Assembly: GCA_009746045.1 (NCBI GenBank)
Contig: RPFO01000084.1
Span: forward strand, 1,356,176 to 1,420,175
DNA: 64,000 nt
From: Mesostigma viride
Lineage: Eukaryota; Streptophyta; Mesostigmatophyceae; Mesostigmatales; Mesostigmataceae
Direction: 5' to 3'
Position 1 is the first letter of the stretch. The number at the start of each line of letters is the position of its first letter. The translations under genes and the position numbers were made by a program. Positions 1 through 64,000 of this stretch are shown piece by piece. The notes beneath the pieces are model-generated. The model was not told the DNA's origin, made no database searches, and saw only the letters and a program-made list of their open reading frames with translations.

Positions 1-2100
1 GTCAGCCAGTTTTTCAGCTGTCCAAGAGCGAGAAGAACGAGATCTGTGGTGAGTTGTGCGGCTGAGCATGGTTATGATTTCATAGTCCATGCTGCTTATA
101 AAAGTTTATTTCAACAGAATGCTTATTCCAAGTACTCGTCTTTTCCATTTCAAGGCAAGACTTTTCCATTTCAATGCATGTCCTTGTAGCTATACTTAAT
201 CCTTGTTTTATTAAATGGATCAAAATGTCTGAAGCTAACTCTCACTTTTCCTGTTGTTAGCTGTTTCTAGTTTGTTGCATGTTTAAGTGTTTTCCGTTAA
301 AAGATGTGGCTTAAATCTCACAGTTTGTGTTGCTATTTTATGTGGGCATGTTCTTTTATGCAGATCTTGAGAGGCACATCAACAAGTCCTTGCCAGACTG
401 CTTCACGGGAAACATCGTTGGGCTGCTGGCGCAGGGGAAGCCAGAGCACAAGGCCAAGACCCACGATAAGATTGTTTATTGGTGCAAGTATCTGCCGGTT
501 TTGCTGCGCGGTCGTTTGCATCCGCGCGCACGGAGCGCGTTCCTTGAAGCTTCCGCAGCCTGGGACTGTGCCTTCAGCGGCCGCAGGGGCAGCTCGATGA
601 AGTAGGGAAGATGATGGTGCGGTCAGCGGTGGCCATGGAGCGGGTGATACCCGCCAGTGAAATGTCCCGCTCCATGCATGCTGCAACACATTTGGCAGCC
701 CAGATATCTGAGCTCGGCCTTCCTGACGGTCGGAACATGGCCTGGGGTGAGCGTGAGATGCAGGCGGTCACAGCGGGCCATATGTCTAATGTAAATGTGG
801 AGAAGTCAATCCAGCGTTCATTCAACGAGTTCGAGGAGCTGACGTACCTGTCATACTTCATCCATGAGCAGACCGGGGTAAGTAATTTCTCACTGTATAT
901 GATTGTTTTGATTGTGATTTTTTTTTGTTCGGTTGAGTCGTTTGCAGTTTTGCTTGGTTTTTTCTTGCCATGCATCCTTTCTGATAGCATGTCTTCTTTT
1001 TCCCTCCATGCCTGGATGCATCTGATGTCACATTGTGCAGATTAAGAGCAAGTACTACATTTGGGATGTTTTGACCACCGACCCCTCGCGCATGGTTGAG
1101 CTGGGCCGCCGCCGACGCCAAAATCATTACCGCTTTTCTTCAGGCGAGCTTGAGGAGGTGCGGGCGCTGTTGGTGGGGGATGCACTGCAGCGCGCGACTT
1201 ACACCGATCCGGAGAAGAATGGTGACCAGGAGTACTGGTAAGCTCGCCCCTTGTTTTGGACATTTTCTTGACATTTGCTAGTTAAAGTTGATCAGGCTTT
1301 GCGGATGTGGACTCCATACGTTGTTTATTGCACAGTAGTCCAGCTGTTTGAGTGTTTTGGTGATGACAAGCTTTGCATTTTTGGCCCTCAAACTTAATTG
1401 TTGACCATAGTAACGCTGTTGTGTACCTGCTATTGTGCTTGCGTGCATGTTCTGTATGCAGGGCGCACTACTGCAAGGAGTTGGGTCACGTGCAGCATTG
1501 GGCTGCGTTGAACAAGGCGCCTCTGGTGCCTGAGCGCATCAAGGCAGCTGTGGCAGGCGTGCGAGACAAAGCGGATGAATTCGACAAAGTGCGTATGTAT
1601 GGGTTCAACTATCGCACGGAGCACGCTGATCGCACGCAAGCTCGGCGGCACCAAAATTCTGGCATCGCGTACCACCAGCCTGATGGCGCGTTGCAGTTTG
1701 GGCACATAACACACATTTTGCAAACTGCCCTAGCATCGCCCATGCCAGCATGGGGATCGCAGTTGGTGCTGCATGAGGGTTGAGCTTTTCGACCCTGGTC
1801 ATGTCGCTCACCTTCCTAGTGAGAGGTTGATTGTGATCAGCAGTGCCGACGCCCCACGTAGCCCCAAGTTTGTTTTGCCAACATCGGTCAGTTCATGCAG
1901 TGGGGTATGTGGTCGACAAGTCGTTTGCGCCTGAAATGGTGGTGATTCCAGCCAAGCTGCCGTGGAACATGGTCAATGACGCGCAGGGCCCTTTGAGTAA
2001 TGTTGTGACGCGCTCCCTCGAGGCTGATTGGGATCCTCTGCCTGTGCTTGATATCCCTGATGATGAGGTGCCGGCGGAGACTGTCGAGAAGACGATGACG

Positions 2101-2157
2101 AAGAAGAAGAAGAAGAAGAAGAAGAAGAAGAAGAAGAAGAAGAAGAAGAAGAAGAAG
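2101..2157 (+). repeat. (AAG)19 microsatellite coding poly-lysine
   Basis: Nineteen uninterrupted AAG triplets lie in frame near the C terminus of the CACTA-1 transposase and give a run of lysines. The second CACTA copy at 40629-40987 lacks it, so it is probably a replication-slippage expansion and not a conserved domain. Confidence 0.95.
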
Positions 2158-2360
2158 GCGGGTCAAACCAAAGCACCCAAGCCACCCCTTGGCAAGGGCA
2201 AGGCACCTGCAGCGCCAAGGGCTTGGCCAGGCACAAAGCGCAAGGGGACTTATGCCCCGGAGGCAGGTCCAAGTTCTGCTCCAGCAGCGGTGCCACCACA
2301 ATCTGTGGGAACGCGGTCGAGTGGGAGACTGCGTGCTGATGTGAACTATAGGGAGACAGA

Positions 2361-2667
2361 ACAAGTCTCGCGTGCAGACACCTGTGTAGTACTCCTACAC
2401 ACAGATCTCGAGTGAATTATCTAGTACCAAATCCGAAAGGCTTGCATCACTCCCCGGAAAGGAGAACTTTTGCGGATGACTGTAGGTGTAAGTTGGCGAT
2501 GCCCTATAGGATCCGGAGACGTCCGTCCTATAGTCAGCGAAAGTTGGTGCGAGAGGTCCCCAGTTCGATTCCGGTCGGATTCATTTGCAGATCGCGTTTT
2601 TCCGCGTTTTCCGCGGACCGGCACTGAACGCAAATGGTTTTCACCTTTGCGGCGTGCCTGATCAGAA
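2361..2667 (+). mobile_element. SINE-like insertion with tRNA-like core
   Basis: This 307-base segment interrupts the transposase C terminus and is absent from the CACTA-2 copy. It is flanked by a 14-base direct duplication, TATAGGGAGACAGA, at 2347-2360 and 2668-2681, as expected for retroposition. Removing it rejoins VNYRE to an acidic tail that matches the CACTA-2 ending. Inside, AGTTCGATTCC (2562-2572) fits the Pol III box B, and the preceding TGCGAGAGGTCCCC resembles the 3' half of proline tRNAs. No convincing box A or full cloverleaf was found. Its last 22 bases resemble sequence at 2811 and 3155, so template switching is an alternative origin. Confidence 0.5.
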
Positions 2668-2806
2668 TATAGGGAGACAGATGATGAGAATACTGATGAG
2701 GATGATGGGTATCAAACCAGTGATGAGTCTGAGGAAGACTTTTGATTTTTGGCATACGGCTGCACACAACGCTATTGTTTCAGTGGTTATTTTGCACCTT
2801 CCAGAG

Positions 2807-3494
2807 CATATTTGCGGCGTGCCAAATCAGAATATAATTTTAATAAAGTTTGCAATGCTCGTTTCGCTGTGATGGTTTTCTTGGGACTTGTGTTTTTCTC
2901 CGTTTTTAGGGTCCTTGTGTTTTTCTCAGTTTTTTGGGTCCTTGTGATATTCTCAGTTTTCTCGGGTCGTTGGGTTTCCCTGAGAATATTGGACCTGAGA
3001 ATATTGAGAATATATTCTCAGCTTTTTTCAGTCATTCTCAGGCAAATTCTCAATTATTCTCGCAAAACTGAGAATATTGAGAAAAAACTGAGAATTATTC
3101 TCATTTATTCTCATTTATTCTCAGTAATTCTCAATATTCTCAGAAAAATTCATATTTGCGGCGTGCCAAATCAGAATATAGTTTAATAAAGTTTGCAATG
3201 CTCGTTTCGCTGTGATGGTTTTCTTGGGACTTGTGTTTTTCTCCGTTTTTTGGGTCCTTGTGTTTTTCTCAGTTTTTTGGGTCCTTGTGATATTCTCAGT
3301 TTTCTCGGGTCGTTGGGTTTCCCTGAGAATATTGGACCTGAGAATATTGAGAATATATTCTCAGCTTTTTTCAGTCATTCTCAGGCAAATTCTCAATTAT
3401 TCTCACAAAACTGAGAATATTGAGAAAAAACTGAGAATTATTCTCATTTATTCTCATTTACTCTCAGTAATTCTCAGTTATTCTCAATATTCTC
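2807..3494 (+). repeat. Two tandem 344-base units in the CACTA-1 3' region
   Basis: Unit 1 (2807-3150) and unit 2 (3151-3494) both begin CATATTTGCGGCGTGCCAAA and continue nearly identically through an AATAAA-like stretch, a GTTTTCTTGGGAC segment and a TTCTCA-rich block. This is a local tandem duplication of the 3' untranslated and subterminal part of the element. Confidence 0.88.
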
Positions 3495-3570
3495 AGAAAA
3501 ATTCTCAAAAATTCTCAGATATTCTCAATTTTTTGTTGATTTTTGAGAATATTGAGAATTTTTTGAGAAT
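2950..3570. repeat. TTCTCA/TGAGAA subterminal repeat cluster of CACTA-1
   Basis: Dozens of TTCTCA words occur in both orientations, forming many short palindromes. CACTA elements carry arrays of short subterminal motifs bound by their accessory protein (TnpA in maize En/Spm; family knowledge). The same kind of cluster, as TTCTCAC, precedes the TAGTG end of CACTA-2 at 41100-41418, which supports the role here. Binding is inferred. Confidence 0.7.
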
Positions 3571-4015
3571 AATTAATTAATTATCAACATCACTCCGTTG
3601 GGAGTCAATGTAGCACATATCCCTGAGAAGGGGCATATGGCTTTTGATACATCCTAGGCTACTTCATGCAAGGGTGGGAATGTAAGCAACACTTGCTCTA
3701 GGTGCCGCAAGGGCACCTGCACCACCATGCTGTCTCAGGTTCAACCCAGCGAAGGGGATCCTGGCACGGGGGAGGAAGATCATCATGGCTATACAAGGGC
3801 TAGGGCATGGCTTCTCGACAGAGAGCATCTCTCTGCATGGCATAGCATGGCTAAATTCTTAATGCAACATCCATGGGGTTCCCATTATAGGCATGGCTTG
3901 GCTAAATTCTAAAGGCAACATCCATGGGGGCCATTATGGGCGCACATGCGCGTGGGCCACATGCTAGGCTAAGCCTTACTAATCTACACTACTGGTATAT
4001 ATATTCCTAGTCTGA

Positions 4016-5156
4016 CTCGTGCCGCCCGGCTGGCCCCAGCAGCCTTTTTGGGCTCCGTCGCTCAGTCGTGGGCGGAAAGCTGCCGGCTCCTGCCCCTTTT
4101 GGCAACGGCAGCGCCTGACCTCCTGGACCCCAGCAGCCCTTTGCCCTTCGTCACTGCCATCCAGGAGGCCTATGCTGAGATCCAGCAGGCCTGTTCTCCC
4201 GTCCGTGCCGCTCAGGCGGTACAGCGCCACCTCCCTCGCGGCACTCCCTCGGTCGCCTCCGTTCAATCTCCCGCCGCATTCCCTGCTCGCGTCATCGATA
4301 AACACCAGAAAACCTACGCGGGTATTCTGCACACGGCTGATTGGATTGCTCTTTTCGCGGACCTCAACGCTCAGGGACGTGCGTGGCTGTTCTCGCTTTC
4401 CTTGCGGAGTGTGGGCTCGGCGTACCTTCGTGCTCTTCCCATGGCCCCCCATTCGCCTTGGCTCCCAGCCACTACTCGGTGGCGCTCCGGCACCAGCTAT
4501 TTGCCCCGCAGCCTCTTGTTCCGGCCGGGCGGCCTTGTGGTAGCTGTGGGCAGCCGCTGGATCCCACGGGGACTCACTACCTTGCCTGCATGGGGGGCCA
4601 ACAGAATCAGAATTGGTATTTGTATTTGCACACTGTCCTCCTGACGGTGGTGCTCGCCATGATTCGGTCGGTTTTCCCCCACGCGAACATCCGGTCCGAG
4701 GATGCGGATGGCGCTGCCTTCTATTCCCCCAACCACCGGCCTGACATCGTGGTGCTGGACTTTGAGGGGGGTGGCCGGCATCTGCTTATTGACGTTTCGG
4801 TGGCGCGGCCCTTGGCTCTTAGCCACGTGGCTGGGGCCTCCCTCACGGCAGGTTACACGGCGGACCGGGCGGAGCGGGCCAAGCTCCTGGCCTACGGCGA
4901 CGTCGGGCACCATCGTGTGGTGCCCTTTGTCCTGGAGGAGTTTGGGGCCATGGGGCCCCTGACCTCCGCCTTCGTCAAGGAGTGTTGCCGGCTCCGGGAG
5001 GACCGGCTGGACCTGGAGGGCCAGCGGGCCCCATGGTCGGCGCGGACCTGGACGTCATATTGGCGTCAGCGCTTGTCGGTGGCGCTGACTCGGGCCATGG
5101 CTGACATCATGCTCCGCCGTACGCGGGCTGATTTTGCGGTGCAGCAGGGCTATTAG
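4016..5156 (+). pseudogene. LINE ORF2 C-terminal fragment (zinc knuckle and restriction-like endonuclease)
   Basis: The fragment starts after the polymerase domain (LTRAARLAPAAFLGS...) and keeps the CX2CX8HX4C zinc motif and the endonuclease motif RPDIVVLD...LLIDVSV. Relative to LINE-C it has lost one C in a homopolymer near 4447, which shifts the frame, and lacks one codon near 4117. It is a dead fragment and useful mainly for dating against LINE-C. Confidence 0.8.
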
Positions 5157-5292
5157 GTTCCTCCCGTTAGGCGTTTCCATTGGTCTTATCGTAGTATAGA
5201 GCTTTGACATGGCTCTGTATATAGGTTTATAGCTGGGCGTTTGCTTTGGTTTGAGTGATTTCACTCTGCTGTAAGTAATTATATTTTTAATA
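4016..5292 (+). mobile_element. LINE-A, 5'-truncated copy of the RLE-type LINE
   Basis: The copy is nearly identical to the 3' 1.28 kb of LINE-C (7977-9257). It is flanked by a 20-base duplication (3996-4015 and 5293-5312; TATATATATTCC then TAGTCTGA), the mark of target-primed reverse transcription. The 3' end has a GAGTG-ATTT-CACTC hairpin and the tail TAAGTAATTATATTTTTAA. The target is the AT-rich 3' part of the H1 retroposon. Confidence 0.85.
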
Positions 5293-5343
5293 TATATATA
5301 TTCCTAGTCTGAGGTGGCAGGAGGGGGCTGCCAGGGCTTGTGG

Positions 5344-6034
5344 TCAACGTGGATGACCGCCCCCTCCAGTATACCGGCTTCCCCTTGCGCTCTGCCGGAG
5401 CTGAAGGTAGGTCGGCCATAGCTCGCGTCGCCGCTGTTGCTGGGCCAGGGTCAAGTCGTCGTCCAGCGTGAAGCGAGTCTCCGAGAGCTTCTTGCGGCAT
5501 TTAAGGAACGCCAGCTTGTCCGCCATGTACTTAAAGGTGAGGAGCACGGGTGCCGGGCCAGCCTTCCCCCGCGCGCGGGGGAGGCGGACAGCCGACATGT
5601 CCAGCTCACCAGTGAGTAACATGGGGGCAAGAATGGCGCGCTTAAATGCCTCAAGGAGGCTCGTGGAGGTCTCACCTGCCTGCTGGTCGAAGTGCTTGAC
5701 GATGACATTGTGGCTGCGCCGGGCGATGTCGGCTTCCTCGCGAAGGTCGAGGGCTTGTTGCTTGAGTTGTGCCGAGATGGTGGAGGTGGTGGAGGTGGTG
5801 TGCTGCTTAAGCAAGTCCGCCCAGGTGGAGGGAGCATCGCCGGCCGGGCCAGCAGGCGCCGGCTGGGCGGCGATGTCCTTCACCGCCTGGGCGGTGAGGC
5901 CGGCGGTGTCATGCAAGCTCTCAAGGGCGTTGGCGGTGGCTTGAAGGCGTTGGTCGATGTCGAGGAGCTGGGCTTTGATGTCGGCAGTGGAGGCGGAAAT
6001 GGCAGTGGAGGTGGATGCGGCGGCGGTGGAAATG
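5344..6034 (-). CDS. LINE ORF1-like protein, N-terminally truncated
   Basis: One frame is open from the junction at 6034 to the stop at 5344, about 230 codons without an obvious start. The N-terminal half is rich in Ala, Thr, Ser, Gln and Leu with heptad-like spacing (KAQLLDIDQRLQATANALES), suggesting a coiled coil. The C-terminal part (YMADKLAFLKCRKKL, then RRRELWPTYLQLRQ) resembles the tail of LINE ORF1 RNA-binding proteins. Such proteins bind element RNA in a retroposition particle (family knowledge). It runs opposite to the adjacent LINE-A. No reverse transcriptase follows it, so it looks like an ORF1-only derivative. Confidence 0.5.
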
Positions 6035-6077
6035 TTGAGAATAATCTGAGAATAAATTCTCAGCCGAGTTCCTAGTG
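6035..6077 (+). repeat. 3' terminal segment of CACTA-1
   Basis: After the nested insertion, TTGAGAAT-ATCTGAGAAT-type words resume and end CAGCCGAGTTCCTAGTG. The end matches 41407-41418 (TGAGTTCCTAGTG), so the terminal inverted repeat should begin CACTAGGAACTC at the missing left end. Bases 6078-6186 beyond it hold nothing recognisable. Confidence 0.65.
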
Positions 6078-6236
6078 TAACAGTGGCTGAGCTATATACC
6101 CCTGCATGGCTGAAATTTCATGGCCGGAGTCAAAAGTTGTGAGCATTCTTGTATATTGCATTCCGTCACCGCATTTTTTCCGCATTTGGTCATTAATTAA
6201 TTAATTACTAACATAACTCCGTTGGGAGTATATATG

Positions 6237-6452
6237 CGGCGCTGACTCGGGCCATGGCTGACATCATGCTCCGCCGTACGCGGGCCGACTTTGCGGTGCA
6301 GCAGGGCTATTAGGTTCCTCCCGTTAGGCGTTTCCATTGGTCTTATCGTAGTATAGAGCTTTGACATGGCTCTGAACATAGGTTTATAGCTGGGCGTTTG
6401 CTTTGGTTTGAGTGATTTCACTCTGCATGCTGTAAGTAATTATATTTTTAAA
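6237..6452 (+). mobile_element. LINE-B, 216-base 3' stub of the RLE-type LINE
   Basis: It corresponds to the last 216 bases of LINE-A/C, from the final 20 codons of ORF2 through the GAGTG hairpin and AT tail. An 8-base duplication TATATATG flanks it at 6229-6236 and 6453-6460. Severe 5' truncation is typical of aborted reverse transcription. Confidence 0.8.
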
Positions 6453-6466
6453 TATATATGTAGCAC

Positions 6467-9257
6467 TGTGGGGGGACTGTGAGGGGCTGTTTGGCGTGCC
6501 GCCCCCGCGCACGGCCCGGCTGTCGGGGGAGGTCAACTTCGAGCGGGTTGCCGCCGACGTCATCCGCCTCGTCCGCGAGGGGCAGCTCAGCCGGGCCATG
6601 ACCCGCTTGGAAATGGCCAAGCTGGCCCCCGCCAATGCGGCTACTACCCTGGCGGCCTTGGAGGCTCTTCACCCTGCGGAGCCCGGATTCCAGCTGCCCG
6701 TGCCGGACCCCCTGCCGGCCCCCCTCCGGCTGGACCGCGACTGCTTCCTGGAGGTGATGCGTGCGGTCCCGCGGGCTTCCTCTACCGGGCCGTCGGGCTG
6801 GCGCTACGAGCACTTGGAGGTCCTGGTGGGGCATGGGGGCGAGGACATTCTCTTTGACACCCTCATTGACCTGGCGGCTGGTCGCGTTCCTCCCGCTGCG
6901 CGCGAGTGGTTAGCGGGCGCTCGCCTCCTCGGCTCTGCTCAAGGGTGTCTTGCCCCCCCCCGAGGGCAAGGTGCGCCCGATCGCCTGCGGTGAGGTGCTC
7001 CGCCAGCTCGTGGGCAAAGTGATCTGCCGCCAAAAGGCGCCCGAGCTCCGTGCCTTTTTCTGCCCGCCCCTCGCAGCGGGTGAGACCCCGGTGGCGGCCC
7101 AGCTGGGGGTGACGACTCCAGGCGGGGCGGATATCCTCATCCATTCGGTGCAGGCCTACCTCGAGGCCCACCCCACCCACGCTGTCGTCAAGGTCGACTG
7201 CCACAACGCGTTCAACAGTCTGTCCCGCGCCAGCATGTTTGCGGCAGTCATGGAGTCCTTCGAGGACTTGTACGCTTGGACAGCCGTGTGCTACGGCCAG
7301 CCCGGCCAACTGGTTCACATCATGGAGGACGGCACTCGCGGCGGCCTGCTGTCGCGGTCGGGCACCCAGCAAGGGGACCCCCTGGGACCCCTGTACTTTG
7401 CCGCCCCTCTCCAGGGTTGCCTCCAAGCGGTCCATGCTGCCCACCCGGCGGTCGCTATTCAGGCCTACTTGGATGATATCTACCTTCTGGGCCCTGTGCC
7501 GGACACCACCGCGGCTCTGCTGGCACTGCAGACCGCGGTGGCCGACATCAACCTCCAGTTGACCCTGGCCAAGTGCGCGGTGTACTCGCCCCAAGGTGAT
7601 TGCTCTGGCTTTCCGCCCCAGCTCTTGGGCCGGGACGAGCGCCTCCATGGGTTGGATGTCCTCGGCGTTCCGGTTGGCGACCCCGAGTTTGTCATCGATG
7701 CTCTGCGGGCCGCCCTTGAGGCACGCACTGAGGAGGTACTGCCCTTGATTGCGCGCCTTCATGATTCGCAGACCAAGGGTCTGCTTCTGTGGTTTTGCGC
7801 TCACCCTCGCGTCGTTCACTGGCTCCGGGGCGCTCTTCCGGCTCAGGTCCGGCTGGCCGCCGAGGGCCACGACGAACGCATCCAGTCGGCCTTGGCGCAG
7901 CTGGTCCCGGGCCCCGACCTCCCGCCACATGCTATTCGCATTGCCTCCCTGCCTGCACGGATGGGTGGCTGTGGTCTGACTCGTGCCGCCCGGCTGGCCC
8001 CAGCAGCATTTTTGGGCTCCGTCGCTCAGTCGTGGGCGGAAAGCTGCCGGCTCCTGCCCCTTTTGGCAACGGCAGCGCCTGACGGCCTCCTGGACCCTAG
8101 CAGCCCTTTGCCCTTCGTCACCGCCATCCAGGAGGCCTATGCTGAGATCCAGCAGGCCTGTTCTCCCGTCCGTGCCGCTCAGGCGGTACAGCGCCACCTC
8201 CCTCGCGGCACTCCCTCGGTCGCCTCCGTTCAATCTCCCGCCGCATTCCCTGCTCGCGTCATCAATAAACACCAGAAAACCTACGCGGGTATTCTGCACA
8301 CGGCTGATTGGATTGCTCTTTTCGCGGACCTCAACGCTCAGGGACGTGCGTGGCTGTTCTCGCTTTCCTTGCGGAGTGTGGGCTCGGCGTACCTTCGTGC
8401 TCTTCCCATGGCCCCCCCATTCGCCTTGGCTCCCAGCCACTACTCGGTGGCGCTCCGGCACCAGCTATTTGCCCCGCAGCCTCTTGTTCCGGCCGGGCGG
8501 CCTTGTGGTAGCTGTGGGCAGCCGCTGGATCCCACGGGGACTCACTACCTTGCCTGCATGGGGGGCCAACAGAATCAGAATTGGTATTTGTATTTGCACA
8601 CTGTCCTCCTGACGGTGGTGCTCGCCATGATTCGGTCGGTTTTCCCCCACGCGAACATCCGGTCCGAGGATGCGGATGGCGCTGCCTTCTATTCCCCCAA
8701 CCACCGGCCTGACAACGTGGTGCTGGACTTTGAGGGGGGTGGCCGGCATCTGCTTATTGACGTTTCGGTGGCGCGGCCCTTGGCTCTTAGCCACGTGGCT
8801 GGGGCCTCCCTCACGGCAGGTTACACGGCGGACCGGGCGGAGCGGGCCAAGCTCCTGGCCTACGGCGACGTCGGGCACCATCGTGTGGTGCCCTTTGTCC
8901 TGGAGGCGTTTGGGGCCATGGGGCCCCTGACCTCCGCCTTCTTCAAGGAGTGTTGCCGGCTCCGGGAGGACCGGCTGGACCTGGAGGGCCAGCGGGCCCC
9001 ATGGTCGGCGCGGACCTGGACGTCATATTGGCGTCAGCGCTTGTCGGTGGCGCTGACTCGGGCCATGGCTGACATCATGCTCCGCCGTACGCGGGCTGAT
9101 TTTGTGGTGCAGCAGGGCTATTAGGTTCCTCCCGTTAGGCGTTTCCATTGGTCTTATGGTAGTATAGAGCTTTGACATGGCTCTGTATATAGGTTTATAG
9201 CTGGGCGTTTGCTTTGGTTTGAGTGATTTCACTCTGCTGTAAGTAATTATATTTTTA
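6467..9257 (+). mobile_element. LINE-C, longest copy of the RLE-type LINE
   Basis: This 2.79-kb copy is flanked by a 13-base duplication ATATATGTAGCAC at 6454-6466 and 9258-9270. It begins inside the ORF (5' truncated) and ends with the GAGTG-ATTT-CACTC hairpin and TAATTATATTTTTAA. It sits directly beside LINE-B in the same short retroposon and, like LINE-A and LINE-B, entered a TATATA site. Confidence 0.85.
6469..9124 (+). pseudogene. LINE ORF2: reverse transcriptase with C-terminal restriction-like endonuclease
   Basis: Retroposon polyprotein that reverse transcribes element RNA at a nicked target. Order seen: an N-terminal region (open to about 6920), a frameshift near 6925-6945 just before a nine-C run, then the polymerase (KVRPIACGEVLRQL; SGTQQGDPLGPL; catalytic YLDD at 7466-7477). 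After that come a thumb, a CX2CX8HX4C zinc motif at 8504-8557, and a PD-D endonuclease motif (RPDNVVLD..LLIDVSV) at 8705-8770. C-terminal zinc knuckle plus PD-(D/E)XK nuclease is the layout of R2/NeSL-type LINEs and not of APE-type ones. From 6950 the frame is intact for 724 codons to the stop at 9122. It is 5' truncated, so any N-terminal DNA-binding domain is missing. Confidence 0.82.
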
Positions 9258-9383
9258 ATATATGTAGCACATATCCCAGAGAAGGGGCATATGGCCTATA
9301 ATACATTCTGGGCTACTTCCTGCTTAAGGGTGGAATGTAAACAACACTTGCTCTAGGTGCACCAAGGGCACCTGCACCACCAT

Positions 9384-10140
9384 TAATTAATTAGAAACAT
9401 AACTCCGTTGGGAGTACATGTAGCACATATCCCGGAGAAGGGGCATATGGCCTATAATACATTCTAGGCTACTTCCTGCAAGGGTGGGAATGTAAACGAC
9501 ACTTGCTCTAGGTGCACCAGGGCACCTGCACCCTCATGATCGATCACGCTATGCCCAGCTAAGGGGGAGCATGTCACGTGGGAGTGCACCACCATGGTGT
9601 CTCGGAGCTCAACCCAACTATGAAGGGGGGGCCGGCTTGGGGGCCGGAAGATCATCATGGCCGTATACAAGAGCTAGGGCATGGCTTCTCAACAGAGAGC
9701 GTCTCTCTGCATAGGCATAGCATGGCTTATTTCTTAATGCAACATCCATGGGGGGTCCCATTAGAGGCATGGCTTGGCTAAATTCTGAAGGCTGCCATCA
9801 TCGAATGGGGGCCATTATGGGCGCACATGCGCGTAGTGGGGGTGCAGGTGCCCTGGCGCACCTAGAGCAAGGGTAGCTTACATTCCCACCCTTGCAGGAA
9901 GTAGCCCAGAATGTATTAAAAGCCATATGCCCCTTCTCAGGGATATGTGCTACATGTGACTCCCAACGGAGTCATGTTCCTAATTAATTAATTAATTAAT
10001 TAATTAATTAATTAATTAATTAGTTAATTAATTAATTAATTCATTAATTAATTAATTAATTAATTAATTAATTAATGCGCGTAGGCCACATGCTAGGCTA
10101 AGCCTGACTAATCTACACTACTGGTATATATTCCCTAGAC
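9384..10140 (-). mobile_element. (TTAA)n-tailed short retroposon H3
   Basis: This is the most complete minus-strand copy of the short retroposon. It has tail TTAATTAATTA at 9384, hairpin ACTCC-GTTG-GGAGT, a body sharing GTAGCACATATCCC and GGGGCATATGG with H1 and H2, and a far end GGTATATATTCCCTAGACTGAG near 10140 that matches the end of H1 at 3995-4016. A further copy of opposite orientation (9837-10074) is inserted in it. No coding region is present. Confidence 0.6.
9837..10074 (+). mobile_element. SINE-like short retroposon S4 with long (TTAA)n tail
   Basis: A plus-strand copy starting TGGGGGTGCAGGTGCCC runs through TGTGACTCCCAACGGAGTCA into about 90 bases of TAAT repeats. It is flanked by the 10-base duplication ATGCGCGTAG at 9827-9836 and 10075-10084. 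Exact duplications plus a 3' simple-repeat tail show that it moved as a retroposon. Because the host H3 is its relative in the opposite direction, the region also looks like a 145-base inverted repeat. Confidence 0.72.
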
Positions 10141-10154
10141 TGAGGCATTTGGTC

Positions 10155-10390
10155 ATTAATTAATTAATTAATTAATAGACACGTGACTGTGTCACGTGAG
10201 CATAAGTCCTCAGTGGGAGGGGAACATGGGATGGAATGGATGGTGTAAGCTATCTACTAGGTCCTAGTTACAGGGGTGTGGGCACCGCGGCCCGAATCGC
10301 TATGAATGCCATACGCGGTCACACGCGGAGCCCCCACAGACTTGGGGGTGGTCTCCTTCATCACTACTTGCCATCTATCATTGCGTACCA
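10155..10390 (-). mobile_element. 3' fragment of the YADD-type LINE (LINE-Y)
   Basis: On the minus strand this carries the last codons of LINE-Y ORF2, its 3' UTR and the terminal hairpin GTCACGTGACNNAGTCACGTG, then a CTATTAATTAATT tail. The body is nearly identical to 10391-10620. It is a truncated copy inserted tail-to-head next to the larger LINE-Y copy. Confidence 0.65.
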
Positions 10391-10491
10391 TGAAGTAATT
10401 CATTAATAGACACGTGACTGCGTCACGTGACCATAAGTCCTCAGTGGGAGGGGAACATGGGATGGAATGGAGGGTGTAAGCTAATAATAAT

Positions 10492-12640
10492 CTAGGTCCT
10501 AGTTACAGGGGTGTGGGCACCGCGGCCCGAATCGCTATGAATGCCATACTTGGTCACACGCGGAGCCCTCACAGGCTTGGGGGTGGTCTCCTTCATCACT
10601 ACTTGCCATCTATCCTTTCGCACCAATGATGATCTGCCTCCATATTACAGACAAACCAGGAGGCTGCCCGGGTGTGAACCCGTCATGTCTAGTGTAGCAC
10701 ATGTCCATGCCGAGTCTATCACGAAAAGTCCACGGGTGGCGGCCCTGCCGCGCGCGGCCTGGGGCACGCCAGGTGAGGACATATCGCCCACCACTGAGGC
10801 TGGGCGGGCTTGGTGCCAGCTAGTCTATCTGATGTGTCTACCTGATCTGTGCGGGCCAGGTGCCCGACTAGGCCCATGCGCCTGTGCCTACTAATAATGT
10901 GGGAAACATAGGGCAAATCAGCGTACAAATCCTGAGTCATTACTAATGTGCAAACCAAAGGGGATGTTAAGGGCCTTGCGCAGCATCTTGGTGACGTTGC
11001 CGTCGAGTCGTTGCTCCAGCTCCTGCGTCGGTGTCCAGGTCTCGGCGCCTTATAGGTCAGGATCGTCAGAATGACGACCTTGAAGAGGTCACGCTTGACG
11101 ATCCGGGGTAGGGCGGGGTTGCTCCACCAGCGGCGGTGGTCATGGAGGTGCGCCCACGCCATGCCGATCCGTGTCGTCAGGTCGTCCTCGTAGTCGGGAA
11201 GCCAACTGCCGAGCAGCTTGAAGCGGCCTGAAGTAGGGTAGTTGACCTCGGTGTCGTCTAAGAGGCGGAGTGTGGGTGGGGGCCCTGCCATGCCGAGGGC
11301 CATGCAGGGCCTCCGTTTTGGGGCTGATTTCTAGACCAACGGCCCGAGCCTCGAGCGCCATGCAGTCCAGCCAAGGTAGGGCAGACTCCGGCTTCTCGAT
11401 GAGCGTGATGTCGTCGGCATAAATGAGGTCAGCTAGTAAATTCTGCTTGTTAGCCGGGGGCACGGCCTGCAATGCTAGCAAAATGGTAGACACCTCACGT
11501 GGCCCCCCCGCGGGACTGCGACCAGCTCAGCCTGGCCGGCACCTCCTGACGTGGGCCGGGCCCAGCGATGTTAGACGCCGCAAGGCCCGCACCTTCAAAG
11601 AACAGCTAGTAGAGAACATGGGGGGCCTAGGCCTCTCCGTGATTTGGAAGAAGATCATGGACAAGGCCAAGTGGGCCCAGGTCATAGAGGACAACGAGCC
11701 CCCCCCTGTGGGGAAGCGCCCGCGTGTGCACACCCGTGGGAGGCACGCCAGTGCTGTATAGATAGATGCTGTAGGCCGGTAGTAATGCTGTTAGATGGAG
11801 TCGGTAGCTGATGTAGATAGCTTAGACCGGTAGGATTGTATGCACCCACCCATCCATCCATCGGGGTTCATGCTCCGTGACTCCCCAACGGGAGCACGAG
11901 TCTAATTAATTAATTAATTAATTAATGCTAGCGAAGCGAGCACGTGCCTGGCGCATAACATAATCCACTACAATAATAAACAGGTACGGCGACAGGACGC
12001 AACCCTGCCAGACGCCGGTCTGCAGTGGGCATGGCGGGGTAAAGCCGTGTTGAGTGCGCACCGAAGTGGTCGACCCCCCATACAGCGTGCGGATGACGGT
12101 AATCAGGGGAGTGGGGACGCGAGCGCGAGCAAGTACAGCCCATAGAGCGTCCCAGAGGACAGAATCAAAAGCCTTGATGAAGTCGACGAAGATCAGGATG
12201 GCGGGAAACTCACCAGGCTGCAGGAGAGCGAATTCCTCGAAGAGGCGACGCGCGACGAAGATGGCCATGACAGTGTTGCGCCCAGGACGAAAGCCCATTT
12301 GACTTTCCCCTAGGTGACGGTCGAGAGCAGAACGAAGGCGGTTGAGGATCATGCGCATGAACAACTTGAGTGCGGTGCTCTGGATGCAGACTCCTCGGTA
12401 GTTGGCGGGGTCGTCAGGGTCCCGAACCTTTATTTTTGTACAGCATGCATAATACGGTAGCTGTGCTGCCACTCAGGAATCGGCGGCGCGTCGGCTTGCA
12501 GGATCCAGTTGCAGACGTCAAGCAGGAACCCCGTGAGCGCCGTCAGCTTAATCACCGGGGCGGGGAGCTGGTCAGGTCCAACGGCGGCATAGAAGCGGAT
12601 TTGGTCATACAGTGGTTTAATATGTTAATGCATGCTATCT
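10492..12640 (-). pseudogene. LINE-Y ORF2 reverse transcriptase (YADD), degraded
   Basis: Non-LTR reverse transcriptase. Visible motifs: NYRGVCIQSTALKLFMRMIL, QMGFRPGRNT, FVDFIKAFDSVLW, GVWQGCVLSPYLF and LLADLIYADDITLI, then the thumb (FKLLGSWLPD) and a C-terminal region (LVGHLARTDQVDT, then a W/P-rich tail ending HTPVTRT). Frame changes near 12440, 11300 and 10790, a stop near 10614 and the insertion at 11480 inactivate it. The nearest relatives in the window are the plus-strand copies at 17311-19512 (same motifs, roughly two-thirds identical). No C-terminal endonuclease is visible, and the N-terminal half is missing. Confidence 0.75.
11480..11923 (+). mobile_element. 3' end of a related LINE, nested in LINE-Y
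   Basis: This codes the last ~80 residues of a LINE-Y-like ORF2 (GRHLLTWAGP..., LGLSVIWKKIMDKAKWAQVI, ending RGRHASAV, stop at about 11761). A 3' UTR follows with CATCCATCCATC, then GTGACTCCCCAACGGGAG and a (TAAT)n tail. AATGCTAGC duplicates flank it at 11471-11479 and 11924-11932. Its 3' end is the part most like the short retroposons H1-H3 and S4. Confidence 0.75.
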
Positions 12641-12659
12641 GGTGGGTAATTGGTTCCAT

Positions 12660-12846
12660 TAATTCATTAATTCATTAATAGACACGTGACTGCGTCACGT
12701 GACCATAAGTCCTCAGTGGGAGGGGAACATGGGATGGAATGGATGGTGTAAGCTATCTAGGTCCTAGTTACAGGGGTGTGGGCACCGCGGCCCGAATCGC
12801 TATGAATGCCATGATACTTGGTCACATGCGGAGCCCCCACAGGCCT
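12660..12846 (-). mobile_element. LINE-Y 3' stub
   Basis: 187 bases of LINE-Y 3' end (final codons HTPVTRT, UTR, CACGTGACGCAGTCACGTG hairpin, TTAATGAATTAA tail) are flanked by the 10-base duplication TTGGTTCCAT at 12650-12659 and 12847-12856. It is a 5'-truncated insertion. Bases 12857-13631 downstream hold nothing recognisable. Confidence 0.75.
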
Positions 12847-13627
12847 TTGGTTCCATAGCCAACACCATCTTCCCCATATACCAAACATCGCCACCCACAA
12901 CGGGGGAATGCTCATCCAAGCAATTGGCCCAATCAAAATAAAGGATCCAGCAGTTGGTCCAATCAACAACTAGCAGCCAATGGGATCAGTTCCTTTCTTA
13001 TTATCCACGACTTGGCCACACTTCAGAATTGACCTTGGGATTCAGAAGACCTCCTAGTGGCTCTGTTTCACCGCATCAATTTACACGTAGACTCCGGTGG
13101 CTCTGAACGTACACAGATCCACAGATTTTTCGCGCATCAGCGCTCGGCAGCGTTTAGTTTACTACTTGCTGCTTGTCTCGACAAAATACACAGATCCGTA
13201 TGTATGGCATATCTGACCACAGGGCTGGACCCATAAAGAAAAGACTGAACAGTTTGAAGGTCCTGTACGTCCTTACAATAGTCCTTGTACCAGACAAACC
13301 ATCGCAGGACTATCAGATCTCACTTGCTGAAAAGGTACAATCAATAATCCCAATACTACTGAACTACTATAAAACAATAAATACATTACATGACCTAAGT
13401 TCCTTGCGTGTATGATGATTCTTCCTTCGTAGGCGATCTCTGGAACTCAAAAGTATCACTCCATCTGGATGTCACAGTCACTTTTCACTGTTACAGCGAC
13501 CTTGCTGATCTACTGGCCTATCTAACTTTCAAATTGTAGTTATTGATTTGTGGTTGTTCTATACACTACGGGCAGGGCCCTGCTGAGTGGCTCGGTTGCG
13601 ACCGTGGGAGGTGATGCGCGCCTTCCC

Positions 13628-13631
<4 letters not shown>

Positions 13632-13670
<39 letters not shown>
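13632..13670 (+). repeat. 39-base poly-G run
   Basis: Thirty-nine consecutive G residues are followed by CGCGGCGCG. Such a run can fold into G-quadruplexes and is prone to length error in sequencing and replication. No gene is recognised around it, and 13671-14425 also holds nothing I can name. Confidence 0.97.
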
Positions 13671-14425
13671 CGCGGCGCGTAAGCCTCGACGACACATTCA
13701 GCCACACCGTTTTTGTCCTTTGTGCATCTTCCTTAAAACAAAGGAGAGGCCTATAAGTCCCTAGCTGCTCACGAAGTGTGCGTGGGCTCCCCTGACGTTG
13801 TGCGTTCTCCGCCCCCCCTCCCAGCAAGTCCTGAGGTGCCGACCTGGTTGGGCAGGCCGCAGCCGGCCCGCATTCACTCCTAGGGCCTCATGACGTGTCT
13901 ACCTCAGTGGTTAGTGCGTGCCCAGTGCTAGATGTAATCAACGTTGCTGCATGGTGCTAGAATGAGTGGCACTTGCCCCAAGTATAATTTCTCCAAGCGC
14001 ACTCGCGCAGCATACCGAACCCTGAAAATTTATATTCGGGTGACGGTGCCATCGAGCCCAGCCCCTAACGTTGCCGTGAGCGTCCACGTCTTTCAGGACG
14101 GAGAGGATGAGAACCTTGACGGTCTAGATCCTGTTTCTCAAGCATGCCCAAGGGCTTGCATGCGCCACCCTGTGTAGGGTAGCACCACAGGACTGGACCA
14201 GGAGTGCCCATTTGGGTGTCGATGTCATCCTCACAGTTGGGAAGAACCCTCTGGCTGCATGCGCCCCCTTGACACGACGGAATATTTACTTCCCGGGAAA
14301 AGGAAAGCCCCATCTGGGCACCTGTACATGGGTTATTGATCGCATCTGGGCAGGCTGTTCAAACAGCGCGCGAGTTATGCAAGGGCCCGCCTGGATTGGA
14401 TAAATCACGCGACTCCATGGGTCCG

Positions 14426-15589
14426 TCAAGCGAGGCCCCGCATGAGCTTGCGTGTCGCTGGGGTCTTCAGCTCGGCCAACGCAGCCTCCAGCTGCTGGCA
14501 GATGTCCCTGAGGGTGGCGTAGTCCGCCTCCAGCAAGCATTGGGACGCTTCCCCGCCTTGAGACGTGTGCACCTCCAGCAGGTAGGAGGGGCATGCCTGC
14601 TTCCTGACGCTGGATACCCAACGACAGTTATCGATGCCAACAATGATGTCGCCCGCAGGTGCCACATGGCGACCCGGGTAGGCATAAGATGTCCCCAGAG
14701 ACAGCCACCGAGCAATGAACCACGAGGCAGCCAGCAACAGGGACTTTGCCAGCAGCATGTTTGGCCAAAGCTCGCACACTGCCCCCAACCCGGAGAAAAA
14801 ACACAGGGTCTCTGAACTAGATCAGCAGAGCGTACAGTAAGCTACTACAGTCCCCACTCAGCTTGTGAAAGACGTGTGAAGGTGCTATCACATGGCACAA
14901 AAACTGCGAACCAACATCAAAAAACTGCGAGCCAAAATCATCAAGGGCATCCAAATAACCAGCAAATGGGAAGTCCCCCGGACTTGACCTACCTCCGGCT
15001 AGCAACTTGCAGCTGTAGTCTCCACTCCAGGCCACGGAAGCACGGCATTGCTTCATGCCCAGGTGCATCCACGCCTTCACTAGACAGTGGCGGTTGCAGT
15101 TTGGCGACGAGTTCCGTGAAGCTGCTGGCATAAAATTTTGCGAGCTGTTCAGCACTCTGAGAGGCCAGCCCCGCCTCACCCACGCACACACGCAGGAAGT
15201 CCGTTTCCTGCAGATTTAGCGCAGCGGCCCGCAAAAAAAGGAAACACAGCCCCTTGATGGCGAGGTCGACGGACTCCGGGGTGACACCCAGACGAGACGC
15301 TGCTTTGCTCAGGCCTTTAGCGGATGCCAGCGCATTCTTCTGGATGCACCCATGGGCCATGGTCGCAAACTCGACAAGCGCTGCAAAGCATTGAACAACG
15401 GCGCATAACAAAGAAAGAAGATGTAGTCAACGTACGGTCTTTGCAGGAATGCCTCTTCCTTTGCTACGATGTCCAAGAATACTACCAACCTGTAAAAACT
15501 TAGTGAATGAGTCCCTTTAACTCACCATTCAGATCCAGCGCTGTCAGCAATTTCAGATCCCTTCTGTGTAGCTCCGTAAGGAGTGCCAT
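14426..15589 (-). CDS. COMMD2: COMM domain-containing protein 2 homologue
   Basis: Subunit of the COMMD ring of the Commander complex, which with CCDC22/CCDC93 and Retriever supports endosomal recycling of membrane proteins (known in animals). Three exons: 15589-15526, 15380-14993 and 14609-14426. Introns 15525-15381 and 14992-14610 have GT-AG ends and keep frame, giving 211 residues (human COMMD2 is 199). The N-terminal helical part reads MALLTELHRRDLKLL then ALVEFATMAHG. Then come SRLGVTPESVDLAIKGLCFL and the COMM domain with its conserved entry FRGLEWRLQLQVASR. The last exon ends ICQQLEAALAELKTPATRK, matching the family's final helix. This is the only clear cellular gene in the window. The start is the ATG that opens the alignment. 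Confidence 0.86.
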
Positions 15590-17310
15590 TGAACACAGAC
15601 GAACGCAGTGAATCTCCTTGCTAGGCCTATCGCCCTGATCCCGGTAAAATACCCTGTTATTTGCTATCGTATCCTACGGAGACATCTGACACTGCCGTTG
15701 GAACGGCTGTGCATATTCTGATGAGACTAATAGCGGCAGCGCGATCAAACCGCGCTGGCGTCTGATTCGCAACCGCGCACCGTTTGGGGCAGAAAGAGAA
15801 CGAATCAAGCATAGCCAGACACCTAAATGGACACAAACTTAGTGCTTCAGCAGGCTGCAAGCGTCAATTTCATAGATGCGCAAGGCTAAGACTTCACAGC
15901 TGTGTCTGCAAGAGTCGCCATACGACTGATCAGTCATCGCAGTGCGCTTTATGGTCTCAGCGTCACATACGTGATACGTGATTAGTGATACGTGATACGT
16001 CGATGTTGTTGTTGTTGTTGTCTGCGCAGTCAGCAGCAGAGATTACTCAAGTGGATACGTGATACGTCGATGTATGTAAATTTTTTTCGAAAAAAATTTC
16101 CTTACTCCATACTAAAGTGCAATTAGGTCTGCAGCCCGGTCCTCGCGAACCTTTGGGATCTCCTGCGACAGCCGTAGCGGTCCGTGCTGCTTGGTTGGAC
16201 ACTTGGACTAGTGTCAGATGCTGTCCTCTGGAATCTTTCGCGTCGGCGCCTTGGCCGATCCCCGCTGGTCCCAAAGTTGTCGGAAAAAAAAGAGTGACGA
16301 TATGAAAAGTGTCAGGCGTTAACTACTGGCTATATTTGGAATAAACGTACACCTATTTACCTGGAAAAGTGTCAGGCGTTTGGCGGTTACGAAATGGCGT
16401 GTCGTACCTCGTCGTGCTGACGAGTGTCCTTTTCCTTAAGTCGTGCTATCTGTGCGGACAGATTCCTTAAAGCGTGACATGTGTGCCGATTTGTTCGTTT
16501 GTTTTTTTGTAACGCTCGAGTCCACTTACGGACGCTTTGCGAGTTTCGGGTGGTGAACAAGTAAGCAAAGTTGGGGGCAACCCTTCAGGTGTTCACAACT
16601 AAGAAATGCTTGAAACAGGTGTTGGAACTAAAAACCGGTTGCACGATGAGCTCTGGAGTCGGTCGGGATCGACACTCCAGTGACTCCGCGGCTCGAGTGA
16701 GGCTGTCTTGCGTTCGGTAATCGGTGCGCTGATGCGGGATGAGGGAGGCGGGCGTGTGTACATGTTGATTGCGTCAGATGAGTCGCGTTCTCTTGTGCTT
16801 ATAGTTTGCCAGATATCGTCGCTGGAGCAAATGCAAGCGCACTTGATCTTGATCTTGATCTTGGCGGGTGGAGTTGATGAGGGCGCTGCTGATGAGGCGC
16901 GCATGATGACGCAAAGGGAGGTTGATGAGGCTCGTGGTGCCCTTGATGAGCACGTTTTGGAGGATGCCGTTGACGTGGCCAGAGAATGTGACCAAGCCAA
17001 CCGAGAAGATCGTCTGTGCCACTTGCGGCGCCACTGGTATTCATGACGACAAGTAGGGCACGTTTCTGACCTTTCTGCCCTTTTGTTTGGCAAGCTAGTG
17101 TTCGCTTGCACTCGTATATAATCCTTTCAACCAATGCATGTTTCAACTTATAATGCATACGATTCTCTCAACATGTCCCTGCAGCCACAACAACGAACCA
17201 CCTCAACCACACCAACCGTCTGGTAAACAACAATTGACACTCCAATTAAAACAAACAGATTCAGAAGACATCCCAAATACTGAAAAGCTCTCAGAACATA
17301 TATACAATCT
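15590..17310. other. Intergenic stretch with no identified gene
   Basis: Contains short direct repeats (GTGATACGT at 15965-16065; GAAAAGTGTCAGGCGTT at 16304 and 16364) and a GTTGTTGTT run at 16003-16020. A minus-strand frame at about 17038-16774 has strongly GC-ending codons (TIFSVGLVTFSGHVNGIL...) and may be an exon, but I recognise no family. Confidence 0.4.
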
Positions 17311-18590
17311 ATAGAAGGGCTCTGCTGCTGACCCCAGTAACTACCGGGGTGTCTGCCTCCAGAGCGCCGCGCTGAAGGTCTTCATGCGCATGATGCTGCA
17401 CAGGCTCCGCGCCGCGCTGGACCCACACCTGGGTGAGTCTCAGATGGGTTTCCGTCGTGGTCGTAACACTGTCATGGCTGTGTTTGTCGCGCGCCAGTTG
17501 ATGGAGGAGGTGCGTCGCCTTTGCCCTGACAGTTTGCCGCTGGTCTTCATTCTTGTTGACTATATCAAGGCCTTTGACACGGTCCTTTGGGAGGCTCTTT
17601 GGGCCATCCTAGCTCTGGATCGGGTGCCACCAGCGTTTATTGCTGCCATTCGTCGACTGTATGAGGGCTCACAGGCAGTAGTGCGGGCTGCGGAAGGCAC
17701 CACCCCACCATTCCCCCTTCACCACGGGGTGTGGCAAGGTTGTGTCCTGTCCCCATACCTGTTCATTATTGTCGTGGATCACGTCATGCGCCGGGCACGT
17801 GCGCGCTTTACTGCTCTTAAGGGGTTCGAGCCTGGCTTGGACATCCTTAACGAGCGCGAGCACGGCGGGGTTGGCACTGGCTACCGCCTCGCCGACCTGA
17901 TTTATGCGGATGATACCACCCTCATCGCGCGCCCCGAGCACATTCAGACCTGGGGCTGGACTGTCTGGGCCTGGAGGCGAGGGCGGTGGGGTTGGAGATT
18001 AGTGTCAAAACTGAGGCGATGGTGATTGGGGCCTCCAGTAGCCCACCGCTGCCGCGCCTGCTCGACGGGACGGAGGTCCCGTTCCGCGATCGCTTCAAAC
18101 TGTTGGGGAGTTGGCTCCCTGACACCGCCGACGATGTGGACATCCGCATCGGCCTGGCTTGGGCCAGGCTCCGTTCGCTCAACACCTACTGGCGCTCCAA
18201 GGGCCTGGGCGAACACCGCAAGCGCATGCTCTTCACGGTCCTCGTCCTCACGGTGCTCATGTATGGCGCCGAGGCGTGGACACTCACGCCAACACTGGCA
18301 GCTAAGCTAGACGGCACCGTTTACAGGATGCTCCGACAGGTCCTGAACGTAGGGTTTTCCTGAAGCGTAGGTCATTAGAGTCTTTGTATCAGGGTATGCC
18401 TCGTATTTCGGACGAGATTAGGCAGCGTAGGATAGCATTTGTAGGACACCTTGCTCGCACCAGCCAGGTCGACACCGCCCTTGGTCTGGCCGGCCCCCAG
18501 CGGCTTGGCCAGCCAGGGCGGCATATTTTGACCTGGCCTGGCCCCAAGGGCAATGATTCCAAAAAGGGTAGGGAAACATGCCACGAACTA
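17311..18590 (+). pseudogene. LINE-Y-like reverse transcriptase, copy E1
   Basis: A 5'-truncated LINE ORF2 starting at SNYRGVCLQSAALK. It keeps QMGFRRGRNT, LVDYIKAFDTVLW, GVWQGCVLSPYLF and LADLIYADDTTLI, then FKLLGSWLPD and a C-terminal stretch with HLARTSQVDTALG. The frame breaks near 17945 and 18355. It ends directly against copy E2 with no tail visible, so E1/E2 may be a tandem duplication and not two independent insertions. Confidence 0.78.
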
Positions 18591-19512
18591 CACTCAGGTG
18601 TTGCTGGCCGACCTAGTGGTCCCAGCCCAATTTGAACACCGCATCCACTCTCTCGACGAGCCTCCGCGTGCTGAGTGGCAGACGGCCATCCGCGTCATGC
18701 TGTACAAGAAGGGCTCTGCTGCTGACCCCGGTAACTACCGGGGTGTCTGCCTCCAGAGCGCCGCGCTGAAGGTCTTCATGCGCATGATGCTGCACAGGCT
18801 CCGCGCCGCGCTGGACCCACACCTGGGTGAGTCTCAGATGGGTTTCCGTCGTGGTCGTAACACTGTCATGGCTGTGTTTGTCGCGCGCCAGTTGATGGAG
18901 GAGGTGCGTCGCCTTCCCCCTGACAGTTTGCCGCTCGTCTTCATTTTTGTTGACTATATCAAGGCCTTTGACACGGTCCTTTGGGAGGCTCTTTGGGCCA
19001 TCCTAGCTCTGGATCGAGTGCCACCAGCGTTTATTGCTGCCATTCGTCGACTGTATGAGGGCTCACAGGCAGTAGTGCGGACTGCGGAAGGCACCACCCC
19101 ACCATTCCCCCTTCACCACGGGGTGTGGCAAGGTTGTGTCCTGTCCCCATACCTGTTCATTACTGTCGTGGATCACGTCATGCGCCGGGCACGTGCGCGC
19201 TTTACTGCTCTTAAGGGGTTCGAGCCAGGCTTGGACATCCTTAACGTGAAAGAGCACGGCGGGGTTGAGCCTGGCTACCGCCTGGCCGACCTGATTTATG
19301 CGGATGACACCACCCTCATCGCGCGCCCTGAGGACATTCAGACCAGTGGCTGGACTGTCTGGGCCTGGAGGCGAGGGCGGTGGGGTTGGAGATTAGTGTC
19401 AAAACTGAGGCGATGGTGATTGGGGCCTCCAGTATACTGTATACACCGCCGCTGCCGCGCCTGCTCGACGGGACGACGGTCCCGTTCCGCGACCGCTTCA
19501 AACTCTTATAGG
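18591..19512 (+). pseudogene. LINE-Y-like reverse transcriptase, copy E2
   Basis: Second copy, extending further upstream than E1 (VVPAQFEHRIHSLDEPP, AEWQTAIRVMLYKKG) and then nearly identical to it through YADD. It has a frame break near 19345 and a TAG in the FKLL motif at 19508, after which LINE homology stops. Bases 19513-19752 are AT-richer with CGATCGCG/TTTTTTGCGCG words and no identified feature. Confidence 0.78.
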
Positions 19513-19752
19513 GAGCTGGGTGGTCCCACGCGGAATGGGGTCATTTTTCGCGCATTTTGCAAGAAAAAAACGCTAGTTTCAATCGTCCGATCGCGTTTTT
19601 TTGCGCGAATTTGGCGTCCGATCGCGTATTTTCGAGCTAATTTGGTGTCATAATGCTTAATATTTCATGTCAATTTGAGCGTACATTCCACATCGAGAGG
19701 CTTGAAAGTTAGTAATTCATGTAAATTTTACGTGGAGAGACTCGACATCATC

Positions 19753-20277
19753 CTAACCTTTGTATAGGACGAGCACTACCAGCGCATGTCCAAGTGCTAA
19801 CTTCCCCTCAAGCTTTCGAGGGCCTCTTCCGTAATTTCGCTTCCGCGATCTGCTGTTCCGTTTTCGAGTTCCTCCTGACTTCTTATCGATCTCCTCTGCA
19901 GGCGCCCAGACTTCCACATCCTTCCAGCTCTTGCCATCCGTCAGCTTTACCACCTTCATCGCGTAGTCCAGCGGCATCCACAACAACTTGTTCTTCAACT
20001 TCCCTCCCTTCTCCCCCTCAGCGAAAAACTTAAATGCGACGTCCCTCCACTTGGTGTCGTATCCAGACACCTGCCCATAAAGCATGACGTCTTCTAGCTT
20101 GGCATACATTGGCGTAGCCGTATCCTTGTTCCCTGCTTGCATAATGGCTGAAGTCCACCCATCACACCAAAAGGCCTCTGGTGCTCCGAACCCCATTTCC
20201 CCGTCCATAAGTCTCATTTCCAACGTGGGCTTCTCATCATCCTCATCGCCCGCCTGACAGTCTTCCGCCCCCTTAGG
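19753..20277 (-). CDS. Hypothetical protein fragment, unknown function
   Basis: A frame open from 20277 to the stop at 19753, with first ATG at 20223. It starts acidic (EDCQAGDEDDEKPTLEMRL), has a compact middle with many aromatic residues (FWCDGWTSAIMQAGNKDT; YGQVSGYDTKWRDVAFKFF; WMPLDYAMKVVKL), and ends basic (KRNSRSRKRNYGRG). The mixed composition and codon use suggest a real gene or exon. I recognise no family. It may be continuous through introns with the Lys-rich coding region just upstream (20405-21290). Confidence 0.35.
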   Translation of the reverse strand, partial: PKGAEDCQAGDEDDEKPTLEMRLMDGEMGFGAPEAFWCDGWTSAIMQAGNKDTATPMYAKLEDVMLYGQVSGYDTKWRDVAFKFFAEGEKGGKLKNKLLWMPLDYAMKVVKLTDGKSWKDVEVWAPAEEIDKKSGGTRKRNSRSRKRNYGRGPRKLEGKLALGHALVVLVLYKG

Positions 20278-20659
20278 CTAGCTCCTCCCCTCCGGAAGTG
20301 TCAGCATGTACAGCCGCTGGTCCGAAGCCCACCGCCATGCACATTTGCCAAGCGAAGTAACTGCTCCACATCCTCCTTACCTGCGCGCAAACCGATCATG
20401 CCATCAACGCATGACTAAAATCGAGTTATAGTAGAAATCGGACTGCCAACCGTAAAAAATCAAAACACTCGACATACCAGAATTCACTCGCAGATTTTTT
20501 CTTACCCTTTTTGGCCTTTTCCTTCGACCTCTGCTCGCAGGTAGACCCCGTCTGGGGGTGGGGGGCAGGCGCCGGGGCGGGTTTGGCGGGCTCGGCAACC
20601 TTGGCAGTCTTCGCGGTCTTGGGTAACTTCTTGGAAGCAACGCGCTCCTTTCCCCCGTC

Positions 20660-20865
20660 AGTTACGTTAAATAGTGACGGAACCTTTTGCCGCCTGAGGC
20701 AAATCGGTCCGTAACACTATTTTGCCCGGAATAACCACTTCCGAGCACCCAAGTTAATTCGGCCGAATTAACTTGGGTGCTCGGAAGTGGTTATTCCGGG
20801 CAAAATAGTGTTACGGACCGATTTGCCTCAGGCGGCAAAAGGTTCCGTCACTATTTAACGTAACT
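20660..20865. repeat. 206-base perfect palindrome
   Basis: Two 103-base arms meet with no spacer at 20762/20763 (AATTCGG-CCGAATT). I compared the arms base by base and found no mismatch; pairing ends at 20659/20866. It lies inside the Lys-rich coding region between related sequence blocks, so it looks inserted. A foldback or MITE-type element, or a hairpin-capped break repair product, could make it. Confidence 0.93.
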
Positions 20866-21061
20866 CCGTCCTCCTCCTCTCAGCCGCCATCCTCCTCCTC
20901 CTTCTCCTCCTCATCATCCGAATCTGTAAGCACAACTGCTCTTCGACGCCGTTTCTGAGGCAGGGCAGGCTTGGCAGCCTTCCCCCCCTTGGCCGATTTC
21001 TTGGAAGCAACGTGCTCCGCAGCCTTCCCACCCTTGGCGGATTTCTTAATTGGTAGCAACG

Positions 21062-21246
21062 TGCTGCTCCTCCTCCTCCTCCTCCCCCTCCTCCTCCTCC
21101 TCCTCCTCCTCCTCCTCCTCCTCCTCCTCCTCCTCCTCCTCCTCCTCCTCCTCCTCCTCCTCCTCCTCCTCCTCCTCCTCCTCCTCCTCCTCCTCCTCCT
21201 CCTCCTCCTCCTCCTCCTCCTCCTCCTCCTCCTCCTCCTCCTCCTC
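21062..21246. repeat. (CTC)n / (GAG)n microsatellite, about 180 bases
   Basis: Almost pure CTC with one interruption near 21087 (CCCCCTCC). On the minus strand it codes poly-Glu in one frame or poly-Arg in another, and the neighbouring acidic block argues for Glu. Polypurine/polypyrimidine tracts of this length can form triplex DNA. Confidence 0.95.
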
Positions 21247-21309
21247 ATCAGCATCATCGTCCGAATCAGCCACTGCCACAAGTTGCTTACGAAGCTGCTT
21301 CTTCGGTAC

Positions 21310-21837
21310 CTGAGAAATGGGCAGAGTCGGCTGTTATGAGCCGCACCAGCGGCTCTGAAAGACCCTAGTCTAGCGTGGGTTACACCTGAATAAACTCGGA
21401 ATCTGCTATCCGCCCGGACTACGTGAATGTAGCCCTGAATTCTAGCTGGTACGCGGAATTACTAGCTAGGCCCTGAATGCACAACTAGATAAATTATGCA
21501 TATACATGGAATGCACGAAGGGCGTTAGTGCAGCCCAGATTTGACCCCTGGTTCGGCAGACGAGTTTTACTCAAGTCGATTTTATTCCAAACCAAAGATA
21601 GGAAGCCATTGTCACCTACGACATTTGTCCAAGATGGCGTGCATGCCAGCGGGTCGGCCGGGGGCCGAACCTCTAGCGCTGCAATTAATATCAGCCGTAG
21701 ATGTACATAGTATCCGCCAGTCTGGCACCCGGTACCTGGCAGTCCCGGGTACAGACCAGTAACACACCAAACCGAAAGCAAAGCCACGGGTACCTGGCTC
21801 CTTCGTCCCAGCACTCTCCGGCCAATCTCCCGGAAAA
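21310..21837. other. Intergenic, nothing identified
   Basis: No coding frame, repeat copy or RNA gene is recognised between the Glu/Lys-rich region and the stop at 21838. I also found no LTR matching the far side of the chromovirus. Confidence 0.4.
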
Positions 21838-24261
21838 TTACTGGAATCCCTGCTGCGCGCGATGCCGCCGCAATGCGTTGTAGCCGTGCTCAGTCATGAT
21901 CTCCGGGATCTTGCCAAGGGGAGCCGCGACCACGTCGGCGTTGAACGCCACCTGGTAGTCATTGCGCGTCTGCTGACGCAGCGTGGACTTCTCAATCCAC
22001 ACATCCGGCGGCCAGTACGACAGGAAGGCCGCCATGTAGGGGAGCCGGGTGAACCTGATGAACCCCCATGCTCCACATCGACCTCCCCGCACCCAGTTTC
22101 CGCGAAGTACCCGGCAGCCATGAGCAACAGCTCCTTCTGGGCCTTCTCGCTCTCGCAGTAGAACCCCGGAGCTGCCGCAATCTCAGGGAGCTGCTTCCGC
22201 ATGTAGATAGCTCCCGGGATAGGCATGAGCTTGGGATACGCAATCCGTCGTAAGTGGTGCTCAGCGCGGTATTGCGGCAGAGGCGGCGGGTGCAGATCGT
22301 ACGTGGTGGTAGTCCCTACTATCACCGGCTCGTAGCGGGACTCAGATGGCACCGGCGCCGGCACAATGATGTGCGTGCAGGAGAAAGCTGACCGAGTCGA
22401 AGGTGCCTTCTCGCTGAATAAGCACGCTGGAGCCCCCACGGAAGCGCAGGCTCGCGGGGTAGTAAAACCCGGATGGCGGGGGAAGGCTCGGGCGTGGGTA
22501 TCCCACGTCAATGTCGACCACGAAGCCAGCCACCGGATGCAAGGGGACAATGACCCGATTACGGGCATACGTGCCCCGTACCCATTCCTGGGCCGGTATC
22601 ACGTCCCGTCGCGGAGCGATCTCCTGTACCGGCGTCTCTGCGGAGCGGGCCAGGACAGGTTGAGGCTGCACTGGTGCAGGCTGGGGAGCAAGGGCCGGTT
22701 GAGGCTGCTCTGGTGCGGGCGCGGGGATAAAGGCCGCGCCCTGCTGACGCAGCGGTCGGTTGTTGGCACCTCGAACGGGTGACCGTTCGCGTTCCCGAGC
22801 TCGGCCGGGTTGTCCGGGCCCAGCGGCCGCCCCTGTCAAGTCCGAAGCTGAGCCGGTGTGCTCGACACGGTCCAGGGGACCGTGATTGTCCCTGGGGTGG
22901 AACGGCGCCTGTCACGTCTCGCGCTGGCGTGACTCCCGCAGCTCTTCTTGCTGACGAGATTCCCGCGACGTGTGCCGGCGTCTCTCCCGCGCCCCGTGAG
23001 CGTGGTACAAGTCCTGTGCCGAGTCCCGACGTGCTTCCCACCAATCGCCACGCTCGTCGCGCCGTCGGATAGACTCGCGTGGCGTTTCATGACGTGCCGA
23101 TTGTCCGCCGCGCTCGTGGCGCGGGGCAGGGCGGCTCTCATGCACCGTGTCTCTCCCCGGACCTGTCCCGCGGGGCCACCACCACACTTGGTCGACCCCG
23201 AGGACGCCCTTTAGTAGGGAACCTCCTGGTGCGAGCCATCACCGCCTCACGGTTGTACACAATGAGGCGGCGGGGCGGCCGTGTACCGACCTGCGCCGCC
23301 CAAGGGACACCATCCTCCTCAGGATCATCACGGCGGACCCGTGGCAGGTCGTCATCCGACCCGTCGTCAGCCAGCTGCCTGTCACCCTCGCCTTCGGGGT
23401 CATCTCCCTCCGCCTCATCCATCTTCCAGATCCTCCGGCACGCCTCCCGCAAGGACCACTCCCAGCACCCCGTGCAGAGCGCGCCTCGTAGGGTAACTCT
23501 CCTAAACGCGTCCGGCAATCGGTTGCGAACGCGTTCAGGGATCAGTAGCAGCGCCAGGCGGGGGTACGCTATTAGAGCCTCCAGAACGTCCTGGCACTGC
23601 CAGTCGCCGCAAGCACAGAGTGGCGGATGCTGCTCCCACGCCACGGCCACCACCTGGCCCTCGACCGAGGTTGTCCTCCACTCCACCTCGATCAGGAATC
23701 CCACCTGTCTGCTGATACACAGCTTGAGCTCGGATACCGGATCTGACTTGGAACCGGGGGCGCGGTCAGGACAATAGGGTTTAGAAACGAAGTCGGATTC
23801 CGCCCGCCCATGTCTCTTGCGGCGACGCCATAGAACCTCGTCAGAGTCATAACCGGAGACATGCCACTTCGGATGTAACATTCCTGATTCTCCCGGGACG
23901 AGGTCTCCCGTTGCCGAATCTCCTCTTGCAGCCGAGCCTGTGCCTTCAGCTCCTGGGAGCCGCTGGCACCAGGCGTCGAGTGTCGCAGCTGGCTGATAGA
24001 AGGCACTGCAGCCGCCTGAGCCCGCCCTATCTGCCCATCGTCATCCGTCCCTATATCCACCATGTCTGCGAACAACGAAGAGTCCTCGTCTCCCGACGGC
24101 TCCATCTGCAACCGCCAGGTGAGGGGCACCCAGTCGGGAACAGTATCGGGACCATAGCGTCTTGTAAGAAAGCCTGTACAGCTGTCTACATACCCACCTA
24201 CCCTGTCAATATGGACATACCTGTACATACCTCGTGCAGGACCCAGCTGGTCCCCTGACAT
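21838..24261 (-). pseudogene. Unknown minus-strand coding region, frameshifted, downstream of the chromovirus
   Basis: Three long frames read in order: 24261-23890 (VPDWVPLTWRLQMEPSGDED, then a Gln/Arg/Glu stretch), 23881-23138 (WHVSGYDSDEVLWRRRKRHG; two cysteine pairs in LCACGDWQC and LCTGCWEW; an acidic stretch), and 22839-21838 (Pro/Gln-rich AP and QP repeats, then YPKLMPIPGAIYMRKQLPEI and a C terminus ending ALRRHRAQQGFQ). Together they would make about 800 residues. It starts about 90 bases beyond the chromodomain stop on the same strand, so it could be an accessory 3' gene of that element or an independent older element. No family is recognised. Confidence 0.35.
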
Positions 24262-24352
24262 ACGTGTCCTGCAGCCCGTGGCGGCTGCCTACGTACCTTA
24301 CCTGGACCTGTACGGCCCTGCATGATGAACACCTTTCTTACCATCTACCGCC

Positions 24353-24427
24353 CTAGTGTAGGGCACACCTCTTCTTGTATTCCCGTAGCAGGCGCTCACA
24401 TCCGCCTAGCTCGTTCTCCGTACGCCA
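24353..24427 (-). pseudogene. Chromodomain C-terminal end of the chromovirus integrase
   Basis: Codes WRTENELGGCERLLREYKKR and a short tail to the stop at 24353-24355, matching the closing helix of chromodomains. It joins in frame to 32867-33166 across Copia-3. Chromodomains steer chromovirus integration to methylated-histone chromatin (family knowledge). A TGA occurs just upstream in YRV-stop-WRF at about 32905. Confidence 0.7.
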
Positions 24428-24432
24428 TGAGT

Positions 24433-25083
24433 AGTTAGCGAGCAGCCAGAACTGTGAGTTCCTGGTCTCTCACGCACACAACGGGATGAGCCAAAGTTGC
24501 AAGGCAGCAACCTTTTAACCCGTGCACCAAGCCACGACCACGGTGAGCGTTTCCACTTCCAATGTGGGAGCCTCGGTTCGTGCTTGCCAAGATAGCTGGT
24601 CATCCCCCATGACCAAGCTATATCCTTTGGCAGCGTTGTTCCTCGTTCCCATCGGCATGACGAGGCACGTGCAGGCAGGCAAGCAAATCCTCAACGTCCA
24701 CTGGCATCAGTGCAGAACCAGGACGAACTGGATTTGCCTAGACTCTGCAACCTAGGAAGTACAGGACCTGTCACAAGCCTGCAAAGGCCTAGTATCCTTG
24801 CAGACCTGTGCCAGTCCTGTATTCCACCAGCCACAGGCTGCTGCTCCTCTGGTCTACGTGGACCACAGTCACGTGATAGCCAGGCTAAGCCTGTGCAGGC
24901 ACGGCCTGCCACGTGTCCTGTCCACTATACCAGAGGACTGTATCCTAGTCGGCCACGGACGGCTAGGACTTCGGGACCTCATATCTTTCTTGTCCCTTGT
25001 CTGTTTCAGGCGGTCAGCACGGCGTTGGAAAGGTCTTTCCAAACTGCATCCACTTAGCATATTGGTTGCCCAAAATGCTAACT
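24433..25083 (-). repeat. Copia-3 3' LTR
   Basis: 651 bases, repeated at 32220-32866 with only a few differences. The termini AGTTAGC/GCTAACT form a 7-base inverted repeat instead of TG/CA. No gene lies inside. Confidence 0.92.
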
Positions 25084-26092
25084 CCAACCCTTTCTTCTTT
25101 TGGAGCTGGACCAGCTTGAAACAAACCTAACCTTGCTTGTGCCCACTCAGCCACAGACCGCTTGGTCCCTTGAGGTTGATCAGACCTTTGAGGGCCCAGG
25201 TTCCTGCCTCCTTTGGGTAACAACATATCTGCCCTTGGACCAGGCTAGGTGTACTGGCCAGTGAATCAGAGGTCACCCCAGGTTATCCCCTGACCCCTTG
25301 GTCAGCTCCCAACCTTTCCTTGGGAACTTGGTGCTAGATTAAAGTCAAGGCACATTACCTAGTCCAATGGCTGGGATTACAGGATGCCAAGAACGTACTA
25401 TTGTGAGTTCCTGATCTTTCACAGTTATCACAGGCGCCCGTTCTTATGGCGCCCGCCTTGGCCAGCCTTTCCCTTTTATGCTCAAAGAGACTCAGGTAGC
25501 ACCTATACAAATACTGCCTTATTGGGGAGCCCATGTCTTCACTGGGTGTTAAGCCCAGGAATCACTCATGCCAGGCTGTGGCTCTGCTGGGGAATTGAAC
25601 CCCACCCCAACCTCCAGGTTTATAGGTGACCTGGAACTTTACACAAGAGAAACATTACAACCATGGAACAACATGAGAATGACATGACATGATTATGTTT
25701 TATTCAAGCATTATATAACCCAGAATGTGGCCCCCTGGCAACCATGTTCCACATGGTCACACAACCAGGTTCTTTATTAGCAACAGGTTGGAAACAAGCA
25801 CTAGAAAACATATGTACAGCAACCTGTAAGAACCAACATTCGGGTTGCCCTTGCATGGCCTAACTGTTTGAGGCCAAAGGCGTCGACTTAAGTCCTGGCG
25901 ACTCTTCTGAACCCCATGGGGAGGGCCAGGCATGATTCTCAGCTGGTAGGAGTGACATTCCACACCAACTCCTGTCCAGGAGGGTGTACCTAACCCTGAA
26001 GGACCGGCTGTCAACCAGTAAGCACCAGTCACCACTTGGTACTTTGGTCAAGCAGCCCACTGGGGCACCCAAGCTGAAGCAAGGCCTGGTCT

Positions 26093-29000
26093 CTATGGCC
26101 GCCCGTGTAAGGGGTCCATGAGCCCACGGAGCAGGGGGTACTGCCTCTCCGCCTTCTCCTCCAGCTTGGTGAGGGCATCTGCAGGGTTGTCCACACCAGG
26201 CACATGTTCAATGTGAGCTAGGTAGGACATCTCCTTGAGCAACAAGTAGTCAAGGTCCCTGCTCCTGGCCAGCTGCCTGTGCACAAATTGCACCATGCCC
26301 ATGCTATCAGTCCTCACCAGTGTGTGCAGCTGCAACCTACAGGAAGCCACTTGACATAGCTGGTAGAAGAGCTCCCTCAAGTAAAGAGCAGTATGCAGCC
26401 CTTCACAGATTGCCCTGCACTCAGCAATATCACTGCTGGGTGTAACCCTGTTCTGCAACCGACTGTACCAGGTAACAAGTGAGGTGTGATCTTGCTCCAG
26501 GGTAACTAATGCTGCTGCCCTGCCCCTGACCTCTGTGACCTTCCTATTATCCATAGAACTGTCCACATAGAGAACCATGTCAAGGGGCTTGTACAAATCC
26601 ACAGGACCCAGTATGAGAGGGGGAGACATCATGACAGCCTGCACCACACTCTCAGCACCCACCTCAACCAGCTGGGAATCAGTAAGTCGACTCAGAACCA
26701 GCAAGTCAGGGGCACATATACTTGCAAGCCATGCCAGCATGCCCCTGATGGTAGCACACCTAGCCTGCGTGATGGGCTCCTGCAATGCATCTACAATCTG
26801 CTGTGGGTAGTCCTTACCACCCTCCATCCTGATGAACCACGAGCCCTTGGCTTGGAACAACGTAGCCTGCATGCCACAGAAGACCATAGGCTCATTCTCC
26901 ACCATGTGCTGTATCTTACCCAGCTCAAACCGCTTCTGGATCTTAGCCAAGACAGCCTCAACCCAGTCTGGTGGACCTATGAGATGCAGGTCATCACCAT
27001 GCAGTGAGGCAAAGACAGGAAGGCCATTGTGGGACCCTTGGAACAAACAGGGATCCACTGGAGACACAGAAAACCCACAAGTATTCTTCAAGAATTTCTC
27101 TAGGCTCTTTCTCCAGATAATGGGACTGGACCTGAGACCTTCCAACCCTTTCAGAATTCTCAGGTACCTGGCCTTTATCTCTGCTCTCCATACAGCAGGT
27201 ACAGTCACAAAGAAAGGAGGGATATCTCTCCAAGTCTGCCTAGCCTGATCTTGGTCACCCTTGAGAAAAGCCCTCTTGAAATCAATCAGCACAGAGCTAT
27301 AGGGCACACCCTTAACCAGAAAAGACAGAAATATACACAGCAGAATCCTCCACGTGTCATGCAGCATCCCTGGAGTATAGAGCTCCTCATCTAACAACTG
27401 GCCAGTGCCATGATACTCGGTTACAACTGGTCTGACATGTGGCACCTGGACACCATCAACCTCCTTGAGCTTGAGGACAAACATCAATCTGAGCAGCTGG
27501 TGAACTTCTGGCAGCTCATCCACAGGTTCTGCACAGTTGGAAACTATCCACTCATGCCCAGAAGCAACAAAGCCAAGAGTCCATGCCTTAGCCATCTTGG
27601 GGCTTGCATCATCTCGACTAGCTGGCGCCAGGGAATAGGACTGTGAGCAGCTATCTGGTACCTGTTTACCCCTAACTGCCTTGGATCAAAGGTGGTTGGG
27701 ATTATCAACAAGTCCTCAGCTATGGGCTCCTGACTTGAGGACCCTCAGCTGGCTGACTCCTAACAGCCTTCACCGCCACTGCAAGACCCTGGGAATAGTG
27801 ATATCTTTCAAGGGGGAGGCTGCCCCTGCCTTCTAGTGCCAACTCATCAGAGGTCAAAGTAACCCCTGGCATGCACAAGAAGTTCTGTCCCAGAATGGCA
27901 GGCCCCTTATAGCCCTCTACCACACAGAACGTGGTGGGCACCCCTAAGATAGGCACACTCACTTCCCCAAGGATCTTCATGGACACCTTTCCTGAGAAAT
28001 CAGACACAGCAAGGCAACTGGGATGGGACATCTGTAAGCCTACAGCATCCTCTTCCCTGATGACAGACACCTGTGAGTTGGTATCTACCTCCATTGTAGC
28101 TGCCCAGCACGACCCCCACCCCGTGAGCTTGGATACCTTGGGATCATGTTTGCTGCGCATGAGTGCTCGGATGACGTCCGCCATGAGAGGCCCCCGGGCC
28201 TTAGGTGGCTGCCCCGTCCCCTCTGGCCTTGTGACAGTTGCTTCAGCAGCCTCCTGCTCGTCATCTTCCAGCAGGGACAGACCATCATCCACCACCAGAG
28301 GATTGTTAGCTGCTGCTGCCTGGCTCTGGCCTGGCTCCTCAACCCAGCTGGGAGGGCCTGGCCCGTCTGCAGGCCAGATTGCATGTGGCCTTCTTTCCTT
28401 GACATGAGCCCAGGACAACCTGTACACGTGCCTTGGATCCTTTTCCAAAGCCACCAGGCAAGATCTGTTAGCTTCTTCCACACGAGTGACAACCCCATCC
28501 TGCCACTTCCCCCGCTTGCCTGGAATAGATGGTTCCTTCCACATCCTGACCTTCAGCCCCACCTGAGGCCTCAGCACATTCCAGTTCTTGTCCTTACGTC
28601 TCAGCTGGGCAAATAACCTATCTGCCTTCCTAAGACTGGCCTGCACCACGTTCTCAGGCAACAAGCTATACTGCAGGGCCAGGGGAGAGACAGCCACACC
28701 ATCAAAGTAATAGTTAACCCTGTGGTTCAGCTGCTCTTCTATCCCCTTACACCAGGCTGCCCTCTCTAAGGCAGATGCCACAAGTGGCACTGACTCTGCT
28801 GCTAGCACCACTGTCTTCACTTCACGTATGGATCTCTCTACAGCCCCTTGCTGCCCATGACTCTCCCTGGGGACTACTACCAGCTTACAAGGCAGCTGGT
28901 CCTGATGCTTGAGCAAACAGTCAAACTGCAAGTCTGCCTGCACACTCTTGCACACCCCAAAGCCTGGGATCAGGGCCTTCATACCCAACAACAAGTGGTG

Positions 29001-29620
29001 CTCCTGCATACCAGGCAGAACGTCTATCAGCCTGTATCTGCTGAACCTGTCCACCCCACCAATATATACAAGCCCCTGATATGCTGGATATCCATCTGGA
29101 TGTCGCCACGCTCCCTAGCAGGCTCCCTAGCATGGGACTGAGGTGGGTGAACAGCATTCTCCTGGCAACCACAGTTCTCAGCAGCAGCCTGGCATGCCTC
29201 CCACAAAGGCTCCCTACCTAGCTTCCAAGCAAACATTGCTGCCTGCCCAGAATGCCCAAACATGTGATGCAACTATGGCCAGCCTCAGCATAGCTCAGCA
29301 CTCTGTCAGTACTGACCTGGCGAGACGTCTGAACCGTGTGTGGGGACACATGATCCACTCCTGAGGTTCCAGGGCTTCCCTGCAGGCCATCCTGACGCCC
29401 CAAGCCAGGTCCTGCACCCTGGACCGCTCCAGGCCCTTCCAGCAAGGTCCTTGGCCCTCCAGGCCAGCACCTGCTGGAGACCCACCACCTGCATGAGGCA
29501 TAGGGAATTCAGCTGCAGCATTGTTATTGCAATCCAGTGGAAGAACAACATCTTTACACCCTTGGTGCTGCACAAGGGGCACACCCCCATCCTTATGTAC
29601 ATCCAGCACACCTTCCCCAA
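26093..29620 (-). pseudogene. Copia-3 pol: integrase, protease-like, reverse transcriptase, RNase H
   Basis: Integrase comes first: zinc motif HHMFGH...C.C near 29250, then MDIQHIRG (Asp), a second Asp in VQADLQFD and HGQQGAVERSIREVK (Glu). After a spacer comes a retropepsin-like block: MEVDTNSQVSVI near 28085 and GPAILGQNFL near 27900. Reverse transcriptase follows (TPGMLHDTWRILL; LIDFKRAFL; GLEGLRSSPIIWRKSL; SLHGDDLHLIG near 26995), then RNase H (DSSMD, AECRAICEGLHTALYLRELF, RTDSMGMVQFV, DNPADALTK), ending at 26093. Frameshifts near 29050 and a break near 27700-27600 inactivate it. Canonical Copia order is protease, integrase, RT, RNase H, so the protease position is unusual. Confidence 0.85.
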
Positions 29621-29657
29621 GGGGTGATTGACTATTTACAGGGGATGATGTAGCTAG

Positions 29658-30529
29658 TCACTGCTGCCCAGACTGGCCCCCTGCCCCAGCAGGCTTGGCC
29701 TTCCTGTCAGGACACTCACGACGCCAGTGACCTTCCTTGCCACACACAAAGCATGCTCCACCCTTCTTCCCAGACCCAGCCCCACCCTTGCCAGGCTTCC
29801 CTGGCCTCCCTGAGACTGTCCACCCTGCTTGCCCTGGTTGCCTTGAGCTTGGCCCTTGCCTTGCCCTTGGCCACCCTTACCCTGCTGACCACCAGCTTGC
29901 TGGCTCCCAACCCCTCCTTGGGAACCTGCACCCTTGCCACCCTGAGCCCCCTGCCTCTGGCGCCTGAAGCGCTTACGCTTGTTGGGCCTTGCCCCATCAC
30001 GGGCTGGGTACCCGGGGACATCACCTTGGCCCTGCACAGCGGAGGTGGCATTGCTGCCATGGGACTGGATAGCTTTGCAGGCAGGATCTGGCTTCCTTAT
30101 GCTGAGGATTACAAGCTCCAGAGCACGCAAGGAGCCATCAGTCTGGTTAAGAAACATGCGGGCACTGTTCCTCCCATCCACACTCAAACCCATACGGTCC
30201 AGGAAATAGTCTGCCAAGGCCCTATCTGTGACCAGGAAGCCATACTTGGCCCCCTTGTCCCTGATACGGTTGAGCCTAGCCCATTCCTCTGCCACAGGGC
30301 CCACTATCTCAAAGGTGTCATACTGATGTTTATAGTAGTTGGTGAGGTTGAGAACCTTGTCAGAGAACTCCTCCCTCAACCCATCCAGGAACTGTGCCCA
30401 GGTTAGCTTATCCTTGACAGCAGTCCTAGCCTTTCCCTGACACGCTCTGACGAGTCCCTGTTGCACGTGGACGAGTGAAACACTTGCACTAGGTTGACAG
30501 TGGGGTCCACGGAGACACAACAGCTCCAT
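29658..30529 (-). pseudogene. Copia-3 gag
   Basis: Capsid-like helical region (KLTWAQFLDGLREEF..., YYKHQYDTFEIVG, EWARLNRIRDKGAKYGFL), a Gly/Gln-rich linker of about 70 residues and a CX2CX4HX4C knuckle (CFVCGKEGHWRREC) near 29755-29712, with a stop at 29658. The knuckle is in the -1 frame relative to the upstream gag frame. The start at 30529 is uncertain because SLDKWLEDM upstream is also open. Gag forms the particle and binds element RNA (family knowledge). Confidence 0.75.
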
Positions 30530-31782
30530 GTCCTCTAGCCACTTGTCTAAGCTTCCTGTGCTAGTGGTGGGTTAAGAGGCTTTTGTCCATTCATAACAGT
30601 GACTGCACTCATGTGAGGTCTCGACCCTGGCAGCGCCTTCACGGCTCCACCACAGTGGGTGTCACAACAACGCACCACTTGGCCAGCAGCACAGGGGAGA
30701 GCACATCCACGTGAGGCCTCTTACCATTGCCGTCAGCGGAGGGTCCCTCTTACGCTTCTCCACGGCAGGTTGCCCATTCGCCACCGTTATTGCATCAGAT
30801 GGCCGTCGCCCGCACCTTGCGCGCCTCCTCCACCGAGTCTTCGTGCCGTCTCTTGCTGCCTGGTCTCTTTCCCCCATCGCCGTCGCTGGCTGGGATCGCC
30901 TCCCCCACCAGCTGCTCCTTGTCTTGCCGAGGCTCCTGGCTTGCCCAGCCGGTGCCTCCATCTCGCCCTTGTCGCCGTCTCCCGGTTTGCCACGAGGCAT
31001 TATATACAGTGGGATGGCAAAACAAAACAGGCGATAGACAAGGAAAACAGGCTCAAGCGCTGGTGCTGCCTGAAGAAGCCGCTGGCTGCTCTCCAGCTAT
31101 GCCTCCTCCTCACGCTCCTGCGCTGTGCGTGCCACCGGTGTCCCCACGCGTGGAACTGAGCGGACCTCCTCCGCGTTGTAAGGACCTAGCACACGGCTCA
31201 CCGGCCTCCCGGCTGCTGTCTGCTCTACCGGCAGTCTAGGCGCACTGCCACGGCGATACCACTGAAGATTTCTGACCCACCGACTACCACCACCCCGGTC
31301 GTTCCGTGACCCCCGACCAATCTCAGCGAAATCGTGTTCCGGCTCAAACGGTATGTGTAACTCTGCCCTACGCCGAGCTGAGTATCCTCGTTTGTGCCGT
31401 CACCCTCGTCAATCTGCTGTGACGACGGGCTATGATGCCCGTTGGCGGTCCACGAACTGATCGTGAAAATCCTCGTCGGTGACGTCCCGACCGGTGATGA
31501 CTGTCACCGTTGGCCCAGTCGCCCCTGGCCTGCTCTGCAACCTCGGGTGTCCAAGGTCGACCAAATGCCCGGCGGACGCGTAGTGATCACCCAGTGATCG
31601 GCGTGACCACGCGCCTCTTGGATCAGAATGTTGACCAGGTGCTCACACGTTTGAGCCACCACCTCGGCCGAATCCCACGGGCTATCGGCCTCGCGCGTCT
31701 GCGCGTCCCGTATGATGTGACGCGTCGGTCCCCTCCCCCAGCGAGCTTGTCGCCACCCAGTGATTATACAATCTGGTTCCAC

Positions 31783-32187
31783 CTAAACAGATGGCCACCA
31801 GTTGGCCCAGCGTTCACGCGCTAAGTCCAGCGCCTGGATGGTTACGTGCCCGCCCTGGTACGCAACTTCTAAACTGTAGATCAACGAAGCAATTTCGTCG
31901 CGAATGGCGACGAGGCGCTCCGTGCAGACCCGCCCTGTTTCCCCTGGCGACGTCGTCGCCCTAATCCTCATCACCACAGGGTCGTTTGCCGACGGCCCTG
32001 CTGCGTTACCGAACACAGCGACCCAACCTCCTTCCGCAAGGCCCCTCGCAACGTAGGCCCTTGCACAAATGTAGAAGCGTTGGATGGTGAGTATAGGGGT
32101 AGAATGCGTTTCGCGCGCCGGCAACTCTGGAGCTGCTTCGCGCCTGGGAGATGACTCAGGTGTCTCAACCCGAGCCTCGGCCGACAT
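31783..32187 (-). CDS. Copia-3 leader ORF (ORF0-like), unknown function
   Basis: A 134-codon frame begins 33 bases inside the 5' LTR and far upstream of gag. It has an acidic, Pro-containing N terminus and an amphipathic helical C-terminal part (ERLVAIRDEIASLIYSLEVA). A second frame, 31782-31504, follows immediately. Copia-1 and Copia-2 carry a 236-250-codon frame at the same place (25 bases inside the LTR), but I see no clear sequence match to this one, so equivalence rests on position. The 5' leader between 30530 and 31503 shows no other feature. Confidence 0.4.
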   Translation of the reverse strand: MSAEARVETPESSPRREAAPELPARETHSTPILTIQRFYICARAYVARGLAEGGWVAVFGNAAGPSANDPVVMRIRATTSPGETGRVCTERLVAIRDEIASLIYSLEVAYQGGHVTIQALDLARERWANWWPSV

Positions 32188-32219
32188 GAAAACCCCGCGA
32201 ACAGTAATGCAATAGTACG

Positions 32220-32866
32220 AGTTAGCGAGCAGCCAGAACTGTGAGTTCCTGGTCTCTCACGCACACAACGGGATGAGCCAAAGTTGCAAGGCAGCAACCT
32301 TTTAACCCGTGCACCAAGCCACGACCACGGTGAGCGGTTCCACGTCCAATGTGGGAGCCTCGGTTCGTGCTTGCCAAGATAGCTGGTCATCCCCCATGAC
32401 CAAGCTATATCCTTTGCGTTGTTCCTCGTTCCCATCGGCGTGACGAGGCACGTGCAGGCAGGCAAGCAAATCCTCAACGTCCACTGGCATCAGTGCAGAA
32501 CCAGGACGAACTGGATTTGCCTAGACTCTGCAACCTAGGAAGTACAGGACCTGTCACAAGCCTGCAAAGGCCTAGTATCCTTGCAGACCTGTGCCAGTCC
32601 TGTATTCCACCAGCCACAGGCTGCTGCTCCTCTGGTCTACGTGGACCACAGTCACGTGATAGCCAGGCTAAGCCTGTGCAGGCACGGCCTGCCACGTGTC
32701 CTGTCCACTATACCAGAGGACTGTACCCTAGTCGGCCACGGACGGCTAGGACTTCGGGACCTCATATCTTTCTTGTCCCTTGTCTGTTTCAGGCGGTCAG
32801 CACGGCGTTGGAAAGGTCTTTCCAAACTGCATCCACTTAGCATATTGGTTGCCCAAAATGCTAACT
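32220..32866 (-). repeat. Copia-3 5' LTR
   Basis: 647-base partner of 24433-25083. The bases just inside it, on the minus strand, read CGTACTATTGC. This is not the TGG start of a primer site for a tRNA 3' end. Copia-1 and Copia-2 also start CGTA here. Confidence 0.92.
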
Positions 32867-32871
32867 TGAGT

Positions 32872-34287
32872 CCTCATAGTCGTGCTGGGTAAAACGCCAT
32901 CATACTCGGTACTGTCGCTGTCTGCTTCTCCCGCGCTGGATGTCCCGGTGGTCCACAATCTCGGCCACCTCGTCTTCCTGTTCGCCGGTCTCAGGGTTGT
33001 ATTCGACGGGGGCCGGCGGATTGAGGCGACCTTGGATGGAGTTCTGGTGATACAACTTGAGTTGATCGCGATGGAAGTTGGGTGAAGTGTTCCAGGAGCT
33101 TGGGATGTCGACCTTGAACATCACATCGCCCAGCTTCTCCAAGACCTTGTGAGGCCCCAGGAACATAGGACGGAGCTTGGTCTTGAGCTCACCTCCTACC
33201 TTCTCGGAGAAACGTCCTATAGTCAGGGGCCTTCCACCAGAACCCAGTCGCCTGCCTCAATCGACGGGGTGCGCGCGTCCAGGCGACTAGCGGTCCTCGC
33301 CATATAGCGCGCGGCTGCGGCTCGGTAGCCCCTGACCGCGCTGTCATGGGCCTGACGCATCTGAACCAACAGCTTCTCCACCCCTTCCAGGGTGTCCCGC
33401 CGGACTGTTTTCTCTGCCAAAGCGGGGCTCGTGAGAAGGTCGGTCGGCGTAAGCGGGTGCCTGCCAGTGTTGAGGAAGAACGGCGTGAAGCCATGGGCCG
33501 CCTGGGGGGCGTTGTTCAAGGAGAATTCCACCAAGCCCAGAAACTCCTCCCAATTGCCTCCCACCGCGTCAGTGTAGTGCCGCATGGTCTCTTGCACTGT
33601 GCGGTTCAGTCGCCGCTCCACCAGGTGAGAGGACGAGCTGTGGTACGCTGTCCCCAATGACACCTTGGTGCCCAGTCGTTCAAAGAACTCCTGCCAGAAG
33701 CGAGCCGTGAACAACTTGTCACGGTCCGATATGAATTGCCGGCTGAGTCCGTGGTACCGAAACACGTGGTGGAGATACAACTTAGCGCAAGCCTCAGCCG
33801 TGAGCTCGGCCGGGCATGGGGCCGAGTGACACATGCGCGTCAGGCGGTCCAAGAAAACCAAGATCATGCTGTTGCCGTGCTTGGTCTTCCGGAAGGGGCC
33901 AATAAAATCCATCATCAATGAGTCCCAAGGCGCCATGGGGTCAGGCAGCGTCTTGGGGATCGCTTGTGACCCCGTGTTGCGAGACTTCATGATCTGGCAT
34001 GATGGACACTCGCGCACGTACGTCTCGATGTACTCCCGCATACCTGGCCAGTAGAAGTTCTTTCTGGCCCGCGGCAGCAGGCGATGGATTCCTTGGTGGC
34101 CACCGGTGAGGGAGTCGTGGAGCTCATGGAGCAGAGCCGCTCTACATATCTCCGGGACGTACAGGCGCCAGCAGTCAGGTCTCACCATGACATGGAGTCG
34201 TCCGTCCTGGAACTTGCACGGGAGCTTGCCCATCTGCTGAGGGTGCGACCTGATCGCCTCCAGGGCTGCTGCTTCCGTGACGGTGAA
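32872..34287 (-). pseudogene. Chromovirus integrase and start of chromodomain
   Basis: Zinc-binding H2C2 (HDSLTGGHQGIH ... CPSC), catalytic core with MMDFIGPF, ISDRDKLF and a Glu in SSSHLVERRLNRTVQE, then a C-terminal domain. A frameshift at about 33225 is followed by VGGELKTKLRPMFLGPHKVL, FHRDQLKLYHQ and the chromodomain strand DEVAEIVDHRD...QRQYRV. Integrase inserts the cDNA. It continues in frame from RNase H except for a stop at 34288-34290. Confidence 0.85.
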
Positions 34288-36437
34288 TCAGCTGATCAGC
34301 GTCTCCAGAACGGAGGTGACGGTGTACGCATCCGCCTCCTCTTCAGTCTCGAGGGTTTGGTATACGTACTCCGAGAAAATGGTGGGGGACCCAATGGGCT
34401 GCAAGTGAAAAATTCCCTGAGCCGGGACCACGTGGCTGAGTGGCAAGCGCGAATGGGACCCCTCCCCTTCCCCGGGGGCGCGCACGTCCTCGTGCGAACC
34501 CCAGTTGGGGGATAGGTCGTCCATGGTGGTACGACCCGTGTGAAACAAATAACGAGCCTGCGGCGACCGCGGAAGGTCACCATAGGACGTGCCGGGCGCC
34601 TGAGCTGGGACGCAAGTGGTATGTAGTACTCCCAGATCTTCATAGAACCAGTGGTCCGCCCGCCGGGAAAGGGCGTCTGGGACCACGTTCTCTGCACCCT
34701 TGACGTACTGAATCTTAAAGGGGGCGAACTGGGACAAGTACTCCAGCCAGCGTGCTTGACGGGGCACCAGGTTGGGTTGGGCGAGCAGATGCGTGAGGGG
34801 CCGATGATCCGTGTGGATGATCAGCCGGTGGGGATCAAGATCCCCCTGCTCGCTGATGGCAACGTCAAACTGGGCCCCGAGAAGATGATGGCGCCAGGTA
34901 TGGCAGCAGTAGACCACGGCAAGAAGCTCCTGCTGGTGTACCGGATAGTTGCGCTCGGCAGGGATCATAGTCCGGGAGATGTACTCGACCGGCTGCAACC
35001 CCTGACCCTGGTCCTGCAATAGGACACCGCCGATTGCAACCTTGCTCGCGTCCGTTGCGACCACAAAGGGCTTGGACGGGTCCGAGAGAACGAGCACGGG
35101 GGCCGTGGTCAGGCTGCGCTTGAGGGCCTCAAAGGCCTGTTGGCACGGTTCCGACCAAACGAAAGGAACACCCTTCTTGAGGAGGGCGTTAATGGGGGCA
35201 GCGATCGTCGCGAAACGGGGGATGAAACGTCGGTAATACGACGCGACACCCAAAAAGCTGCGCACGCCCTTGACGTTGGTCGGGGTCGGCCACTGCTGGA
35301 TGGAGGCGATCTTGGAGGGGTCCGTCGCAATGCCGGCAGCGGACAGGGTATGACCGAGGAACGGTACGCTGCGACCAGCGCGGACCTTGGCCTTGCGGAC
35401 CGAAAGATTCTCCTCCTCCATGATGCGCAATACCGTGGCGACGTCCTCGAGATGATCCTCAAAGGTCTTGGAGTACACCAAGATGTCGTCCAGGTATGCG
35501 AGCGCACAAGTGCGCTTGTAGGACCACGGGGGCTTCGCGCCCCGGTTGGGGTCCTCGAGGTCACGGGAAACCTGCGGGAGATGCGCGGTTCCCATGACTG
35601 GGCGGAGGATGTCATTCATGAGCATCTGAAAGCTCGCAGGGGAATTGCACAACCCCATGGCGGCCACACGGAACTGATAGTGGCCGAACGGCGTGTTGAA
35701 CGCCGTTTTATGACAGTCCTCCGGCGCAATCCTTAACTGCCAGAACCCGTCTGCGCAATCAAGGACGGTGAAACATGTGGCGCCCTGCACGCGGTTGAAG
35801 ATATCGTCGATGCGGGGGAGAGGGTACTTTGACTTTACCGTAATAGCGTTCAGCTTACGATAGTCCGTGACGAGCCGCCACTTGCCCCCAGGCTTGGGGA
35901 CCAACAGCACGCCTGCTGAGAAGGGGCTGTTGCTGGGCTCGATGAGACCCCGCTCCAGAAGCGCCATCAAGATCTTCTTGAGCTCTGCACCAGCTCCACC
36001 GGACCCATGCGGTACATAGGGGACGTCGTAGGGCCATAGCCCTCCTGCAATTGGATGCGGTGGAGCACCGAGCGCGGCGGGGGAAACTCTTGCTTACTCT
36101 CATCAAAGAGCTTCGCGCGTGCTGCCAACACCGCATTGTAGCGCTCGGTCTCCTCGGGGGTGAAGCCCACACCGATCTCATTGAGCATGAGCTCCACGGC
36201 AGCGAGGTCGAGGCGATACATGTAGTATTCCTTGCCCTGACGCAACTTGCCCTCCAAGGACTTGATGCTCATGAGGATCTGTGAGGCTTGGCGGGGTTGG
36301 GTAAATTCCCGCTCATGCGTGACGTTGTGCACAGTGGGACCCTGCGCCTGATATTCGCCAACCGGACTCCAAAAGGAGCCGTCGGGGAACCACACCACGC
36401 GACGCTTAATGCTGATGTCAACATCCTGAGCGTCCAT
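34288..36437 (-). pseudogene. Chromovirus reverse transcriptase and RNase H
   Basis: From the protease tail (MDAQDVDISIKRRVVWF) through the polymerase (SPFSAGVLLVPKPGGKWRLV; YPLPRIDDIFNRV; YLDDILVYS) to RNase H (VVATDASKVAIGGVLL; HQQELLAVV; HTDHRPLTHLL; NVVPDALSRR). There is a frame change near 35970 and a stop at 34288. The order before integrase is canonical Ty3/Gypsy. Confidence 0.9.
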
Positions 36438-36441
36438 CCAG

Positions 36442-36687
36442 TCAATGCCAATAATGATCGATATCGGCTGCGCCCAGCGGCGCGACAGTGGCGGTAAGCT
36501 CCACAGGGATGCCCTGAATCACCGCCTTGATGTCGACTAGACCTGGCGAGGGGTTCTTGCGACCATCTGAGTAAGTCACATTTACCACTGTCGCGTGTGG
36601 CCGTATAGTGTAGCCAGCGCGACGCGCCAGTGCCTCATTGATGAATGACGTGGAAGCGCCCGTGTCGACCATGAACTGCACGTCCAT
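36442..36687 (-). pseudogene. Chromovirus aspartic protease
   Basis: Retropepsin with active site FMVDTGASTSFIN at about 36675-36637 and the flap/closing region up to IIIGIDWM across a one-base frame change near 36470. It cleaves the Gag-Pol precursor (family knowledge). It gives a canonical DTG for comparison with the DTN of the Copia elements here. Confidence 0.85.
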
Positions 36688-37009
36688 GACAGTCTTCCCT
36701 TGAGGAAGGGGTCCAGTGCTGTTGATGGCACTGCCAGACCCCCTCGAAAGAGGAGCAAGCTGCGGGCCGCACTCCTCGGGGCTGCATGCGTCAGCGGGGC
36801 GTCCGCGTTGCTGCCCGAAGCCAGAATTGTAGCCGTGGCTGGAGCCTCACCAACTGGCTCCATACTCGCGCCGGTATCCGCAACTAACGGTGCCTGTACG
36901 GCGGAGCTACTGCTATCTACACTATTTACTCCTACTACGCTATCTACCCTATCTACCTGAGCTACCGCTACTTCTACCCCCAAGGGGAGGGACACTACGC
37001 GCGAGGAAC

Positions 37010-38491
37010 GGATGGCCGGGAGTCCGCCTCGTTCGACCGCCCGGTCCGCTCTTCCCCCTCCTCCGCCGGTTCCTCCTCATCGTCGTCGCCATACGCATAG
37101 CCTGGGATGGCCTGGGCATCCAGCCGCCCACTGTCCGAGTCGTGATCGGCCGCGCCTCGTTGCTGCGCTAGCACCTTGTTCACCTCGCGGGTCACCCGTT
37201 GGAAGGATGGACCTGAGGCCCGAGGCGTTTGATACTGCGCGGGCTGGCGGCGGGCATCCTGCAGCTTGGCTGCACGTGCTCCCGCATTACGGGGCTGATC
37301 GCCGCGCTGCGCAGGGTCCGGACGTTTGCCGAAGGCGGGGCCAGAGAACTGGGGTACATGCGTCTCCTCATCCTTGCGGGCGCGCAGGCGAGGGCACTCG
37401 CGCTTGAGGTGGCCAACCTCCCCGCACGCAAAGCAGCGGGACGTGGCCGGATCGATCGCATTGACCTGGAAATCAGGGTCATAATCGCTCTCCGCTGGCA
37501 GCTCGTAGCCATACGCCGGCGTCCTCCTGTGCGACCTCAGGGTCCGCGGTGGTGAAGTGGACGCGCCGGGGTGCCGCAAGCGGGAAGCGCCGTGTAGATG
37601 CTGCACGGCGGCGGGCGATCACATCCGAGACTTGTAGCAGGTACTGCTGAATTTTTATCACATCCCACTCCTCCCATGGGACCTCGGCATAGTGCTTGAG
37701 CACCTCATCCAAGAGGTCCGGGTGCAGCGCCTCGATGAACCGTGCCTTGTACTCGGTCCAGGTCATGTCGTCAAGCCGGGCAGTGTACGCCTCAAACTCG
37801 GTGAGGAATTCGCGTGCTGCCCTGACGGAACTTGCCAAAGGCCAGGCGCTCATGGAGCTTGTAGTCCGGTGGCACCAACTTGCGCCGGATGCGGGCCATC
37901 AGCTCCTCGACCGTGCGCGGGTAGGTGCGTGACGCGACGCTCTCACAGTGGAGGATGCCGACAACGGACGGATCCATGCACATGGCTACTAGATAGGGAA
38001 TTAGCACATCAGTGGCCAACTCCCAATCGTGATGCTCGCACCATGCCCAATAGACCGCCAACACCATGCGTTCTCACTCATCGATCTCGCGCGGGGTCAT
38101 GTCCGCGCGCAACTTGGGCACGGTTTTGAAATCGGGCATGGGCGGAGCCTTGACCGTGGCCGCCCGCGGGCCTCCTTTAGCGCAAAAGGGCGGACGGTTA
38201 AAGGACGCCGGCAGCGATGGGGGCCCAGCAGCCCGCGGCTGGCTGCGCGAGGTCTCAGCTCCTCGCCGCAACCAAACGGATGTCGGGTGTTCGTAACCGG
38301 GATCGTTGAGGTCTAACCGGCTCGATCAGATTCAGGTTGGGGCCATGCGCCATGCTAGGACGCGCGGGGCCCGTCGCTGGGAGGGACTGACCCAGGCGCG
38401 TCTCAGGGCGCTCCTCGGCATCCTCATCGTAGCGGGGGGGAAGTTCGACCTCCCCCTCCTCCGTCGACCAAATTTCGCCGCGCGTAACCAT
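37010..38491 (-). pseudogene. Chromovirus gag
   Basis: Retrotrans_gag-like helical region (FLTEFEAYTARLDDMTWTEY, KARFIEALHPDLLDEVL) and a CX2CX4HX4C knuckle (CFACGEVGHLKREC) near 37440-37400, followed by an acidic tail ending near 37010. The N-terminal part reaches 38491 (TRGEIWSTEEGEVELPP). At least three frame changes occur (near 38070, 37850, 37480). Bases 36690-37010 link it to protease in other frames. Confidence 0.75.
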
Positions 38492-40200
38492 TAATCATTT
38501 AATGAATCATCTATACAACACTGTTACGGCTTTATGACACATCCGTCATTGCCTTTCATCAAATACGATGACAGCTGGTTATCTTCAGCTGGTTATCAAA
38601 TCTGGTCGCTTGCTAGGGCATCATGCTGACCGCTCCCATTTCATTCTCGTGGTGCCTGCATGATCGAATCCAAGCAAACCGCGACACAATATGCAAGAGA
38701 AAAAAAAGATATCAGATCCTTGACATAGACATCACCATTCTACAAGGAAGAGCTCACCAGCACCTAACGGTCCAATCATGCAGCAAATGTGTAGAACACG
38801 ATTTATGACCCAACACTCACTCTTATGGCAAAGCAGCCCATACACATGAATCATACCATGCGCCAGATGTCACACGAGCAATTAAGCCACAATGTTGTCG
38901 TCGGATCAGAAAGCAACAAACGTGAAAACGCTAGCGGCCCAAATCTGAGATTCCGCGGAACACAGAAAATAAGAAAGCTCAGAAGCTACCAGCAAGGGAT
39001 CGAACATAGGACCTTTGGCATGATTTCGCGGCTGTGTGAGTCTCCTGATCCGAAGGCATCTCACTTAATAAACGTTTCGAAACAGCCAAACTGCGAAAAA
39101 TCTCTTACCGGAGAGAGTTGCCAATATCAAGGAGACAACCAGCGCAGGCCAGAAATCGGGAGAATCCGGACCATGGGAGCTCGAGCCTGCCGTTATCTTG
39201 TCCGCGTTTTCGAGTCGTGCAGGATTATGAATATGAATGGAGATGGAAATGTGTAGCCTTGTGCATTGAAATTATGGCTGGCTGACGTGAAGAGCGACTA
39301 CATGACCTAGACGGTGGCGCCGGAAACAGCTTGCTTGATTGTGTTTCATCGTTGGCAACGAGTCCATCGACTACTTTCTCTGGGCGGCAAACTGCGGCAA
39401 ATTGAACGCAAACCTCATCATGAAATCTTGACCGTCGAAACGTAACGATCCGACGACTTATGCAGTATGCCGCGTAATTTTCTGTTGCGGGAGAGCCGTT
39501 GGGCCGGTTCCCGACGCGGGCGACCAGTGGTTTGCATTAAGTTAACTTACCTGAAGTTCTCCAACAGAAGTGACCCAAGCCGCATGATGGCGCTCATCGA
39601 CGGCCTCAGTCTATTGACGCGTCGGCCCGATTTTGGCGGCACCCAATTTGACACCAACGGCACCTACCGACAAAGGGCATACGTACGTTTCACGCGCACC
39701 ACGACCTTCGAGCTCTGCTATGGCGGTGGTGCCGTGGGGCCCGCATCAGACTGCGCCGGCGGGCCCTTATCTGCTATGGCGGTGCTGCCGTTGGGCCCGC
39801 ATCAGAATTCAGGCCCTTTATGCAGGCGGGCCCTAATGCATGTTACTTTTTTATTCTTCTGCATACAAATATGAAGCAATGAGGTCGTGTCCTCCGGATT
39901 TTTGCATTTGCACTGTGTGCAGTTCTTGGACGTTTGGAAACATGCATGATGGCATGTGGCTAATGTAATGACTGACTAGCTAGACCGTTTCAGTGGTTTT
40001 TCATTTGCGGGTTTTTCCTCGTAAATGGTGGGAAAGCGACCGCAGCAATGGTTCTCACCACTAGACACTCCCGGCCAGTGTAGCTCGAAAAACACGCCCT
40101 GATCAAGCAAGCTGTTTCCGGCCCCACTGTATAGGTCATCTTACAGTCGCTCTTTGCGTAAGCCAGCCATAATTCCAATGAACAAGGCTACACATTTGCA
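38492..40200. other. No identified gene; local tandem duplication at 39710-39830
   Basis: No LTR for the chromovirus, RNA gene or conserved frame is recognised. At 39717-39826 a segment of about 55 bases (TCTGCTATGGCGGTG...GGGCCCGCATCAGA) is repeated in tandem. CACTA-2 sequence begins somewhere near the end of this stretch. Confidence 0.4.
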
Positions 40201-40280
40201 TACTCTTTTCTTGGTTATCGGTGTGCCTTTGTTTGGATGCAGGGGGGATCGCTGTGCTGACACAACGCGGCAAGGGATTT

Positions 40281-40987
40281 GCTGGTAGAAGATGCCCTTC
40301 CCATGGCTGATTACAGCGACCCTGTGAATGGCGACGAGGCCTACTGGTGAGCCTTGTTTTTTGCAAATGCTACTTACGTCGTCTGCTTTGGTTATTTTAA
40401 TTCAGTCCAGTTGAAAGGCGCCTTGGGATTAGCCAATCATGTTTTACTGTCACAAAGCCAGCCCTAGTAATTAACATCTAGTTTGTTTGGTTTCACCCAT
40501 CCGGGTGCCATGATCTTGCCGCCAGTAAAAGCGTCCTGTGTTGTATCTGTTCTAATTTTTTTAATAACCAATACTTGCAATAATAATACTCTTTGCTGGG
40601 TTATCGGTGTGCATTTGTTTGAATGCAGGCGAGATCGCTGTGCTGACACAACGTTCAACGTGATGGCATGGGCATCATTAAACCTGACGCCGCTTGTGCC
40701 GCAAGGCATTGTAGCGGCGTGTGGGGGCGTGAAGCGCTACGCGGATTCTTTCCACAAAGTCAGGATACATGGGTTCAACTACCGCACGGAGGCTGCTCCT
40801 ACGGATGCTGGACCTAGCCAGCCCACCGTTGTAATTGAGGAGGTCCCTATGGCAAAGAGGGCCAGTGGAAGGCAGCGTAAAGCTGTGAACTATTGCGACA
40901 CTGGTGGGGATGACACTATGTCATCAGAAGATGTTGATGCAAGCAAGTTACCCCTCGGACAGCAGTTCTGAAGAAGATGACTTTTGA
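40281..40987 (+). pseudogene. CACTA-2 transposase C-terminal fragment
   Basis: An exon ending at 40346 (ARDLLVEDALPMADYSD...GDEAYW) joins through a GT-AG intron (40347-40628) to an exon starting at 40629 (ASLNLTPLVPQGIVAA; YADSFHKVRIHGFNYRTE; SGRQRKAVNY). Each piece aligns with CACTA-1 (LLVGDALQRATYTDPEKNGD; HGFNYRTE against YGFNYRTE). The frame changes near 40945 before the acidic end SSEEDDF, stop 40985-40987. The DUF4216 region is missing between RTE and the tail, so this is an internally deleted copy. Confidence 0.65.
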
Positions 40988-41099
40988 TATAATGGGCATG
41001 ACAGCACTGTTTATGGAATGATGTGCTGTTTTATATTGTATGATAACCCCATAATGCACCTTAGTGGTGTTGAGTTTTTTTTAACGTCAAGGACTTAAT

Positions 41100-41418
41100 G
41101 AAATAAAGCTCATGATTTTTCTCGTGTTACACTCTTGGTGAGAAATTTCTCACCATGTTGACTTGTGAATTTTCTCGTGTTATACTCTTGATGAGAAACT
41201 TCTCACTTTTCTCACTTTTCTCACTTTTTCTCACCCATTCTCACCTTTTTTCTCACCCATTCTCCCCCTTTTCTCACCAAAATCTCACCCTGGCGAGATT
41301 TTTTTGCTAGTGTTTGCGGGAAAAAATTGAGATTTTTCTCAATTTTCTCAAAAAATTCTCACAAAGGGTGAGAAAATTGAGGGTTTTGAGAAAATTCTCA
41401 GAATCTGAGTTCCTAGTG
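41100..41418. repeat. TTCTCA(C) subterminal repeats and TAGTG terminus of CACTA-2
   Basis: More than a dozen TTCTCAC or GTGAGAA words, many adjacent, end in the terminal TGAGTTCCTAGTG. This parallels CACTA-1 at 2950-3570 plus 6035-6077. The unit has drifted (TTCTCAC here, TTCTCAG/TTCTCAA there) while the last 12 bases are identical. Confidence 0.7.
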
Positions 41419-42411
41419 CACACCGAAAGCATGGGGCGGCACAGCAGATGCATCCACACCCACTTCCCAAGCACAGAACTAAGTTCGCGGTAGTATGTAA
41501 ACCCGCGATATAAGATTCTATGAGTAGCAGCGATAACTGCCACCGCACGCTCAGGAACAGGCACCACGTCACCATCTCTTTGGTGAATGACACCCACCGC
41601 CTGCACACCAGTCTGCTCTGCTGTCGCCCGTACCACCTTGTCAGACTTCTGCACCAGCCCAACAGCGGCGTAGGCAGCCTGAACACAATCTAGCTGCTGA
41701 TTCACCCCATCCACCGACGCACAGTGGGTAAAATGGAGGTCATCGATCGTCACAGCATGCATACCTTCCAGATCCTGCCGAGATTCGAATTAAGCACGGC
41801 GAGGGCGCCAATTAAGGGCGCAGCAGGGTCCTCCTCCAGCCTCAGCCGGACGGTCTCCCCCGCCTCGTTGGCCTCCGCCACCAGGATCAGCGCGGACATA
41901 TTGATGCTCAGCCCACGACTAGCCTCCAACGGCGGCTTGGGGCCACAGCGGTATACAACACAGACTGATGCACACACTGGGCCACGGCGACGGCCACCTT
42001 GTTGCCCATTGGCCAGCACAACATCCACGGCCACACCTTCCGACGAGCCCCACTCAGGCCCACCAGATCCGACCACACCGGCATCCACGCACAGTACCGC
42101 CGCATCCAAACTGGCAGGCGGAGTCTGTTGTAGTACGAATCCAAATCTGATACGCCCCCAAAAACATCCTCCCCAGCGCGCGTGGGCAAATCGCAAATCA
42201 CGCCAAGGTGTGGTAAAAAAGCGGGCATAGGATCTGGTAGTGGCATGTTGCCACACCGGTTATCCACAATCAGCCGTATACGGCCGTCGGGCTTTCCGAC
42301 CCCAAAAGTACCGTTCACCATAGGCGGCTCCTCCTCAAAAAATCCACCCAAAATCCCCCTCTCCACAACACCGTGCAAACCCGCGCGAACTCCTCCATGC
42401 TACACCCCCGC
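41419..42411 (-). pseudogene. RTX retroelement: reverse transcriptase C-terminal part
   Basis: Minus-strand polymerase. Motifs: PPMVNGTFGVGKPDGRIRLI (fingers), GGVSDLDSYYNRLRLPVW (motif A), a frame change near 41900, AVTIDDLHFTH (catalytic IDD) and a thumb ending RELSSVLGKWVWMHLLCRP. It is cut at 41419 by the CACTA-2 end and at 42411 by Copia-1. It is neither Copia- nor Gypsy-like. The thumb pattern recalls a group of protist reverse transcriptases and possibly DIRS-type elements, but I cannot assign it. Confidence 0.6.
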
Positions 42412-43028
42412 AGTTAACGTAAAGGATTTACGTTAGATGGATAGAGATTGTTACGCTCTTTCCAGCGGCACCTTGAACGCCTCATTTGGTTAAGGAACGT
42501 AAAAGTTATGACGTTTCCTAGGCTGTGCCGACAGTACCCGGCGCGCCACTGTGGGCGCGTACGGACACAGGATGTACAAGTGTCACTTTGATAGTCCGCA
42601 GGACGTTGACAGGACTTGTACAGGACTTGATGGTCAATTGATAGGTAGGCGTGCTGTAGCGCGCCAGGACCTATGAGACAATTGATGCTGAGTAGTGTAC
42701 GGATAGGTCCACAGGACTAGCCGTATGGACAATTGATAGATCTCCGCGCCAAAGGCGTGCCAGAGCTCTGTGTAATCAATTGATTGACAGTTCAGCTGTG
42801 ACAGTGCAGCTGAATACTTGGACGCGTCCCTAACAACCTATATGTGTGACTTGGTCGCACCGGGACGCTAGTTCTTGCGTGCACGTTCTCTTGGCACTGC
42901 GACCCTGTCGTCTGTGCTGCGTGCAGTCTTGGAAGTGACGTGACTTACGTCTGTGTTTCCTGTTATTAATAAAGGCAACTTCCTGCAAGAACCATGGCGG
43001 AATTCGTGGCATTCACTCTCATACAACT
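42412..43028 (+). repeat. Copia-1 5' LTR
   Basis: 617 bases. It carries TTACGTTAGATGGATAG at the start, several TGGACAATTGATAG-like words and an AATAAA at about 42969. The next bases, CGTATTACACGC, are the candidate primer-binding region, and it is not a TGG type. Confidence 0.92.
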
Positions 43029-43052
43029 CGTATTACACGCTTCGTTCCAAAT

Positions 43053-43763
43053 ATGCCAAATTCTGAAGAATTCCGGATTCCCGACGATGAGGAATTAGCC
43101 GCTCCGCCGGCTGATCCTTTGCCAAGAGCGGCTGCGCCGTCGTGGCAGCAATTGCTTGACGAGGTCACGACATCGCTGGACGAACTTCATCGTCAGCAGC
43201 GCGCAGCTCACGCATTGCTCGGGGATAACCCCGAGGACCCCGATTTGCCAGCACTGGTGCCGGCTATACGCGCACTGTTGGACCAGATCCGCAACATTTT
43301 ATCGACTTTTACGGTCCAGGTGCGGGGAGGATTGCGGTCGGTGAACGAGGTCACGACTGCCATTGAGGAGGTGGACAACGCCATCTCTTCACTCACCGGT
43401 TACCAGAGAAACTTACAAAACTGGGCATCGCTACGCACGGGGGGCGCGCCGGCGGTGTCGACAAACTTGTTTCAAGATCTTGCGTTGCTATCGCTGCTCA
43501 CACGCGGCGTACGCAGTCGCGAGCGCCAGGTTCTAATTAACCTGGTGGCATTTCTCGCATCTGTGCGAGAGTGGATTCCCGCGGGGTGGGAATTGTTGAC
43601 GATCTTTACACATCCTCTGCGCCTCGTAGCGCGTCGGCGCATCGCAACTTACGCGGCGGGGAGCACACCGGTTTTAATACATACCGGTGCAGGTCCAGAG
43701 CTGGATATGGAGGATCGTGAGTTCGCATACACGTACTGCGACTTCAGGGGCCTTGACTATTAA
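43053..43763 (+). CDS. Copia-1 leader ORF (ORF0), unknown function
   Basis: A complete 236-codon frame starting 25 bases after the 5' LTR and ending 160 bases before gag. It has an acidic N terminus (MPNSEEFRIPDDEELAAPP) and helical central segments (LLDEVTTSLDELHRQQRAA; VNEVTTAIEEVDNAISSL), suggesting a coiled coil. A hydrophobic stretch (LINLVAFLASVREWIPAGWE) follows, and the end is YCDFRGLDY. The Copia-2 counterpart has the same start, length class and end, but many substitutions, although the two gag-pol regions are nearly identical. No family is recognised. A Gag-like or chaperone role is only a guess. Confidence 0.7.
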   Translation: MPNSEEFRIPDDEELAAPPADPLPRAAAPSWQQLLDEVTTSLDELHRQQRAAHALLGDNPEDPDLPALVPAIRALLDQIRNILSTFTVQVRGGLRSVNEVTTAIEEVDNAISSLTGYQRNLQNWASLRTGGAPAVSTNLFQDLALLSLLTRGVRSRERQVLINLVAFLASVREWIPAGWELLTIFTHPLRLVARRRIATYAAGSTPVLIHTGAGPELDMEDREFAYTYCDFRGLDY

Positions 43764-43924
43764 GTCGGCTAATTTTCTTTTCCAGTACTCGTCGACATTT
43801 TTGTCGAATTTTCAACGGCGATTCGCGGGGGGGGCGACACCGGCGCAGGCGGCAGTGCGACAATTTTTGTACATACTTTTTCTGCTGCTTTGCTGAGGTG
43901 TTTTTGAATAGCTTGTAGTGCAGA

Positions 43925-45040
43925 ATGGCAGACGGGCGCCGTAGCAAAGGTGCCCCAGCCAGTGGGAATAATGGTGGTGCTGGTAGTGGGACCGCTCACG
44001 TAGATGACGTGGGGGTTACCGGAGAGATTACCAACCTTCATCACAATAATAATAATGCACAAGCTGTTCTTGGTTATGATCTCACTACCCAGGGTTTGCT
44101 TATTGTGAATCAACTGCAACCTGTCACGTCAGACACAAAGCCCAAGCAGGCTGAGGAGTTTGTGGAGGGGCTAGAGGGGTTTCCAAGTTTGTACGGTGGT
44201 ACAAACTATTACCAGATCTGGATAGGTAGCCAGACTTTTGGCAAGTGTACAGATCAGATAAAGGACCTCACTAGAGAGTGTAAGAAGGCCAACAAGGCCT
44301 GGTCCAGCTACGTGGCAGAGTTAAAGGAGCTGCTGGAGGATCAGAGGAAGAAAGTGGGGATCCATTGGCAGGATAAATACCAGGGGTGGGAGGTCAAGGG
44401 GGACCTGATCCAGAACTTCCTTAACTATTGTAAAATGGTTGAGGAGGGCAGGGCTCACGGCTTTAATGTTGCTGATAACATAGCCCTGACCAACTGGCTC
44501 AAGGTTTCTGGGCTGGATAAGGCGACACGTGGCTCCTTAAAGGTCATGTGTGCCCCACACTCAACCCTCAAGGCCTACAAGGTCATAATCAAACAAGCAC
44601 TCGAGGCAGAGGAGCTGTTTGAGGGTGGAGTGCCAGCAGTGAAGGCTACCCAGGCAGGTGGGCGTACCCAGGGGGCTCCAAGACGTCTGAGGCTGACAGA
44701 AGCCAAGGAGGGCGAGGGGCAACCATAACAAGCGCAAGGGCGATCATTCACCTGACTCTGACAGGAGGTCACACTCCAAGTCGGTGTTCAGGCGGGTGGG
44801 TGGTCAGCCCAAGCAGGGCAACGCGTCTGACAACGGGGGAGTGGCCAGGGCAAGTCAAAGATACAATGCTACCTGTGCAAGGGGTGGGGGCACATCAAGA
44901 AGGAGTGTCCCAGCTTCAAGAAGTCCCAGGGCCAGGGCAGCAACAAGAATAACAACAACAACAACAAGAAGAACAACAACAAGTCCCAGGCAGGCCAGCC
45001 TTCAAAGGGCAGTCAGCAAGAAGACAACAAGGAGCAGTGA
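43925..45040 (+). pseudogene. Copia-1 gag
   Basis: Starts MADGRRSKG. A capsid-like helical region follows (FPSLYGGTNYYQIWIGS; HWQDKYQGWEVKGDLI; NIALTNWLKVSGLDK), then a Lys/Gly-rich linker and a CX2CX4HX4C knuckle (CYLCKGWGHIKKEC) near 44870-44911, an Asn/Lys run and a stop at 45038-45040. A one-base loss near 44712 relative to Copia-2 breaks the frame, and the knuckle is again in the -1 frame relative to the linker. It is more than 95 percent like Copia-2 by eye. Confidence 0.78.
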
Positions 45041-45228
45041 CTGTCTGAGGCAACCCCTACACACCTTAATTCACCCAAGGGGGAGGCCAGGTGCTCCAAT
45101 GCAGATTTTATATCTGGGCAACAAGAGGGTGATCTCCAGGTTCAGGGTGGCCCCAGGTCACCTGGAGAGGTACAGGTTCCTATGAAGACGTCCTTGACAG
45201 CTGATGCAGCTGTAAGAATGTCTGACCC

Positions 45229-48200
45229 ATGCATCCTCGTGCTGGGCACGAGGGTGGACCTCTCATTTTGAGAGAAACCAATGTACAACCACAGAGGGGT
45301 GTGAAGGCCTCTGGTGGTATGCATGTGGTCCCTGCTGGCGGTCCAGGTGTTGGGCATGAGCAGGGTGACTCAGGCTCTGAGTCAGAACAGGATGGAAGTC
45401 AGCATGGTGATGCTGGACAACCTGACAGCACAGTCCTGACTGTGCCAGGGACTGCTTCCTCTGTGTACCAGGAGTTGGGTGCCCGAATCCACAACATGTT
45501 TGGGCATGCCACTTCTCTGTCAAACAACTTTGCCTTCCGTATGGGCAGGGCACCCCTTCTTAAGGCGTGTCAGCAAGCTGCCTCACGGTGTAAGTGCCAG
45601 TTGTCCTCCAACAAGCCCAGGAAATCACATGCCAAAGCTCTACCTCAGAGCATTGGTGATCTGCAGTGTGATATCCAACACATCAGGGGCATGCAACTGT
45701 TGGTGTGCGTGGACAGGTACACGAAATACAAGGTGCTAGAGCATTTACCTTCTATGAAGAACAGGTACTTGCTGGCTGCCCTGCAGAATGTAAGAGCCAA
45801 GTTTCCTACCACAAGGATCCAGGTGGACATGCAGTTTCAGCATCTCAAGGGTGATCCTACCCTTCCTGAGTTGCTGGTTACACCTAGGGAGGCTCATGGG
45901 CAGCAGGGTGCTATCGAGAGGGCAATCCAGGAGGTCAAGAAATTGATCATCTCTGAAGACTGGGTACCCTTGTCTGCACCTGCACTTGTCAGGAGTGCAT
46001 GGCTGAGGAACGTGGAGCAGCAGCTGAACAGCAGGGTTAACTTCTACTATGATGGAGTTGCTGTCAGCCCAATGGGTCTATATCATGGCCTGTGCCCACC
46101 ACATGTGCTGGAGGGCTGGAAACATGCTGCACATGTCACCTTTGCCAAGCTGAGGGAGAAGGACCGGGGTTGGAAGATGCTGGAGCCACAAGTGGGTCAG
46201 AAGGTCCTAGCTTGGAAGGAACCTAGCCTTTATGGCAAACGTGGTAGCTGGAGTCCTGGGGTGGTTACCCAGGTTGATGAAGCTAGCCACGCATGCTTGG
46301 TCAGCATGGAGGACGAACCAAAGCATGTGCACCGGCTGAGTTGGTCATATGTCAAGCCTAACCTGATGAATGAGGGCAGTCAGGCACAAGGCTCACAGGA
46401 TCTGCAGGATTTTCAGGTCCCAGGTGACATCACTGACGCAACGACCACATCTGTTGCAGGGGAATCTGTCAGCCCTGGCCAGGTTGCAGAGGTACTTGTT
46501 GAACAGGCTGCAAGGTCAACAGCTGGGGAGTCAACTGTCAAGCCCAAGGCACTAACCAAGCCCAGGGGGACAAGTTTGGCTGGATTGATTGGGGCTCTAC
46601 AAAGAGCCAAGAAGCAGCCCAAGGTAGCCAAGCTCAGGTGGCATGGCAATCTGGGGCTGGACACTGCCTTAGAGGTAGACACTAATTCTCAGGTCTCCAT
46701 CATTGGGACCAGGGCTGCAGCAGGGTACAGCATGTCTGAACCCAGCTATCAGTTTGTGTCTGACTTCAGTGGCGGGGTACACGTGAAGGTACTGGGTGAG
46801 GTATTCATTCCTATCCTTGGACAGGACACTGCTTTTTGTGTCTTGGAGGGCTATCAAGGACCTGCTCTTCTGGGGCAGAATTTCCTATGCCAGGATGGGG
46901 TAGTGATCACGTCCTCTCTCCTGACTAAGGAAGGGGCTGGTCAGGTCCCACTGATTAATTTCAGGACCACTCACCTATCACGTGCAGTAACCAGGACGGT
47001 TAAGCGTGTGCAAGTGTGCCAGGGGCAGGAGCCCTTGGTTGATGACCTCATACTGCCAGCTGCTAGTCATCCAAGCAGTTTGGGCATTGGTCCTCACTCA
47101 CTTGCTGGACACAGCCCTATCAACTACCAAGGCCTGGTGAAGCTCATGTCCTCTCCCATTATGTGTCCCCAGGTCACACTGGGTCTGATTAAATCTGGGG
47201 AGGACTGGATCTCCAAGAAATGCGTGGAACCTGTCAATGACCTGCCTCCTGCACGACGTCTACTCAAGCTCAAGTTTGTCATCAAGATGAAGGAGGTGGA
47301 CGGGGTCAAGGTACCACATGTCAGGCCAGTGCTGAATGAGTTCAAGGGTACTGGTGAGTGCACTGCTGAGGAGTTGTATACCCCTGGCATGTTGCATGAT
47401 ACTTGGAGGCTGCTGCTGTGTGTATTTCTAGGCCTTCTCAACAAGGGCTTGGACTATGGCTCAGTGGTGGTAGACTTCAAGAGGGCATTTCTGGAGGGGA
47501 TGCAGATGTGGCACAGGAAAAGTGGGAGGGCAAGACGCCTTTCTATGTTAGGGTGCCTGCTGTATGGAAAAGGGACATCCACACGGAGTTCCTTAAAATC
47601 CTCAAGGGCCTGGAGGGCCTGAGGTCAAGTCCAATAATCTGGAGGGAGACTCTCAACCGTTTCCTGAAGGAGCATTGCAACTTGAAGGTCTCTCCTGTAG
47701 ACCCCTGTCTGTTTCTGGGGCAATGGGAAGGCCTGCCAGTGTATGCTTCGCTGCACGGGGATGACCTACATCTGATAGCTCCCACGTCGTGGCTTAAGGA
47801 GCTGATCTCCATCATTAAGTCCAAGTTTCCTCTGGGTAGGGAGCAATGGCAGGTGGAGAATGAGCCTCTGCTGTTTGTGGGCATGGAGGCCACACTGGTG
47901 AAGAAGGGGGGGAGTGGCGTATGCTGCTGGTGGGGGGCAATGATTATCAAGAGACCCTCATTAGCAAGCTTCCTCCAACCATCACACAGGCACTGTGTCC
48001 CATGGTGAGGGGCATGGTTGCTTGGGTGGCAGGCATTTCCAGGCCAGACCTTATGGTCATAGCCAGGTTGCCTGATGACATGCTGGTGGAGCTAGGGTCT
48101 GCCAAGGTGGCTGATCAGGTCAGGGCTTCATCTGGCATTCTGTTGTCTGCAGTGGATTTATCACAACCCATTTGCATGGAGCTGTATGTGGATAGCTCAA

Positions 48201-48664
48201 TGGACAGCAGGCAGGTCTCCAAGGTCAGGGGCAGGGCTGCAGGGCTCTTTGTGCTCAGACAGGAAGGCCTGGGGAGTTTGGTGAGCTGGTTTAGTCGCCT
48301 GCACAAACGGGTGGCTGTCAGCAGTGATGTGGCAGAATGCAGGGCTATTTGTGAAGGCATTCACACAAGCCTTTATCTGAAGGAGTTGCTTCATCAGATG
48401 ACTTCTAACACTCCTTGGCCACTTCAGGTTACCACTCTTCTAAAAACAGACTCCATGGGGATGGTGCAGTTTGTGCACAGGCAGATGGCCAGAAGTAGGG
48501 ACTTGGATTATCTCCTTCTTAAGGAGTTGTCCTCCTTGGCCAATATTGAGCATATCCCTGGGGTTGACAATCCTGCTGATGCTTTGACCAAGCTAGTGCA
48601 GAAGGCAGCAGTGCAATACAAGGTTCTTCAGTCTCTGATGGACCCATCTCAGCAAGCTGTCTAA
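45229..48664 (+). pseudogene. Copia-1 pol: integrase, protease-like, reverse transcriptase, RNase H
   Basis: One frame runs from 45229 to about 47500 with integrase, then protease-like, then RT. Integrase: ARIHNMFGHAT...CKC, Asp at 45670, Asp at 45826, Glu at 45916 (HGQQGAIERAIQEVK). Protease-like: LEVDTNSQVSIIG, DTN at 46678-46686, and GPALLGQNFL near 46865. RT: TPGMLHDTWRLLL, VVDFKRAFLEG near 47470, GLEGLRSSPIIWRETL and ASLHGDDLHLI (HGDD at 47754-47765). RNase H: DSSMDSRQ, AECRAICEG and NPADALTK, stop at 48664. Frame changes occur near 47500 and 47930, and one base is lost at about 45228. No protease motif exists between the gag knuckle and integrase, so the order is not produced by a nested insertion. 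Confidence 0.88.
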
Positions 48665-49613
48665 GCTGGTGCATGGTTATAGGGCATTGGAGAGCAGATT
48701 GTGTGGTAGTGTCAGCATTGTGACTGGCATAATACCTGTATTTTAGTCTGTACTAAGGCTCATGGACCATGGTACACTCACTCTGATTTTAATCAGGATA
48801 CAGCCAGGTTTTGGCTGGGGTTCATGCTGTTGACTACACAAGGTTGACAGGTCCATTACAGACCATGTATTCTATTTTAAAAGAAATGTATATTTGTACA
48901 TACTCTCACAATGGTCTGGGAACCTTTATTCTGGGGTTTATAGGGCGGGGTTCGATTCCCTGGTATTATGTTTCTACAAGCTGGCCTGTTCAGGTGTTTG
49001 CCTGTTCAGACTTCCCTAGTTCCCCAGGGCAGGATTTAATTGTTGCCTATGTGTTTCATTTTGTCATTTGTTTGCTGTGGCAGTTTACCATCTGGCAAGT
49101 AGACGGGCGCCGTAAGACGGGCGCCAATAGACCCCTGTTGAGAGAATGACAGGCAAACTATTGTAATACGCCTTACTTTGTCAAGTGGTATTTTAATTGT
49201 CATGGATTTATTGTACTTATATTGAATATGTACTGGGTTTTATGGGATTAGTATCTGGGATTAATGTAACTCACCGCCAGAAGGTCATTGTACTGGAGGC
49301 TCTACCGAGGTGATGGGATTAATTCCTGGAGAAGACCTCATAGAATTAACCTGTATGTATTTAATTTTGTGTGCTTCTAATATCTGGTGGTACTCTGTAA
49401 TGCCACTTCCATAGGTTTTTATCCATTTCTCATGGAATGGTTTTCCCTGTGGCAGATCTGTTTCTTTTCCAGTTCCTTAAAAGAAAGGGCTGGGGGAATG
49501 GCAATGGCCATTAAAGACATCTGTTCAAGCTTCAAGCTGGAGTGAAGGACATTTCAAGCTACTTCAAGGGTCCCTGGCAGGGGATGTGATCCCTAAAGAA
49601 AAGAAGGGATTGG
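48665..49613 (+). other. Copia-1 3' non-coding region
   Basis: No gene. It contains GGTTCGATTCC at 48949-48959 within GGGCGGGGTTCGATTCCCTGG, a tRNA T-arm/box B-like word, and a paired GGGCGCC motif (GACGGGCGCCGTAAGACGGG) near 49103. Both recur in Copia-2 and, diverged, in Copia-3. The purine tract at 49595-49613 primes plus-strand synthesis in LTR elements (family knowledge). Confidence 0.6.
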
Positions 49614-50227
49614 AGTTAACGTAAAGGATTTACGTTAGATGGATAGAGATTGTTACGCTCTTTCCAACGGCACCTTGAACGCCTCATTTGGTTAAGGAAC
49701 GTAAAAGTTATGACGTTTCCTAGGCTGTGCCGACAGTACCCGGCGCGCCACTGTGGGCGCGTACGGACACAGGATGTACAAGTGTCACTTTGATAGTCCG
49801 CAGGACGTTGACAGGACTTGTACAGGACTTGATGGTCAATTGATAGGTAGGCGCTGTAGCGCGCCAGGACCTATGAGACAATTGATGCTGACTAGTGTAC
49901 GGATAGGTCCACAGGACTAGCCGTATGGACAATTGATAGATCTGCGCGCCAAAGGCGTGCCAGAGTCTGTGTAATCAATTGATTGACAGTTCAGCTGTGA
50001 CAGTGCAGCTGAATACTTGGACGCGTCCCTAACAACCTATATGTGTGACTTGGTCGCACCGGGACGCTAGTTCTTGCGTGCACGTTCTCTTGGCACTGCG
50101 ACCCTGTCGTCTGTGCTGCGTGCAGTCTTGGAAGTGACGTGACTTACGTCTGTGTTTCCTGTTATTAATAAAGGCAACTTCCTGCAAGAACCATGGCGGA
50201 ATTCGTGGCATTCACTCTCATACAACT
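49614..50227 (+). repeat. Copia-1 3' LTR
   Basis: 614-base partner of 42412-43028 with a handful of differences, implying fairly recent insertion. The right flank CCCGC completes the target duplication. Confidence 0.92.
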
Positions 50228-50660
50228 CCCGCGAGATCCGCATCGACTTCTGCAAGATCCGCTCTGCTGGGCTCAGCGTCCGTACCATCCTACTCTCATC
50301 ATTCAAAATTGCTCCCCAAGAGGGGGGTAGTAAGTTCAGCACATCCACTTGGCCACCTTCCCCCGGACCAGGCAAGGCCAAGCGTGCGGCCACTAACGGT
50401 TCGTAAGGGGCTCCTTCAGCATATTCACCCCCATCCACTACAGATCCTGCCATTGCCGCTACGGAACCACCGTTCCGGCGGACAAAGGACCTGCAAGCAT
50501 CATCGATCCCATCTAGGGCCGCCTGCTGCAGAGGCCCGGGCACACGGGCTGAATCTACAGCAGGCGGGTCTCGCCCCCCCCCCCATCCAGTTTAACGCCC
50601 TAACCGTCTGACAGGCTAGTGTGCGAGCATTAAAAGCCCGACTCATCCTATCGCGCCTAC
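50228..50660 (-). pseudogene. RTX retroelement: segment between its gag-like and RT parts
   Basis: Minus-strand frame PGPLQQAALDGIDDACRSFV ... SPAERILQKSMRISR leads directly, after removing Copia-1 and one CCCGC, into GCSMEEFARVC and the RT at 42411. It is bounded on the right by Copia-2 at 50661, with the duplication CCTAC at 50656-50660. The junctions prove these are pieces of one older element. Confidence 0.6.
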
Positions 50661-51279
50661 AGTTGTGAGAGAGAAATGCCGAAGTTCGCCATGGCTCTTG
50701 CAGGAATGTTGCCTTTATTAGAATAAGGGAAACACAGACGTAAGTCACGTCACTTCCAAGACTGCACGCAGCACAGGCAACAGGGTCGCAGTGCCAAGAG
50801 AACGTGCACGCAAGAGCTAGCGTCCTAGAGCTACCAAGGCACACATATAGGTTGCTAGGGACGCGTCCAAGTATTCAGCTGCACTGTCACAGCTGAACTG
50901 TCAATCAATTGATCACACAGACTCTGGCACGCCTTTGGCGCGCAGATCTATCAATTGTCCATACGGCTAGTCCTAGCTGTGGACCTATCCGTACATTACT
51001 CAGCATCAATTGTCTCATAGGTCCTGGCGCGCTACAGCACGCCTACCTATCAATTGACTATCAAGTCCTGTACAAGTCCTGTCAACGTCCTGCGGACTAT
51101 CAAAGTGACACTTGTACATCCTGTGTCCGTACGCGCCCACAGTGGCGCGCCGGGTGCTGTCGGCACAGCCTAGGAAACGTCATAACTTTTACGTCCCTTA
51201 CCCAAATGAGGCGTTCAAGGTGCCGTTGGAAAGAGCGTAACAATCTCTATCCATCTAACGTAAATTCTTTACGTTAACT
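50661..51279 (-). repeat. Copia-2 3' LTR
   Basis: 619 bases in reverse orientation (AGTTGTGAGAGAGAAATGCC ... CGTTAACT in the window). It is close to the Copia-1 LTRs but distinguishable, so the two elements inserted separately and are not an inverted duplication. Confidence 0.92.
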
Positions 51280-52009
51280 CCAATCCCTTCTTTTCTTTAG
51301 GGATCACATCCCCTGCCAGGGACCCTTGAAGTAGCTTGAAATGTCTTTCACTCCATGCAGCTTGAAGCTTGAACAGATGTCTTTAATTAATGGCCAATGC
51401 CATTCCCCCAGCCCTTTCTTTTAAGGAACTAGAAAAGAAACAGATCTGCCACAGGGAAAACCATTCCATGAGAAATGGAGAAAAACCTATGGAAGTGGCA
51501 TTACAGAGTACCACCAGATATTAGAAACACACAAAATTAAATACATACAGGTTATATTCTATGAGGTCTTCTCCAGGAATTAATCCCATCACCTCGGTAG
51601 AGCCTCCAGTACAATGACCTTCTGGCGGTGAGTTACATTAATCCCAGATACTAATCCCATAAAACCCAGTACATATTCAATATAAGTACAATAAATCCAT
51701 GACAATTAATATACCACTTGACAAAGTAAGGCGTATTACAATAGTTTGCCTGTCATTCTCTCAACAGGGGTCTATTGGCAACCGTCTTACGGCGCCCGTC
51801 TACTTGCCAGATGGTAAACTGCCACAGCAAACAAATGACAAAATGAAACACATAGGCAGCAATTAAATCCTGCCCTGGGAAACTAGGGAAGTCTGAACAG
51901 GCAAACACCTGAACAGGCCAGCTTGTAGAAACATAATACCAGGGAATCGAACCCCGCCCTATAAACCCCAGTATGAAGGTTCCCAGACCATTGTGAGAAG
52001 TATGTACAA

Positions 52010-52428
52010 TCGGGGTTCTTTGAACGGAGTTTCTTCTATACGTGAATGCGGGAACAAGAGGCCGCTGGATGAGCGGCTTATAGGTCGCAGTGTTTACTCG
52101 TAGCTGTTTGGCTAGAGCTTTTGTGATTAGTAGATGCAATATAGTGCATGGTTGAAAAATGAATTAAATAAAATGTGCGTTCCGCGCTTGGGTTGATTAT
52201 ACCCGGGCGGAACGGGGCGTGAGGTGCAGTGCCCCTGAAAAGAACAACCTACGCATTATTTAATACTAGCCGTGCAGATTCGGGATATTCTACCCCCGGT
52301 CTGTACGGTTAGCGTCTTACTAGCATCCACTAAACATAAGGGTTTAATGACGTCAGTTAGCTAGGGATAAGGGAGGTTTTGCGACTAAAAGCCGCTCTGG
52401 CTGGTTTTGTCGGCCTCTTTCTTTGCTC
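52010..52428 (+). repeat. Repeat A1 of the split-direct-repeat element
   Basis: 419 bases starting TCGGGGTTCTTTGAACGG and ending CTTTGCTC, matched one for one by A2 at 53393-53811. It includes GGCGGAACGGGGCG and a CCCGGGCGGAAC palindrome-like stretch. Confidence 0.9.
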
Positions 52429-53264
52429 GTTGTCGTTGCGGCGGCAGCCGCAGCTATGGGTGCTGCGGAGCAAAATCCCAAAAGCACTGGTTGCACTGGC
52501 CACTTGGCCAGTGGTGAGACTTCCAGTTGTTAACCGGCCAGGCGTAGTTCCTCGCCCGGTTAACTAAAAGAAAAGAAAAAGATTACCTCCGGTCCGCACC
52601 TTTTCCCCAGCTTGGGGTCTTTGGTGGGCCGGATGCCGTGACAGGTGCTCAACTGTCGCTTGGTCGGCCCAGTGCGCGAGCTGGTGCTCCGTACCTGGGG
52701 ATGCTTGCACCCCGGGTTGGAGCCGGATGGCTGGCACTGGCGACCCGTGTCTCGGTCCGCGGCCTGCGGCTTTTTCTTCGGAAATTGCTGCTGGCCAGCA
52801 AACTTTGCAATTGCCTTCCGCCGAGGGGGGGGTGGTTGGGGCTGGGGACGGCGATGGGAAAAGCGTCTAAGCTAGAAATTTTTTCCCCACGCATAGAAAC
52901 CTCGGGGGGGAATGCGGTCTTGGCTGAACGGACTCTCGTTCAGCCAGGTGCCTGGGGCTGTGGCCTCGGGCATCCGGGCTGGCGGGGCCTGGGCTAGGTC
53001 CACGTTTTTTCTCGAAGCACCCCGGGTCTATGGGGAGACGGCCATAGCGGTACCGACTCGGGGCCCCGAGAGGGGTCATGATAGGCTGGCCGTGCGCAAT
53101 CGCAGTGCAAATGCGCTGGGCCTTTTTGGGCCTGGCCATGCATCCACAGCCGCCGGGCACACGCCTCCCGATGTGGGGGGCTCCCGTTTTGCGGCAGGGC
53201 GGTCACTTGTGACAACAAGCAAGGTGGAGTGCGGCTTCAAGGGAAAGCCAGGGCGGGGGTGATT

Positions 53265-53972
53265 GGGCAACGTACTTCATGAAGGGCCTTGAACGGCGTG
53301 CCTCCGGGCATGTCAATTAGTGTCACATGTATGCTTCCACTTATTGTTTTAATGAAGATGCTGGTTTTTGTGGGAGCTACGTGGGACATGAATCGGGGTT
53401 CTTTGAACGGAGTTTCTTCTATACGTGAATGCGGGAACAAGAGGCCGCTGGATGAGCGGCTTATAGGTCGCAGTGTTTACTCGTAGCTGTTTGGCTAGAG
53501 CTTTTGTGATTAGTAGATGCAATATAGTGCATGGTTGAAAAATGAATTAAATAAAATGTGCGTTCCGCGCTTGGGTTGATTATACCCGGGCGGAACGGGG
53601 CGTGAGGTGCAGTGCCCCTGAAAAGAACAACCTACGCATTATTTAATACTAGCCGTGCAGATTCGGGATATTCTACCCCCGGTCTGTACGGTTAGCGTCT
53701 TACTAGCATCCACTAAACATAAGGGTTTAATGACGTCAGTTAGCTAGGGATAAGGGAGGTTTTGCGACTAAAAGCCGCTCTGGCTGGTTTTGTCGGCCTC
53801 TTTCTTTGCTCCCCCCCCACCCACCCTTGTCTTGGTTGCCTCTAGGGCAACGTACTTCATGAAGGGCCTTGAACGGCGTGCCTCCGGGCATGTCAATTAG
53901 TGTCACATGTATGCTTCCACTTATTGTTTTAATGAAGATGCTGGTTTTTGTGGGAGCTACGTGGGACATGAA
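53265..53972 (+). repeat. B1-A2-B2 block of the split-direct-repeat element
   Basis: B1 (53265-53392) and B2 (53845-53972) are 128-base copies ending GTGGGACATGAA. B1 abuts A2 directly, and A2 and B2 are separated by a C-rich 33-base spacer. In PAT-type elements the B1-A2 junction is where the linear cDNA is templated to circularise (family knowledge). Confidence 0.85.
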
Positions 53973-54202
53973 ATATACATTTCTTTTAAAATAGAATACA
54001 TGGTCTGTAATGGACCTGTCAACCTTGTGTAGTCAACAGCATGAACCCCAGCCAAAACCTGGCTGTATCCTGATTATGATCAGAGTGAGTGTACCATGGT
54101 CCATGAGCCTTAGTACAGACTAAAATACAGGTATTATGCCAGTTACAATGCTGACACTACCACACAATCTGCTTCTCCAATGCCCTATAACCAGGCACCA
54201 GC

Positions 54203-57200
54203 TTAGACAGCTTGCTGAGATGGGTCCATCAGATACTGAAGAACCTTGTACTGCACTGCTGCCTTCTGCACTAGCTTGGTCAAAGCATCAGCAGGATTGT
54301 CAACCCCAGGGATATGCTCAATATTGGCCAAGGAGGACAATTCCTTAAGAAGGAGATAATCCAAGTCCCTACTTCTGGCCATCTGCCTGTGCACAAACTG
54401 CACCATCCCCATGGAGTCTGTTTTTAGAAGAGTGGTAACCTGAAGTGGCCAAGGAGTGTTAGAAGTCATCTGATGAAGCAACTCCTTCAGATAAAGGCTT
54501 GTGTGAATGCCTTCACAAATAGCCCTGCATTCTGCCACATCACTGCTGACAGCCACCCGTTTGTGCAGGCGACTAAACCAGCTCACCAAACTCCCCAGGC
54601 CTTCCTGTCTGAGCACAAAGAGCCCTGCAGCCCTGCCCCTGACCTTGGAGACCTGCCTGCTGTCCATTGAGCTATCCACATACAGCTCCATGCAAATGGG
54701 TTGTGATAAATCCACTGCAGACAACAGAATGCCAGATGAAGCCCTGACCTGATCAGCCACCTTGGCAGACCCTAGCTCCATCAGCATGTCATCAGGCAAC
54801 CTGGCTATGACCATAAGGTCTGGCCTGGAAATGCCTGCCACCCAAGCAACCATGCCCCTCACCATGGGACACAGTGCCTGTGTGATGACTGGAGGAAGCT
54901 TGCTAATGAGGGTCTCTTGATAATCATTGCCCCCCACCAGCAGCATACGCCACTCCCCCCTTCTTCACCAGTGTGGCCTCCATGCCCACAAACAGCAGAG
55001 GCTCATTCTCCACCTGCCATTGCTCCCTACCCAGAGGAAACTTGGACTTAATGATGGAGATCAGCTCCTTAAGCCACGACGTGGGAGCATCAGATGTAGG
55101 TCATCCCCGTGCAGCGAAGCATACACTGGTAGGCCTTCCCATTGCCCCAGAAACAGACAGGGGTCTACAGGAGAAACCTTCAAGTTGCAATGCTCCTTCA
55201 GGAAACGGTTGAGAGTCTCCCTCCAGATTATTGGACTTGACCTCAGGCCCTCCAGGCCCTTGAGGATTTTAAGGAACTCAGTGTGAATGTCCCTTTTCCA
55301 TACAGCAGGCACCCTGACATAGAAAGGCGTCTTGCCCTCCCACTTTTCCTGTGCCACATCTGCATCCCCCTCCAGAAATGCCCTCTTGAAGTCTACCACC
55401 ACTGAGCCATAGTCCAAGCCCTTGTTGAGAAGGCCTAGAAATACACACAGCAGCAGCCTCCAAGTGTCATGCAGCATGCCAGGGGTATACAACTCCTCAG
55501 CAGTGCACTCACCAGTACCCTTGAACTCATTCAGCACTGGCCTGACATGTGTGGTACCTTGACCCCGTCCACCTCCTTCATCTTGATGACAAACTTGAGC
55601 TTGAGTAGACGTCGTGCAGGAGGCAGGTCATTGACAGGTTCCACGCATTTCTTGGAGATCCAGTCCTCCCCAGATTTAATCAGACCCAGTGTGACCTGGG
55701 GACACATAATGGGAGAGGACATGAGCTTCACCAGGCCTTGGTAGTTGATAGGGCTGTGTCCAGCAAGTGAGTGAGGACCAATGCCCAAACTGCTTGGATG
55801 ACTAGCAGCTGGCAATATGAGGTCATCAACCAAGGGCTCCTGCCCCTGGCACACTTGCACACGCTTAACCGTCCTGGTTACTGCACGTGATAGGTGAGTG
55901 GTCCTGAAATTAATCAGTGGGACCTGACCAGCCCCTTCCTTAGTCAGGAGAGAGGACGTGATCACTACCCCATCCTGGCATAGGAAATTCTGCCCCAGAA
56001 GAGCAGGTCCCTGATAGCCCTCCAAGACACAAAAAGCAGTGTCCTGTCCAAGGATAGGAATAGATACCTCACCCAGTACCTTCACGTGTACCCCGCCACT
56101 GAAGTCAGACACAAACTGATAGCTGGGTTCAGTCATGCTGTACCCTGCTGCAGCTCTGGTCCCAATGATGGAAACCTGAGAATTAGTGTCTACCTCTAAG
56201 GCAGTGTCCAGCCCCAGATTGCCATGCCACCTGAGCTTGGCTACCTTGGGCTGCTTCTTGGCCCTTTGCAGAGCCCCAATCAATCCAGCCAAACTTGTCC
56301 CCCTGGGCTTGGTTAGAGCCTTGGGCTTGACAGTTGACTCCCCAGCTGTTGACCTTGCAGCCTGTTCAACAAGTACCTCTGCAACCTGGCCAGGGCTGAC
56401 AGATTCCCCTGCAACAGATGTGGTCGTTGCGTCAGTGATGTCACTTGGGACCTGAAAATCCTGCAGATCCTGTGAGCCTTGTGCCTGACTGCCCTCATTC
56501 ATCAGGTTAGGCTTGACATATGACCAACTCAGCCGGTGTACATGCTTTGGTTCGTCCTCCATGCTGACCAAGCATGCGTGGCTAGCTTCATCAACCTGGG
56601 TAACCACCCCAGGACTCCAGCTACCACGTTTGCCATAAAGGCTAGGTTCCTTCCAAGCTAGGACCTTCTGACCCACTTGTGGCTCCAGCATCTTCCAACC
56701 CCGGTCCTTCTCCCTCAGCTTGGCAAAGGTGACATGTGCAGCATGTTTCCAGCCCTCCAGCACATGTGGTGGGCACAGGCCATGATATAGACCCATTGGG
56801 CTGACAGCAACTCCATCATAGTAGAAGTTAACCCTGCTGTTCAGCTGCTGCTCCACGTTCCTCAGCCATGCACTCCTGACAAGTGCAGGTGCAGACAAGG
56901 GTACCCAGTCTTCAGAGATGATCAATTTCTTGACCTCCTGGATTGCCCTCTCTATAGCACCCTGCTGCCCATGAGCCTCCCTAGGTGTAACCAGCAACTC
57001 AGGAAGGGTGGGATCACCCTTGAGATGCTGAAACTGCATGTCCACCTGGATCCTTGTGGTAGGAAACTTGGCTCTTACATTCTGCAGGGCAGCCAGCAAG
57101 TACCTGTTCTTCATAGAAGGTAAATGCTCTAGCACCTTGTACTTTGTGTACCTGTCCACGCACACCAACAGTTGCATGCCCCTGATGTGTTGGATATCAC

Positions 57201-57687
57201 ACTGCAGATCACCAATGCTCTGAGGTAGAGCTTTGGCATGTGATTTCCTGGGCTTGTTGGAGGACAACTGGCACTTACACCGTGAGGCAGCTTGCTGACA
57301 CGCCTTGAGAAGGGGTGCCCTGCCCATACGGAAGGCAAAGTTGTTTGACAGAGAAGTGGCATGCCCAAACATGTTGTGGATTCGGGCACCCAACTCCTGG
57401 TACACAGAGGAAGCAGTCCCTGGCACAGTCAGGACTGTGCTGTCAGGTTGTCCAGCATCACCATGCTGACTTCCATCCTGTTCTGACTCAGAGCCTGAGT
57501 CACCCTGCTCATGCCCAACACCTGGACCGCCAGCAGGGACCACATGCATACCACCAGAGGCCTTCACACCCCTCTGTGGTTGTACATTGGTTTCTCTCAA
57601 AATGAGAGGTCCACCCTCGTGCCCAGCACGAGGATGCATGGGGTCAGACATTCTTACAGCTGCACCAGCTGTCAAGGACGTCTTCAT
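54203..57687 (-). pseudogene. Copia-2 pol: integrase, protease-like, reverse transcriptase, RNase H
   Basis: Near-identical to Copia-1 pol, same domain order: integrase (HNMFGH; CDIQHIRG; HGQQGAIERAI), DTNSQVSIIG near 56190, GPALLGQNFL near 56005, RT, RNase H, stop at 54203. An intact start region (MKTSLTAGAAVRMSDP) is present where Copia-1 has lost a base. Frameshifts near 55535 and 55085-54950 break it, the first at a different position from those in Copia-1. HGDD is at about 55100-55111. Confidence 0.88.
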
Positions 57688-57827
57688 AGGAACCTGTACC
57701 TCTCCAGGTGACCTGGGGCCACCTGAACCTGGAGATCACCCTCTTGTTGCCCAGATATAAAATCTGCATTGGAGCACCTGGCCTCCCCCTTGGGTGAATT
57801 AAGGTGTGTAGGGGTTGCCTCAGACAG

Positions 57828-58935
57828 TCACTGCTCCTTGTTGTCTTCTTGCTGACTGCCCTTTGAAGGCTGGCCTGCCTGGGACTTGTTCTTGTTGTTT
57901 TTGTTGTTGTTATTCTTGTTGCTGCCCTGGCCCTGGGTCTTCTTGAAGCTGGGACACTCCTTCTTGATGTGCCCCCACCCCTTGCACAGGTAGCACTGGA
58001 TCTTTGACTTGCCCTGGCACCACCCCCGTTGTCAGACGCGTTACCCTGCTTGGGCTTGCCACCCACCCTCCTGAACACCGACTTGGCATGTGATTGCCCG
58101 TCAGGGTCGGGTGAATGGTTGGCCTTCCGCTTGTTGTGGTTGCCCCCACGCCCTCCTTGGCTTCTGTCAGCCTCAGACGATTTGGAGCCCCCCTGGGCAC
58201 GCCCACCTGCATGGGTTGCCTTCACAGCTGGCACCCCACCCTCAAACAGCTCCTCTGCCTCGAGTGCTTGCTTGATGATGACCTTGTAGGCCTTCATGGT
58301 GGAGTGAGGAGCACACATGACCTTGAGAGATCCACGTGTGGCCTTGTCCAGCCCAGAGACCTTCAACCAGTTGGTCAGGGCTATGTTGTCTGCCACGTTG
58401 AAACCGTGGGCCCTGCCTTCCTCAACCATTTTGCAATAGGAAATTCTGGATGAGGTCTCCCTTGACCTCCCACCCTTGATACTTGTCCTGCCAATGGATC
58501 CCCACTTTCTTCCGTTGATCCTCTAGCAGCGTCCCTCAGCTCTGCCACGTAGACTGCCCAGGCCTTGTTGGCCTTCTTGCACTCTCTATAGTGAGGTCTT
58601 TAATCTGATCTGTGCATTTGCCAAAAGTCTGGCTGCCTATCCAGATCTGATAATAGTTAGTACCCCCGTACAAACTTGGAAACCCCTCTAGTCCTTCCAC
58701 AAACTCCTCTGCCTGCTTTGGCTTAGAGTCTGAAGTGACAGGTTGCAGCTGATTAACTATAAGGAGACCCTGGGTGGTGAGATCATATATATCCAGAGAC
58801 AGCATGTGTATTATTATTGATAGGCACATTGGTAATCTCGCCAGTAACCCCCACGTCATCTACGTGAGCGGTCCCACTACCTGCACCTCCATTATTACCA
58901 CTGGTTGGGCCCTTACTACGTCGCCCATCAGCCAT
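57828..58935 (-). pseudogene. Copia-2 gag
   Basis: ATG at 58935 (MADGRRSKG). Frame breaks near 58790 (a TATATA insertion) and at about 58580 and 58440. The linker is open from 58429, and the CX2CX4HX4C knuckle lies in the -1 frame near 58005-57960, with a stop at 57828-57830. Substitutions against Copia-1 cluster in the linker (for example HSPDPDGQSHAKS against HSPDSDRRSHSKS). Confidence 0.75.
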
Positions 58936-59100
58936 GGTTGACTACAATGCTGTTACAATGCACAGGAGCTAAGCAGCAAAACAAAATCCTGACAGCAAAA
59001 TATCCTGCCAACAAATCTGTCAAGTAATGCCGCCTGCACCGGTGTCGATGCCGCCGCGAAATGCCGCCGAAAGGCCGACGAGTACTGGAAAAAAAAATGT

Positions 59101-62100
59101 CCGACGTTTAGTAGTCGAGACCACGGAAGTCGCAGTACTCGTACGTGTATTCTGCGTCCTCCATATGTAAGGCGTAAGAGCCGGACCTGCGACGGCGTGA
59201 ATTAACACAGGCGTGTTCGCCTGGTTTTGCGTCGGCAGAAAAACTGCGATGCGCCGACGGGAAACGATGCGCAGAGGATGCGTGAAAATGGATAAGAGTT
59301 CCCAGCCAGCTGCGATCCACTCACGCAGTGCAGAAAGGAACGCCACCAGGTTAATGAGAACCTGGCGTTCTCGCGTGCGAACGCCGCGCGTGAGCAGCAA
59401 CAGCAACGCGATATCTTGGAATAAATTTGTCGAGACTGCGGGCGCGCCTCCCGTGCGCGTCGCAGCCCAGTTTTGCAGATTCCGCTGGTAACCGGTGAGA
59501 GACGAGATGGCGTTGTCCACCTCCTCGATGGCGGTTGTGACTTCGTTAATGGAACGAAGCCCTCCACGGACCTGGACTGTAAAGGCCGATAAAATCGACC
59601 GAATGGAGTGTCAAGAATCCTGTCTTGAATATGCCCATTATGCTGACCGTGCAGAAATCTATAATACGGGCAATTGTATTCGAGCCCTAATTAACAAATA
59701 GATATATGCTCGGATAGTAGTACCTAAGTGGGATTTGTCCTACGTGAATGGACACTATGACTATGTGCCAAGTTGTACAATGGCACTAGGACCATTGGTC
59801 ACTATCTTCACCAGATTATAGTATTGTGTCATGTGCATGTCATACCATGCCGTACCGAGTCATGCATGCGCATGCACCATGTTCCAACATACCAGCTGTC
59901 GTTATCGACCCATTGTCGGCCCATGCCCATACCAGGGCCGCCGCCACCACTCACCTACCATAATTACCAATGTTCACGCTACCTTGAGGGAGCCATGGAA
60001 AGCCACACCATATGGACGTAATAAATAATTTTCCTGGCTCCTGACGCTTAAGTTGGCAATGATTCACCACCTACAAATTATTCATTTAAGTCCCCATAAT
60101 AATCACACATGCCTTTAACATGGCATCGGAGGTCCGGGGCAAGATCTTTCAACGGAATTAACCAACCTCTAAGCGGCAGCTCACATTTTATTGAGCGCCT
60201 TGATCATAGTTTATATTTTCATATACGGAGCAGCTTGGTCGAATTCTTGTACTTGATACGACCATGATTATGGCGCAGATGCTACCGTGAAATTCAAGGC
60301 TTTCAATCGACTTACTTCAATGTGTGGTAACACCAAATATTCGGGGTGACACCTACCGTCGCTAAAATCCGTCAAGAATTTCCCAAGCTCCGGTGCGCAG
60401 GCCAGATCTACGCTTTTATACTTATATATGCCCGAAACTGATCAAACGCCAACATTTCGGTGATGGGGACGTCGGCACTCAAGCCTGGCACTCAAAAGGT
60501 GCCGGCTCTGGTTCCAGGCAGCGCCAGTGATTTTTTACCTGGCAGCACATTTTTTGGCCGAGTGCAGTGCGTTCAATCGGCGCGGGGTCACTGACGGGCT
60601 CCCACTGAGCCGCGCGAGCTGTGAGCATCGACGAGAAATCGGCGGAGCTGTTTACCTCAAGAATTTTTCATGAGAACCGGTCTTTCTTTTGTACCGGCAC
60701 CATTTCGCGTGGCATCAACATTCTTTTGGGCGCATTCTTTTAAACCGGAATTCTTTTTTAACGGTCATCACTTCAAGAGCCCAGAGCCTGCCATGCTCCA
60801 AGTTTCCAAGAAAAAAGGGAACATTCCCTGGGTCCTGCTCTCAAGGCCAGCCTGCTGACACAGCTGCACACCACACTAAGGAGGGTGCTCACTAACTCCC
60901 CACGTTGTTTTCAGCACTAGTTGCAGTTTTATAATTCAGTCACATTTAACTAGTTGCAGGCACCACTAGCAGCAGTAACAGCTAGTTGCACTATCACGTG
61001 CCAGCACTAGACACCCACTAGCAACCAGTTGCCCCATACTGTAATGTAGGCAGCAGTAACAGCACAGTCCCATCAGCACCATCACACTGGCATCAACAAG
61101 CACAGCAGGCAACACCAGCAGGAACAGAGTACACTGCATAGTCCATGCAGGCAGCTACCCACACTTGCCTAGCCAGCAAGGAGAAGTAGTAGCACCCAGC
61201 AGCACATGCATGACTCTCCACCACAGGCGTAGAGTAGATAGTAGCTGCAGTCAGCTGCACGCACTTGTCTAGCTAGCAAGTAGCAGTCCAGCAACCAGCT
61301 CTACATCCTCACGTCACAGTTCACCTTGTAGTAGTTGCAGTAAGTTGCACCAAACCCTGTTGGCAAACAAGTCAAAGTAGCACTACCAGCACCACACAAG
61401 ACACTGTACCCACACACAGCATAGATCGTGTGTGCACACACAACAGCTGACGTCACCGGTTTACCAGCAGCTACCAGTACCCAACGTTTCCAGCTGCAAC
61501 CCTGGCATCAACCAGTACCGGCTACAGTCTGCATCCAGACTCAACACTGAGCAACCAGTCCTTACAGTTTAAGAGCCTGTTTCCAGTTTGGCTCCACCCT
61601 CGTGTGGCGCACTCCATGTGACAATATGGGGCTACACAACCTTGCCCTCATTTTTCTTGCTGTTTTATATCAAGACCAGGGTGTCGTGTAAGGAGGGAAT
61701 CCACTTAGGTACCCGACTACCCTCGCCCAGGATCTAGCATTTGTATTTATAGACAGCATCATGTGCAAGGAGGGTGTCAAGAATCCTGTCTTGAATATGC
61801 CCATTATGCTGACCGTGCAGAAATCTATAATACGGGCAATTGTATTCGAGCCCTAATTAACAAATAGATATGCTCGGATAGTAGTACCTAAGTGGGATTT
61901 GTCCTACGTGAATGGACACTATGACTATGTGCCAAGTTGTACAATGGCACTAGGACCATTGGTCACTATCTTCACCAGATTATAGTATTGTGTCATGTGC
62001 ATGTCATACCATGCCGTACCGAGTCATGCATGCGCATGCACCATGTTCCAACATACCAGCTGTCGTTATCGACCCATTGTCGGCCCATGCCCATACCAGG

Positions 62101-62540
62101 GCCGCCGCCACCACTCACCTACCATAATTACCAATGTTCACGCTACCTTGAGGGAGCCATGGAAAGCCACACCATATGGATGTAATAAATAATTTTCCTG
62201 GCTCCTGACGCTTAAGTTGGCAATGATTCACCACCTACAAATTATTCATTTAAGTCCCCATAATAATCACACATGCCTTTAACATGGAGTCCAACGGACC
62301 GCGAATTGCCGGCACCAGCTGCGGCAGGCGCGGGTCTTCCGGGAAATCCCCCAGGAACGGCAGAGCTGCCCGCTGTCGACGATGTAATTCGTCGAGCGAT
62401 GTAGTGACCTCGTCAATTAGACTTTGCCACGGCGCAGCAATCGGCTGCGGATCGCGCGATGGCGGAACCGGTAAGGGGTCGGCCGGCGGAGCAGTTATTT
62501 CCTCCTCAGTGGGAATCCGGAAATCGAAGGAATTCGGCAT
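59101..62540 (-). pseudogene. Copia-2 leader ORF (ORF0), split by an LTR element
   Basis: Part 1, 62540-62285, starts MPNSFDFRIPTEEEITAPP 25 bases inside the LTR. Part 2 continues in frame from 59608 (IRSILSAFTVQVRGGLRSI ... NLQNWAATRTGGAPA) and reaches the YCDFRGLDY end near 59110. One frame change or insertion near 59190 adds residues relative to Copia-1. Removal of the LTR element and one TGGAG restores the frame exactly. About two-thirds of residues match Copia-1 ORF0, much less than in gag-pol. Confidence 0.7.
59609..62284 (+). mobile_element. Non-coding LTR retrotransposon (TRIM/LARD-like)
   Basis: LTRs 59609-60120 and 61775-62284 start TGTCAAGAATCC and end CCTTTAACA (canonical TG...CA). 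The target duplication TGGAG is at 59604-59608 and 62285-62289. A primer-binding-type TGGCATCGGAGGTC starts at 60121, and the purine tract GTGCAAGGAGGG precedes the 3' LTR. The 1.65-kb interior has no coding capacity that I can support; 60880-61650 is low-complexity with CAG, CTAG and AGTTGCA words. Such elements depend on proteins from autonomous relatives. Confidence 0.88.
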
Positions 62541-62564
62541 GAGTGAGATTCGGCGAGTAATACG

Positions 62565-63359
62565 AGTTGTGAGAGAGAAATGCCGAAGTTTGCCATGGCT
62601 CTTGCAGGAATGTTGCCTTTTTTAGAATAAGGGAAACACAGACGTAAGTCACGTCACTTCCAAGACTGCACGCAGCACAGGCGACAGGGTCGCAGTGCCA
62701 AGAGAACGTGCACGCAAGAGCTAGCGTCCTAGAGCTACCAAGTCACACATATAGCTTGCTAGGGACGCGTCCAAGTATTCAGCTGTACTGTCACAGCTGA
62801 ACTGTCAATCAATTGATCACACAGACTCTGGCACGCCTTTGGCGCGCAGATCTATCAATTGTCCATACGGCTAGTCCTAGCTGTGGACCTATCCGTACAT
62901 TACTCAGCATCAATTGTCTCATGTAGCTTGCTAGGGACGCGTCCAAGTATTCAGCTGTACTGTCACAGCTGAACTGTCAATCGATTGATCACACAGACTC
63001 TGGCACGCCTTTGGCGCGCAGATCTATCAATTGTCCATACGGCTAGTCCTGTGGACCTATCCGTACATTACTCAGCATCAATTGTCTCATAGGTCCTGGC
63101 GCGCTACAGCACGCCTACCTATCAATGGACTATCAAGTCCTGTACAAGTCCTGTCAACGTCCTGCGGACTATCAAAGTGACACTTGTACATTCCTGTGTC
63201 CACGTACGCGCCCACAGTGGCGCGCCGGGTACTGTCGGCACAGCCTACTAGGAAACGTCATAACTTTTACGTCCCTTACCCAAATGAGGCGTTCAAGGTG
63301 CCGTTGGAAAGAGGGTAACAATCTCTATCCATCTAACGTAAATCCTTTACGTTATAACT
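62565..63359 (-). repeat. Copia-2 5' LTR with internal tandem duplication
   Basis: 795 bases against 619 in its partner. A segment of about 170 bases from TAGCTTGCTAGGGACGCG to ATCAATTGTCTCAT (about 62752-62921) is repeated at about 62924-63090. The second copy differs at a few bases (for example TCAATCGATTG against TCAATCAATTG), so the duplication is not brand new. Confidence 0.85.
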
Positions 63360-64000
63360 CCTACGGCCTGAGCGTACCTGCTGCCACCAGTCACGAGGTG
63401 GCAGGGGTGCTGGAAGAGGTAGTGGAAGAAGGCACCGCTCCCTCACTTGTTGTTGTTGGACGGGCCGCCCTGCCCCTTCTTGCCGGGACCCTGCTCCAGC
63501 TTGTGCTGCAGCTTCCCCATGCTCATCGCCGCCCGCACCGCCGGAGACGCCAGCATTGCTCCACCCTCCTGGAATGGCAGCATTGCCGACGGAGTCCCCT
63601 TCCACCCCGTCGACCCCACATCCACCAGCTGGCATGCCGTGATCAGCTTTGCCAGGTACTCGGCTGCTGCCAGCTCCAGAATTACTTCGGAGCGTGGCGT
63701 GGCCCAGTAGCCAAATTCTGTCACCATCGTGTCCAGAATTCCTGCCATCTGCAGGATCAGCATCCACCTCTCCCCGCTGGCTGAGCTGCCGTGCATCGTC
63801 AGCTTTAACGATGTACCGATGGACTTCCCCCCCACGCTCTCCGCGTAGTCCAGCATCCCAGGCAGCACCGCCTCCAGCATGTTGCTCACCAGGACCGGCA
63901 CTGCATGCCCACTCAGCGCCACCCCCTTCGTGCGCGCCAGCCTGCCAGCAGTCGTCGCTGCGGCTGGGCTTGCAGCTGCTGGAGTCTTTGCCTGGTCCAG
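63360..64000 (-). pseudogene. RTX retroelement: gag-like N-terminal part
   Basis: Open on the minus strand from the window end to a stop at 63443. It shows VALSGHAVPVLVSNMLEAVL, GERWMLILQMAGILDTMV, VILELAAAEYLAKLITACQL and a Gly/Gln/Asn-rich end GKKGQGGPSNNNK. Then a short frame leads to the CCTAC duplication at the Copia-2 border and, across Copia-2, to 50660. The helical, polar-tailed layout resembles gag proteins, but no zinc knuckle is seen. The 5' end lies outside the window. Confidence 0.45.

Follow-up and report, generated by a model that had tools for sequence, protein, structure and literature searches.

A Copia-like lineage of LTR retrotransposons in Mesostigma viride carries a pol in which the integrase is followed by a retropepsin-like block, the reverse transcriptase (RT) and the RNase H, and this pol lies in frame behind a UGA stop codon that ends gag. 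The domain order and the in-frame junction are observed directly, and the folds of the integrase and the protease are predicted from models that resemble known structures. A probability of roughly 0.78 is given to the reading that the lineage makes this pol as a Gag-Pol protein through readthrough of the UGA, with the internal protease working as a dimer. LTR superfamilies are defined by the order of the pol domains, and here an unexpected order occurs in four families and many open copies, alongside canonical Copia elements in one genome.

Organization of the elements in the window

The window, that is, the whole stretch of 64,000 nucleotides that was analysed, contains three elements of this kind, of which Copia-1 lies on the plus strand. 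Its 5′ LTR (42412–43029) ends in AGTT...AACT(C), its 3′ LTR (49614–50228) differs from it by three substitutions and two small indels, and a possible target repeat of 4–5 bases, CCGC or CCCGC, flanks the pair. LTRs of Ty1/Copia (Pseudoviridae) typically terminate in TG...CA; these ends are absent from the LTRs of Copia-1, the family in which they were looked for. An extra open frame (42939–43763, first ATG of the listed ORF at 43053) precedes gag; in the Copia-1 family it spans roughly 266 amino acids between LTR and gag (7613–8413 in the intact locus L012), and Pfam returned weak unrelated matches and no convincing family for it. The gag frame (43925–44728) is truncated in the window copy and comprises 373 amino acids in L012; the CCHC knuckle CYLCKGWGHIKKEC is found at 44867–44908, and the UGA stop at 45038–45040 is followed by CUG; in intact copies pol carries on in the gag frame.

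The first pol frame of Copia-1 (45226–47622) contains the N-terminal, catalytic core and C-terminal domains of the integrase (45466–46359), the retropepsin-like block (46567–46956, with DTN at 46678–46686 and LGQNFL as second motif) and the start of RT (47035–47622), the borders of integrase and protease being carried over from the family comparison. The initial annotation had placed all of this in a single uninterrupted frame, which holds for integrase, DTN block and RT start, but the frame breaks inside RT and the remainder occupies two more frames up to 48664, namely the RT continuation with the motif LHGDDL (47403–48008; RVT_2 E=0.0013) and the end of RT with the RNase H (47864–48664).

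Copia-2, on the minus strand, shows the same order in its pol pieces (54203–57735), with RNase H at 54203–54964, RT at 55061–55627 and integrase, protease and RT start at 55531–57735; its gag UGA (57828–57830) is likewise followed by CUG. It had been offered as a further instance of the arrangement, but since it is 99% identical to Copia-1 it is a copy and gives no independent support. Copia-3, which lies on that strand too, does represent a family of its own, in line with its earlier description as well diverged: over the integrase–protease piece it is 46% identical to Copia-1 and has the same order. Its pol is split over several frames by frameshifts, with RT and RNase H at 26096–27685 (RVT_2 E=3.5e-5) and the integrase core, C-terminal domain and protease with DTN at 27723–29114; within the latter, the Pfam family gag-asp_proteas matches residues 340–413, about 27876–28097, at E=0.1. 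Behind the gag UGA (29658–29660) comes CUA-G, and about 120 more codons of the same frame are free of stops. The LTRs of Copia-3 comprise at least 24500–24932 and 32287–32715, both on the minus strand and nearly identical. A protein labelled Mesvir1 (P0003, 414 residues) matches the RT of Copia-3 in 365 of 365 aligned residues. A gypsy element (33223–36846, minus strand) is also present in the window; it is spread over more than one frame and has the usual gypsy order of protease (VDTGAS, 36445–36846), RT–RNase H and integrase.

Four families with the same domain order

The genome of M. viride (439.9 Mb, 2243 contigs) was searched with the window pol, and at least 57 copies were found (57 scored of 8408 candidates), seven of them with open frames of 1149–1341 amino acids. 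The match ended at residue 797 in 40 of these copies, which thus keep to the window frame up to its end, at 782 in two and at 758, the point where the window frame departs, in 15; the query was the frameshifted window pol, which biases the search towards shifted copies. In three loci (L010, L011 and L012, the last read letter by letter) the whole pol occupies one frame of 1208 amino acids. A second query, P0001, is a protein from a 6224-base ENA contig, with the same order in a single frame of 1214 amino acids; it retrieved at least 38 copies of a further family, designated family B (38 scored of 10,018 candidates), all 38 of which have an open pol of 1196 amino acids without a stop and are 63–64% identical to P0001. 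The order integrase–protease–RT is therewith present in four families, Copia-1, Copia-3, family B and P0001, which are 43–63% identical.

A set of 42 loci (L001–L042) was composed of the 8 and 30 best-scoring loci of the Copia-1 and P0001 queries, respectively, and four loci picked for long frames; they are mostly near-identical and so are not independent, and L003 is the window copy. In every one of the 42 loci the DTN block comes after the integrase motif without a change of frame, and in 34 of them this frame also holds the motifs of RT and RNase H. The remaining eight, L001–L008, have a common frameshift inside RT and are otherwise nearly identical; they may represent a defective subfamily that spread with help from intact copies.

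The gag–pol junction

In three families gag ends at UGA-CU(G/U/A), in the context CAG/CAU-UGA-CUN, and UGA-CUA is a leaky stop context. The knuckle-bearing frame ends at UGA in 35 of the 42 loci, the next codon being CUG in 11 of 12 loci of the Copia-1 family and CUU in 24 of 30 of family B; the other seven have the knuckle in a different frame or outside any frame of at least 60 amino acids. Pol opens straight after the gag UGA in all 30 family B loci and in 7 of 12 Copia-1-family loci, and elsewhere in the other five. No stable RNA fold was predicted 3′ of the gag UGA (z-scores 1.10, −0.14 and −0.93). Readthrough of the UGA likely yields the Gag-Pol protein. Tca2 of Candida albicans likewise has a UGA between gag and pol, and this junction alone directed no readthrough in yeast; the comparison is by description only, and the accessible part of that paper mentions no relocated protease (PMC2194720).

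The integrase and the retropepsin-like block

A model of the integrase built from four aligned rows had a mean pLDDT of 71, and the 50 matches listed by Foldseek were all retroviral integrases or intasomes, with E values from 2.4e-10 to 2.6e-8. Most alignments covered about 300 columns, spanning the N-terminal, core and C-terminal parts; with an rmsd of 12.7–22.4 and TM scores to the query of 0.30–0.43 the match is domain by domain, the domains not being in the same mutual positions as in the matched structures. The second aspartate and the glutamate of the D,D,E core are present in all four aligned rows, and the first aspartate in all three rows that reach it. A retroviral-type integrase with a three-domain fold is therefore predicted, and Pfam rve, where it was seen at all, reached E=0.022–0.15.

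The triad of the internal block is DTN in all four families, in none of which it conforms to D[ST]G, and both DTN and LGQNFL are invariant in families 45–52% identical to Copia-1 over this piece. No Pfam protease model reached its cut-off for the block in any of the four families; the best was gag-asp_proteas with E=0.086 in P0001 and 0.1 in Copia-3, while Copia-1 and family B gave none. A sequence search of the PDB with the Copia-1 block placed retroviral proteases on top, at E=0.12 and above, and with the family B block gave no match. The predicted structure was of moderate confidence (mean pLDDT 43, about 65 over the core), and in the Foldseek comparison all 50 matches listed pointed to a retropepsin, none at E≤0.001, with TM scores to the query of 0.26–0.37 among them. 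The retropepsin reading proposed for the block is thus upheld by fold comparison (two comparisons, with 50 matches listed in each), at moderate confidence of the model, and by no Pfam model at its cut-off; structure prediction, suggested as a check, points to a retropepsin-like fold.

Between Copia-1 and family B, amino-acid identity is 49% in the integrase, 50% in the protease, 54% in RT and 68% in the RNase H, and in the linkers 25% before the integrase, 26% before the protease and 42% in the short linker (26 residues) after it. The degree of conservation of the protease block is that of integrase and RT, not that of the linkers, and this makes a chance resemblance implausible. Between the same two families, the protease codons show a difference of 0.26 at the second position and of 0.59 at the third. 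Retropepsins and the RVP domains of DDI1 are alike to the block in predicted fold, in the aspartate loop and in the second motif, LGQNFL, but they have DTG where the block has DTN, which moreover stands at another place in pol. When a profile of the four blocks was used, the Copia proteases of the same genome and the window gypsy protease scored no better than shuffled sequences, and hhalign assigned the blocks a probability of 0.1% against those Copia proteases. The DTN block is a candidate protease that would act as a dimer.

Search for a protease upstream of the integrase

For the gag of Copia-1 and of family B, Pfam returned zinc-finger-type matches only. A motif scan of gag in three families (partial in Copia-3), of the N-terminal pol linkers of two and of the extra frame (as its L012 counterpart) revealed no D[ST]G-type site accompanied by a second motif; stray sites were a DSG by itself in the low-complexity linker of Copia-1, a DVG in the gag of that family and, elsewhere, four isolated LG[DQ]. 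The statement that no protease motif occurs between the gag knuckle and the integrase accordingly stands as far as Pfam and the motif scan detect one, and the same check in intact relatives found no bona fide protease upstream of the integrase. Since Pfam is silent on the DTN block itself in two families, its silence upstream is weak evidence; judged from sequence, an upstream protease is likely absent.

Relatedness to Copia elements

At least 150 Copia RT copies were recognized by RVT_2 in the same genome (150 scored of 1981 candidates), with E values down to 4.7e-50. Four canonical regions were read as a control (L043–L046, the last being related to L044 and truncated) and the first three were scanned; a gag match was found in L044 only. 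All three have Pol_BBD, which we take to be the Copia protease in keeping with the observed D[ST][AG]A motif, followed by integrase and RT. The three canonical Copia families scanned in this genome thus keep the protease before the integrase, and the unusual order is not general to the assembly or the host. DSA stands in place of D[ST]G in two of the three proteases (L043 and L044).

In the lineage described here, RVT_2 is the sole RT family that matches pol. Its scores lie under the curated cut-off in P0001 (E=0.014), Copia-3 (3.5e-5) and L012 (4.2e-6), family B gives no match, and P0005, a relative by RT, scores 48 bits and passes. The motifs of RT and of RNase H can be aligned, in the same order, with those of in-genome Copia elements, and the integrase precedes RT as in Ty1/Copia (Pseudoviridae), with which the LTRs, the CCHC knuckle of gag, the RVT_2-like RT and the Copia-like RNase H motifs are also shared. 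Unlike in Ty1/Copia, the protease is situated between integrase and RT in the four families, its triad is DTN, the RT motif is LHGDDL, the LTRs of Copia-1 end in AGTT...AACT, and SH3_retrovirus has no Pfam match, the C-terminal part of the integrase aligning by fold with retroviral integrases. The usual Copia definition is GAG-PROT-INT-RT-RH, according to the accessible part of a plant survey (PMC6317226). By this definition the lineage departs from Copia in one tested feature, the domain order, and it is therefore named Copia-like and not a member of Copia. A small RT tree of nine rows, including three in-genome Copia elements and one gypsy element and omitting P0004 as too short, separated the four families and P0005 from the canonical Copia elements by a long branch (98/99), with sampling too thin to tell a sister from a nested position.

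Gypsy-like elements with a Copia-like pol order, reportedly named Gmr1, are a further LTR lineage with a rearranged pol. In these, as far as the accessible description goes, a gypsy-like pol has adopted the Copia order, whereas here the protease has moved within a Copia-like pol (Goodwin and Poulter 2002).

Proposed mechanism and alternative explanations

In the preferred reading, a minority of ribosomes would pass the gag UGA and produce Gag-Pol. Within the particle, a pair of these chains would bring their internal protease copies together, and the resulting dimer would cleave on either side of itself, releasing Gag, the integrase from its N-terminal flank and RT–RNase H from its C-terminal flank. 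We infer the readthrough, the dimerisation and the cleavage by a DTN enzyme. A more specific history, in which a deep sister lineage of Copia lost the upstream protease, captured a retropepsin from elsewhere and now uses an active DTN enzyme with UGA-CUN readthrough, is possible though rather doubtful.

That the block might retain a retropepsin fold without catalysis, serving as a structural or dimerisation module while a host enzyme does the processing or none takes place, would agree with the DTN, not DTG, of all four families and with a model that is like retropepsins at the fold level only. Yet the invariance of DTN and LGQNFL among families this diverged, conservation on a par with integrase and RT and the lack of any other detected protease make it an unlikely account; furthermore, of the three canonical Copia proteases from this genome that have open frames, two read DSA, so that a missing glycine alone is no mark of a dead enzyme. 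If instead a diverged canonical protease persisted upstream and the internal block were an added domain, it could have been overlooked, given that rve reached only E=0.022–0.15 and that the DTN block was itself missed in two families; the motif scan of gag, linkers and extra frame, and a linker before the integrase that is conserved at just 25% from one family to another, in contrast to the enzymatic domains, render this quite improbable.

That the lineage forms a superfamily of its own, with an RT resembling that of Copia, could be argued from RVT_2 scores below the curated cut-off in Copia-1, Copia-3 and P0001 and their absence in family B, from the Copia-1 LTR ends and from the long branch to canonical Copia in the small tree, but RVT_2 is the only RT match and is passed by P0005, the integrase stands before RT and RNase H, and the motifs align with in-genome Copia; we hold such a separation to be improbable. 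The damaged state of the window copies and their crowding by other elements might finally suggest a nested insertion, a chimeric assembly or recombination in a single copy. With four diverged families, tens of separate contig positions and open frames across the junctions, the probability of an artefact is negligible, and nested insertion or misassembly was rejected on account of the open frames at independent contigs.

The arrangement had been put forward as undescribed, and in the open-access literature no Copia element with a protease between integrase and RT was found; as far as that literature shows, which includes neither Repbase nor most subscription journals, this would be a new order for a Copia-like pol. 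The accessible text on M. viride gives LTR elements as its largest repeat class (27.9%) and lacks the word Copia (PMC6947507), and the accessible part of the plant survey states that elements of unexpected order were discarded as likely mispredictions (PMC6317226). Classifiers based on order may mislabel or discard such elements. If the order holds, the replication cycle does not fix the position of the protease, and it becomes testable whether ordered processing needs a protease before the integrase, whether DTN supports catalysis and from where retroelement proteases are drawn.

Further relatives

Protein searches gave five relatives among the best just under 8000 candidates scored per search, with none confirmed in viral_contigs or genome_contigs and none in the phage collection. 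P0005, labelled Mesvir1, has a 100% match in the M. viride genome (e.g. C1:2958211-2959842); its lineages fall into groups near 100%, 84% and 77% with frames of about 1300 amino acids and form a deeper group by RT, kinship in RT alone placing it with the lineage. A dinoflagellate-labelled RT from Prorocentrum lima (P0004, eukprot) is clearly near that of Copia-3, a likeness that may reflect horizontal transfer, a broader host range or contamination. At locus L010, a tandem array adjoins a Copia-1 copy at about 359–1028; it gave 39 register matches, many at a spacing of 8 bases.
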